The notes under the pieces: model-generated
Seen by the model: the letters and a program-made list of their open reading frames with translations, nothing else
What the model was told of the DNA's origin: nothing
The model's database searches: none
NCBI RefSeq assembly: GCF_002162315.1
Contig: NZ_CP021416.1
Span: forward strand, 1,376,207-1,440,206
DNA from: Sulfurospirillum diekertiae
Lineage (GTDB): Bacteria > Campylobacterota > Campylobacteria > Campylobacterales > Sulfurospirillaceae
DNA: 64,000 nt
Direction of reading: 5' to 3'
Part shown: in pieces, positions 1 through 64,000 of the stretch
Layout of the letters: each line of letters opens with the position of its first letter
How positions within the stretch are numbered: position 1 is the stretch's first letter
Program-made: the position numbers and the translations under genes

Positions 1-2
1 AA

Positions 3-134
3 TCCATTAGTGGTGTGAATAAAGATGAAGAGTTAGCAAATTTAATACAGTACCAAAAATCATATACCGCAGCAGCAAAAATCATTACAACCATTAATGA
101 AATGTTAGATACTCTTTTAGGCATTAAACAATAG
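3..134 (+). CDS. flgK: Flagellar hook-associated protein FlgK, C-terminal end (partial)
   Basis: The window opens inside a gene; the last 43 codons are present and end with TAG. The residues read NLIQYQKSYTAAAKIITTIN followed by a hydrophobic helix, which is the conserved C-terminal coiled-coil signature of FlgK and other axial flagellar proteins. FlgK joins the hook to the filament and is exported through the flagellar type III apparatus. The stop codon overlaps the GTG start of the following permease gene by one base (TAGTG). Family assignment is from motif recognition of a short C-terminal piece, so other axial proteins such as FlgE remain possible but fit less well. Confidence 0.8.
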   Translation, partial: SISGVNKDEELANLIQYQKSYTAAAKIITTINEMLDTLLGIKQ

Positions 135-945
135 TGAAAAAATTTCCTTTTTTGAGCACTTTCATCTTGGTGCTCATTTTCCTATTCTGTTTTGTATTCC
201 CTTCTTTCTATACAGGATCAGCTTATGATCTGAATCCTTCCGCAATTTTATTGCCCCCTAGTTTAGAACATTTTTTAGGTACGGATAGATTAGGGCGCGA
301 TCTTTTTGCTCGCTTGATGATAGGAGGACAAGTCTCTTTGATTATTGGTGTTTTAAGTGCATTGATTTCTAGTTTAGTGGGACTGATGATTGGGATTAGT
401 GCAGGATTTTTTCAAAAAAATGTCGACAAGTTTATTATTATTGTAATTGATCTTTTTCTAACGTTTCCTACTTTTTTTCTTCTTTTAGCTTTGATTAGTT
501 ACATGAGTGCTTCTGTATGGGTGCTTATTTTTATTATCTCTATCACAGGATGGATGGGGATGGCAAGGATGATACGCTCTGAAAGTTTTGCTATTTCGAA
601 TGCTCCATTTATTAAAATTTTAAAACTATCCAATGTGAATATGTTGAAAATTATTTTTAAATACTTCGCTCCTTTGCTTGCACCTATTTTTTTTATTAGT
701 TTTACCTTTGGTGTCAGTGGAGCAATCTTAGCAGAGAGTGGCCTTAGCTTCTTGGGTATTGGTATTACACCTCCTCAAATGAGCTGGGGTGTGATTATTA
801 GTGAAGGAAAAGAGGTTATTGACATCGCATGGTGGCTTAGTTTCTTTCCAGGTTTTTGATCTTTTTAGTCACTCTGTCGCTCATTAATCTCTCTGATTAT
901 TTGCAAAGCAAGAGTAATGAAAAAGATATTTTAAATGACATTTGA
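134..945 (+). CDS. Peptide/nickel-type ABC transporter permease (OppC/DppC family), frameshifted near the 3' end
   Basis: This is an inner-membrane permease subunit with an N-terminal membrane segment, the family motif LGTDRLGRDLFARL at about residues 48-61, several further membrane helices and the EAA-type loop ending in ESGLSFLGIGITPPQMSWG. The GTG start overlaps the flgK stop. The uninterrupted frame ends at 859 after WWLSFFPGF. In the +2 frame the next bases continue with a normal OppC tail (LIFLVTLSLINLSDYLQ) to a TGA at 945. The run of five T at 853-857 would have to be six to join them, so a one-base deletion in a homopolymer is inferred. Partner permease, ATPase and binding protein are not in the window. 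Substrate is unknown: peptides or nickel are both handled by this family. Confidence 0.8.
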
Positions 946-1687
946 TCAAATTGCAAAACGCCTCAAAGAAGAAGCTCTTAAGCGTAATCATATAGAAGAA
1001 ATATCCTTAGATCGCCCTGATCCTTTAATGATTGCTTCTCGTTATAATGATGAATTTAGTGCGTTAATCTGTGCTTTGTTTGCGTATGGTAATGTTCCAG
1101 CAATCATAAAATTTTTGGAAAGTTTAAATTTTTCACTCTTAGATAGTGATGAGACTACAATTCAGGAAACACTAGATCATCATTATTACCGTTTTCAAAA
1201 TTCTCAAGATATTCAAGCCCTTTTTATCACATTGCATCGTCTTAAAAAAGAAGGTTCATTGGAGTCCACTTTTGTTTCAGCGTACCAAAAAAGTGCTAAT
1301 GTTATGGATGGTCTCCGCGCACTAATAGCCATGTTATATGATTTGAATCCTTACCGTTCACGTGGCTATCAGTTTTTATTGGGTACAATACCATCTATAA
1401 ATCCACACTCTCCTTATAAACGATGGCATATGTATCTTAGATGGATGGTGCGTAAAGATCATCTTGACCTTGGTCTTTGGCAGGGCGTTAATACCAAAGA
1501 TTTGCTCGTACCTCTTGATACTCACACCTTTGCATTGGGAAAGAAATTAGGCTTAATTCAGCGAAAAACGTATGATTTTAAAGCTGTTTTAGAGTTGAGT
1601 GAGTCATTTAAAAAGATTGATCCAAGTGATCCTGTCAAATACGATTTTGCACTCTATCGCTTAGGACAAGAGAAAATTTTTCTTTAA
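935..1687 (+). CDS. TIGR02757 (DUF2400) family protein
   Basis: A 250-residue soluble protein. The features I recognise from TIGR02757 are the N-terminal YNDEFSALICALFAYGNV segment, the central RWMVRKDHLDLGLW block and the LDTHTFALGKKLGL segment. The architecture resembles helix-hairpin-helix base-excision glycosylases, but the biochemical function is not established. The ATG lies 11 bases before the repaired end of the upstream permease, so the two genes would be translationally coupled if the permease frameshift is a sequencing error. Length is normal for the family. No signal peptide or membrane segment. Confidence 0.82.
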   Translation: MTFDQIAKRLKEEALKRNHIEEISLDRPDPLMIASRYNDEFSALICALFAYGNVPAIIKFLESLNFSLLDSDETTIQETLDHHYYRFQNSQDIQALFITLHRLKKEGSLESTFVSAYQKSANVMDGLRALIAMLYDLNPYRSRGYQFLLGTIPSINPHSPYKRWHMYLRWMVRKDHLDLGLWQGVNTKDLLVPLDTHTFALGKKLGLIQRKTYDFKAVLELSESFKKIDPSDPVKYDFALYRLGQEKIFL

Positions 1688-1695
1688 GGTTCAGA

Positions 1696-3390
1696 ATGAA
1701 TATAAAGTATTGGCTTCCTAGGAGTTTTACTGTTTTAAGGGAGGGGTACTCTGTTGCAAAGTTATCGTCTGATATTGTAGCAGGGTCTACCGTTGCGATT
1801 ATTGCCTTGCCTTTAGCAATGGCATTTGCAATAGCAAGTGGAGTTAGTCCCGAAAAAGGATTGTTTACAGCGGTTGTCGCGGGAATTATCATCTCTCTCT
1901 TTGGTGGGAGTAGGTATCAGATTGGAGGTCCTACAGGGGCTTTTGTTGTGGTACTTTATGCAGTTATTTTAAAACATGGATACGATGGTTTGGTCATTGC
2001 TACATTTTTAGCAGGTATCATGCTCTTTTTTATGGGAATTTTTAGACTTGGCAACATTATCAAGTATATTCCTTATCCTGTTACAGTTGGTTTTACCACA
2101 GGAATAGCGCTGATTATCTTCTCTTCGCAGATCAAAGATTTTTTGGGACTTCCTATTGCCAAAATGCCAGCAGAGTTTATCGATCAATGGAAACTTTACT
2201 CTATTGAATTTTTACATGTAAACTATTATGCATTGGCTATTGGAGCCGTGAGTATGGCTCTTTTGATTAAATTACGTCATCGTTTTCCTCATATTCCAAC
2301 GCCCATTATTGTTATTATTCTCTCAGCGCTAGCTGTGTATCTTTTTAAACTTCCTGTGGAGACGATTGGTTCTAAATTTGGTACACTCCCTGCTACTTTA
2401 CCTTATCCATCTATTCCCGCTTTTTCACTGGAAAAAGTGCGTGCTGTTTTTCCAGATGCTATTACCATAGCGCTGTTAGGGGCCATTGAATCACTACTTT
2501 CGTGTGTTGTAGCTGATGGTATGACAGGAGATCGTCACCACTCCAATAAAGAGCTTATGGCTCAAGGTGCAGCCAATATTGCCTCTGTCCTTTTTGGTGG
2601 TATTGCAGCTACAGGTGCGATTGCAAGAACAGCAACGAATATTAAAGCAGGTGCTTATAGTCCCATTGCAGGTGTCGTACATTCACTAATGTTACTCATT
2701 TTTATGTTCTTGTTCTCCAAATTTATTGTGTTGATCCCTTTAGCAACATTGGCTGCTATCTTGATTGTTGTCGCATGGAATATGAGTGAATTTCACCATT
2801 TTAAAGCCATTGCTCTCAAATCCGAACGTAATGATATCGTTGTGCTTTTAATGACTTTTTTCCTCACAGTTTTGATTGATCTCAATACCGGTGTGCAAAC
2901 AGGCATTATGTTAGCAGGACTGTTGTTTATTAAGCGTATGATTGATGTGACAGGAATAGTGGATACCAAAAATACCATTGGAATGCCTTTAGATGAAGAT
3001 GATGAACCTTTAGAAGTTGAGGATACAAATGCCATCTCTAAAAAAATTGTTCCCAAAGATGTTGAAGTTTATGAAATTGATGGACCTTTCTTTTTTGGCG
3101 TTGCCGATCGTCTCAAAAATATCCTTAGTGAAGTAAGTCAAGCTCCCAAAGTCTTCATTTTACGCATGCGTCATGTACCTATGATTGATGCAACAGGACT
3201 TCATGCGTTGGATGAATTTTTTGATCTTTGCCAAGGCAATGGAACGATTCTTGTACTTTCAGGGGTTAATGAGCACATTAAGCTTAAAATACGTCGTCTT
3301 GGATTTGAGAAAAAAATAGGGACAGAAAACATCACCGACAATATTGATATGGCACTTAGCCGTGCACATAGATTATTAGAAAAGGAGTAA
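1696..3390 (+). CDS. SulP family inorganic anion transporter with C-terminal STAS domain
   Basis: A 564-residue inner-membrane transporter. Roughly residues 20-420 form the SulP transmembrane domain; the signature SDIVAGSTVAIIALPLAMAF lies near the N-terminus and GGPTGAFVVVLYAVI follows. Residues about 455-560 form the cytoplasmic STAS domain with RMRHVPMIDATGLHALDEF. Family members carry sulfate, bicarbonate or other anions, often with Na+ or H+; substrate cannot be decided here. The start is ATG at 1696, eight bases after the upstream stop, with AAGG overlapping that stop as ribosome binding site. The tautomerase gene follows after four bases, suggesting one operon. A copy of the TTACATGTAA palindrome at 2212 encodes Leu-His-Val. 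Confidence 0.93.
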   Translation: MNIKYWLPRSFTVLREGYSVAKLSSDIVAGSTVAIIALPLAMAFAIASGVSPEKGLFTAVVAGIIISLFGGSRYQIGGPTGAFVVVLYAVILKHGYDGLVIATFLAGIMLFFMGIFRLGNIIKYIPYPVTVGFTTGIALIIFSSQIKDFLGLPIAKMPAEFIDQWKLYSIEFLHVNYYALAIGAVSMALLIKLRHRFPHIPTPIIVIILSALAVYLFKLPVETIGSKFGTLPATLPYPSIPAFSLEKVRAVFPDAITIALLGAIESLLSCVVADGMTGDRHHSNKELMAQGAANIASVLFGGIAATGAIARTATNIKAGAYSPIAGVVHSLMLLIFMFLFSKFIVLIPLATLAAILIVVAWNMSEFHHFKAIALKSERNDIVVLLMTFFLTVLIDLNTGVQTGIMLAGLLFIKRMIDVTGIVDTKNTIGMPLDEDDEPLEVEDTNAISKKIVPKDVEVYEIDGPFFFGVADRLKNILSEVSQAPKVFILRMRHVPMIDATGLHALDEFFDLCQGNGTILVLSGVNEHIKLKIRRLGFEKKIGTENITDNIDMALSRAHRLLEKE

Positions 3391-3394
3391 ATAG

Positions 3395-3601
3395 ATGCCT
3401 TATGTTAATATCAAAATCACCAAAGAGGGTGCAACGAAAGAGCAAAAAGAAGAGCTTATTGCAGGAGTCACGAACCTTTTGGTGAGTGTCCTTGGTAAAA
3501 ATCCAGCCACAACGGTTGTTACGATTGATGAAGTGGATATGGATAATTGGGGAATTGGTGGGCAACAGGTCAGCGAACTTCGCAAAAAGCCGAAGCCTTA
3601 A
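3395..3601 (+). CDS. 4-oxalocrotonate tautomerase family protein
   Basis: A 68-residue protein beginning Met-Pro-Tyr-Val. Removal of Met would expose the catalytic Pro1 that is the general base in this superfamily. The rest fits the single beta-alpha-beta unit, with KEQKEELIAGVTNLLVSVLG as the helix and a family-like VDMDNWGIGGQ segment. Such proteins form hexamers and interconvert enol and keto acids; the physiological substrate here is unknown. It starts five bases after the SulP stop and is probably cotranscribed. Size is normal for the family. Confidence 0.88.
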   Translation: MPYVNIKITKEGATKEQKEELIAGVTNLLVSVLGKNPATTVVTIDEVDMDNWGIGGQQVSELRKKPKP

Positions 3602-3660
3602 ACTACTATTAAATGATTTATCGGTACAATCACGCAAATTATTAACGAAGGAAATGTGTA

Positions 3661-4338
3661 ATGGGCGAAATGTTTACATTTTTAGGTCTTATTAACCACA
3701 CTCATGACTTCATCTTTGTATCACATGTTTTATTGGTTGGTGTTATCAGTCTTGCCTTGGCAAAACTGGCAACGTCTAAAATGCAACTGGTACCAAGTGG
3801 TGTTCAAAATGTCATGGAAGCATATCTTGAGAGTGTCGTCTCTATGGGTAAAGACGTCATTGGAGAAGAATTGGCGCGTAAATATCTACCATTAGTAGCT
3901 ACTATTGGTTTAATGGTATTTATTGCAAACGTTATTGGTATTATTCCTGGTTTCGAATCACCTACGGGTAACCTTAATATGACATTAGCACTTGCATTGA
4001 TGGTGTTTGTCTATTATAATTACGAAGGTATCCGTGTAAACGGTGTTGTTCATTATTTTGCACACTTTATGGGACCATTGAAAGTTTTAGCACCTTTGAT
4101 GTTTCCTATCGAAGTTGTTTCACACTTTTCAAGAATTGTCTCTTTAACCTTCCGACTTTTTGGAAACATTAAAGGTGACGATCTTTTCTTAGCAGTTGTT
4201 TTGATGCTTGCTCCTTGGATAGCACCACTTCCTGCCTATGCGCTTTTAACATTCTCTGCATTCTTGCAGACATTTATTTTTATGATCTTAACATACGTTT
4301 ATCTTGCAGGTGCTGTTTTAATTAGCGAAGAGCACTAA
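3661..4338 (+). CDS. atpB: ATP synthase F0 sector subunit a
   Basis: A 225-residue, highly hydrophobic protein with the subunit-a hallmark at about residues 155-180, [19 protein letters not shown], including the essential arginine of the proton half-channel. A second conserved block, [21 protein letters not shown], is near the C-terminus. It forms the stator side of the membrane proton path together with the c-ring. The start ATG at 3661 has GAAGGA eight bases upstream. The gene stands apart from other ATP synthase genes, as is usual in Campylobacterota, where atpB is not in the atpFHAGDC operon. Confidence 0.96.
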
Positions 4339-4349
4339 AAAGTATTCTC

Positions 4350-4631
4350 TTGTTACACCAACAAACGTGTTTTGAAAAACTCCTCAGCTTTTTGCAAGGT
4401 GCCTCTTGGGCTCTTGCAATCGCTGGTGGAGGTTATACCTTCCTACTTTTTCTTCCTTTTGGTTTTATCATTGCTTCCATTATTGCGCTTTTTATTTTTC
4501 TTGCAGGGTGCTTTTTTGCCATTATATGTGAGATGGCACAGCTTCAGTTGGATAAACTAGATGAGCTTAAAAAACAGACGCATTTTTTAGAGAAACTTTC
4601 TCTCAATGATCAAACACTATCTCATCACTGA
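4350..4631 (+). CDS. Small hypothetical membrane protein
   Basis: A 93-residue protein with a predicted TTG start. It has two closely spaced hydrophobic segments (about residues 18-36 and 38-60), followed by a charged tail rich in Gln, Lys and Leu. I do not recognise a family. It sits 11 bases after atpB and overlaps the thiE-like gene by 26 bases, so it is likely translated as part of the same transcript. The overlap and continuous frame argue that it is real, but there is no strong ribosome binding site and the start is uncertain. Confidence 0.5.
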   Translation: MLHQQTCFEKLLSFLQGASWALAIAGGGYTFLLFLPFGFIIASIIALFIFLAGCFFAIICEMAQLQLDKLDELKKQTHFLEKLSLNDQTLSHH

Positions 4632-5163
4632 TCCTGCTTTTTATACTTCCAATCCCGAAGAGGTTGTTCAAAAACTTTTACATGTAAAGACAAAATATCA
4701 GCCTGACTATATCTGTCTCCGCGATAAAATAACCTCAGATTATGCCTCACTTTCCAAAGCTGTCGCAAACGCTTTCTTGCAAGATGCAAAAACGAAACTG
4801 TATTTGCATACTGATTTTAGATTAGCGCATGCATTAGGATGTAATGGTGTACATTTACCTTCTACTGCGTTACATGTCATTGAAAAAGCTAAAGCCTTAG
4901 GTTTAGAAGTGATTGTAAGTACGCATACCTTAGAAGAAATAGAAGAAGCTGAAAAAAGAGGAGCGGATGCAATCACATTTAGTCCAATTTTTGCGACGCC
5001 CAATAAGGGAAAACCGCTTGGTTTAGAGAAGTTAAAAGAAATAAATGATAGAATCAACATTAAATGTTTTGCGCTTGGTGGCATCATCAACATAGAACAA
5101 GTGAAAGCTTGTGAAGAGATTGGTGTATACGGTTTTGCCTCAATTCGCTTTTTTTTAGATTAA
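4606..5163 (+). CDS. thiE: Thiamine phosphate synthase (ThiE/TenI family)
   Basis: A 185-residue TIM-barrel protein. Recognisable segments are ICLRDK near the N-terminus (the usual QLR/LR-K position), GCNGVHLPS, then ADAITFSPIFATPNKGKPLG for the pyrophosphate-binding loop, and a C-terminal ALGGI phosphate-binding turn. ThiE joins the pyrimidine and thiazole phosphates of thiamine; TenI is a related thiazole tautomerase. The protein is somewhat shorter than typical ThiE (about 210 aa), so TenI-like function is an alternative. It overlaps the small upstream membrane-protein gene. A TTACATGTAA copy at 4678 encodes Leu-His-Val. Confidence 0.78.
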   Translation: MIKHYLITDPAFYTSNPEEVVQKLLHVKTKYQPDYICLRDKITSDYASLSKAVANAFLQDAKTKLYLHTDFRLAHALGCNGVHLPSTALHVIEKAKALGLEVIVSTHTLEEIEEAEKRGADAITFSPIFATPNKGKPLGLEKLKEINDRINIKCFALGGIINIEQVKACEEIGVYGFASIRFFLD

Positions 5164-5178
5164 TCCAAAGGGAAGTTA

Positions 5179-6609
5179 ATGAAATTTGAAGTCGTTATTG
5201 GACTAGAAGTTCATGCTCAATTAAACACTAAAACCAAGATTTTTTGCAGTTGCCCCACCAGCTTTGGCGACGAACCCAATACCAATGTGTGTGAAGTCTG
5301 CTTAGGACTTCCAGGCTCACTGCCTGTTTTAAACAAAGAAGCGGTGAAAAAAGCCATCGCGCTTGGTACAGCTATCAATGCGACCATCAATCAAAAATCT
5401 ATTTTTAACCGTAAAAATTACTTCTATCCCGATCTTCCAAAAGGGTATCAAATCAGCCAATTTGAGATACCTATCGTTGAAGCGGGTGAAATTTATATTG
5501 ACTTTGAAGATGGTACAACGAAGCGTATTGGAGTCACTCGTGCGCACCTTGAAGAGGATGCTGGTAAGAACATCCATCATGGTAGTGTCTCTCATGTAGA
5601 TTTAAATCGCGCGGGTACACCACTTCTTGAGATCGTTAGTGAACCCGATATGAGAAGCAGTGAAGAGGCAATTTTGTACCTTAAAAAATTGCATGCGATT
5701 TTGCGTTACCTCGACATCAGTGATGCAAATATGCAAGAGGGAAGTTTCCGCTGTGATGCGAACGTTTCCATTCGCCCCAAAGGTGATACGAAGCTTTATA
5801 CTAGAGCAGAGATTAAAAACCTAAATTCATTTAAGTTTATTCAAAAAGCGATTGATTATGAAGTTGAACGTCAAAGTAATGCATGGGAAGATGGCGTGTA
5901 TGAACGAGAAGTGGTTCAAGAAACGCGTCTTTATGACATTGATAAAGACGAAACACGCAGTATGCGTTCTAAAGAAGACAGTGCAGAGTATCGCTATTTC
6001 CCAGATCCTGACCTATTGCCAGTGCTTATTCCTGATGATATGCTCGCAGAGTGTATCCAAATTCCAGAACTCCCCGATCAAAAGCGTGATCGTTTCCTTA
6101 AAGAGTATGGTATTAAAGAGTACGATGCCAATGTAATTACATCCAGTGTTGAAATGGCTCAATTTTATGAGACAATGATCCAGGAGGGTGCAGGAGCCAA
6201 GAACTCTGTGACATGGCTCACCGTAGAGCTTTTAGCACGTTTGAGTCATGGTGTGACCCTTACCACTTCACCTGTTGATGCCGTAAAATTAGCCTCTATT
6301 GTCAAACGCATTGAAGATGGAACCATTAGTGGCAAAGCGGCAAAAGAGGTTCTTGATTATTTGATGCAAAACAGTACCCATGTTGATGACGCCATTGAAA
6401 AACTTGGACTGAAACAAGTGAGTGATGATGGTGCAATTTTGGCAATTATTGATGCCATTATCAGTGCCAATGCTGATAAAGTAGCAGAGTATAGAAGTGG
6501 TAAAGATAAACTTTTTGGTTTCTTTGTAGGACAAACGATGAAAGAGAGCAAAGGGACTGCAAATCCTACAAAAGTGAATGAACTTTTAAAATCTAGACTT
6601 GATGTATAA
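5179..6609 (+). CDS. gatB: Aspartyl/glutamyl-tRNA amidotransferase subunit B
   Basis: A 476-residue protein of normal GatB length. The N-terminal signature [16 protein letters not shown] and the zinc-site cysteines in [18 protein letters not shown] are present, then DYNR-type loop [17 protein letters not shown] and [18 protein letters not shown]. The C-terminal helical tail (YqeY-like, tRNA binding) is also present. With GatA and GatC it amidates Glu-tRNA(Gln) and Asp-tRNA(Asn), which Campylobacterota require because they lack the corresponding direct synthetases. GGGAAG precedes the ATG by a few bases. Confidence 0.97.
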
Positions 6610-6621
6610 GCAGGTATTGGC

Positions 6622-7509
6622 GTGAGCATAGCAGTTATTGGAGCGGGGAAATGGGGGCAAGCACTTCAGTTTGCGCTCTCTCGCAATTTTACATGTAAGA
6701 TTACTTCGCGCCAACAAAAATCTATTGAAAATTTTGTAAACCTTGAAGAAGCATTAACCTGTCAATATCTCATTTTTGCACTTCCTGCACAAGTGGTTCG
6801 TGGTTGGTTGGAAACGCATTTTAGCTTTAGTGGTCAAAAGATTTTGGTTGCTGCTAAAGGAATCGAGCAGGGAAGTGGGGCATTTTTAAATGAAATTTTT
6901 GCAAATTTTGTTCCTGAAGATCATCTTAGCTTCCTCTCAGGTCCTTCGTTTGCAAGTGAAGTGATACAAGGGCTTCCTACCGCTCTTGTCATCAATTCTA
7001 CTAATGATATACTTGCTAAAGAGTTTGCTTCATTTTTCCCTTCATTTATCAAAACTTATACTTCAAAAGATGTTATTGGTGCAGAAGTCTGTGGTGCTTA
7101 TAAAAATGTTCTCGCCATTGCCAGCGGTATTTGTGATGGATTAAGGTTGGGAAATAACGCAAGGGCTAGTTTAATCGCCAGAGGGCTTGTGGAGATGCGC
7201 CGTTTTGGTAAGTATTTTGGAGCACAGGATGAAACTTTTTTAGGTTTGAGTGGCGCAGGTGATCTGTTTTTAACAGCTTCCAGTACACTTTCACGTAATT
7301 ATCGTGTGGGTCTTTTTTTAGCTGAAGGCAAAAAACTTGAAGATATTTTGATCGCTCTTGGTGAAGTTGCTGAAGGTGTTTTTACCTCTGCAGCCATTTT
7401 TGAGCTCTCTTTGAAACATACCATTTATACTCCCATTGCGCATGAAATAGCATTGATCCTCAAAGGTAAAGAGCCTCGTATCAGTGTTAAAGATTTATTG
7501 GCTGATTGA
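6622..7509 (+). CDS. gpsA: Glycerol-3-phosphate dehydrogenase [NAD(P)+]
   Basis: A 295-residue cytoplasmic enzyme with the Rossmann motif GAGKWGQAL at the extreme N-terminus, the conserved LSGPSFASEV block and the catalytic-lysine region GAYKNVLAIASGICDG. GLSGAGDLFLTASS-SRNY follows in the C-terminal helical domain. It makes sn-glycerol-3-phosphate from dihydroxyacetone phosphate for phospholipid synthesis. The start is GTG at 6622, chosen because the Rossmann strand begins immediately after. It is 12 bases downstream of gatB. A TTACATGTAA copy at 6689 encodes Thr-Cys. Confidence 0.95.
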   Translation: MSIAVIGAGKWGQALQFALSRNFTCKITSRQQKSIENFVNLEEALTCQYLIFALPAQVVRGWLETHFSFSGQKILVAAKGIEQGSGAFLNEIFANFVPEDHLSFLSGPSFASEVIQGLPTALVINSTNDILAKEFASFFPSFIKTYTSKDVIGAEVCGAYKNVLAIASGICDGLRLGNNARASLIARGLVEMRRFGKYFGAQDETFLGLSGAGDLFLTASSTLSRNYRVGLFLAEGKKLEDILIALGEVAEGVFTSAAIFELSLKHTIYTPIAHEIALILKGKEPRISVKDLLAD

Positions 7510-8608
7510 TGATGTTTAGGCTTCTCCTTTCCTGCTTTTTTTTTCTCCACACTTATGTATGCAAAAACACCTTCGCTCGAAGAGATGATTGCCCAAATGA
7601 TTGTGATTGGTTTTGAAGGGGTAAAAGAAGGCGATAAATGGGTGGATCAGATTGCTAAAGATATTAAGCGCGAAAAAATTGGTGGAATTCTTTTAACCGA
7701 TAAAAATATCCAAAATCCAGCACAACTGAAAAAACTCAATGATTATTTAAAAGCTGAAGCACCAAAAGGATTGCCACTGATTGTTGCTGTCGAACAAGAG
7801 GGTGGTGAAAATAGTATATTGAGTGCTAAAAAAGGGTTTAGTGAAATTCCTTCTGCTGCTAGACTTTTTAAGACAAAAGATATTGCTGAGGCGGAAGATC
7901 TTTATAAAAAATTGAGCAGTGATCTTACAAAAGCAGGTATTAATGTAGATCTTGCACCGGTTTTAGATCTTCAACCTAAACGAGATAATCTCGATAGCCC
8001 TAAGGTGCAACGCAGCTACTCTAGTTATGAAGAAATTGTGACAACCTATGCAATGCTTTTAATCAATGCTCTCCATGCGGATGGTGTGACACCTGTTGTG
8101 AAGTATTTTCCTACGGCGGGCGCTAATCTTTGGAATAATTTTTCCAGCGAAGAAGATGTAACGAATACATGGCGCTTCGAGCAGCTCAAACCCTATTATG
8201 ATTTAATTGCTTTTGGGAAGATGGATGCTGTTTTGATCTCACATATTATGCAAAAAGAGATTGATCCTAAAAACCCAGCACTGTTTTCAAAATTGGTTAT
8301 TCAAGGATTGCTTAGAGATAAAATGCATTTTGAGGGAGTTGTCTTTGCTGATAATTTCCGAACAAGCTCAATTTCCAGCAGTATTGATTTTAAACAGCGT
8401 ATTATTCGAAGTATTGATGCAGGAGTTGATATTATCATTATGCCTAATTATTTCTCTGAAAATGCGAGCACTCCTTTGACAATTCAAAAAAATTATTACA
8501 GATGCTATTAAGAATGGTGAATTAAGCGAGGAGCGTATAGCGATTTCTTATGAGCGCATTAATCTTTTCAAACAAAAACTATTAAAGAGAGGAAGCCATG
8601 TTAATTAA
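7509..8608 (+). CDS. Secreted glycoside hydrolase family 3 (NagZ-like) protein with two homopolymer frameshifts
   Basis: The intact central frame (7555-8511) encodes a GH3 N-terminal-type barrel: EEMIAQMIVIGFEG, IGGILLTDKNIQNP, LPLIVAVEQEGG, VDLAPVLDL, VVKYFPTAG, FEGVVFADNF and SIDAGVDIIIMPNY. The NagZ KHFPGHG loop is altered to KYFPTAG. An ATG at 7509 overlapping the gpsA stop starts a signal-peptide-like sequence (MMFRLLLSCFFFSTLMYA) that joins the barrel only if the nine T at 7536-7544 are read as eight. At the 3' end, reading the seven A at 8486-8492 as six restores a helical C-terminus ending at 8608, overlapping the next ATG by 11 bases. A peptidoglycan beta-hexosaminidase role is inferred, but with the altered active loop activity is doubtful. 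Confidence 0.72.
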
Positions 8609-9830
8609 AAATGCTTTAGTACACACGAATGAGGGACTTATTCCTAAAGATGTACTGATTAAAGAAGGTAAAATTGTTTCAATAGCACAAAATATTACCA
8701 CTTCTTTAGACGATGAAATGATTGATGCAAATGGGCTTTACTTGCTTCCAGGACTCATTGATCTTAATGTACGTTTTGCAAATAGCACTCTTAACAAAGA
8801 ACATATTGATAAACTCTCTTCTAGTTGCCTAAAAGGGGGTGTTACAACAGCTGTGGTTATGTCTGATTTTACACCACGGCTTGATAGTGCCACACTTTTA
8901 GAATTAGTCAAATTTAAAATTGATCAAGCCAAGATAAATCTTCATATGAGTGCTCCTTTGGCTGATGAAAAAGAAGACCAACTGCATAATATAGCAACGC
9001 TTCTTAATAATGGTGCTGCAGCCATTTTGGCAGATTCCCATCGTAATGCTAACCTTCTAAGACGTGGCATGCAATATGCGATTATGAAAAAAAGACCTCT
9101 TTTTGTACAGTGTTATGAACCAAACCTTGATGATAATGGTTTGATGAATGATGGCTTTAGTGCTTCAAAAATGGGGCTTTCAGGCATCTCCAAAATCTCT
9201 GAAACAGCTGAAGTGGCTAAAGTTTCAGAAATGGCACATTTTTACGGTGCCAAAGTGGTGTTAAAATCCCTTTCAACCAAACGCTCTTTAGAGATTGCCA
9301 AAGAACATAAAGCCCTTAAATCAGACTTGTATGCCGAGGTTTCAATTCATCATCTTGCCAAAAATGACACCAGTTGTGATGGCTTTAATACGTATGCTAA
9401 ATTGATGCCACCCCTTCGTGAAGAAGATGAGCGCAAAGCTTTAGTGGGCGCTTTGAAAGAGGGAATGGTTGATATTTTAACATCAGCCCACTCACCCAAA
9501 TCAATCCTTTATAAAGACGTGGCATTTGAAGATGCGGCATTTGGTATTGGTTCCATTGAAGAGTTCTTAACACTGGTATACACCTTCCTCGTTAAAAATG
9601 AAGTGATTGATTTAGGTGAACTTATTCGTATTTGTTGTGTGAACCCTGCTCAAGTGTTAGGCTTAGAGCATAAAGGGTTGATTCAAGAGGGGTTTGATGC
9701 AGATTTAGTGCTGTTTGATCCTAAAGAGAGCTATGAAGTAACCAATAAACACTCACTCTATTTTGGTGATACGCTCTATGGAAAAGTGAAAAAAGTAATT
9801 GTTGATGGAACGTTACTGTTAAATCAATAA
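8598..9830 (+). CDS. Dihydroorotase-like protein lacking catalytic histidines
   Basis: A 410-residue amidohydrolase-fold protein aligned with class I dihydroorotases: ANGLYLLPGLIDLNV at the first barrel strand, GGVTTAVVMSDFTP, and a C-terminal beta-sandwich ending VKKVIVDGTLLLN. The usual metal motif D-x-H-x-H-x-R is D-L-N-V-R here, so both histidines are lost. The distal T-D-H-A-P motif is S-A-H-S-P, with the Asp missing. This pattern matches the PyrC' pseudo-enzymes that act as structural partners of aspartate transcarbamoylase. A true catalytic DHOase would have to be encoded elsewhere. It overlaps the repaired end of the GH3 gene and has GAGGAAG as ribosome binding site. Confidence 0.8.
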   Translation: MLIKNALVHTNEGLIPKDVLIKEGKIVSIAQNITTSLDDEMIDANGLYLLPGLIDLNVRFANSTLNKEHIDKLSSSCLKGGVTTAVVMSDFTPRLDSATLLELVKFKIDQAKINLHMSAPLADEKEDQLHNIATLLNNGAAAILADSHRNANLLRRGMQYAIMKKRPLFVQCYEPNLDDNGLMNDGFSASKMGLSGISKISETAEVAKVSEMAHFYGAKVVLKSLSTKRSLEIAKEHKALKSDLYAEVSIHHLAKNDTSCDGFNTYAKLMPPLREEDERKALVGALKEGMVDILTSAHSPKSILYKDVAFEDAAFGIGSIEEFLTLVYTFLVKNEVIDLGELIRICCVNPAQVLGLEHKGLIQEGFDADLVLFDPKESYEVTNKHSLYFGDTLYGKVKKVIVDGTLLLNQ

Positions 9831-9849
9831 ATTCTATGTTATGACTCAA

Positions 9850-10584
9850 TCAGTAAAATACCTTTGAAAGATAGAGTCCACACGCTGGTATCAATGTTGT
9901 GGACACTTTCATTTTCCGTTCGCGTTGGGCTATCAAATCATCTAGCGAGAGTTCGTTATGACATACTTTGAGTAAACTACCACACATCATTCGTACTTGC
10001 GAACGTAAAAAAGCATCTCCTAAAAAATAGATAATGATTAAATTTTTATACCGATAAGCGCCTGCTTTAAAGATGGTGCGTTCATCTTTAGTTGTCCCAC
10101 CACCAAGCTTTTTAAAGTATTCAAAGTTATGAAACCCTACAAAAACTTGTGCATATTCATTTAATTTCATCACATTCAGTGCTTTTACATGTAAAGCATA
10201 ATTGGCCAAAAATGGCTGATATGCACCATCGTAAAGTATGTAACGGTACAATCTTTTCTTCGCATTAAAGCGGGCATGAAAGGAAGCGTCAACAGGGATG
10301 ATACTTTGAATAAAAATATATGGCGCTAAAAAACCATTCAGATGCGATTGAAGTTTTTCAAGATCATTCCAAAAAACTGGAAGGTCTATATGTATAACTT
10401 GATGCGTTGCATGCACTCCCGTATCGGTGCGTCCACTTCCGACAACTGTCGCATCAATATTGACACGTCTAAGTGCACGGGTAATAGTTCCTGCAACGCT
10501 TTGACATGTTTTTGTCTCATTTTTTTGAATTTGAAAGCCAACAAAAGCGCTTCCATCATAGCTTAGAGTGATTTTAACACGCAT
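9850..10584 (-). CDS. truA: tRNA pseudouridine(38-40) synthase
   Basis: A 244-residue enzyme. It has the N-terminal YDGSAFVGFQIQ segment and the catalytic aspartate motif GSGRTDTGVHATHQV, with the Asp inside RTD. FHARFNAKKRLYRYIL and FLRSQVRMMCGSLLKV follow. It isomerises uridines 38-40 in the anticodon stem of many tRNAs. Length is normal. The gene is last in the minus-strand set prepilin peptidase - lptF/G - truA, seven bases after the permease; the same order is known to me from Campylobacter jejuni. A TTACATGTAA copy at 10185 encodes Leu-His-Val. Confidence 0.95.
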   Translation of the reverse strand: MRVKITLSYDGSAFVGFQIQKNETKTCQSVAGTITRALRRVNIDATVVGSGRTDTGVHATHQVIHIDLPVFWNDLEKLQSHLNGFLAPYIFIQSIIPVDASFHARFNAKKRLYRYILYDGAYQPFLANYALHVKALNVMKLNEYAQVFVGFHNFEYFKKLGGGTTKDERTIFKAGAYRYKNLIIIYFLGDAFLRSQVRMMCGSLLKVCHNELSLDDLIAQRERKMKVSTTLIPACGLYLSKVFY

Positions 10585-10590
10585 AAGAGT

Positions 10591-11617
10591 TTAAAAGATG
10601 GCACGAATGCGTTTTTGATATATGATGTAAGCAATGAAAAAAGTCAGTACAAAAACAATGATCGGTGCAAATTGTGGTTGCCATGTTGAGACTAACGTTG
10701 TCAACAGAAGATACGTTGAGATCGTGACAAACATAGCAACATAAATACCACTTTTATTATAACGATAGGTCACAATACCAATGCTCAGTGCAATCAATGT
10801 TGAAGCCATGGGGAAGAGGGCTATGAGGAGGAAAAATGCAAGGTCATAGGCACGTCTTTGGTCGACAAAAACGCCACTCCAATACTCTTCAATACTCTGA
10901 ATCGCACCAACAGGTGTTTTCGGATTAGAATTAAGATGCATCTCATCAAAATTGATCTGCTGAATGGTATCTTTTGAAAATTCAAAAATCTTACCTTTGT
11001 CAAGATTAAGTCTTAGAATACCTTTTTCATTATCGATCGCTGCTGTGGTAGCGACGATCAATTTTTCATCTTCATTTTCCATAGGTGCTTGGTAGAGTGT
11101 AACCCCGCTGTAGAGTTTAGTGTCATCGCTGTGTTCAATGTAAACGAGCCAATCAGCGAACTTTTGACCAAATTCATTGGCTTTGATATTAAATTTAGCT
11201 TCAGCTTTTTTGTATTCAATAAAATTGTTATTCAGTTGCTTTGAAATAGGAATCAGCACAAAAATATCCAGTAAAAGCACCAAGGAGAGTCCTGATGCGA
11301 GCGTTAAAAAGAGCTGTGCTATTTTTTTAGGATTGTAGCCAAGGGTAAAGAGGACAATGGTCTCATTCTCTTTTGAAAGATTAAAAAGAGTAATACACAG
11401 TGCAATAAAAAAAGTGATGGGAAGTGTGTAAACCATCGTTCTGGGTAAAAGATAAATATATAGCGTGCCAAGTTCCAAGAAATTCATTTTAATAATCGCA
11501 GTAAGCGCTGCAATCTTAATGAAAAAGACAACGGAAGTGATAAAAAAAAGAATAAAAAATAAAAGAGCTGAAGAGCTCACTGAAGTGTTTTAAAAGATAA
11601 CGACTGACTCTATTCAT
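10591..11617 (-). CDS. LptF/LptG family LPS export permease, frameshifted near the 5' end
   Basis: The main frame (10591-11580) gives about 330 residues of a YjgP/YjgQ permease. It has N-terminal membrane helices, the conserved SKENETIVLFTLGYNPKKIAQLF coupling-helix region cut here into short blocks, a periplasmic beta-jellyroll, and three C-terminal helices. It extracts LPS from the inner membrane with LptB. The GTG at 11580 is probably not the start: an ATG at 11617, overlapping the prepilin peptidase stop, opens MNRVSRYLLKHFSELFSS in another frame. That is the expected cytoplasmic amphipathic helix. One T too many in the T-rich run (plus-strand 11542-11564) separates the frames. Whether it is LptF or LptG cannot be decided. 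Confidence 0.82.
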
Positions 11618-12338
11618 AGATAAATTCCATTACATGTAAAATTGGTAGATCAAAAAACCACGTGATTAAAAGCCCTAAAGAGAGAAAGGGGATAAAGGGC
11701 AATTCATACCCGCGTTTACGTACAATAACAAAAGCAACAAGTGCAATTACGGCTGCTAAATAAATTGCCACAAGCCCAAGCTTGATACCAAGAAGTGCTC
11801 CTATGATACCCGCGATAATACTATCTGCTTCACCCATTGCCTCTTTTTTTGTCAGTGCTGAAACTAAGAAGCGTAAAAGGGTAAATGCACCCATCAATAA
11901 AAGTCCATTTTGAAATGATTGTAACGGTATTGCTGTACAAAAAGCAATTAAAAGTGCTGGTAAACTTAAGCTGTCTGGAACGGCTTTATAGCGAAGATCA
12001 ATAATACTAAGGGCAAGTAAAAGTGAAAAGATAGAACCCACCAAAAGAGTTTGTGTAAGATTTTCTAAATGAACATAGCAGAGTCCGTATATTACGGCTG
12101 AACTCAGTTCAACGAGGGGATATTGCATAGAAATTGAACTTTTGCAAAAAGCACATTTCCCCCGTAGTGCCAGCCATGAAACAAGGGGTATGTTGTGATA
12201 CCATTTAAGGGGATGGAAACAGTGTGGACAGTGTGATGCAGGAAGTGAAATGCTCTCACCTTTGGGCAAACGCAAAATGGCTACGTTGAGAAACGATCCA
12301 ATGCAGAGTCCAAAAAGTGTGATTAAAATAACTTCCAT
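11610..12338 (-). CDS. Prepilin peptidase (type IV leader peptidase)
   Basis: A 242-residue integral membrane aspartic protease. The N-terminal cytoplasmic zinc-ribbon cysteines are in CPHCFHPL and CAFCKSSI. Catalytic aspartates lie in SIIDLRYKAVPD and in MGEADSIIAGI (the GxGD position, here GEAD). It cleaves and N-methylates type IV pilin or pseudopilin leader peptides. No pilin gene is in the window. It follows the hypothetical gene at 12345 after six bases, and its stop overlaps the proposed ATG of the lptF/G gene. A TTACATGTAA copy at 11630 encodes Leu-His-Val near the C-terminus. Confidence 0.92.
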   Translation of the reverse strand: MEVILITLFGLCIGSFLNVAILRLPKGESISLPASHCPHCFHPLKWYHNIPLVSWLALRGKCAFCKSSISMQYPLVELSSAVIYGLCYVHLENLTQTLLVGSIFSLLLALSIIDLRYKAVPDSLSLPALLIAFCTAIPLQSFQNGLLLMGAFTLLRFLVSALTKKEAMGEADSIIAGIIGALLGIKLGLVAIYLAAVIALVAFVIVRKRGYELPFIPFLSLGLLITWFFDLPILHVMEFIYE

Positions 12339-12344
12339 TACCTA

Positions 12345-13067
12345 CTAGCCCTTTAAATCTAATACTATATCGCTCAGATCAAAAAGAGGTGAAATCTCTT
12401 CTTGAAGAGTAATGTGTGTAATCATACCCAATTTAGGGCTCTCTTTTTGTAAATAATGGAAACTTTTTTCATACATCGTTGCCATCTGAAGTTTTGTTGG
12501 GCTTAAAATTCCCCGTAAGGGTCCAAGATGTTCCAATGCCATATAAAACAAAAGTGTTTCATCGCCTTGAACTTGGAATTGCAACATGACTTTTTTACCA
12601 TCATAAGACAAAGGAAGATGAATCGTGGCTTTTGAAAGGGCGAGTAGCATGTAGCTTAACGTTTTAAACAGCGTTTTGGAAATGGTCTCATCACTCAGTT
12701 GTTTGAGTAAAAATGATTTAAAATCGTTATAGGAAAACGTTTTTGAGTCAAAAAAATGCTTATAATCAAGTGGCAAAAAATACTCATCCTTTTCAAACAG
12801 TTGGGGCTGTTTATAAAGCGCTGAGATGGTAAGGATGCCCCCTTGTTTTTCTGAAAAATTTGCCCAATATTTTTGTCCCTCTTTGAGGTTTTTACTGCTT
12901 TTCGTTGTCAGCTCTTTGCGCCCAAGTTTGAGACGATAACGTGTAGCATCAATCTGCTTCATGACTTCGATGCTGACAGGTAAATTGGCATTAAAATTAA
13001 TGCTTGAACTACTTGTGTGCCCAATGTCTGAGCCAAGACCCGCTAATTTTTGAAGTGTGGAGATCAT
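12345..13067 (-). CDS. Conserved hypothetical protein downstream of coaBC
   Basis: A 240-residue protein without signal peptide or membrane segment. The N-terminal third is Ser/Lys-rich; the remainder looks alpha/beta, with YKHFFDSKTFSYNDFKSFLL and a C-terminus ending SPLFDLSDIVLDLKG. I do not recognise a family. Its ATG overlaps the coaBC stop by four bases (ATGA), so it is translationally coupled to coaBC. As I recall, the same position in C. jejuni also holds an uncharacterised gene, followed there by uppS, which is absent here. Confidence 0.75.
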   Translation of the reverse strand: MISTLQKLAGLGSDIGHTSSSSINFNANLPVSIEVMKQIDATRYRLKLGRKELTTKSSKNLKEGQKYWANFSEKQGGILTISALYKQPQLFEKDEYFLPLDYKHFFDSKTFSYNDFKSFLLKQLSDETISKTLFKTLSYMLLALSKATIHLPLSYDGKKVMLQFQVQGDETLLFYMALEHLGPLRGILSPTKLQMATMYEKSFHYLQKESPKLGMITHITLQEEISPLFDLSDIVLDLKG

Positions 13068-14275
13068 AGATGGCTACAGTGCTCCACAATCTGTTCAGCA
13101 ATTTCAAATTTGCCAGCGAGTGAAAATTTTTGGACATGAGAGGGAGTAATAAAACTGATCTCATTTTTAGTGCTTCCAAAGTTATTTTGATCTTTTAAAA
13201 TATTGAGACACACGGCATCCAGCCCTTTTTTCTCCAGCATTTTTCCTGCATTTTCCAGTGCTTTGCTTTCGTCTATTTCTGCTTTAAAGCCAATGACTTT
13301 AAAATCGCGTTTGGGAAGCGAAGCAAGGACATCGACATTGCGTTTAAGCTCAAGGCTATAAGTTTCACCTAATTCTTCTTTTTTGAGCTTACCTTCATGT
13401 ACTTTGATCGGTACATAATCACTGACTGCTGCAGCCATGAGTAAGTACGGAGTTTTATCATTTTTTGTGACATATTGCATTTGTGAAAGTAGGGCACTTT
13501 GAAGCTCGGTGGTACTCTTTACATGTAATGTGTTGATTGCGTTTATTTGGGGTGTTTCTCCGCTGCTAATGAGCGTCACATTGGCTCCCCTTAGGAAAAA
13601 AGCGAGTGCAAGTGCTGAAGCTTGCTTTCCACTGGAAAAATTGGTGAGGCATCTCACATCATCGATTTTTTCCATTGTGCCACCACCGGTAATAATGACT
13701 TCTCGATCAGTCCAAAAAGCTTCTTTCAGAAGCAGTCTTGCACAGTGATAGAAAATTTGCTCAATGTCAGCAAGCGCACCTACCCCTTCATCGTTACAGG
13801 CAAGCAGTTTGGATTGCGGTGCAACAATTTCGTATCCAAGAGAAGTGAGCTTTAAAAGGCTCTCCTGGGTAATGGGATTTAGCATCATGTTGGTGTTTGC
13901 TGAAGGGGCAAGCACGATCGTTTTGGTAAAAGCAATCGCCGTTTGGGTTAAAAGATTGTCTGCAATGCCGTGACTGAGTTTATTGATGGTGTTCACCGAA
14001 GCGGGAGCTATGAGAAAAAGGTCTGCCCATTTGCCCGTGTGAATGTGGCTAAGCCCTTCACTCCAGCTTTCGGTTTCTACATGTAAAACCTTGTTTTGAC
14101 TGATGGTCTCAAAGGTAAGGGGAGCAATAAAACGTTTGGCATCTTCACTCATCAGTACCTTAACCTCAGCACCCGCTTTGATAAAAAGTCGAATCAGCTC
14201 TAAGGCTTTGTAAATGGCAATGCTTCCCGTCACACCTAAAAGGATTTTTTTCCCTGCAAGAAGATTATTTCGCAT
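13064..14275 (-). CDS. coaBC: Bifunctional phosphopantothenoylcysteine decarboxylase / phosphopantothenate-cysteine ligase
   Basis: A 403-residue fused CoaBC protein. Residues about 1-180 form the flavin-dependent decarboxylase CoaC: LLGVTGSIAIYKALELIRLF, then the PASVNTINKLSHGIADNL loop and the ANTNMMLNP motif. Residues about 190-400 form the ligase CoaB: EVIITGGGTMEKIDDVRCLTNFSSGK is the binding block (quoted in part), and VIGFKAE is near the end. It converts 4'-phosphopantothenate to 4'-phosphopantetheine for coenzyme A. The start at 14275 (MRNNLLAGKK) overlaps the glmU 3' end by 11 bases. A TTACATGTAA copy at 13519 encodes Leu-His-Val. Confidence 0.95.
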   Translation of the reverse strand: MRNNLLAGKKILLGVTGSIAIYKALELIRLFIKAGAEVKVLMSEDAKRFIAPLTFETISQNKVLHVETESWSEGLSHIHTGKWADLFLIAPASVNTINKLSHGIADNLLTQTAIAFTKTIVLAPSANTNMMLNPITQESLLKLTSLGYEIVAPQSKLLACNDEGVGALADIEQIFYHCARLLLKEAFWTDREVIITGGGTMEKIDDVRCLTNFSSGKQASALALAFFLRGANVTLISSGETPQINAINTLHVKSTTELQSALLSQMQYVTKNDKTPYLLMAAAVSDYVPIKVHEGKLKKEELGETYSLELKRNVDVLASLPKRDFKVIGFKAEIDESKALENAGKMLEKKGLDAVCLNILKDQNNFGSTKNEISFITPSHVQKFSLAGKFEIAEQIVEHCSHL

Positions 14276-15569
14276 CTTTTTTCCCGAAGAATTTGTAAAA
14301 GAATCCCTCAATAATTTTAAGAGGTTCACGGTTGATGGCTAAAGCGCCTTTTGGGATATTCTTTGTGACCGTTGTACCTGAAGCAATCAACACATCATCA
14401 CCAATGGTAACAGGGGCAACCAGTTGTGAGTCGCTACCTACAAAGACGTTTTTACCGATGATCGTTTGGTATTTGGCTTTGCCATCGTAATTACATGTAA
14501 TCGTTCCACATCCAATGTTCGTTCCCTCATCAATGATGGCGTCGCCTAAGTAGCTGAGATGCCCCGCTTTGACGCCTTTGAGCGTTGATTTTTTGATCTC
14601 AACAAAATTTCCGATGTGCGTATCTTCGATATGTGAGTCAGGGCGAACACGTGCCATTGGTCCAATGTCAGAATTTTTAATGACACTTTTTTCAATGACG
14701 GAGTGCGCTTTGATATGCGCATTTTCTAAAACCGTGCCTTTGAGTAGGGTAACACCGTTTTCAAGTTTGCATTCGCCGCTCATCTGGACATCCGCTTCAA
14801 TGTAAATCGTTTGAGGCAGGCGCATGCTCACCCCTTGTTCCATAAAACGACGTTTAATGCGCTCTTGCATCAGTTCTTCGGCTTGGGAGAGATGGTATTT
14901 GGAATTCACACCCATAAACGTCGCTTCATCGACAAACAGCGCTTTAACACTTTTCTTCTCGGCATTGGCTAAAGCAATAAGATCGGTGATGTAATACTCT
15001 TTTTGACTGTTATGATTGGAAAGCTTTGGAAGATTCTCGTTCAAAAAGTCAGTTTTAAAGAGGTAAACACCTGCATTGACCGCCGTTACTTTTTTCTCTT
15101 CCGCAGTCGCATCTTTCTCTTCAACAATTTTTTGGACGTTTAAAGACTCATCCATGATGACGCGCCCATAACCAAAGGGCTCTTTACATGTAAAGGCGCT
15201 CATGACCACGTCTGCATCTAAATGTGTAAAATTTTGCATATTTTCAGCTTCAAGCAGTGGCATATCGCCATTGAGTACGAGTAAATGCTCATATTTTGGC
15301 TTCACACCACGAATCGCACCGCCCGTACCTGGGAAGTTTTGATGGTCTTGTATGCTATAGTGGATATTTGAAAAGTGACGGTCCATTTTCTCTTTGACAA
15401 GGTCTGCTTGATGGTATAAAATGACATGAATGTCGTCGCTGATCTTTTGTGATTCTTTGATGATGTGATACAGCATTTCAAAGCCGCTGATCTCGTGAAG
15501 GACTTTAGGTAAGCTTGATTTCATGCGTGTCCCAAGCCCTGCCGCCATAATTGCAATTGATATATTCAT
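14265..15569 (-). CDS. glmU: Bifunctional GlcNAc-1-P uridyltransferase / GlcN-1-P acetyltransferase
   Basis: A 434-residue protein. The N-terminal nucleotidyltransferase domain starts with AAGLGTRMKSSLPKVLH and includes VLNGDMPLLEA and NAGVYLF. The C-terminal left-handed beta-helix has hexapeptide repeats and the acetyltransferase block GHLSYLGDAIIDEGTNIGCG followed by TCNYDGKAKYQT. It makes UDP-GlcNAc for peptidoglycan and LPS. The start MNISIAIMAAGLG at 15569 is chosen over an upstream in-frame codon because the Rossmann-like strand begins there. TTACATGTAA copies at 14491 and 15184 encode Thr-Cys; the former is inside the conserved TCNYDG motif. Confidence 0.96.
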   Translation of the reverse strand: MNISIAIMAAGLGTRMKSSLPKVLHEISGFEMLYHIIKESQKISDDIHVILYHQADLVKEKMDRHFSNIHYSIQDHQNFPGTGGAIRGVKPKYEHLLVLNGDMPLLEAENMQNFTHLDADVVMSAFTCKEPFGYGRVIMDESLNVQKIVEEKDATAEEKKVTAVNAGVYLFKTDFLNENLPKLSNHNSQKEYYITDLIALANAEKKSVKALFVDEATFMGVNSKYHLSQAEELMQERIKRRFMEQGVSMRLPQTIYIEADVQMSGECKLENGVTLLKGTVLENAHIKAHSVIEKSVIKNSDIGPMARVRPDSHIEDTHIGNFVEIKKSTLKGVKAGHLSYLGDAIIDEGTNIGCGTITCNYDGKAKYQTIIGKNVFVGSDSQLVAPVTIGDDVLIASGTTVTKNIPKGALAINREPLKIIEGFFYKFFGKKDAK

Positions 15570-15684
15570 AAATAGTGTTCCTAACAATCAGATGAAATCT
15601 ATTTTAACGAAAAGTTGTTTAAAGATTAAATGGTTTTTAACGCAAAACCAACTAAAATCATGGGATAACATTGAAGGAATCCAT

Positions 15685-16428
15685 TTGAAGAACGTGAAGA
15701 GAATTTTACTTGTACTATTGATCTGTATGACGCCGATGGCTTTTGGTGCCGATACAATCCCTACAGTCAACCTCTCTTTAAGTGCGCCCAATTCGCCACA
15801 ACAGTTGGTAACCAGTCTTAATCTGCTTGTTGTTCTTACCATTTTGGTTCTTGCACCTTCTCTTATTTTTATGATGACCAGTTTCTTACGCCTTTTGATC
15901 GTTTTCTCATTCCTTCGCCAAGCACTGGGAACACAGCAAATGCCACCTTCTCAAGTGATGGTCTCTTTGGCAATGATCTTGACGTTTTTCATTATGGAAC
16001 CGGTGATGAATGAGTCCTATGAAAACGCTATCAAGCCTTATTTGGCGGAGAAAATGACTTATCAAGAGGCCTTTGAAAAAGGTGCCGCTCCTTTTAAAGC
16101 TTTTATGATTCGCAATACCCGCGAGAAAGATTTAGCGCTTTTCTTTCGTATTCGTAACCTTGAAAACCCAAAAAACATTGAAGATGTTCCTTTGACCGTG
16201 GCAATGCCAGCATTTATGATCAGTGAGCTTAAAACTGCCTTTGAGATCGGCTTTTTACTTTACTTGCCATTTCTCGTCATTGACATGGTTGTCAGTTCTG
16301 TCTTAATGAGTATGGGTATGATGATGTTACCGCCTGTTATGATCTCTTTACCGTTCAAACTGCTTATTTTTGTACTTGTTGATGGTTGGAACTTACTGGT
16401 ACAAAAACTCGTGGAGAGCTTCCATTAA
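15685..16428 (+). CDS. fliP: Flagellar biosynthesis protein FliP
   Basis: A 247-residue membrane protein of the flagellar type III export gate. It has a cleavable signal peptide (LKNVKRILLVLLICMTPMAFG), then LVVLTILVLAPSLIFMMTSF and IVFSFLRQALGTQQMPPSQV. The C-terminal PAFMISELKTAFEIGFLLYLPF and MGMMMLPP blocks are typical of FliP. The TTG start at 15685 is preferred because AAGGA lies six bases before it; a GTG at 15694 is an alternative. The gene is divergent from glmU and overlaps the mutarotase frame downstream. Confidence 0.94.
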   Translation: MKNVKRILLVLLICMTPMAFGADTIPTVNLSLSAPNSPQQLVTSLNLLVVLTILVLAPSLIFMMTSFLRLLIVFSFLRQALGTQQMPPSQVMVSLAMILTFFIMEPVMNESYENAIKPYLAEKMTYQEAFEKGAAPFKAFMIRNTREKDLALFFRIRNLENPKNIEDVPLTVAMPAFMISELKTAFEIGFLLYLPFLVIDMVVSSVLMSMGMMMLPPVMISLPFKLLIFVLVDGWNLLVQKLVESFH

Positions 16429-17236
16429 CACGCACTACCTAACAACCACAGCGTTGGGGTTTGAACTGCACCATCCTCTCTTTGATGCGACTATCTTAAA
16501 ACAAGGTGCTCAACTGATCCATTTTCAGCCTAAAGAGGGCGAGCCACTCTTTTGGTGTGCCGATCTTTCCACTTTTGAAAAAGGCAAGGCCTTTCGTGGT
16601 GGCATTCCTCTGTGTTGGCCATGGTTTGGAAAAGCAGGTATCCCTTCTCATGGGTTTGCGCGCATTGTTGAATGGACATTACTCTCGCATGTCGCAAATG
16701 AAGAGGGTATCAAGTTAGTGTTTGAGCTATCTGATTCAATGACGACACGCGCTATTTGGCCTTATGCGTTTAACGCACATCTTACGATGGTATTAGGAAA
16801 AGAGGTTGCACTCTCTTTACATGTAAAGGCAGACAAAGAGAGCACCGCAGCCCTCCATTCTTATTTTACATGTAAACAGATCGATGATGTCAACGTTACG
16901 GGACTAGGTCTCACCTACATCGACGCGTTACTCGGTGGAAAGCCATGCGAAGAGGTGAAAACACCTTTACATGTAAACCGTGCGATTGATCGTATCTACA
17001 CGCGTCCTGATGCCAAAACGATTCTCCAAGAGAAAGAGCGAACGATCACTATTACGCATGAAAATCACAGCGATGTGGTCGTGTGGAATCCATGGTTGGA
17101 AGGCAGTGAAAAACTTTCCGACATGAACGAAAATGACTATACAAAAATGCTCTGCATCGAGAGCGCTAGAATTACAAAACCTTTAAAGTGTGATGATCGT
17201 TTACATGTAACGATCCATGTGGAGTGTCGCTCCTAA
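16424..17236 (+). CDS. D-hexose-6-phosphate mutarotase (YeaD-like aldose 1-epimerase family)
   Basis: The protein aligns with YeaD-type mutarotases: KQGAQLIHFQPKEGEPLFW, GKAFRGGIPLCWPWFG, HGFARIVEWTL, the catalytic histidine region ALHSYF, and VVWNPW with the acidic CIESAR segment. It interconverts alpha and beta anomers of hexose-6-phosphates. The start is uncertain. An ATT at 16424 overlaps the fliP stop and has GGAGAG five bases upstream. In-frame ATGs at 16370 and 16382 lie inside fliP and lack a ribosome binding site; TTG at 16453 would clip the domain. Four copies of TTACATGTAA (16817, 16866, 16967, 17201) fall within 400 bases of this gene. Confidence 0.85.
   Translation: MNTHYLTTTALGFELHHPLFDATILKQGAQLIHFQPKEGEPLFWCADLSTFEKGKAFRGGIPLCWPWFGKAGIPSHGFARIVEWTLLSHVANEEGIKLVFELSDSMTTRAIWPYAFNAHLTMVLGKEVALSLHVKADKESTAALHSYFTCKQIDDVNVTGLGLTYIDALLGGKPCEEVKTPLHVNRAIDRIYTRPDAKTILQEKERTITITHENHSDVVVWNPWLEGSEKLSDMNENDYTKMLCIESARITKPLKCDDRLHVTIHVECRS
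16817..17210. repeat. Cluster of four TTACATGTAA palindromes
   Basis: Perfect copies start at 16817, 16866, 16967 and 17201, all inside the mutarotase coding region. They encode LHVK, FTCK, LHVN and LHVT. This is the densest cluster of the window-wide palindrome. Flanking bases differ between copies, so this is not a tandem duplication of a longer unit. Confidence 0.9.
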
Positions 17237-17251
17237 GCTTCAACGCGAATA

Positions 17252-17282
17252 CTTTACAATACTTACCTAAAGTATTGTAAAG
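17252..17282. promoter_or_regulatory. 13-bp perfect inverted repeat upstream of mdaB (candidate operator)
   Basis: Left arm CTTTACAATACTT (17252-17264), five-base spacer ACCTA, right arm AAGTATTGTAAAG (17270-17282). There is no T-run after it, so it is a poor terminator for the upstream mutarotase. A TATAAT box lies at 17304-17309, 32 bases before the mdaB ATG. The dyad therefore sits just upstream of or over the -35 region, the expected place for a dimeric regulator of a redox-responsive flavoprotein gene. Confidence 0.6.
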
Positions 17283-17340
17283 ATAAATTAAGTATATTAC
17301 ATCTATAATATTCCCAATAAACAAAAAAAAGGAAGACGCG

Positions 17341-17931
17341 ATGAAAAATGTACTGATTATCAATGGTCATCAATACTATGAACATGTTGCCGAGGGAAAA
17401 CTCACACAGTTTTATATCGATACAGCGACAGAGTTTTTTCACAAAGAGGGCTATGCCATCAAACACAGTGTTGTCGAGAGTGACTACAACATCAAAGAAG
17501 AAGTCGAAAAATTTGCATGGGCAGATATTATTCTTTTCCAATTCCCAACGTATTGGATGGGCGTGCCTTGGCTTGCTAAAAAATATATTGATGAGATTTT
17601 TTCAGCAGGAAAAGATACTGCAACCTATGTGAGCGATGGTAGAACCAGAAGTGACGTAACAAAGCGTTATGGAAGTGGCGGATTGATGCAAGGTAAAACG
17701 TATATGCTCTCCATTACCTATAACTGCCCAACGAGTGAATTTAGCAATAAAGAGGGCTTTTTTGAAGGGCTTAGTCTTGATGAAGCCAATGTTGCCACAC
17801 ATAAAACCTTTCAATTTTGTGGTGCAGAACCTTTAAAAACGTTCTCTGTTCATGATATTTTCAAAGGTGATTTGGATTTAGCAAAAGAAAAAGTACGTTT
17901 TCACACACATTTAGAGAAAACCTTCAAATAA
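17341..17931 (+). CDS. mdaB: NAD(P)H-dependent quinone oxidoreductase, MdaB family
   Basis: A 196-residue flavodoxin-fold protein. It starts with the beta1-loop VLIINGHQYYE; the FQFPTYWMGVPWLAKKYIDE block binds FAD/FMN and contacts the partner subunit, and YGSGGLMQGKTYMLSITYN follows. MdaB reduces quinones by two electrons and protects against oxidative stress in Helicobacter and Campylobacter. GGAAG is present seven bases before the ATG. It is flanked upstream by a perfect inverted repeat and downstream by a hairpin, so it is probably a single-gene transcript. Confidence 0.9.
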   Translation: MKNVLIINGHQYYEHVAEGKLTQFYIDTATEFFHKEGYAIKHSVVESDYNIKEEVEKFAWADIILFQFPTYWMGVPWLAKKYIDEIFSAGKDTATYVSDGRTRSDVTKRYGSGGLMQGKTYMLSITYNCPTSEFSNKEGFFEGLSLDEANVATHKTFQFCGAEPLKTFSVHDIFKGDLDLAKEKVRFHTHLEKTFK

Positions 17932-17938
17932 CCCTTAG

Positions 17939-17960
17939 GGTGGTATGCTCTCATACCACC
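17939..17960. terminator. Hairpin between mdaB and the convergent hypothetical gene
   Basis: A nine-base-pair perfect stem, GGTGGTATG / CATACCACC, closes a CTCT loop just after the mdaB stop (17931). It is followed on the plus strand by AACCCTTTT. The convergent minus-strand gene ends at 17968, so the hairpin may serve both transcripts, although the T-run is short. Confidence 0.65.
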
Positions 17961-17967
17961 AACCCTT

Positions 17968-18483
17968 TTACATGTAAAGATCAAATCCCTGTTGCTGTTT
18001 TAAAATACGATCAAACAATTTTTGTGCTTTTTGGAGCATTTTTTCGCTTTGATTGTGTGATTGTTCTAAAATCTTATCCAATGATTTAAGTAGGCTATCA
18101 TTGAGGTAATTTTGGGTATTGAGATCTTTCGTTTTCGGTAAGATCGAGTTGATATCAAATGCAGTATTGGTGGTTGTTGCATCTTCTGAAGAGGAGGATT
18201 GAACTGTTTTGAAGTATTCATCCATTTTGGGTTGAATGGTTTTCATCGCAGCATCTATCTCTTTTTGATCGTTAGCATCAATGCCATTTCCTTTGTAATG
18301 AAAATGGTAGCCATAGGCATGAGAAAGTGACAGGGTTGTTGTTTGTGCGGTATCACTCTGTTCTTGGGAAACACTCAACGAGCGCTCATCATACAAACTA
18401 AGGTCAATGACATCACCACTGCTGGTTTGAAATGAAAACCCAAAATGGTTAGAACTGTAGTTATTTGCCCCTATGGTTTGCAT
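17968..18483 (-). CDS. Hypothetical protein
   Basis: A 171-residue soluble protein I cannot assign. The N-terminal half is polar, with SGDVIDLSLYDE and a LSLSHAYGYHFHYKG stretch. The C-terminal half is helical and Gln/Lys-rich (LLKSLDKILEQSHNQSEKML), suggesting a coiled coil. It ends with Leu-Tyr-Met-stop, and these last codons are contributed by a TTACATGTAA copy at 17968. The ATG has GGGGGC-like sequence upstream but no clear Shine-Dalgarno. Confidence 0.65.
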   Translation of the reverse strand: MQTIGANNYSSNHFGFSFQTSSGDVIDLSLYDERSLSVSQEQSDTAQTTTLSLSHAYGYHFHYKGNGIDANDQKEIDAAMKTIQPKMDEYFKTVQSSSSEDATTTNTAFDINSILPKTKDLNTQNYLNDSLLKSLDKILEQSHNQSEKMLQKAQKLFDRILKQQQGFDLYM

Positions 18484-18534
18484 AAGTTGCCCCCTTATTT
18501 AAACATAATAGCAAATCGGCATAATGAAAAATTT

Positions 18535-18846
18535 TTAAATGGTAATAAGGCAGTCGAGTTTATTCTGCACAGATTCAATTTTTTGGTGCATACCATCGAC
18601 TCGGCTTGGTCTTATGTCGAACTTTAGGCATGCATAAACGCGTCCGCATGCTTCTAAGAGCGCATAAGCCTCTTCAATCAGTTTAAGTGCTTCACCTATT
18701 GTAGCTGTTTCAACCACCGTACTCATAGGTGTAAGCTTGTAACTGTAACCACTCTCATGAATCATCTGAACAATACGTGCAACATCCGCACTTTTACTGC
18801 CTTCTCCCTCTAAGGGAAACATACTAAATTCCATTAAAACTGACAT
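18535..18846 (-). CDS. MTH1187/YkoF-type thiamine-binding protein (UPF0045)
   Basis: A 103-residue ferredoxin-like-fold protein. The N-terminal MEFSMFPLEG segment, the SGYSYKLTPMSTVVET block and GEALKLIEEAYALLEACG match the UPF0045 family, members of which bind thiamine or its precursors. The role is probably a small cytoplasmic binding or sensing protein. AAGGAAAAAA precedes the ATG on the minus strand. A TTACATGTAA copy (18857-18866) lies in the 21-base gap between this gene and the upstream MgtC-like gene. Confidence 0.85.
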   Translation of the reverse strand: MSVLMEFSMFPLEGEGSKSADVARIVQMIHESGYSYKLTPMSTVVETATIGEALKLIEEAYALLEACGRVYACLKFDIRPSRVDGMHQKIESVQNKLDCLITI

Positions 18847-18867
18847 ATTTTTTCCTTTACATGTAAT

Positions 18868-20115
18868 CTACAATAGTGCATAATAAACACCACAAAATGT
18901 ACCCATTGTGAGTAAGATATAGCCCGCAACATAAGAGGCAATGTTACGCGTACCTAATAGAAAAACAATCAGACTTTTAAGCAATGAATTAGCGATGATC
19001 GCAAGTGTGATAGCGTTTAATGCAGTTGTCACATCTAACCCATTTTTGGATAAGGATGCAAGCGAAAGTGCTATGGCATCCGTGTCTGTTAAGCCTGAAA
19101 TAAATGAGATAATATAAACACCTAATTCACCAAACGAAGTGTCTGCAAATTTGACAAGGGCGATGACGACACCAAACAAAAGCCCTAAAATAAGTGCTTC
19201 AGAGAGTTGAAAGGGATTTTTAAACACGGTCTCTTGAATGATTTTCTCTTTTTCAGTAGTCGCATAGAGAATGCCAAGATAGAGATACCCAACACAAGAG
19301 GCTATCAAAACAGGGTATAAAATCTTATGAGCCAGTACAGCATTCATGATCAAAAGCTCAATGTAAATACGAAACAGCATAATGGAGCAGGCAAGTCCTA
19401 CACCAATAGCGAGGTTTTTAGAAAGCGAAGGATTTTCTTTGGATCGTCGTGCAAGACTAAGGGCAACAGCCGTTGAAGAGACAATACCGCCTAATAGGCC
19501 TGCCAATCCAATACCATGTTTGATGCCCACAAGACGTACGGCGATATAGCCTAAAAAAGAGATGCCTGCAACCAAAACGACCATCAGCCAAATCTTGTAG
19601 AAATTAAAATAGCCCCAAGGATCAAGCGGTTCATCGGGAAAAAGAGGCAAAATAACAAAGCTCATCATTAAAAAGAGAATCATAGCGCTCAGATCTTGTT
19701 TCTTAATCACTTTTTCATAGGTTTGGATCTTCTCTTTAAGATTGAGAATAAAAAGGACACTCATGGCAACAAAAACAGCCAGTGTTATTTTCTCATAAGC
19801 GAGCAGGACTCCTAGGAGAAAAACTACCAGCGCTGAAAACTCTGTGGTCATCCCATTTTCAGTAGGCGTTCGGTTGAGAATATATGCCCCCATCAATAAA
19901 GCACCTAGAACGCACACAGAAGCAATGAGCACATACGGAACAGACATATTCAGCCACGCAGAGAGATAGCCTATCAGTGAGATGAGTGCAAACGTGCGTG
20001 CCCCTCCAAAATCTTTCTTTCGGTTGGCATACAAAAGATTCATTTCACGCTGCACCCCAATGAGCAGTCCAAGAACAATAGCGATAATGATGTTTTGAAA
20101 AACAAGCGTATCCAT
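18868..20115 (-). CDS. MgtC/SapB N-terminal domain, DUF4010 C-terminal domain membrane protein
   Basis: A 415-residue integral membrane protein with about twelve hydrophobic segments. The N-terminal third carries the MgtC-like signature AIVLGLLIGVQREMN and GARTFALISLIGYL. The C-terminal two thirds fit DUF4010, with GLLGGIVSSTAVALSLARR and a SGLTDTDAIALSLASL motif with adjacent Asp and Thr residues. Members may be cation or metabolite transporters; function is not established. It is followed on the same strand by the thiamine-binding protein gene. Confidence 0.85.
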   Translation of the reverse strand: MDTLVFQNIIIAIVLGLLIGVQREMNLLYANRKKDFGGARTFALISLIGYLSAWLNMSVPYVLIASVCVLGALLMGAYILNRTPTENGMTTEFSALVVFLLGVLLAYEKITLAVFVAMSVLFILNLKEKIQTYEKVIKKQDLSAMILFLMMSFVILPLFPDEPLDPWGYFNFYKIWLMVVLVAGISFLGYIAVRLVGIKHGIGLAGLLGGIVSSTAVALSLARRSKENPSLSKNLAIGVGLACSIMLFRIYIELLIMNAVLAHKILYPVLIASCVGYLYLGILYATTEKEKIIQETVFKNPFQLSEALILGLLFGVVIALVKFADTSFGELGVYIISFISGLTDTDAIALSLASLSKNGLDVTTALNAITLAIIANSLLKSLIVFLLGTRNIASYVAGYILLTMGTFCGVYYALL

Positions 20116-20157
20116 TGTTGACCTCTTTGGGAATTATTTTATCTAAATTTGGTTACA

Positions 20158-21873
20158 TCAACTGTCAAGTCCACTGTGAAATTTACGCTCTTTCGCCACA
20201 ACAATCTCTTTTTGCTTCTCTTTTTTGAGCGTATCTTTTTCGACAAAAAGAGGTTGACGTGTTTTAAAATGAAGCCCTGTATAGTACATAAGCGTAGAGT
20301 ATGTAGAAGGTGTTGGCGTAAAGACTTGCGCTTGTTCAGGATTGATTTTGAGTACAGTGCTCGCAAACTGCTTGAGTGAATGCATATGTTTCTCTTCACA
20401 GCCAGGATGTGCAGCAATAAGATAGTAGGTCAAAAATTGTTTTTTACCTGACTCATGCGTTAGCCTGTCAAAGAGTGTTTTAAATTCAACCAAAGCTTCT
20501 TTGCCCGGTTTGCCCATTAACCCCAAAATTTCATCATCAATATGTTCAGGTGCAATCTTCATTTGTCCACTGATATGATGCTCGACAATCTCTTTAAGAT
20601 ACTCATAACCATACACTTTGTCTTCGCTAATGAGATCATAACGAATACCAGAAGCGACAAATGCTTTTTTAATTCCCGGAAGCGCTCTTACTTTTCGTAG
20701 CAAATCCAATTGTTTTTTATGCGTAGGTTTAAGTGCTTTACAGAGTTTGGGGAACATACAGCTTTTATCTTCACATGCACCTTTGGCAAGTTTTTTGGAG
20801 CATTCATAACCGTACATATTGGCTGTAGGTCCACCAAGGTCAGAGATAATGCCTTTAAAATCTTTGTACGTTGTAAAGTGTTTGGCTTCGTTGAGAATAG
20901 AACTCTCACTACGACTTCGAATTGTTTTGCCTTGATGCACAGTAATGGCGCAGAAGTTACACTCACCATAACAGCCTTGATGCGTTGAAATAGAAAATTT
21001 GATGGTCTCGAGTGCTTTAACGACACCCTCTTTTTTGTGGTAAGGATGGACATCGCGCATAAAAGGTAGGCTACTCACTTCATCCATCTCTTCTGTGGTA
21101 AGGTAAAGTGCCGGCGGGTTTTGAATGAGATAACGATCATCTACTTTTTGGCAGAGTCCTTTGGCTGAGATTGGATCATTATTATGATAAAACAGATCGA
21201 ACATATCCATAAATTTAAGTTTATCCACAAGTGTTTCAGCATGGCTTGGAAGGGCGATATACTCAGCTTTTGGCTCTTTGGAAATGTAAGAGAGTCCTTT
21301 TACATGTAAAGGCTCAATTCCCTCTTTAAGTGCGTCGGCAAATTCCACAATGCTCTTGTCAGACATTCCGTACAAAAGGTAGTCCGCCTTAGCATCAAAT
21401 AAAATGGGTTTACGAAGTTTATTGCTCCAAAAATCATAATGCGTGATACGTCTAAGGCTGGCTTCAATACCACCAAGCATAATAGGCACTGTATTTTTAA
21501 AATATTGGCGGATGAGGTTGGTGTACACTAAGCTTGCACGATCAGGTCGTTTGTTGTTGATACCACCCGGTGTATAATCATCACTGTTTCTAAATTTCTT
21601 TGTCGCCGTATAATTGGAGACCATAGAGTCCACACTTCCACCACTGACACCCCAAAAGAGTTTGGGCTCACCCAAACGGGTAATGTCAACATTACTTTTG
21701 ACATCTGGTTGACCGATAATACCTACTTTATAGCCTGCATGTTCGAGTACACGCCCAACAACAGATACGCCCATATAAGGGCTGTCAATATAAGCATCGG
21801 AGGTGATAAGGATGATGTCAAGTTGCTTCCATCCTCTTTGGTTCATCTCTTCACGTGTTGTAGGTAAAAACAT
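20158..21873 (-). CDS. YgiQ family radical SAM protein
   Basis: A 571-residue enzyme with an N-terminal cobalamin-binding-like region (residues about 15-110). It has the [4Fe-4S] motif CYGECNFC at about residue 311 and the SGIRYDLI and KIAPEHIDDEILGLMGKPG blocks of the YgiQ family. A cysteine-rich segment (CSKKLAKGACEDKSC) may bind a second cluster. The catalytic reaction is unknown. The gene is divergent from pgi, with about 115 bases between the two starts. A TTACATGTAA copy at 21300 encodes Leu-His-Val. Confidence 0.93.
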   Translation of the reverse strand: MFLPTTREEMNQRGWKQLDIILITSDAYIDSPYMGVSVVGRVLEHAGYKVGIIGQPDVKSNVDITRLGEPKLFWGVSGGSVDSMVSNYTATKKFRNSDDYTPGGINNKRPDRASLVYTNLIRQYFKNTVPIMLGGIEASLRRITHYDFWSNKLRKPILFDAKADYLLYGMSDKSIVEFADALKEGIEPLHVKGLSYISKEPKAEYIALPSHAETLVDKLKFMDMFDLFYHNNDPISAKGLCQKVDDRYLIQNPPALYLTTEEMDEVSSLPFMRDVHPYHKKEGVVKALETIKFSISTHQGCYGECNFCAITVHQGKTIRSRSESSILNEAKHFTTYKDFKGIISDLGGPTANMYGYECSKKLAKGACEDKSCMFPKLCKALKPTHKKQLDLLRKVRALPGIKKAFVASGIRYDLISEDKVYGYEYLKEIVEHHISGQMKIAPEHIDDEILGLMGKPGKEALVEFKTLFDRLTHESGKKQFLTYYLIAAHPGCEEKHMHSLKQFASTVLKINPEQAQVFTPTPSTYSTLMYYTGLHFKTRQPLFVEKDTLKKEKQKEIVVAKERKFHSGLDS

Positions 21874-21989
21874 AACGCTCCCATCGGCTTTTTTTTAGTC
21901 TTATTACTATAACAAAATCTCCATTTTGTTTGGCTTTCTTTAAGATTCTTCGTAGTAATATCACACCAATTATCATTTGGAGGATACGT

Positions 21990-23255
21990 TTGAAAAATTC
22001 ACTCTATTTTAACATTAAAGTAGAAGAGGGCATCTTTGAAAAAATCATAGCCGAACAAAATACTATTGGCTATTATGCATTGCCCGATCAAGAAATTAGT
22101 TATCTCGAAGACTACTTAGCAGATTTTAAATCTAAAAATGATTATGATGCGATTAAAGATATCGCTATTATTGGTATTGGTGGAAGTTCTTTGGGACCAA
22201 AAGCAATTTTTAGAGCGTTACAAGGTATTCGTGATTTTGACAAACGCTTGCATCTGTTTGAGAGTACCGATCCTGCATCTATTCGTTCAACACTCAATAA
22301 ATTGGATATCAAAAATACGCACTTCTTTGTCATTAGCAAATCAGGTACAACCATTGAGACGATCTCTGTTTATAAGTATGTCCTCTCTTTGTTGAAAGCT
22401 AAAGATATTTCACTGGATTATCGCTTTACCTTTGTGACCGATGATGGCTCAAAACTGGAAGCACATGCCAAAACATTTAACTCGTTTGTTTTGCACATTC
22501 CTGTCAATGTTGGTGGTCGTTTTTCTGTTTTAAGTGCGGCAGGATTAGCACCACTATTACTCGTTGGTGTGGATATTCAACGATTACTCGATGGAGCTAA
22601 AGCGATTAAGAAAAGCTTTTTTGAAGATGGCTACATCAAAGAGACCATTCTAAAAAAAGCAACCTATTACGCTAAAAACTCAATGCACTATAACATCAAT
22701 ACCCTTTTTGCCTATTCTGAGAGTTTAGACAGTTTTACAGACTGGTATGTACAACTTTGGGGTGAGAGTTTGGGTAAAAAACAGAAACAAAGTAGCATTA
22801 ACGTAGGTCTTACACCCGTTGGTTTAATTGGTCCAAAAGATCAACACTCTTTCTTACAGCTCATTGTTGAGGGACTTCGTGATAAAAGTGTTACGGTGCT
22901 TAAAATCGAAAATTTTGATGATAAAATCAAAATCCCTGCGATTACACTTAAAGAGCTAGAAGGGTTGGATTTGATGAATGGCATTGCATTCTGTGACCTC
23001 ATTAACTTGCAAGCCGATTCTACCATCGAAGCACTTTTAGATAAAAAAGACATTCCTATTGACACGATTACCCTTCAACATATTGATGAAGAGAACATTG
23101 GTAAATTAATTTTTTATTATGAACTTTTAACATCACTTGTAGGACAAATGATGAATGTCAACACTTATGATCAACCCGGTGTTGAGAGTGGCAAGAAGAT
23201 TTTGGAAGGTAAATTAATCGAAGAGAAGAAAACCTTTCCTAAAAAAGGTAAATAA
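21990..23255 (+). CDS. pgi: Glucose-6-phosphate isomerase
   Basis: A 421-residue SIS-fold enzyme, of the short form usual in Campylobacterota. Motifs are IGIGGSSLGPKAI, FVISKSGTTIETIS, GGRFSVLSAAGLAPL and the C-terminal QPGVESGK. It interconverts glucose-6-P and fructose-6-P, mainly for gluconeogenesis in this group. The TTG start at 21990 is selected because GGAGG precedes it by seven bases; an upstream in-frame ATG at 21930 has no such site. A hairpin follows the stop directly. Confidence 0.95.
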   Translation: MKNSLYFNIKVEEGIFEKIIAEQNTIGYYALPDQEISYLEDYLADFKSKNDYDAIKDIAIIGIGGSSLGPKAIFRALQGIRDFDKRLHLFESTDPASIRSTLNKLDIKNTHFFVISKSGTTIETISVYKYVLSLLKAKDISLDYRFTFVTDDGSKLEAHAKTFNSFVLHIPVNVGGRFSVLSAAGLAPLLLVGVDIQRLLDGAKAIKKSFFEDGYIKETILKKATYYAKNSMHYNINTLFAYSESLDSFTDWYVQLWGESLGKKQKQSSINVGLTPVGLIGPKDQHSFLQLIVEGLRDKSVTVLKIENFDDKIKIPAITLKELEGLDLMNGIAFCDLINLQADSTIEALLDKKDIPIDTITLQHIDEENIGKLIFYYELLTSLVGQMMNVNTYDQPGVESGKKILEGKLIEEKKTFPKKGK

Positions 23256-23260
23256 AAAAG

Positions 23261-23280
23261 AGGTTGGGATTTCCCAACCT
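23261..23280. terminator. Bidirectional rho-independent terminator between pgi and the TerB-like gene
   Basis: An eight to nine base-pair stem, AGGTTGGGA / TCCCAACCT with a two-base tip, lies between the convergent genes. On the minus strand it is followed by CTTTTTTATTT, a good U-run for the TerB-like gene. On the plus strand the tract after the stem is TACTAAAC, so termination of pgi is weaker. Confidence 0.8.
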
Positions 23281-23282
23281 TA

Positions 23283-23681
23283 CTAAACTGCCGTGAAGAC
23301 AAGTGCTTGTTCGTACAAGGCTGAACCCATTTTCCCCCACATTGAAAAAAGATTAATCTCTTGTTCTGTAAGATTGAAATGTTGTGCAATTTTATCGATT
23401 ACTCTGTTTTCATTAATACCAAATTTATCATCAACATGGACTAAGACCATCAACGCAAGTAAGATAATTCTTTGACTTTGAGATGATCTAAAAATTGCTA
23501 AAGTATCTTCTAACACAAAATACTTTAAATCAATTTCTATATTTTCAATGCCCATTTCAGTGCAGTATTCTTCGACAATCTCACGCTCTTTAGGACCATA
23601 TTCACCATCAAGATTGGCAACATACTGAGAAAGCTGTAAAAAAGCAAATTTTTCTTCAGATTTTAGTTTCATAAGTAACAA
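23283..23681 (-). CDS. TerB-like (tellurite resistance domain) protein
   Basis: A roughly 132-residue all-helical protein. The segment VANLDGEYGPKEREIVEEYC, followed later by LALMVLVHVDDKFGINENRVI, matches the TerB/DjlA-type helical repeat, in which acidic residues may bind metal. Function is unknown; tellurite resistance is not implied. The TTG start at 23681 is preferred because AAAGGAG lies six bases before it; ATG 23672 is too far from this site, and an upstream ATG at 23726 lacks one. Confidence 0.7.
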   Translation of the reverse strand: MLLMKLKSEEKFAFLQLSQYVANLDGEYGPKEREIVEEYCTEMGIENIEIDLKYFVLEDTLAIFRSSQSQRIILLALMVLVHVDDKFGINENRVIDKIAQHFNLTEQEINLFSMWGKMGSALYEQALVFTAV

Positions 23682-23787
23682 TTTGTACTCCTTTAGTAAT
23701 GGATCAGTGAAATTATAGTAAAACATTTTAAATAAATATTAATAAACATGCTAAAATTAAAAAAGTCCATTTTGAAGGATTTATCCC

Positions 23788-24379
23788 GTGAATAAAAAAA
23801 TTCGAAAAAGTGAAAAAAATTTTGGATGCAGCATTACTGCTCTTTTCAACACGAGGTTTTTACGCCACAACGATTCCCGATATTGCAAAAGCTATGGGAA
23901 TGAGTGTTGGAAATCTCTACAATTATTTTTCTTCCAAAGAGGTTCTTGCTAAAGAAATCATTAAATACTCTTCCGATATTTTAGGTTCTGCTATACGTAC
24001 TGTCAACGAAGAAGCGGGGAGTGCAAAAGAAAAAATACGCAAAATTGTTGCGATTTATTTTGAAATGGCAACCTCGAAACCACAGCATATTAATTACTTT
24101 CTACGCGTTTATCTTGCCAATAAAGAGGTTTTTAAAGATGGTTGCGAAGGGATGCTTTGTGTCTCTTCTTTTGTCACAGAACTGATGATTTTTTTTGAAG
24201 AGGGTGTTGCTTCTGGTGAGCTTCGTAACCAAGATTTTTTTTCTGCATTTGGACTGTTTATGGGGTATCTTGGTGGTTTTGTTTTTCTTAATGGTGAAGG
24301 CGTATTGGAAAAAGATCTTAATTATTACGTCGATGATATTTCCCTTAACATTTATAATGCACTTAAAAATAGCCAATGA
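23788..24379 (+). CDS. TetR family transcriptional regulator, coupled to hupS (5' frameshift likely)
   Basis: About 195 residues. The N-terminal helix-turn-helix reads TTIPDIAKAMGMSVGNLYNYF, followed by SSKEVLAKEI; the C-terminal ligand and dimer domain is all-helical. A GTG at 23810 would open the intact frame but lacks a ribosome binding site. A GTG at 23788 has GAAGGA eight bases upstream and encodes MNKKIRKSEK, in another frame. Removing one A from one of the A-runs at 23794-23819 fuses the two. The last codons overlap the hupS ATG (ATGA), so the regulator and the HupSL hydrogenase are translationally coupled, pointing to a shared H2- or redox-related role. Ligand unknown. Confidence 0.82.
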
Positions 24380-25266
24380 AACACAAATCAACCATTGTTT
24401 GGCTTCAAGGTCTTACATGTAATGGCAACAGTCACTCTTTTTTGAATTACCCTCAGATGCCAAGTTTTGCCTCTTCATTTGAGATGATCTATCATCCTTT
24501 AATCTGTGGTGGACAGAGTTTTAAGACATTATTAGAGAGTCATGAGAAATTTGATTTTTTGATTTTAGAAGGGGCATTAAGCCATGATGAGCGTTTGCTT
24601 CAACGTTTTGGCATCCCTTTTTATGACATTCTTGATAATTTTGCGAGAAGAGCAAAACATATTATTTGTGCAGGTAGCTGTGCAAGCTTTGGTGGCATTT
24701 TCAGGCTTCGCGATCCTGAAAAAATTACGGGAGCTTTGTTTAGTGGTAAAGAGAAGGGTGGTTATTGGTTAGAAAAGAGCAATGTTGTTAATATCCCAGG
24801 TTGTCCATTGCATCCAAGATGGCTTGTTGAAACACTGTTCGCGTTACGAGATAGAGGCACACTCTTTTTAGATGAATTTTTGCGTCCAAAAGAGGTCTTT
24901 GCGTATCTTGCACATCATGGTTGTTTACGCAATGAGTATTTTGAATGGAAAGTGGATAGCAAACAGTTAGGCGAAAAAGAGGGGTGTTTGTTTTACGAAC
25001 ATGGTTGCCAAGGGCCTATGACTCATGCTAATTGCAATAAAATTCTTTGGAATGGTATTAGTTCCAAAACGAGAGCGGGTTCACCTTGCCTTGGATGTAC
25101 AGAATTTGACTTTCCTCGTCGCGCTCTGTTTGAAACACATAAAAATATGTCATTACCTCAAACACCTTTTGGTATCAGTAAACGTGCTTATTATACAGTT
25201 GCAGGTGTTGCTAAAAGTTTTAAAATAGACAGACTTGAAAAGAAGCTGATAGATGAAAATAACTAA
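24376..25266 (+). CDS. hupS: [NiFe]-hydrogenase small subunit, cytoplasmic HupS-type (group 2-like)
   Basis: A 296-residue iron-sulfur subunit without a Tat signal, so cytoplasmic. The proximal-cluster region is WLQGLTCNGNSHSF, in which the usual C-x-G-C has Asn for the second Cys, as I recall from cyanobacterial HupS. Other cluster ligands lie in AGSCASFGG, NIPGCPLHP, the HGCLRNEYFEW segment, EHGCQGPMTHANCN and SPCLGCTEFDFP. It relays electrons from the large subunit; the acceptor is unknown. It is preceded by a coupled TetR gene and overlaps hupL by 14 bases. The codon for the first cluster Cys lies inside a TTACATGTAA copy at 24413. Confidence 0.88.
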   Translation: MKHKSTIVWLQGLTCNGNSHSFLNYPQMPSFASSFEMIYHPLICGGQSFKTLLESHEKFDFLILEGALSHDERLLQRFGIPFYDILDNFARRAKHIICAGSCASFGGIFRLRDPEKITGALFSGKEKGGYWLEKSNVVNIPGCPLHPRWLVETLFALRDRGTLFLDEFLRPKEVFAYLAHHGCLRNEYFEWKVDSKQLGEKEGCLFYEHGCQGPMTHANCNKILWNGISSKTRAGSPCLGCTEFDFPRRALFETHKNMSLPQTPFGISKRAYYTVAGVAKSFKIDRLEKKLIDENN

Positions 25267-26596
25267 AGAGATTATCGAACGAATAGAGGGTGAAGCTACC
25301 TTAGAGCTTGAGTGGGACAACGAACAGGTCACCTTTGCCAAAATCAAATTTTTTAATTACCGTGGAATTGAAGAGATTTTGAAAAAGCGCCCTTTGCTCG
25401 ATGCATTAGCTTTAACGCCACGTGTATGCGGTATCTGTTCACATTCTCATGCTATCGCTTCAGTATTAGCGATTGAATCTATTTTTGAAAATCAAGGTGA
25501 ATCTTTACATGTAAGCCAAAAAGCCAAAGATATTCGTGAAATCGCACTGAACGCTGAGAAGATTCACAATCATATCAAATGGTATTTTTTCTCTATTTTG
25601 CCTGAACTCAAAAAGATTGCTGATTCAACGTATGAAGGGAATGCTTTTAAAGAGAAGCAGTGGTTTCAAGCGCAAAGTGCCATTATGGAAAGCCTAAAAA
25701 TGGGCGCTCATTTTACAGGTCAATGGCCTCATGGCTCTTTTGTAATGGCAGGCGGTGTGACGTGTGATCCACTCCAAAGTGATGTTGTAAGCGCAATTGG
25801 TTGTTTAGATTCTGTGATTTCATTTTGTGAAGAGCATTTTTATGGCATGCCTTTAGAAGAATTTTTGAGTTTTGATTCGGCTCTCCAAGTCATGTCAGTA
25901 CCTTCTGCACTCTCTTATGGCATTGATGAGATGCTCAAACTAGGATTTGATCGTTTAGGTAGAAGTTATGACCGCTTTTTAGCACTGGGAAAATCTTACC
26001 TATACGAAGGAAGCCTTAAAGCTTCCAAAACAGTTGTTCTAGGGGCAGATGTCAAATATGTACAGGAGAGTTTAGAACACACCTTCTTTGAAGATAAGCA
26101 CAAGGGGTATACTTATTCAAAAAGTGCTCAGTACAAAAAAAGCTATTGTGAAGTAGGGCCATTGGCACGTATGATGGTGGCAAAAGAGCCCTTGATGCGT
26201 GATTTTCATAGACGCTTTAAAGATGCAGCGCTCACACGCGTAGTAGCTCGTGCAGTAGAATGTGCCCATTTATTATCGCGTACCACGCAACTTCTCTCTA
26301 AGCTTAATCTAAATGAGCCCTCTTTTTATCCTCCCAAAAAAGATATTCACAGCATAAGTGGAGAGGGTGTAGGTATTGTTGAAGCACCAAGAGGAACGCT
26401 CATTCATCAGGTGAATGTTCGCAATGGAATCATTGAGTTATACAATATTATTACTCCTACTGTTTGGAATCTTGGAAATGGTAATCGTGAAAATCCTTCC
26501 ACCGCACAAAAGGCAATTATTGGTCTAAATTCATTTACCAAAGCCGATTTTATTCTGAAAAGTTTTGATGTATGCTCCGTCTGTACGACCCAATAA
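25253..26596 (+). CDS. hupL: [NiFe]-hydrogenase large subunit, cytoplasmic HupL-type with atypical C-terminus
   Basis: A 447-residue catalytic subunit. The N-terminal L1 motif, PRVCGICSHSHAIAS, supplies two of the four Ni-Fe cysteines. The C-terminal L2 motif is DVCSVCTTQ followed directly by stop. The two cysteines are kept, but the Pro of D-P-C and the closing His or Arg are missing, and there is no cleavable extension. Maturation without an endopeptidase is therefore predicted, as in H2-sensing hydrogenases. The gene overlaps hupS and ends the tetR-hupS-hupL operon. An energy-conserving or sensory function cannot be separated by sequence alone. A TTACATGTAA copy at 25505 encodes Leu-His-Val. 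Confidence 0.88.
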   Translation: MKITKEIIERIEGEATLELEWDNEQVTFAKIKFFNYRGIEEILKKRPLLDALALTPRVCGICSHSHAIASVLAIESIFENQGESLHVSQKAKDIREIALNAEKIHNHIKWYFFSILPELKKIADSTYEGNAFKEKQWFQAQSAIMESLKMGAHFTGQWPHGSFVMAGGVTCDPLQSDVVSAIGCLDSVISFCEEHFYGMPLEEFLSFDSALQVMSVPSALSYGIDEMLKLGFDRLGRSYDRFLALGKSYLYEGSLKASKTVVLGADVKYVQESLEHTFFEDKHKGYTYSKSAQYKKSYCEVGPLARMMVAKEPLMRDFHRRFKDAALTRVVARAVECAHLLSRTTQLLSKLNLNEPSFYPPKKDIHSISGEGVGIVEAPRGTLIHQVNVRNGIIELYNIITPTVWNLGNGNRENPSTAQKAIIGLNSFTKADFILKSFDVCSVCTTQ

Positions 26597-26838
26597 TCAG
26601 GTCATTATTGGTGTGACAATTTAGCCATTTTTAATATAATACACTTTTTATCTTCTTTCTTTGTTACATTTTTACTCTATTACTTTAAATTGCACTTAAT
26701 ATTGTCTGTTTTCTGCTTATTGTGAAATGTTTTTTGATTTAATTCTAAGTGAATAGTCATTCAGGTAAATAACTATTGTCTATTTACTGAATAATGCCTT
26801 AACTTTTTGATCTTGGAAAATTTACACAGGAGAGATTT
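26597..26838 (+). promoter_or_regulatory. Regulatory region upstream of hydA, with an imperfect dyad
   Basis: This 242-base gap, the longest non-coding stretch in the window, is very AT-rich and contains no gene. An imperfect inverted repeat, ATTCAGGTAAATA (26759-26771) and TATTTACTGAAT (26781-26792), pairs over 12 bases with one bulged G around a nine-base spacer. It lies 47-80 bases before the hydA ATG, near the expected promoter. A regulator such as NikR or a global H2/redox factor is possible, but I cannot match it to a known consensus. AGGAGAG is the hydA ribosome binding site. Confidence 0.45.
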
Positions 26839-27996
26839 ATGGAACACGCTAAACTGTACGAAAGGCTTGCTGAGCGACTTAGCAATCTTGAGAAGTTCCC
26901 CCGTATTAAGGAGGACAAATCTATTGCGGCACTAATGGAAGAACATGGAATTAGCCGTAGAGATTTTATGAAGTGGGCAGCAGGTGTCACTGCAATGTTG
27001 TCTTTACCTTCAGAATTTACACCACTTATGGCGCAAGCTGCTGAATTAACAGATCGTTTGCCTGTTATTTGGTTGCATATGGCAGAATGTACGGGCTGTA
27101 GTGAGAGTTTGCTTCGAACAGACGCTCCAACAATCGATAGTTTGATTTTTGATCATATCTCATTAGAGTATCATGAAACTTTGATGGTTGCTTGTGGTTG
27201 GCAGGCTGAGCACAATTTAGAGAGTGCTATTGAAAAATATAAAGGTAAATACATTTTAATGGTTGAAGGTGGTATTCCTGCAGGAAGCAGTGAATTCTTC
27301 TTAACCGTTGGACCGCATGGCCAAACAGGTCAAAAAAGTGCACAAAAAGCAGCAGATTCTGCAGCAGCTATTTTTGCTATTGGCTCTTGTTCAAGTTTTG
27401 GTGGTATTCAAGCGGCTCATCCAAATCCTACCAATGCACAACCACTTAGTAAAGTAACCAATAAACCTGTTATTAATGTTCCAGGCTGTCCTCCAAGTGA
27501 GAAAAATATTGTCGGTAACGTACTTCACTATATTCTTTTTGGCACACTTCCAGCACTTGATGCATACAATCGTCCAAAATGGGCTTATGGTTTTAGAATT
27601 CATGACCTTTGCGAAAGACGTGGTCACTTTGACGCGGGCGAGTTCGTACAAGAATTTGGCGATGCTGGTGCAAAAAAAGGTTTCTGTCTTTATAAAGTAG
27701 GTTGTAAAGGTCCTTATACTTTTAATAACTGTTCACGTGAGAGATTTAACCAACATACTTCTTGGCCAGTTCAAGCAGGTCACGGCTGTATTGGCTGTTC
27801 AGAACCAGGTTTCTGGGACAATATGGGACCATTTGAAGAGCCATTAGGTGATAGACTTTATAAAACAGTTTATGGCGATGGTGCTGATAAAACTGCTGAT
27901 AAAGTTGGTGTTGCGCTTCTCACTGCAACTGCGGTAGGTATTGCGGCTCATGCGGCAATTGCTGCGGTTAAGGGCAGTGGAAAAACTGAAGAATAA
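26839..27996 (+). CDS. hydA: Membrane-bound [NiFe]-hydrogenase small subunit (Tat-exported)
   Basis: A 385-residue precursor. The twin-arginine motif SRRDFMKWAAG is at about residues 39-49 after a long helical n-region, followed by a hydrophobic stretch ending MAQAAEL. Cluster ligands lie in AECTGCSESLLR (proximal), GSCSSFGG, NVPGCPPSE, HDLCERRGHFDAGEF and VGCKGPYTFNNC, and in GHGCIGCSEPGFWD. A C-terminal helix (VALLTATAVGIAAHAAIAAV) anchors it in the membrane on the periplasmic side. It passes electrons from HydB to the cytochrome b HydC. This is the group 1 respiratory uptake hydrogenase known from Wolinella, Helicobacter and Campylobacter. Confidence 0.96.
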   Translation: MEHAKLYERLAERLSNLEKFPRIKEDKSIAALMEEHGISRRDFMKWAAGVTAMLSLPSEFTPLMAQAAELTDRLPVIWLHMAECTGCSESLLRTDAPTIDSLIFDHISLEYHETLMVACGWQAEHNLESAIEKYKGKYILMVEGGIPAGSSEFFLTVGPHGQTGQKSAQKAADSAAAIFAIGSCSSFGGIQAAHPNPTNAQPLSKVTNKPVINVPGCPPSEKNIVGNVLHYILFGTLPALDAYNRPKWAYGFRIHDLCERRGHFDAGEFVQEFGDAGAKKGFCLYKVGCKGPYTFNNCSRERFNQHTSWPVQAGHGCIGCSEPGFWDNMGPFEEPLGDRLYKTVYGDGADKTADKVGVALLTATAVGIAAHAAIAAVKGSGKTEE

Positions 27997-28011
27997 GAGA
28001 AGGATAAGTAA

Positions 28012-29760
28012 ATGAGTAAAAGAATCGTAGTAGATCCAATCACCAGAATTGAAGGACACTTAAGAGTTGAAGTTATTGTAGATGATAACAACGTTGTTAC
28101 AGAAGCATACTCTTCTTCAACACTTTGGAGAGGTATTGAAACTATCCTTAAAGGCAGAGATCCAAGAGATGCTGGTTTTATGGTACAAAGAATTTGTGGT
28201 GTTTGTACATACTCTCACTATAAAGCAGGTATTATGGCAGTTGAGAATGCTCTAGGAATTGAGCCTCCTCTTAATGCAAAACTAACACGTACATTGATGA
28301 ACAATGCACTTTTCTTGCATGATCACGTTGTACACTTCTATCATCTTCATGGACTTGATTGGGTTGATGTTGTTTCAGCGCTTAAAGCAGATCCACGTAA
28401 AGCTGCGGAAGAGGCATTTAAATACACAGACTCTCCTGTTGCATGCGGTGCAGACATCCTTATGGCAACTCAAAAAAGAGTAGCGGAATTTGTTAAAAAA
28501 GGAAATCTTGGACCATTCGCTAATGCGTATTGGGGACATGCAACCTACAAATTAACACCAGAGCAAAACTTAATTGCTGTTTCTCACTACCTTAAAGCAC
28601 TTGAACTTCAAAGAACTGCTGCACAAATGATGGCTATCTTTGGTGCAAAACAACCACATCCACAAAGCTTAACCGTTGGTGGTGTAACGTGTGTTATGGA
28701 TCTTCAAGACCCAGCTCGTTTGGGTGAATATATGACGAAATTTAAAGAGATGGCAGACTTTGTAAATCATGCTTACTATCCTGATGTTGTTATGGCTGGA
28801 CTTGCTTATTCAAAAGAGCCAAGTGTCACAGGTGGTTTGGGTGTTGCAAATCTCTTTACTGAAAAAGAGTTCCAAATTAATGCCAAAGACTTCTTGTTTG
28901 AGAGTGGTGTTATGATGGGTGAAGATGTGGTTAATTTAATCACTGGCAAACCATTTAAAGTTCAAACATTGGATGAGAGTAAAATCACTGAAGAAGCAAC
29001 ACGTTCTTGGTATAAAGATAACGCTGCATATCATCCATACGAGGGTCGTCAAGAGCCTAATTATACTGGCTTTAAAGATGCACAAACTGTTAATGATAAA
29101 GGTGAGCTTGCTGCAACTAAAGTTATTGATGAAAATGGTAAATATACATGGGTTAAAGCTCCTCGTTATGATGGTAAACCACTTCAAGTTGGACCATTGG
29201 CAAATATCGTTATTAACTATGCGCTTGGTAACAAACGCGTTAAAGTCGTCGTTGATAAATTCTTGAAAGATACAGGACTTCCTATTACTGCTGTAGCTTC
29301 AACACTCGGTCGAACAGCATGTCGTATGATTGAAGCCAAAGTTGTAGCTGATAACGGTATGGAAGCATTTACTTCATTGATTAATAATCTTAAAGTTGAT
29401 GATGCTACCTGTGCAAGCTATAAAATCGACAAAAATAAAGAGTACAAAGGTCGCTATATTGGACATGTTCCTCGTGGTGTTCTTAGTCACTGGGTTAAAA
29501 TCAAAAATGGCGTGATTGAAAACTACCAAGCAGTTGTTCCAACAACTTGGAATGCAAGTCCAAAAGACGCTAAAGGTGTTAGAGGATCTTATGAAGAGTC
29601 TTTAATTGGTTTAAAGATCACTGATCTTTCTCAACCGCTTGAAATTGTAAGAATCATCCACTCTTATGATCCATGTCTTGCATGTGCTGTACATGTAATG
29701 GATACAAAAGGGAATGAGATGAGCAGTTATAAGGTCAATGTTAACGGCGCGTCTTGCTAA
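28012..29760 (+). CDS. hydB: Membrane-bound [NiFe]-hydrogenase large subunit
   Basis: A 582-residue catalytic subunit with N-terminal RITRIEGHLRVEV-type signature (here DPITRIEGHLRVEV), L1 motif RICGVCTYSHYKAG and L2 motif DPCLACAVH. After the histidine, a 21-residue tail ending NGASC is present, to be removed by HydD once nickel is inserted. It oxidises H2 in the periplasm, carried out through the Tat system with HydA. It starts 15 bases after hydA, with AGAAGGA as ribosome binding site. A near-match of the iterated palindrome (GTACATGTAA) covers the codons of the cleavage-site His. Confidence 0.97.
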   Translation: MSKRIVVDPITRIEGHLRVEVIVDDNNVVTEAYSSSTLWRGIETILKGRDPRDAGFMVQRICGVCTYSHYKAGIMAVENALGIEPPLNAKLTRTLMNNALFLHDHVVHFYHLHGLDWVDVVSALKADPRKAAEEAFKYTDSPVACGADILMATQKRVAEFVKKGNLGPFANAYWGHATYKLTPEQNLIAVSHYLKALELQRTAAQMMAIFGAKQPHPQSLTVGGVTCVMDLQDPARLGEYMTKFKEMADFVNHAYYPDVVMAGLAYSKEPSVTGGLGVANLFTEKEFQINAKDFLFESGVMMGEDVVNLITGKPFKVQTLDESKITEEATRSWYKDNAAYHPYEGRQEPNYTGFKDAQTVNDKGELAATKVIDENGKYTWVKAPRYDGKPLQVGPLANIVINYALGNKRVKVVVDKFLKDTGLPITAVASTLGRTACRMIEAKVVADNGMEAFTSLINNLKVDDATCASYKIDKNKEYKGRYIGHVPRGVLSHWVKIKNGVIENYQAVVPTTWNASPKDAKGVRGSYEESLIGLKITDLSQPLEIVRIIHSYDPCLACAVHVMDTKGNEMSSYKVNVNGASC

Positions 29761-29780
29761 AAGCGAAAGGGAGTCTAACA

Positions 29781-30458
29781 ATGAAAAGAAATGTAGAATT
29801 TGAGTTCTCAGCAGGGCTTCGTTGGACGCACTGGCTAAGGGCAATTGCTATTTTTGTATTAACGGTGACAGGGTTTTATTTGGCCTATGTATTCATCGCT
29901 CCTGAATCATCAGATGAGCCTATCCTCTTCTTGAATGCAAAGTTCAGAATGTGGCATGAAATTGCAGGGTTTTTATTGATTGCAATTACACTTTACAAAA
30001 CGTACCTTTTTTGCCTTGATGGTATTAGTTCAAAAGAGAGAGTATCGTTTGTAGATTTCATCAGTCCGAAGATATGGTTTCAACAGCTTAAATATTACCT
30101 TTTTATGGGAGAACATCCTCATTTAAAAGGTGTCTATAATCCGTTGCAATTTATCGCTTATGTGGGACTTTATGCAATGATTTTTATCATCAGCTTAACA
30201 GGTCTCATTTTGTATGTCAATTGTTATCAAGGTGGCGGTATTGGTCTCTTCTTATATGACTATATGCGTCCAATCGAAGCAATGATGGGTGGACTCGCAA
30301 TGGTTAGAGAAATTCACCACATTGTTATGTGGGGTATTTTGATCTTCTTACCAATTCATATCTATATGGCAATCTTTAACTCAATCATGGGTAAAGAGGG
30401 CTCTTTGGATGCGATTTTCAGTGGTTATAAGTTTCTTAAACACGATCCAAAACACTAA
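29781..30458 (+). CDS. hydC: Hydrogenase cytochrome b subunit
   Basis: A 225-residue di-heme membrane protein with four main hydrophobic helices. Candidate heme ligands are the His residues in LRWTHWLRA, MWHEIAGF and EIHHIVMWGILIFLPIHIYM. It transfers electrons from HydA to menaquinone and, in Wolinella, contributes to membrane potential generation. The ATG at 29781 (MKRNVEFEF) has AAGGGAG seven bases upstream; an earlier in-frame codon at 29754 lies inside hydB and is rejected. Confidence 0.95.
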   Translation: MKRNVEFEFSAGLRWTHWLRAIAIFVLTVTGFYLAYVFIAPESSDEPILFLNAKFRMWHEIAGFLLIAITLYKTYLFCLDGISSKERVSFVDFISPKIWFQQLKYYLFMGEHPHLKGVYNPLQFIAYVGLYAMIFIISLTGLILYVNCYQGGGIGLFLYDYMRPIEAMMGGLAMVREIHHIVMWGILIFLPIHIYMAIFNSIMGKEGSLDAIFSGYKFLKHDPKH

Positions 30459-30470
30459 GAGAGTTTTTAC

Positions 30471-31010
30471 TTGAAAGTGTTGATTTTAGGCATTGGCAAT
30501 GTGATGTTCTCCGACGAAGGCGTCGGAGTTCATCTTTGCCGTCTTGTTGAACAAAAATATGCGTTTTCTTCTCCCGAACATACCCTTACCTTTATTGATG
30601 GTGGTACACTAGCGGAGCGTTTAATTCCCATTATTGCTGAGTATGACTATGTCATTGTATTAGATTGTGTTGATACAAGAGATGGAGAAATTGGAGATGT
30701 TTATTTCTTCGATTTTGAAAATGTTCCTAATACAATCACATGGCAAGGGAGTGTTCATGAAGTCGAGATGCTTCAAACACTTAATATGATGGATATGGTA
30801 GGAGATCGTCCTCCTACAAAAATTATTGGTATAATTCCAGAAGTTATAGAAGATACAACGTTACAACTTACAGATGCTGTCGTCAAAGGCAGTGGTATTA
30901 TGGAAAATGTTTTACTAAAACATTTGAGTGAACTTGGATTTACATATCAGCAAATCAGTGATATTGACATCCAAAGTGTGGCAAATACGTCCTGTTTGGG
31001 GGATCGATGA
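30471..31010 (+). CDS. hydD: Hydrogenase maturation endopeptidase
   Basis: A 179-residue HyaD/HybD-type protease. It starts with VLILGIGNVMFSDEGVGVHL, which contains the first nickel-contacting acidic residue, has YVIVLDCVDT with the second acidic residue and GSVHEVEMLQTL with the conserved His. It removes the C-terminal peptide from HydB. The start is TTG at 30471; no better codon lies near the first strand. The stop overlaps the hydE start by four bases. Confidence 0.94.
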   Translation: MKVLILGIGNVMFSDEGVGVHLCRLVEQKYAFSSPEHTLTFIDGGTLAERLIPIIAEYDYVIVLDCVDTRDGEIGDVYFFDFENVPNTITWQGSVHEVEMLQTLNMMDMVGDRPPTKIIGIIPEVIEDTTLQLTDAVVKGSGIMENVLLKHLSELGFTYQQISDIDIQSVANTSCLGDR

Positions 31011-32680
31011 TTTTAGCATTTGAGTTTAATTATATATCACATAATGGTATTTTAGAAAATTTATTGAAAGACATTGCAAATGATTTTGGTATTGTACATA
31101 AAATTATACGTAAAGAATCGATTGTAACACTGTTTGTTGATGCCGATGAAGTTCGTTTAGGCGCTTTTGCAGACACTCTTTCTTCTTCGCTTCCATTGTC
31201 TATCTTTTTTAAGTCTTCCAGTGTTGAAGTTTTAGAAAGCATGTCTGAGGAAGAAGAAGTATTGCCATCAATGGCATATACCGTAGAATTTACACCTAAA
31301 ATTTTAGCTTCAGTGGATGCACCAAGTTCTCCTCAGTATCTTTCTCCTTTTGTTGTTGTACCAAAAGATGCGTCTATTCATCTTGTACATGAGGGGAAAA
31401 ATCTTTTACATGTAAACATGACAGAAGGCTATGAATCGCTTTATGAAAAAGTTTCTGAACTGATTGTTGCAGGTGAAAATATAGCCATCCAAACTAAAAA
31501 TGGCCATTTTGTTTTTGGCAAAATTGAAAACATCTCTGCATGTTCTCATGTTGTATTTCCTGAAGTGATTGCAACGGATTTATCGGTTGTTGAGCGTATG
31601 GTTGTCAGTAGAGAAAATGAGATCAAAGCGCTTGCCTCTTTAGAGCGCCCTTCAATTCGTTTTAAAGTAAATGCACTGTTCGCACAAAAAGAGATTTTTC
31701 AAGAAGCTCGCGTCATGTTAAGACTTGCAGATGATCTTTTCTTGTATCAACTCTCTAAACGACTCTTTGCAAAAGGGGTTCATTTCCTTTTTAAAGCTTC
31801 TCCTAAAGAGTGTCAAAGTCTGTACAGCGTTGATTATGAACAAACTTTGAAAGCGCTAGAGCCATTAGTGGTAAGTGTCCTTGAAAATGGGACTATTTTA
31901 ATTGTTCAAGGTAAAAGTTATGCTTCTGAGGCGCTCAAAGGAAGTTTGAAAAAATTTGATGAACCTTCCCATGCAGCATTGGCTTCTATTTTACAAGAGC
32001 ATAAGCTTTTTGATACAGCGTTGAGCTGTTTTTATTTTAGTCGAACTCATAATGATCGTGTCATGCACTACTCCAAAGAAAATGGCATGCTTAATCTTGT
32101 GGAAATTTTACTGCCAAGTTCATTTACTGAGCTTTTTGCAGAAATTGAGAGAAGTAGTCCTAGTGCTGAGCGTCTGGTTGCAAGTTATAAGGAACAGTTT
32201 CCTGAACTGTACGAAAAAGCGATTCATACAGTTATTCCAAACACATTACCAAAGAGTATTTATTCCCTTTGGAAAATTGTAGCAGTCGTACTAGGCATTA
32301 GCGATAATTTTGATCGCGCTGCTGAACAACTCATTGAAAATGCCGAAGATTTTGGTGGTCAAAAAGGTCCACGAATTGACTATTATTTGGAAAAAGAGGA
32401 TGCACTCAGTTCTGATTTGAATTATGTTAGATTGCTCCGCAGTGGTATGAGTTACAAACTCGCTGGAACGGACACAATAACATTGAGTTTTGGTTGTATG
32501 GAAAGTCTCTCTTTTTTCCTCTCCGATATGGCTGATTCTCACAAAGATAATCTTACTTCAAGTAAAATTGCTTTGTGTGGTTCACTGTTTGGCTATAAAC
32601 GTTTTACAGAGATGCTTTCAAAAAACATCAAGCCAAATCATACGATCTGTTTGAATAAAGAATTGCCGATTGATCAGTAA
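31007..32680 (+). CDS. hydE: Hydrogenase-associated protein HydE, a HypF-like paralogue without catalytic motifs
   Basis: A 557-residue cytoplasmic protein between hydD and hypF, in the position named hydE in Wolinella and Helicobacter; its biochemical role is not settled. I see similarity to the neighbouring HypF. LWKIVAVVLGISDNFDRAAE in HydE parallels LFDAVAVLCGMEGNVSYDGE in HypF, and the C-terminal SKIALCGSLFGYKRFTEML parallels YPIVLGGGVFQNRTLMEQI. The acylphosphatase loop and zinc-finger cysteines of HypF are missing. A scaffold or accessory role in HydAB maturation is inferred. A TTACATGTAA copy at 31406 encodes Leu-His-Val. Confidence 0.78.
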   Translation: MILAFEFNYISHNGILENLLKDIANDFGIVHKIIRKESIVTLFVDADEVRLGAFADTLSSSLPLSIFFKSSSVEVLESMSEEEEVLPSMAYTVEFTPKILASVDAPSSPQYLSPFVVVPKDASIHLVHEGKNLLHVNMTEGYESLYEKVSELIVAGENIAIQTKNGHFVFGKIENISACSHVVFPEVIATDLSVVERMVVSRENEIKALASLERPSIRFKVNALFAQKEIFQEARVMLRLADDLFLYQLSKRLFAKGVHFLFKASPKECQSLYSVDYEQTLKALEPLVVSVLENGTILIVQGKSYASEALKGSLKKFDEPSHAALASILQEHKLFDTALSCFYFSRTHNDRVMHYSKENGMLNLVEILLPSSFTELFAEIERSSPSAERLVASYKEQFPELYEKAIHTVIPNTLPKSIYSLWKIVAVVLGISDNFDRAAEQLIENAEDFGGQKGPRIDYYLEKEDALSSDLNYVRLLRSGMSYKLAGTDTITLSFGCMESLSFFLSDMADSHKDNLTSSKIALCGSLFGYKRFTEMLSKNIKPNHTICLNKELPIDQ

Positions 32681-34889
32681 ATTTCGTCTGATTTATCATA
32701 TAGAAGGTATTGTCCAAGGGGTTGGTTTTCGCCCCTTTGTCTATACACTTGCCTTACGCTTTCATTTAAAAGGTTTTGTGCTTAACAATTCTAAAGGTGT
32801 CATCATTGAGATAGAAGGATTTGAAGAGAGCCTTGATTCGTTTGAACAGGCTTTGTTTAAAGAACTTCCTCCACTTGCGCGCATTGATTTCTGGCAAAAA
32901 AATAGGCTTACATGTAAAAATGATACACGCTTCGAAATTCGACAAAGTGATGAAGCAAGTACAAAATCTTCTCTTGTATTACCAGATATGTCCATTTGTG
33001 ATGATTGTCTGAAAGAATTGTATGATCCAAACAACAGACGCTATCACTACTTTTTCATCAACTGTACACATTGTGGACCTCGCTATTCCATTATCAAAAC
33101 TGTTCCATATGATCGTCCATACACTTCAATGCAACCCTTTGTAATGTGTGAAGCGTGCCAAAGTGAATACACAAATCCTCTTGATCGCCGCTATCACGCG
33201 CAACCTATCAGCTGTCCAACATGCGGCCCAACACTCTCTTTGTGTTCCATTAATGGAGAACTATTGGCAACAAATGAAGCGGCGATTGTTAAATTAGCGG
33301 ATTTGATTAATGTTGGGCATATTGTAGCACTCAAAGGCATGGGAGGTTTTCATCTCATTTGTGATGCCACAAGCGACAGGGTGTTAGCGAGCTTGAGAGA
33401 GCGTAAACACAGACCTTCCAAACCGTTTGCTGTTATGTTTAAAACTATAGAAGCGATCAAAGAAGAGTGTATTTTAAGTGCTCAAGAAGAAGAGGGTATT
33501 TGCTCTCTGCTTCGCCCGATTGTTCTTGTAAAGCGCAATGTTAAGGCTTCTAAAATCAGTGGACTCATTGCCCCTCGCATCGATCGTCTTGGTGTTTTCT
33601 TACCTTATACACCTTTACATGTAATGCTTTTTGAGTACCTCAAAAACCCTATCGTGGCAACCAGTGCCAATCGCTCTGGTGAGCCCATTATTAGCGAAGC
33701 AACTGTTTTAAAACAAAAGCTTCATGACGTTGTGGAGTATTATCTGGATTATAACCGTGAAATAGTCAACTCCAGTGATGACAGTGTTTTACAATACCTT
33801 GGTGATAAAACGCTTTTGATGCGCTCTTCTCGTGGTATTGCTCCAAAGAGCTTTCGAGTTGATTCATCGGATGAGCGGAAAATCTTAGCCGTAGGCGCAC
33901 ATCAAAAAAATGCGATTGCTATCTATCTTAATCACCAAATTATTGTGAGTCCTTATATTGGTGATTTGGATAATATTGCCTCGAATGAACTATTTGAAAA
34001 GATGATAGAGCGTTTTTCACGATTTTATGATTTTACACCCGATCTGATCGTCGGCGATTTGCATCCAAATTATGTATCAACACAGTGGGCAAAAAGGCAA
34101 AATATTCCTTTTGTTCAGGTGCAGCATCACTATGCACATATTCTCTCTGCTATGTGTGAACATAAACTGAGCGGAAAAGTGTTAGGCATCGCATGGGATG
34201 GTACGGGGTATGGTGATGATGGTACGATTTGGGGTGGTGAGTTTTTAGTGTGTGATCCTAGTGGTTATGAACGTGTATGTTTTTTTGAACCTTTTCCTCT
34301 TTTGGGTGCAGATGCGAGCATTAAAGAGATTAAACGCATTTTAGCTTCGCTTCTGTGGGATGTATTGGGTGACGAGGCTGATGCATTGTTATTAGACTAT
34401 TTTGATGAAAAGGCACTCAAACGTCTCAAACAAATTTACACCAAAAAGATTAATTCACCCTTATGCTCATCAGTAGGAAGACTCTTTGATGCCGTTGCCG
34501 TTTTATGTGGAATGGAAGGAAATGTAAGTTATGACGGAGAAAGTGGCTTGCTTATTGAAGCTCTGTATGATCCTGCCATTACAGATCGCTATACATTTGA
34601 AATAGACGATAAAATGATTCGTTATAAACCTATGTTTGCTCAAATGCTTCACGATAAAGAACCACGTCTAATTGCTTCAAAATTTATCAATACATTGGTC
34701 GAAATGGCTCTTACCATAAGCCATCGTTACACTTATCCAATCGTTCTTGGAGGTGGAGTGTTTCAAAATCGCACACTCATGGAACAAATACTTCAAAATG
34801 TCACACAACCTCTCTATTTTCCGTTACAATTAGCAATCAATGATGGCGGAATTTGTGTTGGACAGATCTACAAATCACTTCAAAAGTAA
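32670..34889 (+). CDS. hypF: Carbamoyltransferase HypF
   Basis: A 739-residue protein. Domains in order are: acylphosphatase-like (GIVQGVGFRPFVY), two zinc fingers (CDDCLKELYDP with CTHCGPRYS; CEACQSEY with CPTCGPT), a YrdC-like domain (GHIVALKGMGGFHLICDAT, RKHRPSKPFAVMF), and a Kae1-like domain with the VQHHYAHILSAM metal site and GIAWDGTGYGDDGTIWGGE. It makes thiocarbamoyl groups on HypE from carbamoyl phosphate for cyanide ligand synthesis. The TTG start overlaps the hydE 3' end by 11 bases. TTACATGTAA copies at 32908 and 33615 encode Thr-Cys and Leu-His-Val. Confidence 0.97.
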   Translation: MISKFRLIYHIEGIVQGVGFRPFVYTLALRFHLKGFVLNNSKGVIIEIEGFEESLDSFEQALFKELPPLARIDFWQKNRLTCKNDTRFEIRQSDEASTKSSLVLPDMSICDDCLKELYDPNNRRYHYFFINCTHCGPRYSIIKTVPYDRPYTSMQPFVMCEACQSEYTNPLDRRYHAQPISCPTCGPTLSLCSINGELLATNEAAIVKLADLINVGHIVALKGMGGFHLICDATSDRVLASLRERKHRPSKPFAVMFKTIEAIKEECILSAQEEEGICSLLRPIVLVKRNVKASKISGLIAPRIDRLGVFLPYTPLHVMLFEYLKNPIVATSANRSGEPIISEATVLKQKLHDVVEYYLDYNREIVNSSDDSVLQYLGDKTLLMRSSRGIAPKSFRVDSSDERKILAVGAHQKNAIAIYLNHQIIVSPYIGDLDNIASNELFEKMIERFSRFYDFTPDLIVGDLHPNYVSTQWAKRQNIPFVQVQHHYAHILSAMCEHKLSGKVLGIAWDGTGYGDDGTIWGGEFLVCDPSGYERVCFFEPFPLLGADASIKEIKRILASLLWDVLGDEADALLLDYFDEKALKRLKQIYTKKINSPLCSSVGRLFDAVAVLCGMEGNVSYDGESGLLIEALYDPAITDRYTFEIDDKMIRYKPMFAQMLHDKEPRLIASKFINTLVEMALTISHRYTYPIVLGGGVFQNRTLMEQILQNVTQPLYFPLQLAINDGGICVGQIYKSLQK

Positions 34890-34966
34890 TATTAATATTT
34901 TTATCTTTAAATAAATAAAGAATAGTATGATTAAAATGTAGTTGAAGTATATAAAAAGGATACACC

Positions 34967-35380
34967 ATGGATAAAATTATTCGTTTTAGTGTTTCACTTC
35001 CAGAAAAACTTTTAGAAGAGCTTGACAAAAAAGTTGATGCTCAAGGTTATGCTTCACGTAGTGAATTTACCAGAGACCTAATTCGCGAGAAAATCGTAAA
35101 AGATGATTGGCAAGACGATAACAGCGATGTTATAGGTGTTTTGACAATGATCTATACGCATCATCAAAATGAGCTCGTGCAGAAGATTTTGGAAATTCAA
35201 CATGATGCAAAAATACATATTATGTGTAATACTCATGTACATGTAAGCCATGAAAATTGTCTCGAAACCATTATGGTGACGGGAAAAGTTTCTGAAGTGA
35301 AAGACTTTGCACAGAAGATTGCAGGGCTTAAAGGGGTTAAATTCTCCAAACTTGTTGAAGCATCCATTCCCGCTTCATAA
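34967..35380 (+). CDS. nikR: Nickel-responsive transcriptional regulator
   Basis: A 137-residue ribbon-helix-helix repressor. Residues 1-50 bind DNA ([18 protein letters not shown], then [16 protein letters not shown]). The C-terminal ACT-like domain holds the nickel site residues in [21 protein letters not shown] and the final strand. It controls nickel uptake and nickel enzymes. Placement between hypF and hypB suggests autogenous control of hydrogenase maturation. The ATG has AAAGGA seven bases upstream. The stop is adjacent to a 20-base palindrome shared with the convergent gene. Confidence 0.95.
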
Positions 35381-35398
35381 TCTTTACATGTAAAGATT
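35379..35398. terminator. 20-bp perfect palindrome at the nikR / transposase-like convergence
   Basis: AATCTTTACATGTAAAGATT is a perfect palindrome centred on a TTACATGTAA copy and followed by TTTTC on the plus strand. It overlaps the last base pairs of nikR and contains the stop codon of the convergent gene. With no unpaired loop, hairpin folding would open the central four bases. It may act as a bidirectional terminator built from the iterated motif. Confidence 0.5.
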
Positions 35399-36067
35399 TT
35401 TCTTCCATAGCGTCTCTAAAATGAGACGCTGTTCTTCTTGAGTATAATTAAATTTAAACTCCGCTTCTTTTAGATAATAGATAAAATTCTCTTTACTCAC
35501 ACCTTTAAAGTGATCCATCCAGCTCTCTAAAAATTTCCAAAAGCGTGTTAAGACGTTGTCAAAACTCTCGTAGTGCGCAACTTTATGCTGGTTAAGATAG
35601 CGTGCATAGGTCTCTTTTTCGATGGAATTTTCATCTAAATTTTTCAGGTGTGCAAATTGATCTGGGAGTAAGAGGGTGTGAATAGAGTCGCCGTACACCA
35701 TACTTAAAATACCGATAGCATCGAAAAGATATTTATTTTTTCCTCTTTTACATGTAGGAAGGTAATAGTATTCGTCATACTGTGAAAACGTCTGCGTTTG
35801 TTCTGCATAAAGAGCTTCACAGTGACTTATCAGTAAAAGACGTAGTTTTTGATATTTTTTTGCGATGGTAAGATAGTTCAATCCTAAAAGCGTAGCACAT
35901 TCATACGCACTGTTATTATCGATAAAACACTCCAAAATAGTCATCTCTTGTGCATACTTTACATAGCTAAATGTTCGTTTACATGTAACGCATCGGCATT
36001 GCGTATTAGAGACGAAATAAAGTGCTTTGTTCCCGCAAAAAATGCACTGCTTTTGATCTGTTTTCAT
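35384..36067 (-). CDS. IS1595 (ISXO2-like) transposase-derived protein inside the hydrogenase locus
   Basis: A 227-residue protein. The N-terminus has a zinc ribbon, CIFCGN and CRCVTCKRTF, then a helix-turn-helix (AYECATLLGLNYLTIAKKYQ). Next comes a DDE-type start, SQYDEYYYLPTCKRGKNKYL. The C-terminus has FWKFLESWMDHFKGVSKENF followed by YLKEAEFKFNY, which resembles the closing block of IS1595 transposases. The second catalytic Asp region is not recognisable, and no terminal inverted repeats or target duplications are visible around the gene. It looks like an immobile, possibly domesticated copy, convergent to nikR and divergent from hypB. A TTACATGTAA copy (35979) covers a zinc-ligand Cys codon. 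Confidence 0.72.
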   Translation of the reverse strand: MKTDQKQCIFCGNKALYFVSNTQCRCVTCKRTFSYVKYAQEMTILECFIDNNSAYECATLLGLNYLTIAKKYQKLRLLLISHCEALYAEQTQTFSQYDEYYYLPTCKRGKNKYLFDAIGILSMVYGDSIHTLLLPDQFAHLKNLDENSIEKETYARYLNQHKVAHYESFDNVLTRFWKFLESWMDHFKGVSKENFIYYLKEAEFKFNYTQEEQRLILETLWKKNLYM

Positions 36068-36132
36068 GAGTGTATTTTTCCTAAAAATAACTAAGAAACA
36101 TCTTTTTTTATCTCTTGTTTAAAGACTTCTAC

Positions 36133-36138
36133 TATAAT
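36133..36138 (+). promoter_or_regulatory. TATAAT box upstream of hypB
   Basis: A perfect TATAAT lies 31 bases before the hypB ATG, preceded by T-rich sequence and no clear -35 hexamer, which is usual for sigma-70 promoters in Campylobacterota. GACAAGGA is the nearby ribosome binding site. It would drive hypBCDEA. Confidence 0.55.
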
Positions 36139-36169
36139 AGAGAAAAAAATAGAGACAAGGACTTAAAAA

Positions 36170-37021
36170 ATGTGTAAAGATTGCGGTTGTTCAATTACTC
36201 CTACTCAATGGTCAGCGGCACATGCGCACGAACACGATCATGATGGTCACACGCATAGTCATTCGCATGATCATGACGACCATACCCATCACGATCATCC
36301 TCATGCACATGATCATGATCACCATGAGCACAAAAATCATGATGAAATTCATGCCAATCCTCAATTAAATGACAAAAAAACCATTGCTGTCATTACGAAG
36401 ATTTTGGATGCGAACGACACACAAGCATCGCACAATAGAGCGCATTTTGAAGAGCATGGTGTTTTGGCGATCAATCTAATGAGCAGTCCCGGCAGTGGAA
36501 AAACAACACTTTTGGAAGCAACGATTGATACAAAAGAGATCAAACTAGCAGTTATAGAAGGCGATCTTGAGACCAATCAAGATGCCGATCGTATCACTGC
36601 AAAGGGGGCATTGGCTCATCAAATCACTACAGGTCAAGCGTGTCATTTGGATGCGTTTATGGTGCACGAAGGGCTTCATCATTTACCGATTGATGGGCTT
36701 GATGTTGTGTTTATCGAAAACGTGGGCAATTTGGTGTGTCCTGCTAGTTATGATGTTGGAAGTCACCTTAATGTCGTACTTCTTTCCGTTCCAGAAGGCG
36801 ATGATAAACCTGCCAAGTATCCTGTAATGTTCCGCAGCGCTGATCTGTTTTTAATTACGAAATGCGACCTGTTGCCATATTTTGATTTTAATGTTGAAAA
36901 AGCAATTCGTGAGGCTCGAAAGCTCAATCCAAAAGTCGATGTCATCGAGATAGACAGTAAGTCTGGTAAAGGGATTGATCAGTGGATCAATTACTTAAAA
37001 ATGAAAAAAGCATTGAGGTAA
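36170..37021 (+). CDS. hypB: Hydrogenase nickel incorporation GTPase HypB with His-rich N-terminus
   Basis: A 283-residue protein. It starts MCKDCGC, a motif that binds nickel with high affinity in other HypB proteins. Residues about 17-62 are a histidine-rich nickel-storage stretch with more than 20 His. The G domain has MSSPGSGKTTLLEATI (P-loop), VIEGDLETNQDADRI and FIENVGNLVCPASYDVG, with KCDLLPYFDF as the guanine-binding motif. It loads nickel into the hydrogenase large subunits together with HypA. It is first in hypBCDEA. Confidence 0.97.
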   Translation: MCKDCGCSITPTQWSAAHAHEHDHDGHTHSHSHDHDDHTHHDHPHAHDHDHHEHKNHDEIHANPQLNDKKTIAVITKILDANDTQASHNRAHFEEHGVLAINLMSSPGSGKTTLLEATIDTKEIKLAVIEGDLETNQDADRITAKGALAHQITTGQACHLDAFMVHEGLHHLPIDGLDVVFIENVGNLVCPASYDVGSHLNVVLLSVPEGDDKPAKYPVMFRSADLFLITKCDLLPYFDFNVEKAIREARKLNPKVDVIEIDSKSGKGIDQWINYLKMKKALR

Positions 37022-37023
37022 TC

Positions 37024-37293
37024 ATGTGTTTATCCATACCTTCTAAAGTCATCGAAATTGATGAAAATAATTATGCAACCGTCGATACCATGGGTGTTAA
37101 GCGTAAAGTCACGCTTGATTTGATTGCCGAAGAAGTGAACATTGGCGATTACGTGCTGATTCACGTGGGATTTGCGATGAATAAAATCAGCAAAGAACAT
37201 GCCGAAGATAGTATTGCGGCTTATAATGAGATCGCTGAAGCGATGCGTGATGGTGAGATCAGTGATGAAGAAGGAAACAGTAATTATGTTTGA
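37024..37293 (+). CDS. hypC: Hydrogenase assembly chaperone HypC
   Basis: An 89-residue chaperone starting MCLSIPSKV with the essential Cys2. It has a beta-barrel core (VKRKVTLDLIAEEVNIGDYVLIHVGFA). It binds HypD and the large subunit during delivery of Fe(CN)2CO. The ATG at 37024 lies two bases after the hypB stop; an earlier in-frame start would place Cys internally and is rejected. It overlaps hypD by eight bases. Confidence 0.95.
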   Translation: MCLSIPSKVIEIDENNYATVDTMGVKRKVTLDLIAEEVNIGDYVLIHVGFAMNKISKEHAEDSIAAYNEIAEAMRDGEISDEEGNSNYV

Positions 37294-38410
37294 AGTGGAT
37301 CTCATTGAAGGATTTCGCGACCCTGAACATATGAAGGCTTTGGCGGCACTCATTAAAAAAGAGTGCAAATCCAAAATCAATATTATGGAAGTGTGTGGCG
37401 GTCATACACATACGATTATGAAGTTTGGGCTTTCTCAAATTTTGCCTGATTTGATCGAATTTGTTCATGGCCCTGGATGTCCAGTGTGCATTATGCCTAA
37501 AGAGCGGATTGATCATGCCATAGCATTAGCAAGTATGCCCAATACCATTTTAGCCACGCTTGGCGATATGATACGCGTCCCAGGCAGTAAAACCTCTTTG
37601 CAAAAACTTCGCGCCGAGGGTAAAGATATACGTTCACTTTATTCGCCGTTGGATGTCATTAAAATTGCGCAGGAAAATCCTGATAAAAACGTGGTTTTTT
37701 TCGCCATTGGTTTTGAAACCACAACGCCGATGAGTGCGGTTTTGATGCAACAAGCCATCGCCCATAAACTGACCAATGTCTTTTTTCACATCAACCATGT
37801 CACCGTGCCTGAAGCCGTAGAGGCGATTATGGGAGATGGAAATGCCCTTATTGATGCGTTTCTTGGACCTTCGCATGTGAGTGTCATCACAGGGTATAAA
37901 ATCTATGAGCCGATCGCTGAAAAATACCACACGCCAATCGTGGTTGCAGGGTTTGAACCCACCGATGTGATGGAGTCGGTTTTGCGCATTGTGCGCCAAG
38001 TGAATGAGGGCAAAAGTGTTGTTGACAATGAATATGCCAGAGCCGTTTCACGCGAAGGCAATCTCAAAGCGCAAGAGCTTATCAATACCTATTTTGAAAA
38101 ACGTGATCACTTTAGATGGCGTGGTATTGGTGATATCCCCAAAAGTGCGTTGAAGCTTAAAGCAGAATATGCTGCTTTTGACGCTGAGATTGTGTTTGAT
38201 GCAGTGTTGCCTAAAACAGAACTTAATGACCATAAAATGTGCATTTGCGGTGAGATTCTCAAAGGTCGCGCCAAACCGTTTGACTGCAAAGTTTTTGGCA
38301 AAGCATGCACCCCAACCAATCCAATGGGTTCGTGTATGGTTTCGAGCGAAGGGGCGTGTTCGGCGTACTTTAAATATGGAAAATTGAACCTCAAAGGAGC
38401 AAGGGCGTGA
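37286..38410 (+). CDS. hypD: Hydrogenase formation protein HypD
   Basis: A 374-residue iron-sulfur scaffold. Motifs are EVCGGHTHTIMKFGL, VHGPGCPVCIMPK and AIGFETTTPMSAVL. The [4Fe-4S] cysteines lie in the C-terminal KMCICGEILKG, KVFGKACTP and MGSCMVSSEGACSAYFKY segments. It assembles the Fe(CN)2CO group with HypC and HypE. The start at 37286 (MFEVDLIEGFRDP) overlaps hypC, indicating translational coupling; longer in-frame readings upstream run through hypC and are rejected. Confidence 0.96.
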   Translation: MFEVDLIEGFRDPEHMKALAALIKKECKSKINIMEVCGGHTHTIMKFGLSQILPDLIEFVHGPGCPVCIMPKERIDHAIALASMPNTILATLGDMIRVPGSKTSLQKLRAEGKDIRSLYSPLDVIKIAQENPDKNVVFFAIGFETTTPMSAVLMQQAIAHKLTNVFFHINHVTVPEAVEAIMGDGNALIDAFLGPSHVSVITGYKIYEPIAEKYHTPIVVAGFEPTDVMESVLRIVRQVNEGKSVVDNEYARAVSREGNLKAQELINTYFEKRDHFRWRGIGDIPKSALKLKAEYAAFDAEIVFDAVLPKTELNDHKMCICGEILKGRAKPFDCKVFGKACTPTNPMGSCMVSSEGACSAYFKYGKLNLKGARA

Positions 38411-39411
38411 GTAAAAAGATACTTCTCTCTCACGGAGGTGGCGGTGAAGAGACCCAAAACCTTATTAAAGAGCTATTTTTTAAACATTTTGATAACGAAA
38501 TTTTATTGCGTATGGAAGATGCTGCAAGCCTTGTGATGAATGACCATAAAATTGCATTTACAACTGACTCTTTTGTTGTTTCACCGCTTTTTTTTAAGGG
38601 TGGAAATATTGGTAAGCTTGCGATTGCGGGAACGGTGAATGATCTTTCGATGATGGGGGCAAAGCCTCGTTATATGACCTGTTCTTTTATGATTGAAGAG
38701 GGGTTTTTATATTCTCACCTTGAAGAGATTGTTATCACGATGCGTGATGAGATGGCAAAAAGCGGTGTTAAAATTGTTGCTGGTGATACCAAAGTAGTAC
38801 CAAAAGGTGGGGTTGATGGACTTTTCATTAACACAGCTGGTATTGGTGAGATCATGTATGAAAATATTTCTGCTCATAACTTAGAAGAGGGTGATTGTAT
38901 CATCGTTTCTAATGAAATTGGCAATCACGGCGCCTGTATCTTAGCAACCCGCGAAGAGATAGAGCTGGAGAGTGATCTTCAAACCGATTGTGCAAGTTTA
39001 TGGAAACCTGTTGAAGCGCTTATTGATGCAGGTGTGAAGATTCATGCGCTCAGGGATGCGACGAGAGGAGGGCTCAGTGCGGTTTTGAATGAATGGGCTG
39101 AAACTTCAAAGGTGTGCATCGAAGTCGATGAGGCAAAAATTCCTGTGGCGCAAGAGGTCAAAGGTGTTTGTGAGCTTCTCGGTTTTGAACCGTATGAATT
39201 TGCCAATGAAGGAACCATGGTGATTTGTTTGCCTCAAAGTGAAGCAGTAAAAGCACTTGAGGTCCTCAAGAAGTTCCCTGAAACAGCAAAAAGTGCCATA
39301 ATAGGAAAGGTGAGCAACACCTTTACATGTAAAGTTGTTTTACATACGCCTTGGGGGTCAGAGCGCTTTTTAGAACCACCTAAAGGTGAGTTACTTCCGA
39401 GGATTTGCTAA
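38407..39411 (+). CDS. hypE: Carbamoyl dehydratase HypE
   Basis: A 334-residue PurM-like ATPase. It starts with LLSHGGGGEETQNLI, has TTDSFVVSPLFFKGGNIGKL and GDTKVVPKGGVDG, and ends with the invariant PRIC. Its terminal cysteine receives and dehydrates the carbamoyl group to thiocyanate. The GTG start overlaps the hypD stop by four bases, and the stop overlaps the hypA ATG. A TTACATGTAA copy at 39323 encodes Thr-Cys. Confidence 0.97.
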   Translation: MSKKILLSHGGGGEETQNLIKELFFKHFDNEILLRMEDAASLVMNDHKIAFTTDSFVVSPLFFKGGNIGKLAIAGTVNDLSMMGAKPRYMTCSFMIEEGFLYSHLEEIVITMRDEMAKSGVKIVAGDTKVVPKGGVDGLFINTAGIGEIMYENISAHNLEEGDCIIVSNEIGNHGACILATREEIELESDLQTDCASLWKPVEALIDAGVKIHALRDATRGGLSAVLNEWAETSKVCIEVDEAKIPVAQEVKGVCELLGFEPYEFANEGTMVICLPQSEAVKALEVLKKFPETAKSAIIGKVSNTFTCKVVLHTPWGSERFLEPPKGELLPRIC

Positions 39412-39752
39412 TGCATGAGTTTTCCATCGTTAACGCCCTTTTAGAGATGTGCGAAAAAAACGCAAAAGAGCATAATGCGACAAAAATCACTAAAGTTGAA
39501 ATTAAAATAGGAAAACTCAGTGGTGTTGAACCCTATTTATTGCAAACGGCATTTGATACCTTTAAAGAAGAGACCATTTGTGCTGAGGCAGAATTTATCG
39601 TTCATCTGCAAGAAATTGTCATTCATTGTGAAAATTGTCACAATGAAGTAACGCTCACACACAATGAATTTGTTTGCCCTACTTGTAGCAGCACTGATTT
39701 ACGCGTCATCGATGGAGAAGAGATGTACCTCATGCATCTTGAAATGGAGTAA
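39411..39752 (+). CDS. hypA: Hydrogenase nickel-insertion protein HypA
   Basis: A 113-residue protein. MHEFSIV carries the His2 nickel ligand, and the zinc site is CENC plus CPTC at about residues 73-93. With HypB it inserts nickel; in Helicobacter relatives it also serves urease. The ATG at 39411 is required because nickel binding needs His at position 2, so the in-frame codon at 39405 is not used. It ends the hypBCDEA unit. Confidence 0.96.
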   Translation: MHEFSIVNALLEMCEKNAKEHNATKITKVEIKIGKLSGVEPYLLQTAFDTFKEETICAEAEFIVHLQEIVIHCENCHNEVTLTHNEFVCPTCSSTDLRVIDGEEMYLMHLEME

Positions 39753-39830
39753 AGAGAGGCTAAGAGTGCATAATGTATAATCAATGATACTATATTATGT
39801 TTCTACACGAAAACTTTACTAAGGATGCCA

Positions 39831-40331
39831 ATGCTAAATGAGTTACGACATGCAACCCTTGAAGATTTGCCTGAGATCATTAAGATTTATAACGAGGCAA
39901 TCAAAGATGGTATTTCTACTGCGGATAGCAAAACGGTGAGCGTAGAAGACAAGATAGAGTGGTTTAAGGCTCACGATGCCTTACACCCAATCTTAGTTAA
40001 AGAGTATCATGGTCGTATTATTGCGTGGATCAGTTTGCAACCTTTTTATGCCAACTTATTGGCCTATGCACACAGTGCTCGCATCAATATCTATATTGAT
40101 AAAAACTTTCAAGGTAAAAAGCTTGGACAACAATTTTTATGTGAAGCAATTGAACAAGCTAAAAGCTATGAAATTAAAACACTTTTAGCGCTTATTTTTT
40201 CTGAAAATACACCTAGTTTGAAGCTTTTCAAAAAATTAGGGTTTAAAGAATGGGGTAATCTCAATCGTATCGCTACGATTGAAGGAATGGATAAAGACCT
40301 TTTAATACTTGGGCATCGTATTCAAGAATAG
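39831..40331 (+). CDS. GNAT family N-acetyltransferase
   Basis: A 166-residue acetyltransferase similar to the phosphinothricin (Pat) type. HATLEDLPEIIKIYNEAI is the N-terminal helix pair and NFQGKKLGQQFLCEAIEQA the acetyl-CoA loop. LKLFKKLGFKEWG is near the end. The ATG at 39831 is preferred over 39825 because AAGG at 39821 is correctly spaced only for the former. Substrate unknown. It is followed at once by the HAD gene, with which it forms a pair. Confidence 0.85.
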   Translation: MLNELRHATLEDLPEIIKIYNEAIKDGISTADSKTVSVEDKIEWFKAHDALHPILVKEYHGRIIAWISLQPFYANLLAYAHSARINIYIDKNFQGKKLGQQFLCEAIEQAKSYEIKTLLALIFSENTPSLKLFKKLGFKEWGNLNRIATIEGMDKDLLILGHRIQE

Positions 40332-40336
40332 TGACG

Positions 40337-40972
40337 ATGAAAAAAGAAGTTTCGATTATCTTTGATATGGATGGTACTTTGATTGACTCTAGTGCCGCAA
40401 TGACACACAGTGTCAATTATGTGCGTAATACGTTAGGGCTTGCTCCTATTGCCAAAGAGTATTTGGAGTATTATATTAACCAACCTGATCAGCATCTACC
40501 AAAGATTTTTTACAATACAGATGAATACGATCCCGCACATCGCGCTTTGTTCAAAGAACATTACATGCACTTTTCACCCAGTATGATTTCACTCTATCCT
40601 GATGTCGAAGAGCTATTGCATGTTCTGAGTGAAAAAGCCTACTTGAGTATTGCTACGAATGCAAGTGATTTTTTTGCACGCCATATGCTTCAAGAACTCA
40701 ACATCATTGATTATTTTTCGAGTATTGTGGGTGCCAATAATGTGGCTGAGCCAAAACCAAGTCCATTGATGGTGTACCATTTGATGGAGGAGTTAGGAAG
40801 TGCCCCTTCCAAGACTATTTTAGTGGGGGACAGCATCAAAGACGAACTTGCTGCCTCAAATGCTGGAATTCGTTTTATTTTTGCGCTATGGGGTTATGGT
40901 ACAAGCGAAACAGCAAAGCTTCGTGCTCATACTATTCATGACCTTTTAAAACTTCTTAACACGTTTATTTAA
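40337..40972 (+). CDS. HAD family hydrolase (phosphoglycolate phosphatase-like)
   Basis: A 211-residue HAD phosphatase. Motif I is FDMDGTLIDSS at the N-terminus. Motif II is ATNAS, and motifs III/IV are KPSP and ILVGDSIKDELAASNAG. The cap domain is alpha-helical, as in phosphoglycolate phosphatase. The ATG at 40337 is preferred; a GTG at 40331 overlaps the upstream stop by one base and is possible. It ends head-to-head with the AsmA-like gene, overlapping by eight bases. Confidence 0.86.
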   Translation: MKKEVSIIFDMDGTLIDSSAAMTHSVNYVRNTLGLAPIAKEYLEYYINQPDQHLPKIFYNTDEYDPAHRALFKEHYMHFSPSMISLYPDVEELLHVLSEKAYLSIATNASDFFARHMLQELNIIDYFSSIVGANNVAEPKPSPLMVYHLMEELGSAPSKTILVGDSIKDELAASNAGIRFIFALWGYGTSETAKLRAHTIHDLLKLLNTFI

Positions 40973-43527
40973 AAAGCTCCAACGGCAATTCAAGTGTTCG
41001 TTGGAGGATATGCACAGGTGTTTTAATCGTATCCATGATTAAATGTGTTTCAATCTTCGGATCTGTTGTTTGTCCTGTCACATTGACATTGGTTGCAATT
41101 CTTTTATCTTCTCCCAATATAATACCTCCCACTAAAGGAATCATATCAATGGCAGAGCTAAAGGATTTAAGTGTCTTGATTTGTAATTGAAGATCCAATG
41201 AGCTAGTGTTTAAATCGACCGTACCTGCACCTACAATATCTGCATTCGATCCACGAAGTTGAAGCTCTTTAACGTGTAATGCCTCTTTGGTTTGATTATA
41301 TTCTATATAACCATTATCCACAAAATAGCCTTCAGAATTAAAGTTTGGATCATTAAAGACAAGTAGGGAAGGGATGGCATTGATCGTAGCCATAAGATTA
41401 TTGAAAAATTTAAGGTCTTTGATAAATGTTTTATGCATGATCAATGTACCTTTCATCGTGTTACTATCTTTGCCTTCAATCGTCAGTGAAAAATCACCTT
41501 TATGGAAATAAGGTCTATTTAAAAGGGCATTAGCTGCATCCGCATCCATTGCCGTCGCTTGGATACCAAAGCTTCCTTTTTGTTCCTCATATTCAAAAGA
41601 AGATTTACCACGTTTTGAATTAAGGTGAACTCGATCTTTATAGAGTGTCATTGTATAGCGTTCACTCAAGACGGTTCTGTTGTTATCTGTATCGATTAAG
41701 GAGGAGTTTTCGCCAAAAACAGTGGTCTTGATTGGTATATTAAGAGGATCATCTCCATGGGGTAGAGAGATATTAAGATCTTTTACATGTAACGTCAAAT
41801 CTTTGTCAAAATGAAGCGAAAGTTTATTGTTTGTTGTGCTGGCATCCAGTGTTTTAGTGTTTGTTTGTAATGCGATTTCATAATCACGTATAGGCTCTCG
41901 GTTTTCTAAAAGAGGTGTGGAAACATTATGAAGATTAATTTTGGCATCAAAGTTTTCAAAGTCTTTTGTTTTGAGAAGGACTGAGCCTTGATTGAGCGAA
42001 CCACTTTGCATAAAAGGTGAATGGTCTGCTAGTTTAGAAAGATCATTGATAATGAATTGGTTATTGTCTTTTTCAAACATAATCGTCGTATCAAGGTCGG
42101 GTAAAAGCATTTGTGTCGTGTTGTTTTCAATGACAAAAGAGGCTTTTTGATTGAGAAGATTTGCAAAGGATAACAGTGTTGTACCGCTAAAATCAAGGAA
42201 GAGTGAATTAATATCAATAGATCCATCATAGCGGCTCTTTTTTGCATCAAAAATGCCAGTTGCATTAATATCAAAAAGGTTTTTATAACGCATATTGGTA
42301 TGATCAAGTGTAATGGTAAAATTGTCCAGTTTGACTTCTCCCGCTTTAGTAGACATGGGAACGCCACTTAAAATAAAGTTGCTAGGAGAGAGTTTGAAAG
42401 TACCTGTTGCATTGATATCATAGGGAAGAAACTTAATATCAAGTCTAACATGTGCATCTGTTTTTCCAGAAGTCTGAGTGATAGGAACATCAATTTTAAA
42501 AGCATGTAAAATTTTATGTATTGGTGCATCAAGCTTCGATGTAGCCGTAAGATCAACGACGATACCTGTCCCTTTTGCAATGAGGTTATAGATATAAACG
42601 TCTGCTTTATCAATGACTTTTTGCTCATAAGTTGGATCTTTAATGTCAAAAAGAAGTTTATCATTTTTAAATTCAATTCCAATCTCTTTGACATGGGCTG
42701 CTGGAACGCTTGGCTCAAAGCTAACGACAGCATCTTTAACCGTTGCACTTCCATGCATGGATTGTGGAAAATAATCCAGTGTTTCAATATTGAATTGACC
42801 TTCAAAAAAATGAAGAATATACTCTTGCCCCACAATGTTTTTATCGATCCAGTCTTTTGCAATCTGATCAAGTTCAACCTGTGATACAATAAAATCCATG
42901 AGATCTTTGAGATTTTTATTGTTAAAGGGTTCACTTTGTAAATGATAGGTTAGAAGCTTATCTTTAAGATCGAGAATTGCAGTACCTTTGAGTCCAAATG
43001 TCTCAAAATCTCCTTCAAAAGAGTAGCGCTTCTCCTTAAGATTTATTTTGGTTTTTCCTTTTACATGTAAAGCTAAATCTTTGAGATATGCTTCTTGAAT
43101 CTCAATGTCCAAGCTCCACTTTGCAACAGGCGTAATAATAAGATTGACGCTCAGATGTTGACTATCTAAAATAAATGTATTTTGTTCGTAGCGTAGTTTA
43201 ATTTTTTCGTTCTCATAGATCAAATTATCGATGATGATTTGGCTAAAAAATTGATCAAGATACGGAAAGTTTTTAATAATTTCAGCACTCTCATCCAAGG
43301 ATGTCGTATTTTGCGTTTGTTTCTTGATTTCAAGCGTTTGGATATTCACAATCAATTTTTTTATCTAGTTTAATATATAATTGATCAATTTTTAACGTTG
43401 GTAATGTTAGATTATCGATCGAAATGCCATTTACTAAGGTCCCAATTAATGCTACGACAGAAAGAACTATGAATAGTAAAAGTATCCAAATATTCCTAAT
43501 AGTATGTGATGTTGCTTTAATAATCAT
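40965..43527 (-). CDS. Large AsmA-like (YhdP/TamB-type) membrane protein, frameshifted near the 5' end
   Basis: About 850 residues once repaired. The first frame (43527 down to about 43360) has a signal-anchor helix, RNIWILLLFIVLSVVALIGT. The main frame (43355 to 40965) has long beta-repeat sequence and an AsmA-type C-terminus (GAGTVDLNTSSLDLQLQIKT and IGGIILGEDKRIATNVNVTG). Plus-strand T7 at 43356-43362 read as T6 joins the frames as KLDKKLIVNIQ. AsmA-like proteins are thought to carry lipids across the periplasm. TTACATGTAA copies at 41783 and 43061 encode Leu-His-Val. Its 5' end overlaps mltG on the other strand. Confidence 0.78.
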
Positions 43528-44410
43528 GTATTCACTTCTCTTTCACTTGTCCAGACCTATGACTTCTAGCTCAGTTGCTTTTGTGCCACAAGGCTCAATA
43601 GGGCAAATTATATCATATATGGTCGATAAAAATTTTGACCTACATGATAAAGTGGATAAATATCTTCTGTATATTATTGGTAAACCACAATCAGGGTGGG
43701 TGAGTATCAATCCTAGTCCTCTTACTCGGGGTGATTTTCTGTACAAGCTTTCTCATGCTAAAGCGCCGTTAAAGGTTGTTACATACATTCCCGGTGAGAC
43801 TAAGGAGCTTTTATTTGTCCAAATTGCCCTTGCATTTGATCTCTCCTACGAAAAATTAATGCAAGAATATGCCCTTGCAACTCCTTATGTTGAAGGATTC
43901 CTTGTACCGGATACGTACTATATTCCTGTAGGTATTAATGAAAAACATCTGGTGCATTTTTTACTTGCCAATGCTAAAAAGTACCATAAAGATGTTTTCG
44001 AAAAGATCTTTGGTGAGTTTAATGAAGCAAAATGGCAAAAGTTTCTTATTATTGCTTCCATTATTCAAAAAGAGGCAGCCAATGCTGAAGAGATGCCTTT
44101 GGTATCATCGGTTATCTACAATCGTCTTAAAAAAGATATGAAGCTTCAAATGGATGGTACGCTAAACTATGGGCAATATTCTCATACAAAGATAACACCA
44201 CAGCGTATTCGTGAAGATACTTCGCCGTATAATACTTATATGTATAAAGGTTTGCCACCTAATCCTGTGTGCAGTGTGAGTAAGGAGGCGATTTTCGCCG
44301 CTATTTTTCCAAAGCAGACGAATTATCTCTATTTTGTGAAAAATAAAAATAATGGTACACACACATTTTCACAGACTTATGAGACACATTTGGAAAATAT
44401 AAAAAATTAA
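43469..44410 (+). CDS. mltG: Endolytic murein transglycosylase MltG
   Basis: A 313-residue inner-membrane lytic enzyme. An N-terminal helix (IFLIVCDVALIIMYSLLF) is followed by a YceG domain with the catalytic Glu in IASIIQKEAANAEEMP, then VIYNRLKKDMKLQMDGTLNY and TSPYNTYMYKGLPPNPVCS. It cuts nascent glycan strands and sets their length. The start at 43469 keeps the membrane anchor but overlaps the AsmA-like 5' end by 59 bases. An ATG at 43526 would lose most of the anchor. Confidence 0.9.
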   Translation: MNSKSIQIFLIVCDVALIIMYSLLFHLSRPMTSSSVAFVPQGSIGQIISYMVDKNFDLHDKVDKYLLYIIGKPQSGWVSINPSPLTRGDFLYKLSHAKAPLKVVTYIPGETKELLFVQIALAFDLSYEKLMQEYALATPYVEGFLVPDTYYIPVGINEKHLVHFLLANAKKYHKDVFEKIFGEFNEAKWQKFLIIASIIQKEAANAEEMPLVSSVIYNRLKKDMKLQMDGTLNYGQYSHTKITPQRIREDTSPYNTYMYKGLPPNPVCSVSKEAIFAAIFPKQTNYLYFVKNKNNGTHTFSQTYETHLENIKN

Positions 44411-44465
44411 TGACGTAACTTTAATAAAGCAAAATAAAGAAACTGGTAGCATTAACAAAATCTAG

Positions 44466-46721
<2,256 letters not shown>

Positions 46722-46752
46722 TTTTTGATTTACATGTAAAGAAGGAGTCTCA

Positions 46753-47706
46753 TTGTCACAAGGAAAAAAAGTCTCTATTATCGGAGCAGGAAATGTTGGA
46801 GCAACGATTTGCTATTGGCTCGCGATGCGTAAAAGTTGTCGCGAAATTGTGATGATAGACCTTGTTGAGGGTGTTGCCATTGGTAAGGCCCTTGATATTT
46901 CTCAAGCGACGAGTCCTGAGGGTAGCCATACACTGATTAGTGCCTCAAGCGATTATCAGCATATTTCAAACAGTGATATTGTGGTTATTACTGCAGGCAG
47001 TCCAAGAAAGCCTGGTATGAGCAGAGATGATTTGTTAATGATTAACGCGAAAATTACCAAAGGTATCATTGAACAAGTAAAAATTTATTCGCCAGATGCC
47101 ATTGTCATCACCGTTTCTAATCCATTAGATGCCATTACCTATGTTGCTATTAAAGCAGGTAACTATCCACGTGGGCGTGTTATCGGTATGGCAGGTATTT
47201 TAGACAGTTCTCGGATGGAAACATTTATTTCACGAAAACTTGGATTTGGTTACGGACAAGTAACGGCAAGTGTTATGGGTGGACATGGCGATGATATGGT
47301 TCCACTACCCCGTTACTCTTCTGTCAACGGTGTAGCGCTTACGGATTTACTCAGTGATCTTGAAATTGATGAGATTATTGATAAAACACGTCATGGTGGA
47401 GCAGAAATTGTGGGTTATATGGGAACATCAGCTTATTATGCCCCCGCTAACTCAACTGTCAAGATGATTGAAGCTATTTTGAGTGATTCACGTGCTGTTT
47501 TCCCTTGTGCTGTCTTACTGGATGGTGAGTATGGCTACCATGATACCGTTAACGGCGTACCCGTTGTTTTGGGCTCAAATGGTGTCGAAGAAATTGTAGA
47601 ATTACCACTCAATTTAAATGAACAACATCAATTTGCAAAAAGTGTGAATTCTGTTAATGTTTTATTAGAAACATTACGTAAAAATGAGTTTTTCCCCGTC
47701 AAATAG
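46753..47706 (+). CDS. mdh: Malate dehydrogenase (LDH-like)
   Basis: A 317-residue NAD-dependent dehydrogenase. The Rossmann motif is IIGAGNVGATICYW. The substrate loop includes SPRKPGMSRDDLL, with Arg residues for dicarboxylate binding. The catalytic site is VMGGHGDDMVPLPRYS. It interconverts malate and oxaloacetate. The TTG start at 46753 has GAAGGAG seven bases upstream. A TTACATGTAA copy (46730) ends just before that ribosome binding site. Confidence 0.95.
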   Translation: MSQGKKVSIIGAGNVGATICYWLAMRKSCREIVMIDLVEGVAIGKALDISQATSPEGSHTLISASSDYQHISNSDIVVITAGSPRKPGMSRDDLLMINAKITKGIIEQVKIYSPDAIVITVSNPLDAITYVAIKAGNYPRGRVIGMAGILDSSRMETFISRKLGFGYGQVTASVMGGHGDDMVPLPRYSSVNGVALTDLLSDLEIDEIIDKTRHGGAEIVGYMGTSAYYAPANSTVKMIEAILSDSRAVFPCAVLLDGEYGYHDTVNGVPVVLGSNGVEEIVELPLNLNEQHQFAKSVNSVNVLLETLRKNEFFPVK

Positions 47707-47829
47707 AATTTTATAACTTAAACGAGAGACAAAAAAAAGATATAGTTGAGTTTTTTATTGATTATGATGTTCAGATAACTATAGAGTCTTGGAATCGAAA
47801 GTTTAAATTAAGTCAAGCAGGGAGGTTTT

Positions 47830-49000
47830 ATGAATATTCATGAGTATCAGGCAAAAGAGATCTTTAAGAGATACAATGTTCCCACACCCAACGGCTATGT
47901 CGCCTTTAACGTTGAAGAGGCTGTAGAAAACGCAAAGAAACTTGGTGGTTCTATTTGGGTGGTAAAAGCTCAAATTCACGCAGGTGGACGTGGTCTTGGT
48001 GGTGGTGTAAAACTCGCCCGAAGCCTGGATGAAGTGAAAACACTTGCAAATGAAATTCTTGGTATGACTTTGGTCACACATCAGACTGGACCTGCGGGCA
48101 AACTGGTTCAAAAAGTCTACATTGAAGAAGGTGCTGATATTGCTGATGAGCTTTATCTTGGAATTGTCTTGGATCGCGCTCGTGAAATGCCAGTGATTAT
48201 GGCATCACGCGAAGGTGGTATGGAGATTGAAAAAGTTGCAGCAGCAACTCCTGAAAAAATTATTAAAGTAGCCGTTGATCCATTTATCGGTTTTCAAGCC
48301 TTTCATGGCAGAGAACTTGCTTATGGTTTAGGACTTGCAAAAGAAGAGATCAGCAATTTTATTAAATTTGCAGCAGCACTCTACAAAGTGTATATGGAAA
48401 ATGATGCAGAGATGATCGAAATTAACCCTTTGGTTAAAACAAAAAGTGGTGCATTTATCGCATTGGATGGCAAGATGGGTTTTGATGATAACTCGCTCTT
48501 CCGACATCCTGACATTGAAGCAATGCGCGATCCAAGTGAAGAAAATCCCATAGAGCGTGAAGCTTCAGGGTATGGATTGAGCTACGTTAAACTCGATGGT
48601 AATGTTGGTTGTATGGTCAATGGTGCTGGTCTTGCGATGGGTACGATGGATACAATTAACTACGTGGGAGGCACTCCTGCAAACTTCCTCGACGTGGGCG
48701 GCGGAGCGAATGCTCAAACCGTTGCTAAAGGCTTTGAAATCATTCTTAAAGATCCAAACGTCAAATCAATCTTTGTCAATATCTTTGGTGGTATTGTACG
48801 CTGTGACCGTATTGCCAATGGTATCTTGGAAGCAACGAAACTGGTCGATGTTCACGTTCCTGTGATCGTTAGATTGGATGGTACAAATGCAAAAGAAGCC
48901 GCTGAAATTCTTAAAAAATGCCAACATCAAAAATATTATTACGGCAACTGATCTTAACGATGGCGCAATTAAAGCCGTTGCGTGTGCTAAAGGAAACTAA
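47830..49000 (+). CDS. sucC: Succinyl-CoA synthetase beta subunit, frameshifted near the 3' end
   Basis: The main frame gives an ATP-grasp protein with [18 protein letters not shown] at the start, [39 protein letters not shown] and the [10 protein letters not shown] and [15 protein letters not shown] blocks. The frame ends early at 48951. Reading the six A at 48913-48918 as five restores [20 protein letters not shown] and a stop at 49000, two bases before sucD. That gives 389 residues, the family length. It couples succinyl-CoA cleavage to NTP formation with SucD. Confidence 0.92.
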
Positions 49001-49002
49001 TT

Positions 49003-49875
49003 ATGAGCATATTGATTGATAAAAATACAAAAGTAATTGTTCAAGGTTTTACGGGTAAAGAGGGTAGCTTTCATGCTGAACAGTGTTTGGCGTATGGTAC
49101 GAAAATCGTTGGCGGTGTAACACCGGGCAAAGGTGGCACAGAACATTTGGGTCAACCTGTCTTTAATACAGTACGTGAAGCTGTTTTGGCAACTGGTGCA
49201 ACTGTTAGTATGGTATTCGTTCCACCTGCCTTTGTTGGGGACGCAGTTTTAGAAGCGGCCGATGCAGGTATTGAACTCTCTGTCATTATTACAGAAGGCT
49301 CACCTGTTCGTGATATGCAAAGAGCCAAAGCGTATGCCGTTAAAAAAGGGATGAAAACCATTGGACCAAACTGTCCAGGGATTATCACGGCGGAAGAGTG
49401 TAAAATCGGCATTATGCCAGGTTCTATTTTCAAAAAAGGAAATATTGGCTTGATTAGTAAATCAGGCACATTGACTTATGAAGGTGCAAACCAAGTGTGT
49501 AATGAAGGCTTTGGTATTACTACCGCTGTAGGTATTGGCGGTGATCCTATTATTGGACTTTCTTACTTGCAACTTCTTCCACTGTTTGAAGCAGATCCTG
49601 AGACGGAAGCGATCGTTATGATCGGTGAGATCGGAGGCGATCTTGAAATTCAAGCAGCAAAATTTATTAAAGAGCACATTAAAAAGCCTGTCGTTGCTTT
49701 TATTGCGGGTCAAACTGCACCAAAAGGTAAACGTATGGGACATGCCGGTGCGATTGTAAGCGGTAGTGCTGGAACAGCAGCAGAAAAAATGGATGCGCTT
49801 ACAAAAGCAGGAGTTCATGTCGTCAAATCACCTGCTGAGATCGGGAAAAAGATCGCAGAGGTTTTGAAAAAATAA
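49003..49875 (+). CDS. sucD: Succinyl-CoA synthetase alpha subunit
   Basis: A 290-residue subunit. The CoA-binding N-terminal domain has [21 protein letters not shown] read in part as [30 protein letters not shown] follows. The phosphorylated His is in [10 protein letters not shown]. It forms the active site with SucC. It lies two bases after the repaired sucC stop. Confidence 0.97.
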
Positions 49876-49971
49876 TACATTAAGTCTGCTAGATGTTACA
49901 CTATTGTACAATCTAGTAAAGTCTTTTACTAAGCATTTGATATTTAGAGTTAAGATAAAGGAGAATGAAGA

Positions 49972-50268
49972 ATGGGTTTAATTACTGCACCCAGTAATAC
50001 ACCAGTATGGGTTAATGTCTCTAGGTGTAAAGCGTGTGATATTTGTGTCAGTATGTGTCCAGCAGGTGTTTTGGGAATGATTCAAGCACCTAACTCGACA
50101 TTGGGATCAATGATAGAGGTTGTAGCTCCAGATTCCTGTATTGGATGTAAAGATTGTGAATTACATTGTCCAGATTTTGCTATCTATGTAGCAGATAAAA
50201 GTGAATTTAAGTTTGCGAAGCTTTCAGAAGCCTCTAAAGAGAGAGCTGAAAAAAGTGAAACAAAATAA
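49972..50268 (+). CDS. oorD: 2-oxoglutarate:acceptor oxidoreductase ferredoxin-like delta subunit
   Basis: A 98-residue protein with two [4Fe-4S] motifs, CKACDICVSMCPAGVL and CIGCKDCELHCPDFAI. It carries electrons from the Oor catalytic core. GGAG precedes the ATG. It is the first gene of oorDABC, with about 95 non-coding bases after sucD that may hold an own promoter, although I see no strong box there. Confidence 0.94.
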   Translation: MGLITAPSNTPVWVNVSRCKACDICVSMCPAGVLGMIQAPNSTLGSMIEVVAPDSCIGCKDCELHCPDFAIYVADKSEFKFAKLSEASKERAEKSETK

Positions 50269-50299
50269 ATTTAGAAAACTAAGCGCATAAGGATCATTG

Positions 50300-51433
50300 A
50301 TGGCAAGAGAAGTAATATCAAGCGGCAATGCCTTAGTAGCAAAAGCGGCAGTGGAATGTGGATGTAAATTTTTTGGAGGCTATCCTATTACGCCTTCAAG
50401 TGAAATTGCTGAGGATTTAAGCAAACTGCTTCCAAAATTTGGTGGAAAATTTATTCAAATGGAAGATGAGATCGCTGGTATCTGTGTAGCACTTGGCGCT
50501 TCAATGAGTGGTACCAAGTCGATGACAGCTTCATCAGGACCTGGAATTTCTCTTAAATCAGAGCAAATTGGTTATAGCTTTATCACGGAAGTGCCTTTGG
50601 TTATCGTCAATGTTATGCGTGGTGGTCCTTCCACGGGTCTTCCAACGCGTGTTTCTCAAGCAGACATCGGTCAAGCAAAATACCCAACCCATGGTGATTT
50701 TGCTTCTATTTCACTCTGCCCTGGTAGTTTAGAAGAAGCCTATACTGAAACTATTAGAGCATTTAACATTGCTGAAAAATACATGACACCGGTTTTTATT
50801 CTTTTAGATGAAACATTAGGACACATGCACGGTAAAGCCATTCTTCCTGATCTTGCAGAGATTGAGAAAAGTGTTGTAAAACGTGCCGAATTTACAGGCG
50901 ATCCAAAAGATTATAAACCTTATGCAGCCGCTCCAACAGAACCTGCGGTTTTAAATCCTTTCTTTAAAGGCTATCATTACCATGTAACAGGTTTACATCA
51001 TGGTGACATGGGATTTCCTACCGAAGATGGAACGATTTGTGAGTACAATATTGAGCGTTTGGTCAATAAAATTAAAACAAAATCTGATGATTTAGTGCAT
51101 TACGAAGAGTTTATGCTAGATGATGCGGATGTCTGTATTATTGCCTATGGAAGTATCAGCCGAGGGGCTAAAGAAGCGGTGATGAAACTTCGTCAAGATG
51201 GTATCAAAGCGGGTCTATTTAGACCAATTACGCTCTGGCCAAGTCCTGTTGCTAAGTTCCAAGAGATTGGTAAGCGATTTAAAAAAATCATGGTCACTGA
51301 GCTTAATATGGGACAATACTTAGAAGAGATTCAGCGTGTGATGAAACGAGATGATTTTGCGACATTGCATAAAGCAAATGGTCGTCCAATCGCTCCACTT
51401 GAAATGGTTGCTAAAGTTAAGGAGATGATGTAA
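50300..51433 (+). CDS. oorA: 2-oxoglutarate:acceptor oxidoreductase alpha subunit
   Basis: A 377-residue subunit with the pyrophosphate-side domains I and II of the 2-oxoacid:ferredoxin oxidoreductases. It starts with a SGNALVAKAAVECGCKFFGG segment and contains GGYPITPSSEIAEDL, SGPGISLKSEQIGY and MRGGPSTGLPTRVSQAD. It oxidises 2-oxoglutarate to succinyl-CoA with CoA, passing electrons to ferredoxin or menaquinone. The ATG at 50300 is preferred over the adjoining TTG. It overlaps oorB by one base. Confidence 0.96.
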   Translation: MAREVISSGNALVAKAAVECGCKFFGGYPITPSSEIAEDLSKLLPKFGGKFIQMEDEIAGICVALGASMSGTKSMTASSGPGISLKSEQIGYSFITEVPLVIVNVMRGGPSTGLPTRVSQADIGQAKYPTHGDFASISLCPGSLEEAYTETIRAFNIAEKYMTPVFILLDETLGHMHGKAILPDLAEIEKSVVKRAEFTGDPKDYKPYAAAPTEPAVLNPFFKGYHYHVTGLHHGDMGFPTEDGTICEYNIERLVNKIKTKSDDLVHYEEFMLDDADVCIIAYGSISRGAKEAVMKLRQDGIKAGLFRPITLWPSPVAKFQEIGKRFKKIMVTELNMGQYLEEIQRVMKRDDFATLHKANGRPIAPLEMVAKVKEMM

Positions 51434-52266
51434 TGGCATTTAATTACGATAAATATCTACGTGTAGATAAAATGCCAACCTTATGGTGTTGGGGTTGTGG
51501 TGATGGTGTAATTTTAAAATCTGTTATTCGTGCAATCGATACAATGGGTTGGGATATGAATGACGTCTGTATTGTCTCTGGTATCGGCTGTAGCGGACGT
51601 TTTAGTTCTTACATTGATTGTAACACGGTTCATACAACGCATGGTCGTGCGATTGCATATGCTACAGGTATTAAACTTGCCAATCCTGAAAAACACGTTG
51701 TTGTTGTCACTGGGGATGGTGATGGTTTAGCCATTGGTGGTAACCATACCATTCACGGGTGTCGTAGAAACATCGATCTTAACCATATTCTTATTAACAA
51801 CTTTATCTATGGTTTGACCAACTCTCAAACGAGCCCAACCACACCACAAGGTATGTGGACAGCAACAGCAAACTACGGTAACGTTGATCCGACATTTGAT
51901 GCTGCAAAATTAGCTGATGCAGCAGGCGCAACATTTGTTGCTCGTGAATCTGTTTTGGATCCACAAAAACTGGAAAAAGTTTTGGTTGCAGGTTTTTCTC
52001 ATAAAGGATACTCTTTCTTTGATGTGTTCTCTAACTGCCATATTAACCTTGGACGCAAGAACAAAATGGGTGAAGCAGTTCAGAACCTGAAATGGATTGA
52101 AGGTCGCATTGTGGGTAAGAAAAAGTTTGACCTTTTAAGCGATGAAGAGCGTGTGGATAAATTCCCAACAGGTATCCTCAAACAAGAAGAGGGCAAACTC
52201 GAATACTGTGATGCATATGACAAAGTCATTTACGCAGCACAAAATAAAACCACAGTACAGCTATAA
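51433..52266 (+). CDS. oorB: 2-oxoglutarate:acceptor oxidoreductase beta subunit
   Basis: A 277-residue thiamine pyrophosphate subunit. A cluster-ligand motif is LWCWGCGDGVILK. The TPP/Mg motif is VVTGDGDGLAIGGNHTIHGC with a downstream ILINNFIYGLTNSQTSPTTP. It is translated directly after oorA (overlapping TAATG) and is followed by oorC after ten bases. Confidence 0.96.
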   Translation: MAFNYDKYLRVDKMPTLWCWGCGDGVILKSVIRAIDTMGWDMNDVCIVSGIGCSGRFSSYIDCNTVHTTHGRAIAYATGIKLANPEKHVVVVTGDGDGLAIGGNHTIHGCRRNIDLNHILINNFIYGLTNSQTSPTTPQGMWTATANYGNVDPTFDAAKLADAAGATFVARESVLDPQKLEKVLVAGFSHKGYSFFDVFSNCHINLGRKNKMGEAVQNLKWIEGRIVGKKKFDLLSDEERVDKFPTGILKQEEGKLEYCDAYDKVIYAAQNKTTVQL

Positions 52267-52276
52267 GGAGCCCCTG

Positions 52277-52834
52277 ATGAGAAGACAATTACGTTTTGTA
52301 GGTGTAGGTGGTCAGGGTGTTATCTTAGCGGGTGAAATTTTGGCAGTTGCAAAGATCAAAGAGGGTGGATATGGTGTAAAAGCCTCTACCTATACCTCTC
52401 AAGTACGTGGTGGACCTACTAAAGTTGATATTTTGCTCGATGAGAGCGAGATCCTTTTCCCATATGCTAATGAAGGTGAGATCGAGTTTATGATCGCTAC
52501 AGCGCAAGTAAGTTTTAACCAGTTTAAAGGCGGTGTAAAACCAGGCGGTCTCATTGTTATTGAACCAAACTTGGTTACTGTTAACGAGGAAGATCGTAAA
52601 AAATGGAAGATTATTGAGATTCCATTGATTACCATTGCGAAAGAAGAGGTTGGAAATGTTATTACTCAGTCTGTCGTTGCCTTGGCAATTACCGTTGAGA
52701 TGACACATGTTCTAGCACACGATTTAGTCCGTGATGTAATGCTTTCAAAAGTACCAGAAAAAGTTCATGCTGATAATATTAAAGCGTATGAACTTGGGAT
52801 CAAATACGCCAAAGAAGCGCTCGCTAAACTCTGA
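52277..52834 (+). CDS. oorC: 2-oxoglutarate:acceptor oxidoreductase gamma subunit
   Basis: A 185-residue gamma-type domain. It begins RQLRFVGVGGQGVILAGEIL and includes SYTSQVRGGPT-like YTSQVRGGPTKVDILLD. It completes the four-subunit Oor complex. The ATG at 52277 has AAGGAG six bases upstream; a longer in-frame reading from 52142 runs inside oorB and is rejected. A hairpin follows the stop. Confidence 0.96.
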   Translation: MRRQLRFVGVGGQGVILAGEILAVAKIKEGGYGVKASTYTSQVRGGPTKVDILLDESEILFPYANEGEIEFMIATAQVSFNQFKGGVKPGGLIVIEPNLVTVNEEDRKKWKIIEIPLITIAKEEVGNVITQSVVALAITVEMTHVLAHDLVRDVMLSKVPEKVHADNIKAYELGIKYAKEALAKL

Positions 52835-52842
52835 AACTTCAA

Positions 52843-52868
52843 GCTCTTCGGGATAAAACCTGAAGAGC
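52843..52868. terminator. Hairpin after oorC
   Basis: GCTCTTCGGG, loop ATAAAA, CCTGAAGAGC forms a ten-pair stem with one G-T pair, starting eight bases after the oorC stop. No U-run follows on the plus strand. A second hairpin element, the 16-base palindrome GCTTTACATGTAAAGC (52874-52889), lies next to it and contains an iterated-motif copy. Together they separate oorC from the convergent TpsB gene. Confidence 0.6.
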
Positions 52869-52907
52869 GAACTGCTTTACATGTAAAGCAAGCGAAGCGA
52901 AGAGTCA

Positions 52908-54590
52908 TTAGTAAACATACCCGATTTGTAAAAGGAGTTTTGTAGAGTGATCAGACTCGCTGGTGACCTTTTCTCCACCTACCACTCTAGCGAGTTGAGC
53001 CTTCGCAAAGAACTGTTTATAGTTTGCTTGGTAGCCTAGACCGATATCGGAGAGCTGTCTTCTTTCACTATTGGCGACTGGGTTTTCCATTTTAGCGTAG
53101 CCTGTATCGGCAAAGATACTCGCTTTATGAGCGACACCTTCAACACTTGGAAGGGCATAGAAGAGTTCTGCTCCTAGAAGGTAACCATCTTCTGCACTGT
53201 GCTCACTATCTGGAAAAGCTCTTACCCCATACGCTCCTCCTAAGGAGAAGTCTTCTGAACCATCAAGGTTTTTATTGCCCAGCGCTTTTTGAAATCTTAG
53301 GCTTGTGGTAAGGGAGTATTCGGGATTAAATAAAATAGCTTTTTCAATACTTCCACTGACTTTGGTATAGTCTCCATCCGTTCGTGCTCCAGCTTGATCG
53401 AGGGCACGTGCAGCATCATCTTTAAAACTTAAATTACCTTGGGTCAGTGTCATGCTTGCATTGGTTGAACTTTCTAAACCAAAGAGCATACAGCTTCGTG
53501 TATAGGCTAAAGTTAGATTAGCCGCATTGGACTCTTTTTTCGTCACCGTGTCGGTACTGCGCACTTCATCTTTCATGTTTTTATGGGCGTAGCCTAAACT
53601 AATATCAAAGGTTTCTTGGCGTGATTTAATCATCGGATAAATCAAAGAAGCTTCCAATGTTGTTGAATGACCGAGTGCATCCAAAGCGGCATACTCTTCT
53701 GCTAAGGAGTACGTTGTTCTTGATGCACTGATTTCACCTCTAAGACCATTACTCATCAGTGGGAAGTTATAGTAAGCTTTTCCATTTTTAAGATCACCTG
53801 TTGTAGACATTACGCCATTGATGCCTAGTTTATCTCCGTATCCCAAAGGAGAGTTAGCACTTAAGCCTACATTGGTTCTATAACGTCCTGTGTATTTACT
53901 GCCATAGTTATCCCCTACAATATAAGCACTGTAAGGATTCGTGGCTTCAGTGGTCATATCAAAGTCGGATGTTCCTACTTCTGCTCCTGGTTTAACATCG
54001 GCTCCTGTGACTTTCACACCAGGAGTATCATTGATGATCAGCATGGCTCGCTCTAGGGTGCTGGTACTGACAATATTATCGCCTTTAATAGCATCAAGCA
54101 TTGCTTGAACTTGGGTATCAGAGACTAAAGAGCTATTGTTAAGATAAAAGGCTCCATAGTTTCCTTCAATGACGGCTATTTCTAAGATACCTTCACTTAT
54201 ACTTTGTTTAGGGATATACGCTCGTGCTACGAAGTAGCCTTCTTCTCTGTATTTTTGGGTAATCAAAGAGGTTATCTTTTCGAGTTCACCTAACGTATAG
54301 CTTTTACCTTCGTAGGGTTTTAACAGTTCTTGGAGAAGTTCTAGTTTTACATGTAAAGCGCCAGTGAGTTTAAATCCTTTGATCTCGACACTCTTTCCTC
54401 CCATATCGCTCATGACTGGTTTTAGTTCTTGTGTGGGGATGGAAGGGATAGCATTATTCATCCCACGGTCTACCTCTTTGAGTGGTTGGACTTGTTTTTC
54501 TATATCACCGATCGTGGGTGCGGCGCCAAAGAGGAGTCCGCTTGTTGCGAGTGATAGGGTTATAATGCTTTTTAGTTTTAATGTTCTCAT
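52908..54590 (-). CDS. Two-partner secretion transporter TpsB (ShlB/FhaC/HecB family)
   Basis: A 560-residue outer-membrane protein. It has a signal peptide (SIITLSLATSGLLFGAA), a POTRA-type region (residues about 65-150, with VEIKGFKLTGA and GYFVARAYIPKQ) and a second POTRA around residues 155-200. A 16-strand barrel with strands ending in aromatic residues closes with LLQIGYVY. The conserved VRGY loop motif appears as YGVRAFPDSEHSAEDGYLLG. It exports the adjacent TpsA. It lies 12 bases after tpsA on the same strand. A TTACATGTAA copy at 54347 encodes Leu-His-Val. Confidence 0.92.
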   Translation of the reverse strand: MRTLKLKSIITLSLATSGLLFGAAPTIGDIEKQVQPLKEVDRGMNNAIPSIPTQELKPVMSDMGGKSVEIKGFKLTGALHVKLELLQELLKPYEGKSYTLGELEKITSLITQKYREEGYFVARAYIPKQSISEGILEIAVIEGNYGAFYLNNSSLVSDTQVQAMLDAIKGDNIVSTSTLERAMLIINDTPGVKVTGADVKPGAEVGTSDFDMTTEATNPYSAYIVGDNYGSKYTGRYRTNVGLSANSPLGYGDKLGINGVMSTTGDLKNGKAYYNFPLMSNGLRGEISASRTTYSLAEEYAALDALGHSTTLEASLIYPMIKSRQETFDISLGYAHKNMKDEVRSTDTVTKKESNAANLTLAYTRSCMLFGLESSTNASMTLTQGNLSFKDDAARALDQAGARTDGDYTKVSGSIEKAILFNPEYSLTTSLRFQKALGNKNLDGSEDFSLGGAYGVRAFPDSEHSAEDGYLLGAELFYALPSVEGVAHKASIFADTGYAKMENPVANSERRQLSDIGLGYQANYKQFFAKAQLARVVGGEKVTSESDHSTKLLLQIGYVY

Positions 54591-54602
54591 CGTCTATTCC
54601 TC

Positions 54603-57600
54603 TTATCTTTGTGCCATAAAAAATTGTTGCTCTACGCCGTCTGGTAAATGCACGCCACCGTTCACCAATTGAATGAGTGAGTTTGACCATAATGGTACGC
54701 GGGTATCACCTGAGCTTGCAGTATGAAGCATCCCTTGCAATACCTCTAGTCTTACCAATTCTGATGGTGTATTATTGGATGGTATTTCCAAAGTTCGTGT
54801 TGGTTCATTAAAGAAAGGAGGTCGAACGGCTACCCCATTTTCGATATACGCAATATTGGGTTCATGAGAAATAGAAACTGTAGGGGCTAAAGTGATCATT
54901 AGAACACCATCTACATAACTTAACGTATAGTTACCACTGCTAAGCCCCATAGGTTTAATAACATAGGTTCCTTCCGTAGTAGCGCCTTGAGCGGTGCCAC
55001 CATAACTAAGAGCGCCTCCTAAAACAGAAGCGGTTTCATGGTTTACAAAACCACTGTAACTCACACCATTTCCTCCACTGTAAGCTAAGCCATCTTTTGT
55101 TTTTGAAGCATTATTAGCAGTCACGGTTAAAGAGGCAGGTGTGATAGTAAGAGAGCCATTGACAAAAGTAAGGTTATAGTTAGTGTCAACGCCATTAAGA
55201 CTTATCGTATGTTCTCCTACATCTGTACCGCCTATTGCAGTGACTCCACTTAAGACACTCTTAGTTTCACCATTAACCAGTCCTGTGGCACCAAAGCCCA
55301 ACGATTGACTCAGTCCATTGTAAACTAAAGAGCCACTATTGGCTGTTACTGTTGCGTTGGCTTTGGTGATGGTGAGTTTACCATCGACAAAGGTTAAGTT
55401 ATAGTTTCCATCCACGCCACTAGCCGTAAGCGTGTATTCACCGGCATTGGTTCCACTACCACCCGTGGTGGTCACACCGCTTAAGACACTTTCGGTTTCA
55501 CTATTTACCAGACCTGTGGCATGAAAGCCACTGATGGATTGGGTTAATCCATTATAGGTTTTCGTATCAGAATTGGCAGTGATCGTTGCATTGGCTTTGG
55601 CAATGGTGAGTTTTCCATTGACAAAGGTTAAGTTATAGTTTCCATCCACGCCACTAGCCGTAAGCGTGTATTCACCGGCATTGGTTCCACTACCACCCGT
55701 GGTGGTCACACCGCTTAAGACACTTTCGGTTTCACTATTTACCAAGCCTGTGGCATGAAAGCCACTGATGGATTGGGTTAATCCGTTATAGGTTTTCGTA
55801 TCAGAATTGGCTGTTACTGTTGCATTGGCTTTGGCAATGGTAAGAGACCCTTTTGTGTTACCGCTACTAGCTTCTGTATAGCCATTTTTAAGGATATCAA
55901 CATAAAGATTGCTGTATGTTCCTGCATTGGTATAGCTTGTTACAACATTGCTATTTGTATCTAAGAAGACATAGTCTGTTCCATAGACCCATGAAGCATG
56001 GTTTGAACCAAAAAGAGTAATTGCACTCCATAAAGAGCTTAAGTTAACAGCGTTACCACTGTATGTATACCCTAAATTGATCGTTGAAAGGGTATAACTT
56101 ACTGTCTCCGGTAACATTGTCCAAGCATGTGTTCCGCCCATACTTAAAGAGGGGGTTGCGCTTGTACCATTAATGATATCCCAGCCTACATCAGCAAAAG
56201 TGCTAAAGAGTTGAAGTTCTGCGGTTGTTTTTCCAGTCCCACCTGAAGAGCTACTCTGTCCACTGGTTTCGGTGTTCCAAAAGCTAGCTATGATGGTCCC
56301 AGTATCGTTATATCCTACCAATCCACCAACATCATTCGTTCCGCTCACACCGCCTGTAGCATAAGCATTGGTAATGGTTCCATGATAGTTATATCCCACC
56401 AATCCTCCGACAAGATTCGTCCCGCTTACACTACCTGTGGCATAGGAATCGGTAATCGTTCCATAATTGATTCCCACCAATCCTCCGACTTGAAACGGTC
56501 CATTCACACTAGCCATGGCATAGGAGTCGGTAATGGTTCCTTGATAGTTCAATCCCACCAATCCTCCAACAGTATTAGTAGTTCCGCTCACACTACCAGT
56601 AGCGTAAGTATCTGATATGGTTCCATAATTATTATATCCCACCAATCCTCCAACATAGTTGTGTCCCATGATATTTACATTGGTTAACCCGATATTCTCA
56701 ATCACAGCCCCTGTTCCTGCATAGCCAATAAGCCCTACATTATCTGAACTTGAGCGATTAATCGTTAAACTATCAATGACATAGCCTTTTCCATCAAGTG
56801 TTCCCGTGAAGTTGTTGGTACTATCTCCAATCGGTACAAACCCAGTGCTACTCCACATGCCATCGTTTGCATAGGTGATGTTGTTAGATAGAGTGTATGA
56901 CGCGCTTAAGTTCATTGCCATGAGTTGAAGTTGGTGGTCGTTGGTGATGGTCGTAGAGTATTCGCTTCGTAAAAATGGTCGAGTAGAGCCCTCTATCATA
57001 TACCAAGCGCCTGTATTACTGAAATCAAACCCTGTATAAGTTGCTTGAGTAAAGGCATTTATCGTAGAAGTTGAACTGTAAATGCCCGTAAGCGTTGCCG
57101 AACCTTGGTTCAGTTCTATGCCAGTTGTTTTTCCACTGGTATCAATGTCCCAATAACTATTGGAAATAGTTCCAAAATTATAACCTATCAGCCCACCAAT
57201 TAAAGTACCACTACCATTGACACCTCCTGCGGCATAGGCGTTGGTGATCGTTCCCTTATTGCTTCCCACGAGTCCACCGACAGTATTGTTTCCATGCACA
57301 TTGACTATGGCATAGACATTGGAAAGAGTTCCAGAAGAGTTATATCCCACTAATCCACCAACAGTATTAAGATTCCCATGAACACTTCCAGTTGCATAGA
57401 CATTGGCGATCGTTCCACCGTTGTTATACCCCACCAATCCGCCCACCTTATTACTTCCAGTGATAGTAACATCACTCAGCCCGATATTTTTAATGGTTGA
57501 ACTTGGGCCAATAACACCAAAGAGTCCTACATTATCGGTATATAAACGGTTAATCATTAAGTTATCGATTGTATAGCCCTTTCCATCCAATGTTCCCGTA

Positions 57601-58988
57601 AATTGATTAGTATCATCTCCAATCGGTACAAACCCTGCCCCACTGTTCCAAGGAGTACCTGACGCGTCAATGTTGGCACCTAATGCATACTTTCCCGCTA
57701 AGGCGGTGTTAATCCATTGGAGTTGATACGGGTTATAGACCATCACTTTGCCATTGGCTCCAAAGACAACTTTATTCGTTGTATTAGCTGCATTAAAGTA
57801 GACACCACCATTGGTTGTATTGGTATTAGCGATGGTGGCATTGACGTAGATGGCATTGTCGGCATGGAGTGTTAATTGTGAGGTGGTTGCCCATGTAATA
57901 TCTGAATTTACTGTAATGTCACCTGTATCACTTCCTGCACTGGTTGTGGTGATAGTGGCATCACCTAGTGCAAGTTGCCCTTCAAGGGTTGTGGCTAACG
58001 CCGCATCAATGGTGACATTCACAGGATCAATCAACCACTCTTTGGCTTTAATACGTGTTCCATCTTTTACATGTAAAGCCTCTCCACTGGTTTCAACAAA
58101 GCCCTCATTTGCTTCAATGGTTCCTGTAAGGTTGGTGGTTCCACCATGGGCATAGAGTTCTACTGTGCCTGTGATATCATCTAGGTAGTTCGCTTCAATA
58201 ACACCAGTATTGTTCACGACACCTTTTAAGAGTTCATTCGCAGCATTGGTCGTAAGATAAATCTTTCCACCATCGGCGATGATCGCTCCTTTATTTTCCA
58301 CTAAAGCATCTAAGACACCTTTATCGACTTTGAGGTTAACTAAGGAGTTTCCATTAAGATTAATGGTGGCTTCATTAGCTCCCGTTAACGTAATGGTTCC
58401 TTTAATGGCTTTAATCGTCCCTTCATTGGAGACACTGTTGGCAAGCAGTGATGCGTAACCGCCATTGTTAATATCAATGGTTCCTAAGTTAATGACCGAA
58501 GCGGTTGAATCACCTTTAAAACTATAGTTTCCTGCTTGGAAGTCTGCGTCACTTAAGGATTGGGTGGTAGCTAAAAGTCCTGAGGTATTGATAGAGGCAT
58601 TTTTACCGAATAGCACACCATTAGAATTAAGTATCCATACTTGACCATTAGCATTCAGTGCTCCATCAATCACACTTTTTTCATTACCTACGATTCTGTT
58701 TAATGTGATGGAAGAGACATTGGGTTGATTGAAGTTAACGGTTTCGGATGATCCGATGGAGAAGGTATTCCAGTTGATAGAGGCTTTATTGGTACTTTGA
58801 TGAATGGTGGTGGTGGTTCCGCTTTGAATAATGTTCGCATTCCCACTGGTGACAACTCCACCCAAGGGTGCAGAGTGTAGCAGTGTGGTACTGGCTATAA
58901 AAGCCGATACTACCAACGATATTTTTCCGCCTTTGAGGATACGAAAACGTGAACCGTAGTCACATAGTTGTAGATAAGCGTTACGCAT
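54603..58988 (-). CDS. Two-partner secretion exoprotein TpsA (filamentous hemagglutinin-type adhesin) with GLUG and MBG repeats
   Basis: A 1461-residue secreted protein. An extended signal peptide (residues 1-40, ending TTLLHSAP) precedes the TPS domain, with NIIQSGTTTTIHQSTNKASI and the WILNSNGVLFGKNA motif (NPNG position). Residues about 440-960 hold two FTGTLDGKGY units, each followed by GLUG repeats of the type VGGLVGYN-GTITDSYATGSV. Residues about 1040-1400 hold four MBG-like units, two nearly identical. It is probably a cell-surface or released adhesin. Repeat-rich and Asn/Thr/Gly-heavy composition differs from its neighbours. It is divergent from the sensor kinase gene. A TTACATGTAA copy at 58067 encodes Leu-His-Val. 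Confidence 0.92.
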   Translation of the reverse strand: MRNAYLQLCDYGSRFRILKGGKISLVVSAFIASTTLLHSAPLGGVVTSGNANIIQSGTTTTIHQSTNKASINWNTFSIGSSETVNFNQPNVSSITLNRIVGNEKSVIDGALNANGQVWILNSNGVLFGKNASINTSGLLATTQSLSDADFQAGNYSFKGDSTASVINLGTIDINNGGYASLLANSVSNEGTIKAIKGTITLTGANEATINLNGNSLVNLKVDKGVLDALVENKGAIIADGGKIYLTTNAANELLKGVVNNTGVIEANYLDDITGTVELYAHGGTTNLTGTIEANEGFVETSGEALHVKDGTRIKAKEWLIDPVNVTIDAALATTLEGQLALGDATITTTSAGSDTGDITVNSDITWATTSQLTLHADNAIYVNATIANTNTTNGGVYFNAANTTNKVVFGANGKVMVYNPYQLQWINTALAGKYALGANIDASGTPWNSGAGFVPIGDDTNQFTGTLDGKGYTIDNLMINRLYTDNVGLFGVIGPSSTIKNIGLSDVTITGSNKVGGLVGYNNGGTIANVYATGSVHGNLNTVGGLVGYNSSGTLSNVYAIVNVHGNNTVGGLVGSNKGTITNAYAAGGVNGSGTLIGGLIGYNFGTISNSYWDIDTSGKTTGIELNQGSATLTGIYSSTSTINAFTQATYTGFDFSNTGAWYMIEGSTRPFLRSEYSTTITNDHQLQLMAMNLSASYTLSNNITYANDGMWSSTGFVPIGDSTNNFTGTLDGKGYVIDSLTINRSSSDNVGLIGYAGTGAVIENIGLTNVNIMGHNYVGGLVGYNNYGTISDTYATGSVSGTTNTVGGLVGLNYQGTITDSYAMASVNGPFQVGGLVGINYGTITDSYATGSVSGTNLVGGLVGYNYHGTITNAYATGGVSGTNDVGGLVGYNDTGTIIASFWNTETSGQSSSSGGTGKTTAELQLFSTFADVGWDIINGTSATPSLSMGGTHAWTMLPETVSYTLSTINLGYTYSGNAVNLSSLWSAITLFGSNHASWVYGTDYVFLDTNSNVVTSYTNAGTYSNLYVDILKNGYTEASSGNTKGSLTIAKANATVTANSDTKTYNGLTQSISGFHATGLVNSETESVLSGVTTTGGSGTNAGEYTLTASGVDGNYNLTFVNGKLTIAKANATITANSDTKTYNGLTQSISGFHATGLVNSETESVLSGVTTTGGSGTNAGEYTLTASGVDGNYNLTFVDGKLTITKANATVTANSGSLVYNGLSQSLGFGATGLVNGETKSVLSGVTAIGGTDVGEHTISLNGVDTNYNLTFVNGSLTITPASLTVTANNASKTKDGLAYSGGNGVSYSGFVNHETASVLGGALSYGGTAQGATTEGTYVIKPMGLSSGNYTLSYVDGVLMITLAPTVSISHEPNIAYIENGVAVRPPFFNEPTRTLEIPSNNTPSELVRLEVLQGMLHTASSGDTRVPLWSNSLIQLVNGGVHLPDGVEQQFFMAQR
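55378..55845 (-). repeat. Two near-identical 234-bp tandem units (MBG domains) in tpsA
   Basis: Two adjacent 78-codon units, from TIAKANAT to FVxGKL, differ at only a few bases. The offset was measured between CCATCGACAAAGG at 55381 and CCATTGACAAAGG at 55615, which is 234 bases. Two more divergent MBG units continue at lower coordinates. Near identity implies recent duplication or gene conversion, and a site for length variation. Confidence 0.85.
56290..57470 (-). repeat. GLUG-type repeat array in tpsA
   Basis: About nine units of VGGLVGYN-x-GTI-x-YATGSV-x form two blocks, each preceded by a FTGTLDGKGY / INR segment (one centred near 57600, one near 56790). The whole FTGTLDGKGY-plus-GLUG module therefore appears duplicated within the gene. 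At the DNA level units are diverged, with shared 10-15-base words. Confidence 0.75.
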
Positions 58989-59181
58989 TTGTTTACCTTA
59001 TGATTTTAGGATGTTTTTACTAAAATTACAACTCAATGGGAATCATTGGTTGTGACATTTCTCTTTGAATATATTGTATCTTTCACGCGTTACGTGTGGC
59101 GTTATATTTTGAAAGATGTACGATTATTTATAAAATTTATCGTACGCAAGGTATACTTTTAGAAAAAAGGCGTAGGTAACA
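58989..59181. promoter_or_regulatory. Divergent intergenic region between tpsA and the sensor kinase gene
   Basis: 193 bases with no gene. It holds a GTACGAT / ATCGTAC inverted repeat (59118-59124 and 59139-59145) separated by 14 AT-rich bases, close to the kinase start. A CACGCGTTACGTG partial palindrome lies near 59091. AAGG serves as the tpsA ribosome binding site on the minus strand. These could be sites for the adjacent response regulator, but this is inference only. Confidence 0.4.
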
Positions 59182-60942
59182 ATGCAACAATTTCTTCTGT
59201 GGTGTCTGTGTATTTTCTCTTTGTCGGCAGCTCCTATTGAGATAGGGCAGAGGAGTGATGTCTCTATCTTAGAACATGCAGAAATTTATATCGAGCAAGA
59301 TGCAAAGTTTAAAGTAGGAGATGTTCCCTCACAGGACTTTTTTAGACCGTATGATTCCAACTTTATCACACGAGGATATACCGACGATGAAGCTGTGTGG
59401 CTGCACTTTAGTCTTAAAAATGATAGCCATGAAGTGATCAAACGCTTTTTACATGTAAACAATTCTATGCTCGATAGTATTGTGCTATACACAAGTAGTG
59501 GGGATGTTTATACCCGTGGTGTGATGTATCTTCCTCCTATTGGTGATACTTTAGACTATTCTTTTTTAATTCAATTAAACCCTTTAGAAGAGCAAAGCTT
59601 CTATCTCAAAGTGCTCAGTAACAGTTGTGCAACCTACTTTAACCTTTATGCCGAAAGTGAAGATGTGTTGTGGAAAAAAAACTTAAATAAACAGCTGATT
59701 TTAACATTCCTGTTTTCCATTATGGGAACGCTCCTTGTCTATAATATGTTTATTAATTTTTTTACAAAAGAACGTGTTTATTTTATGTATATCCTCTATA
59801 TAGGTGTGACACTTTACAATGCTCTTTCATATACAGGGATGCTTTTTGTTGTTATGAAGCCTTTTTTTTCCAATAAAAATATGGTTGCATGGTCTGCTAT
59901 TGATACGTATTTAGGACCCTTGTATACTCTTGCTATACCTATTTCTGTATTGTTTTTTATACTAGATTTTATGCACATTGAACGCTATACAAAAATTTAT
60001 CTCAGCTTTAAATATTTGATTCTAGTATTTGTCGGTTTTGCTTTCATCTTTCTGTTTAGCAGTTATGATCTTTATGAGTGGATTATGTATTATATGTGCC
60101 TCATTTCACTCTATATTTTAGCAATTGCGGTTTATCTGGTTTATAAAAAAGAAGAGAATAGTATCTATTTTTTAGTGAGTTGGGGTGTAAATACTACAGG
60201 GACATTTCTATTTTTACTTTACAATATGGGAATCTACATTCCTCTCAACGGAGAATACTGGTACTTTTATGAGTTGAGCGTGGTCTTTGAGGGACTTGTG
60301 TTTTCCATCATTCTTTCCAAAAGGCTCAACCACACTAAAACACTTGCAAGTTCTTTATCAACATATCAGGTTTTAGTGAGGGAATTGCATCACCGTGTTA
60401 AAAACAATCTTCAGTTTATCGTTTCACTCTACCGTTTAAAACTGCGTAAATACTTGGATGCTGATGGTAAAATCATGCTAGCTGAAGCAGAACAAAATGT
60501 CCGCTCCATTGGTAAAATTCATGAGATTCTTTATGCGCATCAGGACATCACAGCCTTGGATGCCAATGATTACTTTGAAGAACTGATCGCTGAAATCAAA
60601 CGAGGGTATCCCCATACGCACATTGAAATTGAGATCAATGCGAAAGAGAGTTTACTACTTGATCAAGCGATCTATTGTGGGCTAGTGGTAAATGAGCTGG
60701 TCACCAATGCACTCAAATACGCCTTTGATGAACAAGGTGGCACCATCATCGTTTCACTTGAAAAAGAACAGGCTACATTTATCTTAAAAATTGAAGACAA
60801 TGGAAGAGGATTTGATGTGAATGCCCAGCAAAGCTCCTTTGGAATCTCACTGGTTGAAAGACTGGTACAAGATGAATTGAACGGTAAAGTGAATTTTAAA
60901 AGCAGTGAGAAAGGAACACAATGCCTTATATCGTGGCGCTAA
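59182..60942 (+). CDS. Membrane sensor histidine kinase (7TMR-DISM, HisKA_2 type)
   Basis: A 586-residue kinase. A signal peptide (FLLWCLCIFSLSAAP) is followed by a periplasmic 7TMR-DISMED2-like sensor (residues about 20-165, with YTDDEAVWLHFSLKN). Seven membrane helices cover about residues 170-380. The phosphoacceptor is in VRELHHRVKNNLQFIVSLYR (HisKA_2), and the ATPase has VVNELVTNALKYAFDEQGG and DNGRGFD. It probably phosphorylates the response regulator encoded next to it on the other strand. The two stop codons overlap. A TTACATGTAA copy at 59449 encodes Leu-His-Val. Confidence 0.92.
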   Translation: MQQFLLWCLCIFSLSAAPIEIGQRSDVSILEHAEIYIEQDAKFKVGDVPSQDFFRPYDSNFITRGYTDDEAVWLHFSLKNDSHEVIKRFLHVNNSMLDSIVLYTSSGDVYTRGVMYLPPIGDTLDYSFLIQLNPLEEQSFYLKVLSNSCATYFNLYAESEDVLWKKNLNKQLILTFLFSIMGTLLVYNMFINFFTKERVYFMYILYIGVTLYNALSYTGMLFVVMKPFFSNKNMVAWSAIDTYLGPLYTLAIPISVLFFILDFMHIERYTKIYLSFKYLILVFVGFAFIFLFSSYDLYEWIMYYMCLISLYILAIAVYLVYKKEENSIYFLVSWGVNTTGTFLFLLYNMGIYIPLNGEYWYFYELSVVFEGLVFSIILSKRLNHTKTLASSLSTYQVLVRELHHRVKNNLQFIVSLYRLKLRKYLDADGKIMLAEAEQNVRSIGKIHEILYAHQDITALDANDYFEELIAEIKRGYPHTHIEIEINAKESLLLDQAIYCGLVVNELVTNALKYAFDEQGGTIIVSLEKEQATFILKIEDNGRGFDVNAQQSSFGISLVERLVQDELNGKVNFKSSEKGTQCLISWR

Positions 60943-61598
60943 AGATTCATCTTATAGCCACTGTATTTGACAATCTCAAAAGTGAGTTCGGGTAGTTTGG
61001 TGCGAATACGGTGCAAGAGCTGTCGCCTGGTTGTATTGGAGACACTTTCATCATACCAAATGACATCATCGATGTACGATAGCGGAACAACACGGCCTCT
61101 ACTGTTGAGTAAGAGTAAAAAAAGTTGTTGCTCTTTGGATGCTAGAACAATGTGTGTATCGTGAAGAAAAAGCTGTTGGAGTTTGGTATCGTAGATATAC
61201 CCATAGCCTATGTCTAAAAGTACTTGGTCAACATCTAATTTTAAAGCGCATAGTTTCAAAGAAGCCACCAAATCTTCTTCCCTGAAAGGCTTTAAAATAT
61301 AACCAGAAACGTTCAGTTCTGAAGCTCTCGCTAATGTAGGTTCATCGCTATAAGATGTTAAAAAGATAAGTTGCGAATGGTACAGGTGCTGTAACGTTCT
61401 AGCCGTATCGATGCCATCCACTAGCCCTTTAATATGAATGTCTGCCAGTAAAATATGTAAGGTATGTTTATGCGCAATTTTCAAAGCACTGGGCATATCT
61501 GAAGCAATGAAACCGTTAAACCCTACTAAATCATCCACAATACTTTTAATATCAAGTGCGATAATAGGATCATCTTCTAAGATAAGAACATTAACCAT
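60939..61598 (-). CDS. Response regulator with winged-helix output domain
   Basis: A 219-residue regulator. The receiver domain has VLILEDDPIIALDI at its start, the phospho-Asp in HILLADIHIKG, LTSYSDE with the switch Thr or Ser, and YILKPFREEDL with the conserved Lys. The C-terminal 90 residues form an OmpR/PhoB-like winged helix (LLLLNSRGRVVPLSYIDDVIW, RRQLLHRIRTKL). The ATG at 61598 is chosen because the receiver strand begins at once; longer in-frame readings upstream add unrelated sequence. It is convergent with the kinase gene, with stops overlapping. Confidence 0.9.
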   Translation of the reverse strand: MVNVLILEDDPIIALDIKSIVDDLVGFNGFIASDMPSALKIAHKHTLHILLADIHIKGLVDGIDTARTLQHLYHSQLIFLTSYSDEPTLARASELNVSGYILKPFREEDLVASLKLCALKLDVDQVLLDIGYGYIYDTKLQQLFLHDTHIVLASKEQQLFLLLLNSRGRVVPLSYIDDVIWYDESVSNTTRRQLLHRIRTKLPELTFEIVKYSGYKMNL

Positions 61599-61663
61599 GA
61601 GAATTTCCTTACAGGAAGTGGTAGTTCTAGTATAACACGCTTGCGTTATGCCTTGGGTTATAT

Positions 61664-61963
61664 TTAGAAAAACAACCAAACCAGTAAAGCAATTCCGAAA
61701 CTAAGATTGAACCAGCTTACACCATCTTCAAAGAGGTAAATGAGGAGGTCATAATTGTAGCTCTCAATCCTTGTTGGATGCATTGCCAAACCATTTTGTG
61801 CAAAATGAACAATGTCTGTTGCGTAAAAATAAGCGATGATTTCAGGAGCAATAAAAAAGAGAATAATTCCTAAAGCACTCCAAAGAGTTTTTTTAGGTTT
61901 CATATCGCTAAGGGCTTTTCGTGTGGCAGGGTGGCGCGCTATTTTTTGGAGTTTATCTCTCAC
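61664..61963 (-). CDS. Small hypothetical membrane protein
   Basis: A 99-residue protein with a basic N-terminus (MRDKLQKIARHPATRKALSD). Two hydrophobic helices follow, TLWSALGIILFFIAPEIIAYF at the middle and WFNLSFGIALLVWLFF at the C-terminus. I do not recognise a family. The gene lies between the response regulator and tRNA-Gly, all on the minus strand. AAAGG-like sequence (CAAAGG) occurs upstream of the ATG. Confidence 0.65.
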   Translation of the reverse strand: MRDKLQKIARHPATRKALSDMKPKKTLWSALGIILFFIAPEIIAYFYATDIVHFAQNGLAMHPTRIESYNYDLLIYLFEDGVSWFNLSFGIALLVWLFF

Positions 61964-61989
61964 GAAAGACCTTTGGGAAGTTTTGAATG

Positions 61990-62064
61990 TGGAGCGGGTG
62001 ACGGGAATCGGACCCGCTACTTTCAGCTTGGGAAGCTAACACTCTACCAATGAGTTACACCCGC
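61990..62064 (-). tRNA. tRNA-Gly, anticodon CCC
   Basis: The minus strand folds into a 75-base cloverleaf including encoded CCA. The acceptor stem is GCGGGTG / CACCCGC with discriminator T. The D arm is ACTC-ATTGGTA-GAGT. The anticodon stem TTAGC / GCTGA closes the loop TTCCCAA, giving anticodon CCC. The T stem is GCGGG / CCCGT. The T loop reads TCCGATT, so position 55, nearly always T (pseudouridine), is C. It decodes GGG. All stems pair, so the gene appears functional despite the unusual T loop. Confidence 0.93.
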
Positions 62065-62139
62065 ATTTTAGAGGTGACATTATAGCATATCAAACTGATG
62101 TATACTTTTACATGTAAAAATTTTAGTTTGAAAGTGGAG

Positions 62140-62145
62140 TATAAT
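62140..62145 (+). promoter_or_regulatory. TATAAT box upstream of the MbfA-like gene
   Basis: A perfect TATAAT sits 31 bases before the ATG at 62176, with no well-spaced -35 hexamer. A TTACATGTAA copy (62108-62117) lies 22 bases upstream of it, in the position of a possible upstream operator. AAAGGAG is the ribosome binding site. Confidence 0.5.
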
Positions 62146-62175
62146 GTTTGAGCATTAAATGGCAAAGGAGCTAAG

Positions 62176-63048
62176 ATGACACACGGTATAAACGTTAAAA
62201 AGGCATTGAAGCAGCAACAAAATGAACTCGATGATTTTACAATTTACAGTATGCTCTCCAAGTCTGATAAAAATGGAGCCAATCAAACCATTTTTCACAA
62301 AATTGCTGAAGAAGAGAAAAGACATTACCTCTATCTCAAAACCTATACGAATCAAGAACAACGACCTCGTCCTCACGTTGTTTTCTTTTATCTTTTACTT
62401 TCCAAAATTGTGGGTATCTCTTTTACGCTAAAATTTTTAGAGAAACGTGAAGAGGGTGCTAAAGCATTTTATCAAGAGCTTATCGCCATCGATCCAAAAG
62501 CAGAAGGTATTTTTGAACAGGAAATGCACCATGAAATAGAGCTCATTGACATGTTACATGACAAAAAGCTCCTCTATGCCGGTGCTATTGTTTTAGGAAT
62601 GAACGATGCCTTGGTTGAGTTAACGGGAACACTCAGTGGTATTGCTTTGGCATTTGATCGAAGTATTGTGGTAGGTGTTACAGGGCTTATTATGGGTATT
62701 GCAGCAGCACTGTCGATGGCAGGTTCTGCCTATTTGGAATCCAAAGAAAATATAGGGGATGAAGTCAAACCCTTAACGTATGCTCTTTATACAGGCATTT
62801 CGTATATTTTGACAACAGCACTGCTTGTTGCGCCTTTTTTTATCATAAATCAGATATCCGTAGCGATTATTTGGATGTTTATTGGAGCAATTTTAACCAT
62901 TTTTTTATACAATTTTTATATTTCGGTCGCAAAAGACTTGTCGTTTTGGCTACGTGTGCGTGAAATGTCTTATATTACCTTTGGTGTTGCGCTGATCTCA
63001 TTTGGTATTGGTTATGTGGTTAAACACTATTTTGGCATTGAAATATAA
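62176..63048 (+). CDS. MbfA-like ferritin-domain / VIT1 iron transporter
   Basis: A 290-residue fusion. Residues about 1-130 resemble rubrerythrin/ferritin-like helices with KIAEEEKRHYLYL and EQEMHHEIELIDML supplying di-iron Glu and His ligands. Residues about 135-290 form a VIT1/CCC1 membrane domain with GMNDALVELTGTLSGIALAF and MAGSAYLESKE, then three further helices. Related MbfA proteins export iron under oxidative stress. Iron or manganese export is inferred. Confidence 0.88.
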   Translation: MTHGINVKKALKQQQNELDDFTIYSMLSKSDKNGANQTIFHKIAEEEKRHYLYLKTYTNQEQRPRPHVVFFYLLLSKIVGISFTLKFLEKREEGAKAFYQELIAIDPKAEGIFEQEMHHEIELIDMLHDKKLLYAGAIVLGMNDALVELTGTLSGIALAFDRSIVVGVTGLIMGIAAALSMAGSAYLESKENIGDEVKPLTYALYTGISYILTTALLVAPFFIINQISVAIIWMFIGAILTIFLYNFYISVAKDLSFWLRVREMSYITFGVALISFGIGYVVKHYFGIEI

Positions 63049-63145
63049 GATGAATGATAGAATTTTGATGTAATTTTTAAAAAGAGAGATTTTTTTTAAA
63101 AACTTGCCTGTGCCATAATGACTCATATGAGATAAAGGAGTTACT

Positions 63146-64000
63146 ATGGATTATAGAATTGAAAAAGATACTATGGGTGAGATCAAAGTTCCTAATGAGC
63201 GTTACTGGGGAGCTCAAACTGAGAGAAGTTTGGAAAATTTTAAAATAGGTACAGAAAAGATGCCAAAAGAGCTTATCCGAGCCTTTGCTCTTTTAAAACG
63301 CTCTTTAGCAACGGTTAATCAAAAACTGAAAAAACTGGATGGCACAAAAGCAGAGGCGATCGTTCAAGCGTGTGATGAAATTCTTGCTGGCAAATTTGAT
63401 GGTGAATTTCCTCTTGCCATCTGGCAAACAGGCAGTGGTACACAGACCAATATGAACCTAAACGAAGTTATCGCTAACCGTGCAACTGAGATTTTAGGAG
63501 GAGATTTCCGAAAAGAAAAACTCATCCATCCTAATGATCATGTCAATATGTCTCAAAGCTCAAACGATACGTTTCCAACAGCCATGCACATTGCCAGTGT
63601 TATTGAAATAGAAGAGCAACTGCTTCCTTCACTTGAAAAGCTCAAGGAAGCACTACAGGCGAAAGAAAATGAGTTTGCTGGCATCATTAAGATTGGTCGA
63701 ACACATTTACAAGATGCAACACCCCTGACGCTTGGACAAGAGTTTAGCGGGTATCGAAGTATGTTAGAACACTCTTCTTCGCACATTTTACAAGCACTGG
63801 AATCTTTACGTGAACTTGCGATTGGAGGCACAGCTGTAGGAACAGGTATTAATGCGCACCCCAAACTCAGCGAATTTGTCAGTGAAGAGCTGAGCAAACT
63901 GACAGGGAAACATTTTGTCTCAGCTCCCAATAAATTTCATGCCTTAACTTCCCATGATGCCCTTGTCTTTGCAAGTGGTGCCAATAAAGGCTTAGCAGCA
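63146..64000 (+). CDS. fumC: Class II fumarate hydratase, 5' part (runs off the window)
   Basis: The first 285 codons are present. The sequence starts [20 protein letters not shown] and includes [37 protein letters not shown] and [20 protein letters not shown]. The family signature GSxxMPxKxNP lies beyond the window edge. It hydrates fumarate to malate, fitting the TCA genes upstream. AAAGGAG precedes the ATG by eight bases. Confidence 0.95.

Follow-up and report, generated by a model that had tools for sequence, protein, structure and literature searches.

Regulatory hydrogenases of the HoxBC/HupUV type (group 2b) are cytoplasmic two-subunit hydrogenases in which the large subunit ends right after the last Cys motif, and their genes lie beside those of a transcription regulator and of the uptake hydrogenase that would be under their control. 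The tetR-hupSL locus discussed here shares all these properties and differs in its partner, a one-component TetR in place of the HoxJ/HupT kinase and HoxA/HupR. A second point of comparison is Huc (group 2a, 7UTD/7UUR), an enzyme with three [3Fe-4S] clusters that oxidises atmospheric H2 (PMC10017518). The third is given by TetR repressors such as FadR, RutR and KstR2, with which the regulator has in common the fold, the HTH and a palindromic operator, here a candidate one, over the promoter.

By homology, the pair would belong with group 2d, which includes Aquifex Hase III and the HupSL of Campylobacterota; its homologue in S. multivorans is SMUL_1421-1422, and the placement is taken from the literature (PMC5357620, PMC5401914). 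The function of group 2d has been given as unresolved and possibly regulatory (PMC10052474), and ferredoxin reduction has been proposed for the group (PMC5401914) and suggested for the Aquifex and Sulfurimonas relatives (PMC5357620, PMC5401914). In S. denitrificans the transcript is present and soluble H2 uptake was undetected (PMC4149538), and HupSL is absent from Sulfurospirillum proteomes (PMC6242987). S. multivorans shows hupL transcript levels close to zero under every condition tested and constitutive transcription of hydB, which H2 does not raise (PMC5357620). HydABC is lower in fermenting, H2-producing S. cavolei (PMC6242987), and the Sulfurovum hydrogenase is induced by H2 (PMC7174374); no sensor is named, in the literature that we found, for the H2-responsive hydrogenase expression of some Campylobacterota. 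Kruse et al. (2017) suggested that the TetR is a local hupSL repressor in S. multivorans (PMC5357620). Searching the open-access literature, we found nothing on an operator, nor on TetR linkage past single mentions, and the group 2d papers found do not describe an order-wide TetR coupling, an operator or a regulon. The TetR neighbour and guesses at H2 sensing are therefore already known; the operator, the regulon and the order-wide coupling are new.

The tetR-hupSL genes in Sulfurospirillum diekertiae

The window, that is, the whole stretch of DNA analysed, comprises 64,000 nt of S. diekertiae NZ_CP021416.1 (GCF_002162315.1; forward-strand positions 1,376,207-1,440,206). Genes tetR (23810-24379), hupS (24376-25266) and hupL (25253-26596) follow one another on the + strand just upstream of hydABC, with hupS and hupL overlapping by 14 nt. 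The putative target operon, also on the + strand, is formed by hydA (26839-27996), encoding the Tat-exported small subunit of a group 1 uptake hydrogenase, hydB (28012-29760), encoding the large subunit with a C-terminal extension, hydC (29754-30458), a cytochrome b subunit by position and sequence, and hydD (30471-31010), a hydrogenase maturation protease of the HycI family. Farther along the same strand lie hypF (32670-34889) and the maturation genes hypB-hypC-hypD-hypE-hypA (36170-39752).

The product of tetR matches Pfam TetR_N (PF00440; E 9e-17), and its predicted structure (AF2, pLDDT 90) has a fold that matches TetR proteins in the PDB, the closest solved structures being ordinary TetR proteins. 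What sets it apart from FadR, RutR and KstR2 is the co-encoded hydrogenase and an unusually conserved effector domain, this half of the protein being as conserved as the DNA-binding half. The effector domain contains a Cys-x4-Cys pair, Cys119 and Cys124 in the numbering of alignment A1, which is found in 83/84 TetR sequences (the remaining one is truncated) and lies in a loop that is predicted with low confidence. Inserts of 225 bp in tetR and hydA of one relative (L008) are scaffold N runs and not real.

An earlier note on this DNA had described the ATGA coupling of tetR to hupS, and this overlap is indeed seen. The same note had tetR begin at GTG 23788, which is wrong: that codon is out of frame, and an in-frame TGA lies at 23789-23791. 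A leftover of the conserved N-terminus (VnKKIRKSE) occupies 23788-23809 (+), out of frame with respect to the remaining tetR. Relatives with HupL 96% identical (L001, L010, L011) lack one A that is present here, and in them the GTG equivalent to 23788 starts an in-frame VDKKIRKSEKILDAAL. Due to the extra A, the open frame of the window begins only at GTG 23810, its sole common start codon. The gene thus presents a frameshift near codon 12, a restart at 23810, or a sequencing error; the extra A, located within 23788-23830, may itself have arisen by mutation, mark a slippage site or be an error of sequencing.

The cytoplasmic [NiFe]-hydrogenase pair reported in the earlier note is confirmed: HupS has no signal peptide, and hupL lies on the same strand. 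The large subunit has four Ni-Fe cysteines, C59 and C62 being retained in 83/83 relatives and C441 and C444 in 82/83, so that both CxxC motifs expected of a functional [NiFe] active site are in place. It finishes in ...DVCSVCTTQ, without a C-terminal extension, as had been noticed; such an extension was found in 0/83 relatives, 82 of which terminate at the C-terminal motif while the remaining one is truncated. In the small subunit, the proximal CxxC is replaced by C-N-G-N, with Asn at the position of the second Cys in 67/83 sequences, Asp in 8/83 and Cys in 7/83. The remaining cluster ligands are retained, and the SKTR motif is invariant across the aligned set. We dropped the reading of CNGN as a lost cluster ligand, and hence a lost enzyme function, because the catalytic Huc carries the identical change according to a PDB search.

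In that search the small subunit of Huc was the nearest solved relative of HupS, sharing with it the Asn for the second proximal Cys and the SKTR medial motif. The known sensor HoxB differs, with CGGC and SCTR where HupS has CNGN (CNGN or CNGD in most of the 83) and SKTR. The likeness to Huc stops at the large subunit: that of Huc bears a C-terminal extension, and a gene for a maturation protease sits next to it. The plasmid loci examined showed no TetR partner for Huc. In the tree, HupL forms its own clade, apart from HoxC/HupV and from Huc, with support 99/100 and a long stem. Neither a PAS histidine kinase (HoxJ/HupT) nor a sigma-54 activator is found beside tetR-hupSL, the kinase check covering the listed ORFs from 14000 to 38000. 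In its anatomy and context HupSL thus resembles the regulatory hydrogenases, yet it falls outside group 2b. The missing extension, which the earlier note named as a regulatory trait, is confirmed, but the Fe-S ligands are Huc-like and unlike those of known sensors.

Linkage of TetR and HupSL across the order

The linkage was surveyed in 299 Campylobacterales genomes, each at least 90% complete. The TetR orthologue occurs in 133/299 and HupL of this clade also in 133/299: 130 genomes have both, 163 neither, three only TetR (G033, G160, G165) and three only HupL (G101, G249, G305), for which Fisher p is ~4e-77 with relatedness between genomes ignored. The co-occurrence proposed earlier as a check is therefore borne out, with 130 genomes against 3 + 3 discordant ones. 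Contig ends interrupt the loci in G160, G101 and G249, and G305, from genus g4, is a draft of 91% completeness; in this genus tetR is placed elsewhere. In the g4 members G032, G036, G282 and G293, hypF comes immediately after tetR, and hupSL precedes hydA, following hypA where the contig extends enough. The remaining two, G033 and G165, have tetR near hydABCD without hupSL. No HupL of this clade was found without TetR in an intact, complete genome among the 299. The tetR-hupSL unit is also present on plasmids of Sulfurimonas paralvinellae and Sulfurovum mangrovi, and in the loci read the three genes overlap or nearly so. In 150 genomes drawn from the phylum, the TetR was seen solely within Campylobacterales.

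Coevolution was assessed by comparing identity matrices for 48 genomes that carry all the genes. The correlation of TetR with HupS is 0.76 and with HupL 0.77, within a span of 0.76-0.82 inside the module, and that of TetR with HydA is 0.31; the partial correlation of TetR and HupL given HydA is still 0.74. Between distant genomes or families, identity amounts to 60% for TetR, 53% for HydA, 50% for HupS and 42% for HupL. These values indicate that TetR, HupS and HupL coevolve as a single unit while the type of the neighbouring HydAB changes.

TetR paralogues, 43-45% identical and devoid of the second Cys of the pair, were observed at four loci (L094, L095, L096, L097) that resemble, by sequence, clusters for formate dehydrogenase, tungstate or molybdate transport, or selD. 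Two of them have the palindrome TGAATGAATATTCA upstream of their own gene.

A candidate operator and its regulon

The hydA promoter region contains a palindrome of the form TGAATrATyATTCA at 26750-26763 (+), TGAATAGTCATTCA, which we regard as a candidate TetR operator. TGAATNRTNATTCA has one exact match in the whole genome to which the window belongs, at this position, 75 bp before the hydA start, and several relatives have a single match too, at hydA. When hydA upstream regions are aligned within the family, ATGAATAATCATTCA is kept together with TetR and decayed in the TetR-less loci L046-L048. The earlier note gave no coordinates for the dyad that it saw upstream of hydA. A long dyad, GTAAATA...TATTTAC at 26759-26792, which overlaps the conserved palindrome, was rejected as operator because it is unconserved beyond close relatives.

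Occurrence was counted in the 220 bp upstream of hydA, allowing at most one mismatch, in 79 TetR+ and 50 TetR- loci. The 14-mer, which was derived from one family, is present in 60/79 TetR+ loci and in 1/50 TetR- loci. On adding the shorter 12-mer form ATGAATATTCAT, set only after inspecting families f9 and f16, the counts become 74/79 and 3/50. The association of operator with TetR presence has a Fisher p of 1e-25, relatedness again ignored, and shuffled sequences contain the motif in ~0.5-1.3% of cases. Loci sampled after the motif was fixed gave the 14-mer in 21/35 TetR+ and 0/20 TetR-. Operator sites are weak or diverged in family f16 and in parts of f9 and f10.

Boxes resembling a -10 element are concentrated at 12 and 8 bp before the palindrome, and in family f16 the palindrome falls between -35 and -10; both arrangements are as expected for a repressor, and the putative operator would thus overlap the promoter of its target. 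Upstream of tetR, the palindrome was found in 6/105 cases, all weak one-mismatch 12-mers. Exact sites in TetR+ genomes precede hypBCD (L198, L200, L201), hypA (L197), a cbiM-type nickel operon (L199) and, in L196 and L207, a nickel-transporter-like (NiCoT) gene with hypBCD behind it, so that in several other families the operator stands before the maturation genes. In the window these genes are downstream of hydABCD on the same strand, and one site could serve all of them. Genome G167 (L096) has a one-mismatch operator behind tetR-hupSL, before a three-gene operon (molybdopterin oxidoreductase, FeS and NrfD-like) that replaces hydA. The sites taken together appear to define a hydrogenase regulon, and the earlier note's choice of hydABC as the target gains strong support from the conserved candidate operator, whose presence at the hydA promoter goes with that of TetR.

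A few other matches were found. One pattern match lies behind hypF (L204). Three more (L202, L203, L205), in or near unrelated genes, were taken as chance, and an exact 12-mer at window position 47830 is the start of a coding sequence and was set aside. Locus L149 (G027) has a perfect operator at hydA in a genome with neither TetR nor HupSL, which suggests that the module was lost recently. Upstream of hydA, at about 26630-26700, a block AATAcACTTTTTATC...TTTGTTAC is conserved in TetR+ and TetR- Sulfurospirillum, and may be a second promoter independent of TetR.

Proposed mechanism and alternative explanations

Genome comparison supports the integrity of the module, the operator and the regulon. 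From these we infer that TetR is the palindrome-binding protein and that it acts as a repressor, with H2 as the signal and HupSL as the relay. In the model, tetR-hupSL would be a self-contained regulatory module, in which TetR would bind the 14-bp palindrome at the hydA promoter, blocking RNA polymerase, and in other families also sites before hyp and nickel-uptake operons, with its own operon not mainly under its control. HupSL would be a low-abundance cytoplasmic H2-sensing hydrogenase that, once reduced by H2, could signal this to TetR, either on contact or via the two invariant cysteines of the effector domain. Release of TetR would then allow the uptake hydrogenase and the maturation genes to be made when H2 is present.

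We hold it highly likely that TetR controls the hydrogenase regulon through the palindrome. As the sites are at hydA, hyp and nickel promoters and mostly not at tetR, TetR very probably represses this regulon rather than hupSL. That HupSL is the H2 input to TetR seems to us reasonably likely, and we give the explanation as a whole, repression of the regulon by TetR with HupSL relaying H2, a similarly favourable judgement; the pair is probably a hydrogen sensor of a new type. More tentatively, and with somewhat less than even confidence, we propose that HupSL binds TetR and, when reduced by H2, switches it via the Cys119/Cys124 loop, giving a one-component H2 sensor that controls H2 oxidation across Campylobacterales. 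Besides the coupling and the operator, the model has in its favour the H2 induction seen in Sulfurovum, the undetected soluble H2 uptake in S. denitrificans, the absence of HupSL from Sulfurospirillum proteomes, and a HupL that ends without extension like HoxC/HupV. Several observations speak against it: constitutive hydB in S. multivorans, the HydABC drop in S. cavolei, the isolated operator of G027, and HupS ligands like those of Huc, which is a working respiratory enzyme.

The alternative that survives best, unlikely as we consider it, is that TetR represses the regulon via the palindrome but senses a metabolite or the redox state itself, HupSL being a co-regulated or co-inherited anabolic enzyme that, for instance, reduces ferredoxin for the reverse TCA cycle. 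TetR and operator are kept without HupSL in G033 and G165, so TetR may have another input; these genomes and the HupSL-less paralogues, two of which are preceded by a similar palindrome, count against the H2-sensor model and in favour of this alternative, as do the catalytic nature of Huc and the ferredoxin reduction proposed for Aquifex and Sulfurimonas relatives (PMC5357620, PMC5401914). It is opposed by the absence of clade HupL without TetR from intact, complete genomes, by the lack of soluble activity in S. denitrificans, of HupSL in proteomes and of C-terminal processing, and by the palindrome being mostly missing before tetR-hupSL, so that hupSL would not be co-regulated with hydABC through it.

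It is very improbable that the palindrome serves another regulator (e.g., NikR or Fur) and matches TetR by inheritance. Palindrome and TetR are common to related genomes, and nikR is within the window; however, TetR- genomes with a well-conserved hydA lack the palindrome even in the same families, TetR+ genomes without HupSL retain it, and two TetR paralogues have a similar one upstream of themselves. Least credible of all is that TetR merely represses hupSL locally and is unrelated to hydABC, as put forward for S. multivorans by Kruse et al. (2017), since the adjacency and overlap of tetR-hupSL and the near-zero hupL transcripts throughout (PMC5357620) are outweighed by palindromes at hydA and hyp promoters with only 6/105 weak matches at tetR, and by a TetR that remains by hydABC or hypF where hupSL is missing or elsewhere.

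If the H2-sensor model is true, TetR-HupSL would give [NiFe]-hydrogenases a second, kinase-free route to gene control, in bacteria that are dominant at hydrothermal vents and redox boundaries. We think that the operator also offers a compact candidate part for gene circuits that respond to H2.

Other genes of the hydrogenase region

Between hydD and hypF, the window has a gene for 557 aa (31007-32680) with no Pfam match, whose relatives sit behind hydD in L085, L086 and L092. The - strand carries, at 35384-36067, a gene that begins like a zinc ribbon and matches an IS1595 transposase weakly, short of the Pfam cut-off. Genes of this type recur beside hyp or nickel-uptake genes in several families (L079, L080, L198, L200, L201, L207), possibly as a domesticated transposase serving as regulator.

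Follow-up and report, generated by a model that had tools for sequence, protein, structure and literature searches.

The carbamoyltransferase HypF (TIGR00143; structures 3vti, 3vth, 4g9i and 3tsq) is built from an acylphosphatase domain, a finger region, a YrdC domain and a Kae1 domain, in this order. HyaE and HyaF are hydrogenase-specific accessory proteins of Pseudomonadota. HoxV and HupK are named as further such proteins in passages of a 2025 review, which also describe the anoxic source of the carbonyl ligand as unresolved (PMC12134894). Like HydE, all four are related to maturation, and their genes lie within hydrogenase operons or close to them. According to passages of PMC7695850, citing Benoit 2004, hydE mutants of H. 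pylori lose hydrogenase activity, nickel gives no rescue and urease is normal. HydD and HydE are stated to act in membrane localisation in a passage of PMC4992972. Abstracts and passages in the literature describe the function of hydE as unknown or not fully understood, and our search, chiefly of such abstracts and passages, found no paper describing hydE as HypF-like.

The radical-SAM HydE of [FeFe] hydrogenases shares only its name with the protein discussed here, which gave no radical-SAM family match and has no CxxxCxxC, excluding that identity. In a passage of PMC4794192, “HydE” is listed for all eleven Sulfurospirillum genomes and taken to be the [FeFe] maturase, which is probably a name clash. 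HydE also differs from HyaE (PF07449) and HyaF/HupH (PF04809) in that the HydE studied here matches neither Pfam family. None of 149 Campylobacterales genomes has a HupH_C/HyaF match above the cut-off. PF07449 matched in 41 of 44 genomes, mostly at 22-29 bits and over the same short stretch (~48-101), and matched unrelated-bacteria controls too; these matches look like general thioredoxin similarity.

The window, i.e. the whole stretch of DNA that was analysed, comprises 64,000 nt of Sulfurospirillum diekertiae (GCF_002162315.1, NZ_CP021416.1, positions 1,376,207-1,440,206, forward strand). The first-pass annotation had placed HydE and HypF next to each other in 31007-34889, and both ORFs were found there (Table 1). 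In the window ORFs, hydE starts with ATG and overlaps the HydD stop as ATGA, while hypF starts with TTG and overlaps hydE by 11 nt. HypF of the window scores 786 bits against TIGR00143 (cut-off 466). The names hydA/hydB/hydC and hypB/hypC/hypD/hypE/hypA are those we take to apply, by similarity; the hydD assignment is supported by a gene in the same position annotated as a HyaD/HybD family endopeptidase. The C-terminus of the window HypE is PRIC.

Table 1. Features of the hydrogenase and maturation region, in window coordinates.
Feature	Coordinates	Strand	Description	Evidence
hydA, hydB, hydC	26839..30458	+	subunits (small, large, cytochrome b) of the hydrogenase accompanied by HydE	ORFs, conserved order
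hydD	30471..31010	+	endopeptidase of hydrogenase maturation; its gene immediately precedes hydE	ORF
hydE	31007..32680	+	full-length HypF-derived pseudoenzyme, 557 aa	ORF, profile and fold evidence
HydE residues 1-80	31007..31246	+	acylphosphatase-like, without the HypF Arg/Asn active site	hhalign 94.9%, E 4.5e-8; residue table
HydE residues 81-120	31247..31366	+	zinc-finger region remnant, no Cys pairs	hhalign 68%, E 4.8e-5
HydE residues 121-305	31367..31921	+	YrdC/Sua5-like, substrate-site residues gone	hhalign 96.7%, E 4.2e-10; residue table
HydE residues 306-557	31922..32677	+	truncated Kae1-like, metal and nucleotide motifs gone	hhalign 96.5%, E 7.8e-10
HydE LWKIVAVVLGISDN	32267..32308	+	first HydE segment of the first-pass annotation, opposite HypF LFDAVAVLCGMEGN	hhalign
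HydE ALCGSLFGYKRFTEML	32570..32617	+	second HydE segment of the first-pass annotation, opposite HypF VLGGGVFQNRTLMEQI	hhalign
hypF	32670..34889	+	complete carbamoyltransferase, 739 aa	TIGR00143 and Pfam HypF domain families
HypF LFDAVAVLCGMEGN	34482..34523	+	partner of the first HydE segment	hhalign
HypF VLGGGVFQNRTLMEQI	34743..34790	+	partner of the second HydE segment	hhalign
hypB, hypC, hypD, hypE, hypA	36170..39752	+	remaining maturation genes	ORFs

Direct BLASTP of the window HydE against the window HypF gave no significant match (best E 1.5), and a phmmer search of the PDB sequences with HydE as query returned nothing usable. Pfam placed HypF_C_2 at residues 424-555 below threshold (E 0.14, 12.4 bits, cut-off 27), and no other family appeared at E up to 10. 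Against NCBIfam, the window HydE matched 0 families, so it falls below the curated cut-off of TIGR00143; in a table that shows no cut-offs, TIGR00143 matches 17 of 45 HydE rows at E <=0.01. The likeness noticed by eye is therefore not significant pairwise, and profiles were needed. Alignment of the HydE and HypF profiles by hhalign (50 and 20 rows, respectively, by its own count, with the window HypF as first row) gave a probability of 99.5% and an E of 2.9e-23 over 519 collinear columns, in which both segment pairs of the first-pass annotation, LWKIVAVVLGISDN/LFDAVAVLCGMEGN and ALCGSLFGYKRFTEML/VLGGGVFQNRTLMEQI, are aligned exactly as had been proposed. When the alignment is made domain by domain, each HydE domain pairs solely with its HypF counterpart, and the controls (eight unrelated families from the operons, namely HydA, HydB, HydC, HydD, HypB, HypD, HypE and the second large subunit, plus reversed HypF) stay at a probability of <=0.3%. 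A HypF-only query reaches one member of HydE2, the long relatives encoded beside a second HydABCD type (L042, L059-L070), with an E of 6e-17; for HydE1 relatives, E lies between 3e-6 and 6e-5.

The AlphaFold model of the window HydE has a pLDDT of 93.3. The top nine Foldseek rows against the PDB are all HypF (3vti_A: E 1e-21, TMq 0.70), and 3vti_A is also the best PDB match of the model (1..557) in VIA-align, with Z 20.4, rmsd 4.8 and 516 of 557 residues aligned. The model of one HydE2 superimposes on 4g9i_A with Z 29.7 and 601 residues aligned. Residues 1-80 follow the order strand-helix-strand-strand-helix-strand, and Sua5/YrdC structures appear among the VIA-align rows. TsaD/Kae1 structures rank after HypF in the fold search, which, together with the hhalign match of residues 306-557, identifies the Kae1-like fold predicted for the C-terminal half. 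This part also contains the family-specific segments KGPRIDY and MSYKLAG, and most of the first Kae1 subdomain of HypF is unmatched. The proposal that HydE is a HypF paralogue was thus borne out and indeed understated, as the homology covers the whole length rather than the C-terminal half. HydE had also been described as devoid of acylphosphatase and zinc-finger motifs; this holds for the motifs and fails for the fold, since both regions are recognised by profile, the finger region in degenerate form. The low pairwise score and the sub-threshold Pfam match might suggest that the likeness is one of convergence or chance, a reading of negligible probability that is excluded by the collinear profiles, clean controls, intermediate sequences and fold match. 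A HypF origin of HydE is as good as certain.

HydE shares with HypF its domain order, its fold and its genetic neighbourhood, and differs from it in the loss of the checked active-site positions, the finger cysteines and the C-terminal Asp motif. Arg21 and Asn39 of the acylphosphatase domain, which have functional roles in HypF, are present in 33/33 HypFs and replaced in HydE1 (n=51), mostly by Glu (39) in the Arg21 column and by Arg or Lys (44) in the Asn39 column. YrdC Lys246, Arg248, Lys251 and SAN, as well as the DGTG loop, are invariant in 33/33 HypFs and gone in HydE1. The Kae1 HHxxxH motif and the C-terminal Asp are metal ligands in HypF. Of these, Asp725 is found in 32/33 HypFs (with one gap) and is lost in HydE1, where the first His pair is replaced by gaps in 48/51 and the last His by Ala, Gln or Ser in 41/51 sequences. 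Zinc-finger Cys pairs are absent from the window HydE; all four finger-1 Cys occur in 13/51 HydE1 and in 13/13 long HydE2 relatives. Judging from these residues, HydE has very probably lost the HypF activities of carbamoyl phosphate splitting, carbamoyl-adenylate formation and HypE carbamoylation.

HydE is under purifying selection, with dN/dS of 0.096, 0.109 and 0.117 against three relatives. The label “degenerate”, previously attached to HydE, therefore applies to the HypF reaction only, since the protein is under selection and has invariant residues of its own: Ser482 (69/69), Ser65 (68/69) and Glu499 (63/69) are conserved across the HydE family and absent from HypF. These residues might mark a new active site in a remodelled Kae1 or YrdC pocket that serves a different catalytic step; this is very unlikely, as they could serve structure or binding, and the nucleotide and metal motifs of HypF are absent from the window HydE. 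A further reading, which is highly improbable, would make HydE more than a docking protein: a new conserved site formed by Ser482, Asp458, Glu499 and Glu213 would have arisen in the vacated channel of HypF and would serve cofactor assembly by handling a small molecule, for example by holding or passing a diatomic ligand. The carbonyl ligand would be just one candidate for this.

The distribution of HydE is tied to one hydrogenase type, with one HydE per HydB-type hydrogenase. Among Campylobacterota genomes, those with a HydB-type hydrogenase have HydE in 271 of 278 cases and those lacking one in 1 of 20, where presence of HydE means a profile E of 1e-30, a limit chosen by us (HypF itself reaches no better than ~1e-12 in a subset of genomes), presence of HydB means a best E below 1e-80, and the two listings were crossed by eye. 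The exception, G385, has HydE with no HydB match; two other genomes without HydB (G338, G367) carry hydE remnants with stops. In a contig scan with the single window HydE as query, six loci were found, all close to Sulfurospirillum. In the plasmid collection, the window HydE is found in 2 of 72,556 records, both from Campylobacterota. The long HydE2 matches 126 records there; among the best 20 of these, two have at least 80% query coverage, both from Campylobacterota, and the other 18 have at most 44%, the annotated ones being HypF.

Four loci with two hydrogenases have a separate HydD and HydE for each and one hypF in the locus. This bears on the proposal that HydE acts on HypF itself, as a regulator or allosteric partner, for instance in a HypF-HydE heterodimer that tunes carbamoyl transfer to HypE. 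Regulation of the active paralogue is a common role of pseudoenzymes, and hydE often adjoins hypF across loci, including three loci of one genus (L101-L103) in which hydE lies outside hydABCD, beside hypF in the hyp cluster. The HydE copies nevertheless pair with the hydrogenases rather than with the single hypF, and HypF is retained in 14 of 26 HydE-less genomes, so that a factor regulating HypF in general would lack specificity for one hydrogenase; we regard this proposal as quite unlikely. The relocation of hydE in L101-L103 further means that linkage alone cannot account for its retention. HydE and HydB distances correlate with r 0.84 (39 sequences each), or 0.83 with the HypF distance removed (32), as is expected from co-inheritance in a single operon, so contact is not implied. 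Full-length HydE is possibly dispensable in some genomes, as one locus (L079) with an apparently complete hydABCD encodes a HydE of only 380 aa and another (L082) has hydE split into two ORFs.

HydE is absent from four Campylobacterota loci (L077, L078, L080, L081) whose hydrogenase type lacks HydC and has a long small subunit fused to an FAD domain; the literature on hydrogenase subunit fusions yielded nothing relevant. Since the HydE-positive hydrogenases are the HydC-bearing ones, their distribution would be explained just as well if HydE served export or attachment to the membrane. HydE could accordingly be a HypF-derived proofreading or targeting factor that binds the HydAB precursor and delays Tat export or aids membrane attachment until it is matured, leaving the Fe(CN)2CO step untouched, in line with the membrane localisation role given to HydD and HydE. 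A pure export defect would be expected to spare cytoplasmic activity, whereas the published hydE mutants are devoid of any hydrogenase activity; moreover, the fold of HydE is that of a cofactor-synthesis enzyme. We consider this role unlikely.

The HypF family is the probable parent family of HydE. An AU test on 62 of 78 rows (two long-branch HydE, L052 and L054, and 14 further rows were left out) rejects the tree in which all Campylobacterota HypF form a clade excluding HydE (p 0.0186). A duplication inside Campylobacterota is favoured by this tree-based result, although, at 2.26 changes per column, the stem leading to HydE is very long and long-branch attraction may thus play a part. The duplication is old, preceding the HydE1/HydE2 split, and is no local tandem event in this Sulfurospirillum diekertiae genome. 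Of the tandem duplication followed by loss of catalysis that had been proposed, the duplication and the active-site loss are retained. HydE2 belongs to the same family as the window HydE by profile (E 2.6e-55) and occupies the same operon place, and differs from the short HydE in its length (636-686 aa) and its complete set of finger-1 Cys. It is nearer to HypF than HydE1 is (HMM E 1e-22 to 4e-35) and is a surviving intermediate state between HypF and HydE. We also note that L072 is HydE2-short by the score rule and HydE1 by the tree; hence the HydE2-short (E2S) counts of 5 contain one HydE1. Two long HydE relatives are annotated as “hypothetical protein”.

In our best reading, HydE is a neofunctionalised, hydrogenase-specific HypF pseudoenzyme that links a single large subunit with the Hyp machinery; its identity is firm, and its function is what we infer. 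HypF, unaltered and common to all, would charge HypE. HydE would use its HypF-like body to bind either HypE or the HypC-HypD scaffold on the Hyp side, as well as the cognate HydB precursor, and would thereby direct or license delivery of Fe(CN)2CO to this HydB before its cleavage by HydD. Taken by itself, this adaptor mechanism, in which both the partners (HypE, HypCD or HydB) and the step are deduced, is put forward tentatively, with slightly less than an even chance. That HydE is a HypF paralogue with a disarmed, whole-length scaffold, dedicated to the maturation of those Campylobacterota [NiFe] hydrogenases that are linked to cytochrome b (HydABC) and acting as such an adaptor, appears fairly probable.

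Its identity as a disarmed HypF places HydE in a known pathway, and a vague accessory gene becomes testable. In this [NiFe] maturation system, the enzyme of the cyanide ligand has been duplicated into hydrogenase-specific pseudoenzymes, a long form that keeps the zinc fingers and a short form mostly without them. Annotation is affected at once, as in the case of the two long relatives mentioned above, and pseudoenzymes specific to one hydrogenase would bear on the heterologous production of HydABC-type hydrogenases.

The window carries a [NiFe] hydrogenase block, complete with its maturation genes and named here by similarity. hydE overlaps hydD by four bases and hypF by eleven, and the closest named relative is Sulfurospirillum diekertiae (HydE 93%). 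An adjoining large subunit stops three residues past its final CxxC (CSVCTTQ) and so has no cleavable C-terminal peptide; it resembles sensor-type hydrogenases and has no adjoining HydD or HydE of its own. Pfam has no match for a 227-aa protein that carries Cys pairs close to its N-terminus; ORFs of 213-242 aa, likened to it by position and size, occupy a similar site in several other loci, with hypF/nikR on one side and hypB on the other.

Coordinates of features in the window and in the compared hydrogenase loci (L-numbers)
Location	Feature	Coordinates	Strand	Source
Window	two-gene hydrogenase	24376-26596		ORF listing
Window	adjoining large subunit	25253-26596
Window	hydABCD	26839-31010		ORF listing
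Window	hydE	31007-32680		ORF listing
Window	hypF	32670-34889		ORF listing
Window	227-aa protein	35384-36067	-
Window	hypB, C, D, E, A	36170-39752		ORF listing
L042	HydE, second lineage	657-2579	-
L072	HypF, 1498 aa	2372-6865	-
L077	hydrogenase small subunit	9118-11538	-
L080	hydrogenase small subunit	6875-9298	-
L079	HydE cut down to 380 aa, beside hydABCD	6956-8095
L082	hydE in two ORFs	9322-11078

The first-pass annotation had likened HydE to a degenerate HypF paralogue, a kinship hardly visible in single sequences but clearly so in profiles. BLASTP between the two gives a best E of 1.5, and Pfam HypF_C_2 scores 12.4 bits on the window HydE, below its cut-off of 27. Comparison of a HydE profile (50 rows) with a HypF profile (20 rows plus the window HypF) bears the relationship out, with a probability of 99.5% and E 2.9e-23 over 519 columns that run collinearly, beginning in the acylphosphatase domain and reaching the C-terminus. 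As controls, HydE was compared with reversed HypF and with eight unrelated families of the operon, all of which remain at ≤0.3%. Both segment pairs named in that annotation lie opposite each other exactly as written, and its view of HydE as a HypF derivative is supported and widens to the whole protein. When HydE is cut in thirds, residues 1-80 match solely the acylphosphatase domain (94.9%), residues 81-305 solely the finger (68%) and YrdC (96.7%) parts, and residues 306-557 solely Kae1 (96.5%), all remaining combinations being ≤0.4%.

Intermediates bridge the gap, since the window HypF as a lone query recovers a 641-aa member of HydE2, the long relatives, at E 6e-17 and several members of HydE1, the short group including the window HydE, at 3e-6 to 6e-5. 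Pfam HypF_C_2 is found at E ≤0.05 in 17/17 members of the HydE2 alignment and the HypF finger in 13/17; the 45-row HydE alignment has HypF_C_2 in 28 rows, the finger in 9, and TIGR00143 at E ≤0.01 in 17. Searched against the PDB with Foldseek, the window HydE as modelled by AlphaFold (pLDDT 93.3, pTM 0.90) has HypF in rows 1-9, headed by 3vti_A, a complex of HypE with HypF (E 1e-21, TMq 0.70), and TsaD/Kae1 next. VIA-align 2 superposes model residues 1-557 on 3vti_A with Z 20.4 and rmsd 4.8 over 516 aligned residues, the best non-HypF row having Z 15.1 over 180 residues; a HydE2 model (pLDDT 88.1) reaches Z 29.7 over 601 residues with 4g9i_A. The identity of HydE as a HypF relative is firm.

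The acylphosphatase Arg and Asn, the YrdC KxRxxKP stretch and SAN, and the Kae1 HHxxxH, DGTG loop and C-terminal Asp have functional roles in HypF. All are absent from HydE1, and the first Kae1 subdomain is mostly without counterpart in HydE; with these losses, HydE would not be expected to perform any HypF partial reaction. In an alignment of 33 HypF, 13 long HydE2, 51 HydE1 and five "short HydE2", of which the tree assigns one to HydE1, the 93 columns invariant in HypF are retained at ≥80% in 24 cases by long HydE2, including eight finger cysteines, in eight by short HydE2 and in seven by HydE1. HydE dN/dS against three relatives (0.096, 0.109, 0.117) is near that of HypF (0.092, 0.085, 0.076), which indicates constraint rather than decay. 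Pro63, Glu213, Pro215, Ser482 and Gly525 occur in 69/69 HydE rows, Ser65 in 68/69 and Glu499 in 63/69; Ser482, Ser65 and Glu499 differ from the usual HypF residues. In the HypF of L072, several long stretches of low complexity, with much Asn, Ser, Ala and Gln, are inserted between the domains.

A 78-row tree places all HydE in a single clade inside the Campylobacterota HypF, with a stem branch of 2.26 changes per column, and a constraint that keeps HydE out of a Campylobacterota HypF clade is rejected (p 0.0186, 62 rows). HydE is read from these sequences as a putative old duplication inside Campylobacterota, subject to a long-branch caveat. The search outside the phylum covered the plasmid collection of 72,556 records, two of which, each from Campylobacterota, matched the window HydE; a HydE2 query at coverage of at least 80% returned the same two records among the matches listed, their HydE2 relatives being annotated "hypothetical protein". 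The second HydE lineage (L042, L059-L070; 636-686 aa) has intact HypF-type finger cysteines and goes with a second HydABCD type; Sulfurovum mangrovi and Sulfurimonas paralvinellae carry relatives on plasmids.

Among 298 Campylobacterota genomes, HydE (profile E ≤1e-30) is present in 272 and a HydB-type large subunit (best E <1e-80) in 278; both occur in 271, HydB only in seven, HydE only in one (G385, with contiguous hydC-hydD-hydE) and neither in 19. The seven comprise one genome with hydE split into two ORFs, one with a 380-aa HydE, four with a long-small-subunit hydrogenase and no hydC, and G201 (L083), whose large subunit is more distant. Two genomes without HydB (G338, G367) carry hydE remnants with stop codons. 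Of 26 genomes that lack a strong HydE match, 14 retain HypF, which thus does not need HydE. The small subunits of L077 and L080 (803-808 aa; similar lengths in L078 and L081) adjoin a HydB-like large subunit where hydC and hydE are absent. Pfam confirms in L077 an N-terminal FAD/NAD-type oxidoreductase (Pyr_redox_2) and BFD-like [2Fe-2S] domain fused to the NiFe small subunit, L078, L080 and L081 being assigned by length; the enzyme is possibly soluble and pyridine-nucleotide-linked.

Among the 42 HydE copies in the loci mapped gene by gene, 38 directly follow HydD on the same strand and the other four (L063, L067, L069, L070) follow HydC. L037, L038, L040 and L042 hold two hydrogenases, with a separate HydD and HydE for each; in the three two-copy loci compared, HydE identity is 21-23% versus 52-53% for HydB. 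In L101-L103, of one genus, hydE is separate from hydABCD and directly adjoins hypF where the hyp genes begin. HydE and HydB distances correlate with r 0.84 (39 sequences each), or 0.83 with HypF removed (32 sets), values that co-inheritance alone could yield. The strongest rival reading, a Tat/membrane role for HydE, draws its support from the fact that HydE accompanies HydC-bearing enzymes. According to PMC7695850, hydE mutants of H. pylori lose hydrogenase activity, nickel does not rescue them and their urease is normal; the last two points speak against a role in nickel supply. The adaptor reading, in which HydE would link the Hyp proteins to one large subunit, best accounts for a protein that is HypF-shaped, catalytically dead and hydrogenase-specific.

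The name itself may mislead: PMC4794192 credits eleven of eleven Sulfurospirillum genomes with the [FeFe] maturase HydE, and only three of eleven with HydE, HydF and HydG together; the [NiFe]-operon HydE was probably counted by name. The mechanism of HydE is offered as a testable proposal, and the shortened HydE of L079 and the split hydE of L082 offer a natural gauge of how much of the protein is required.
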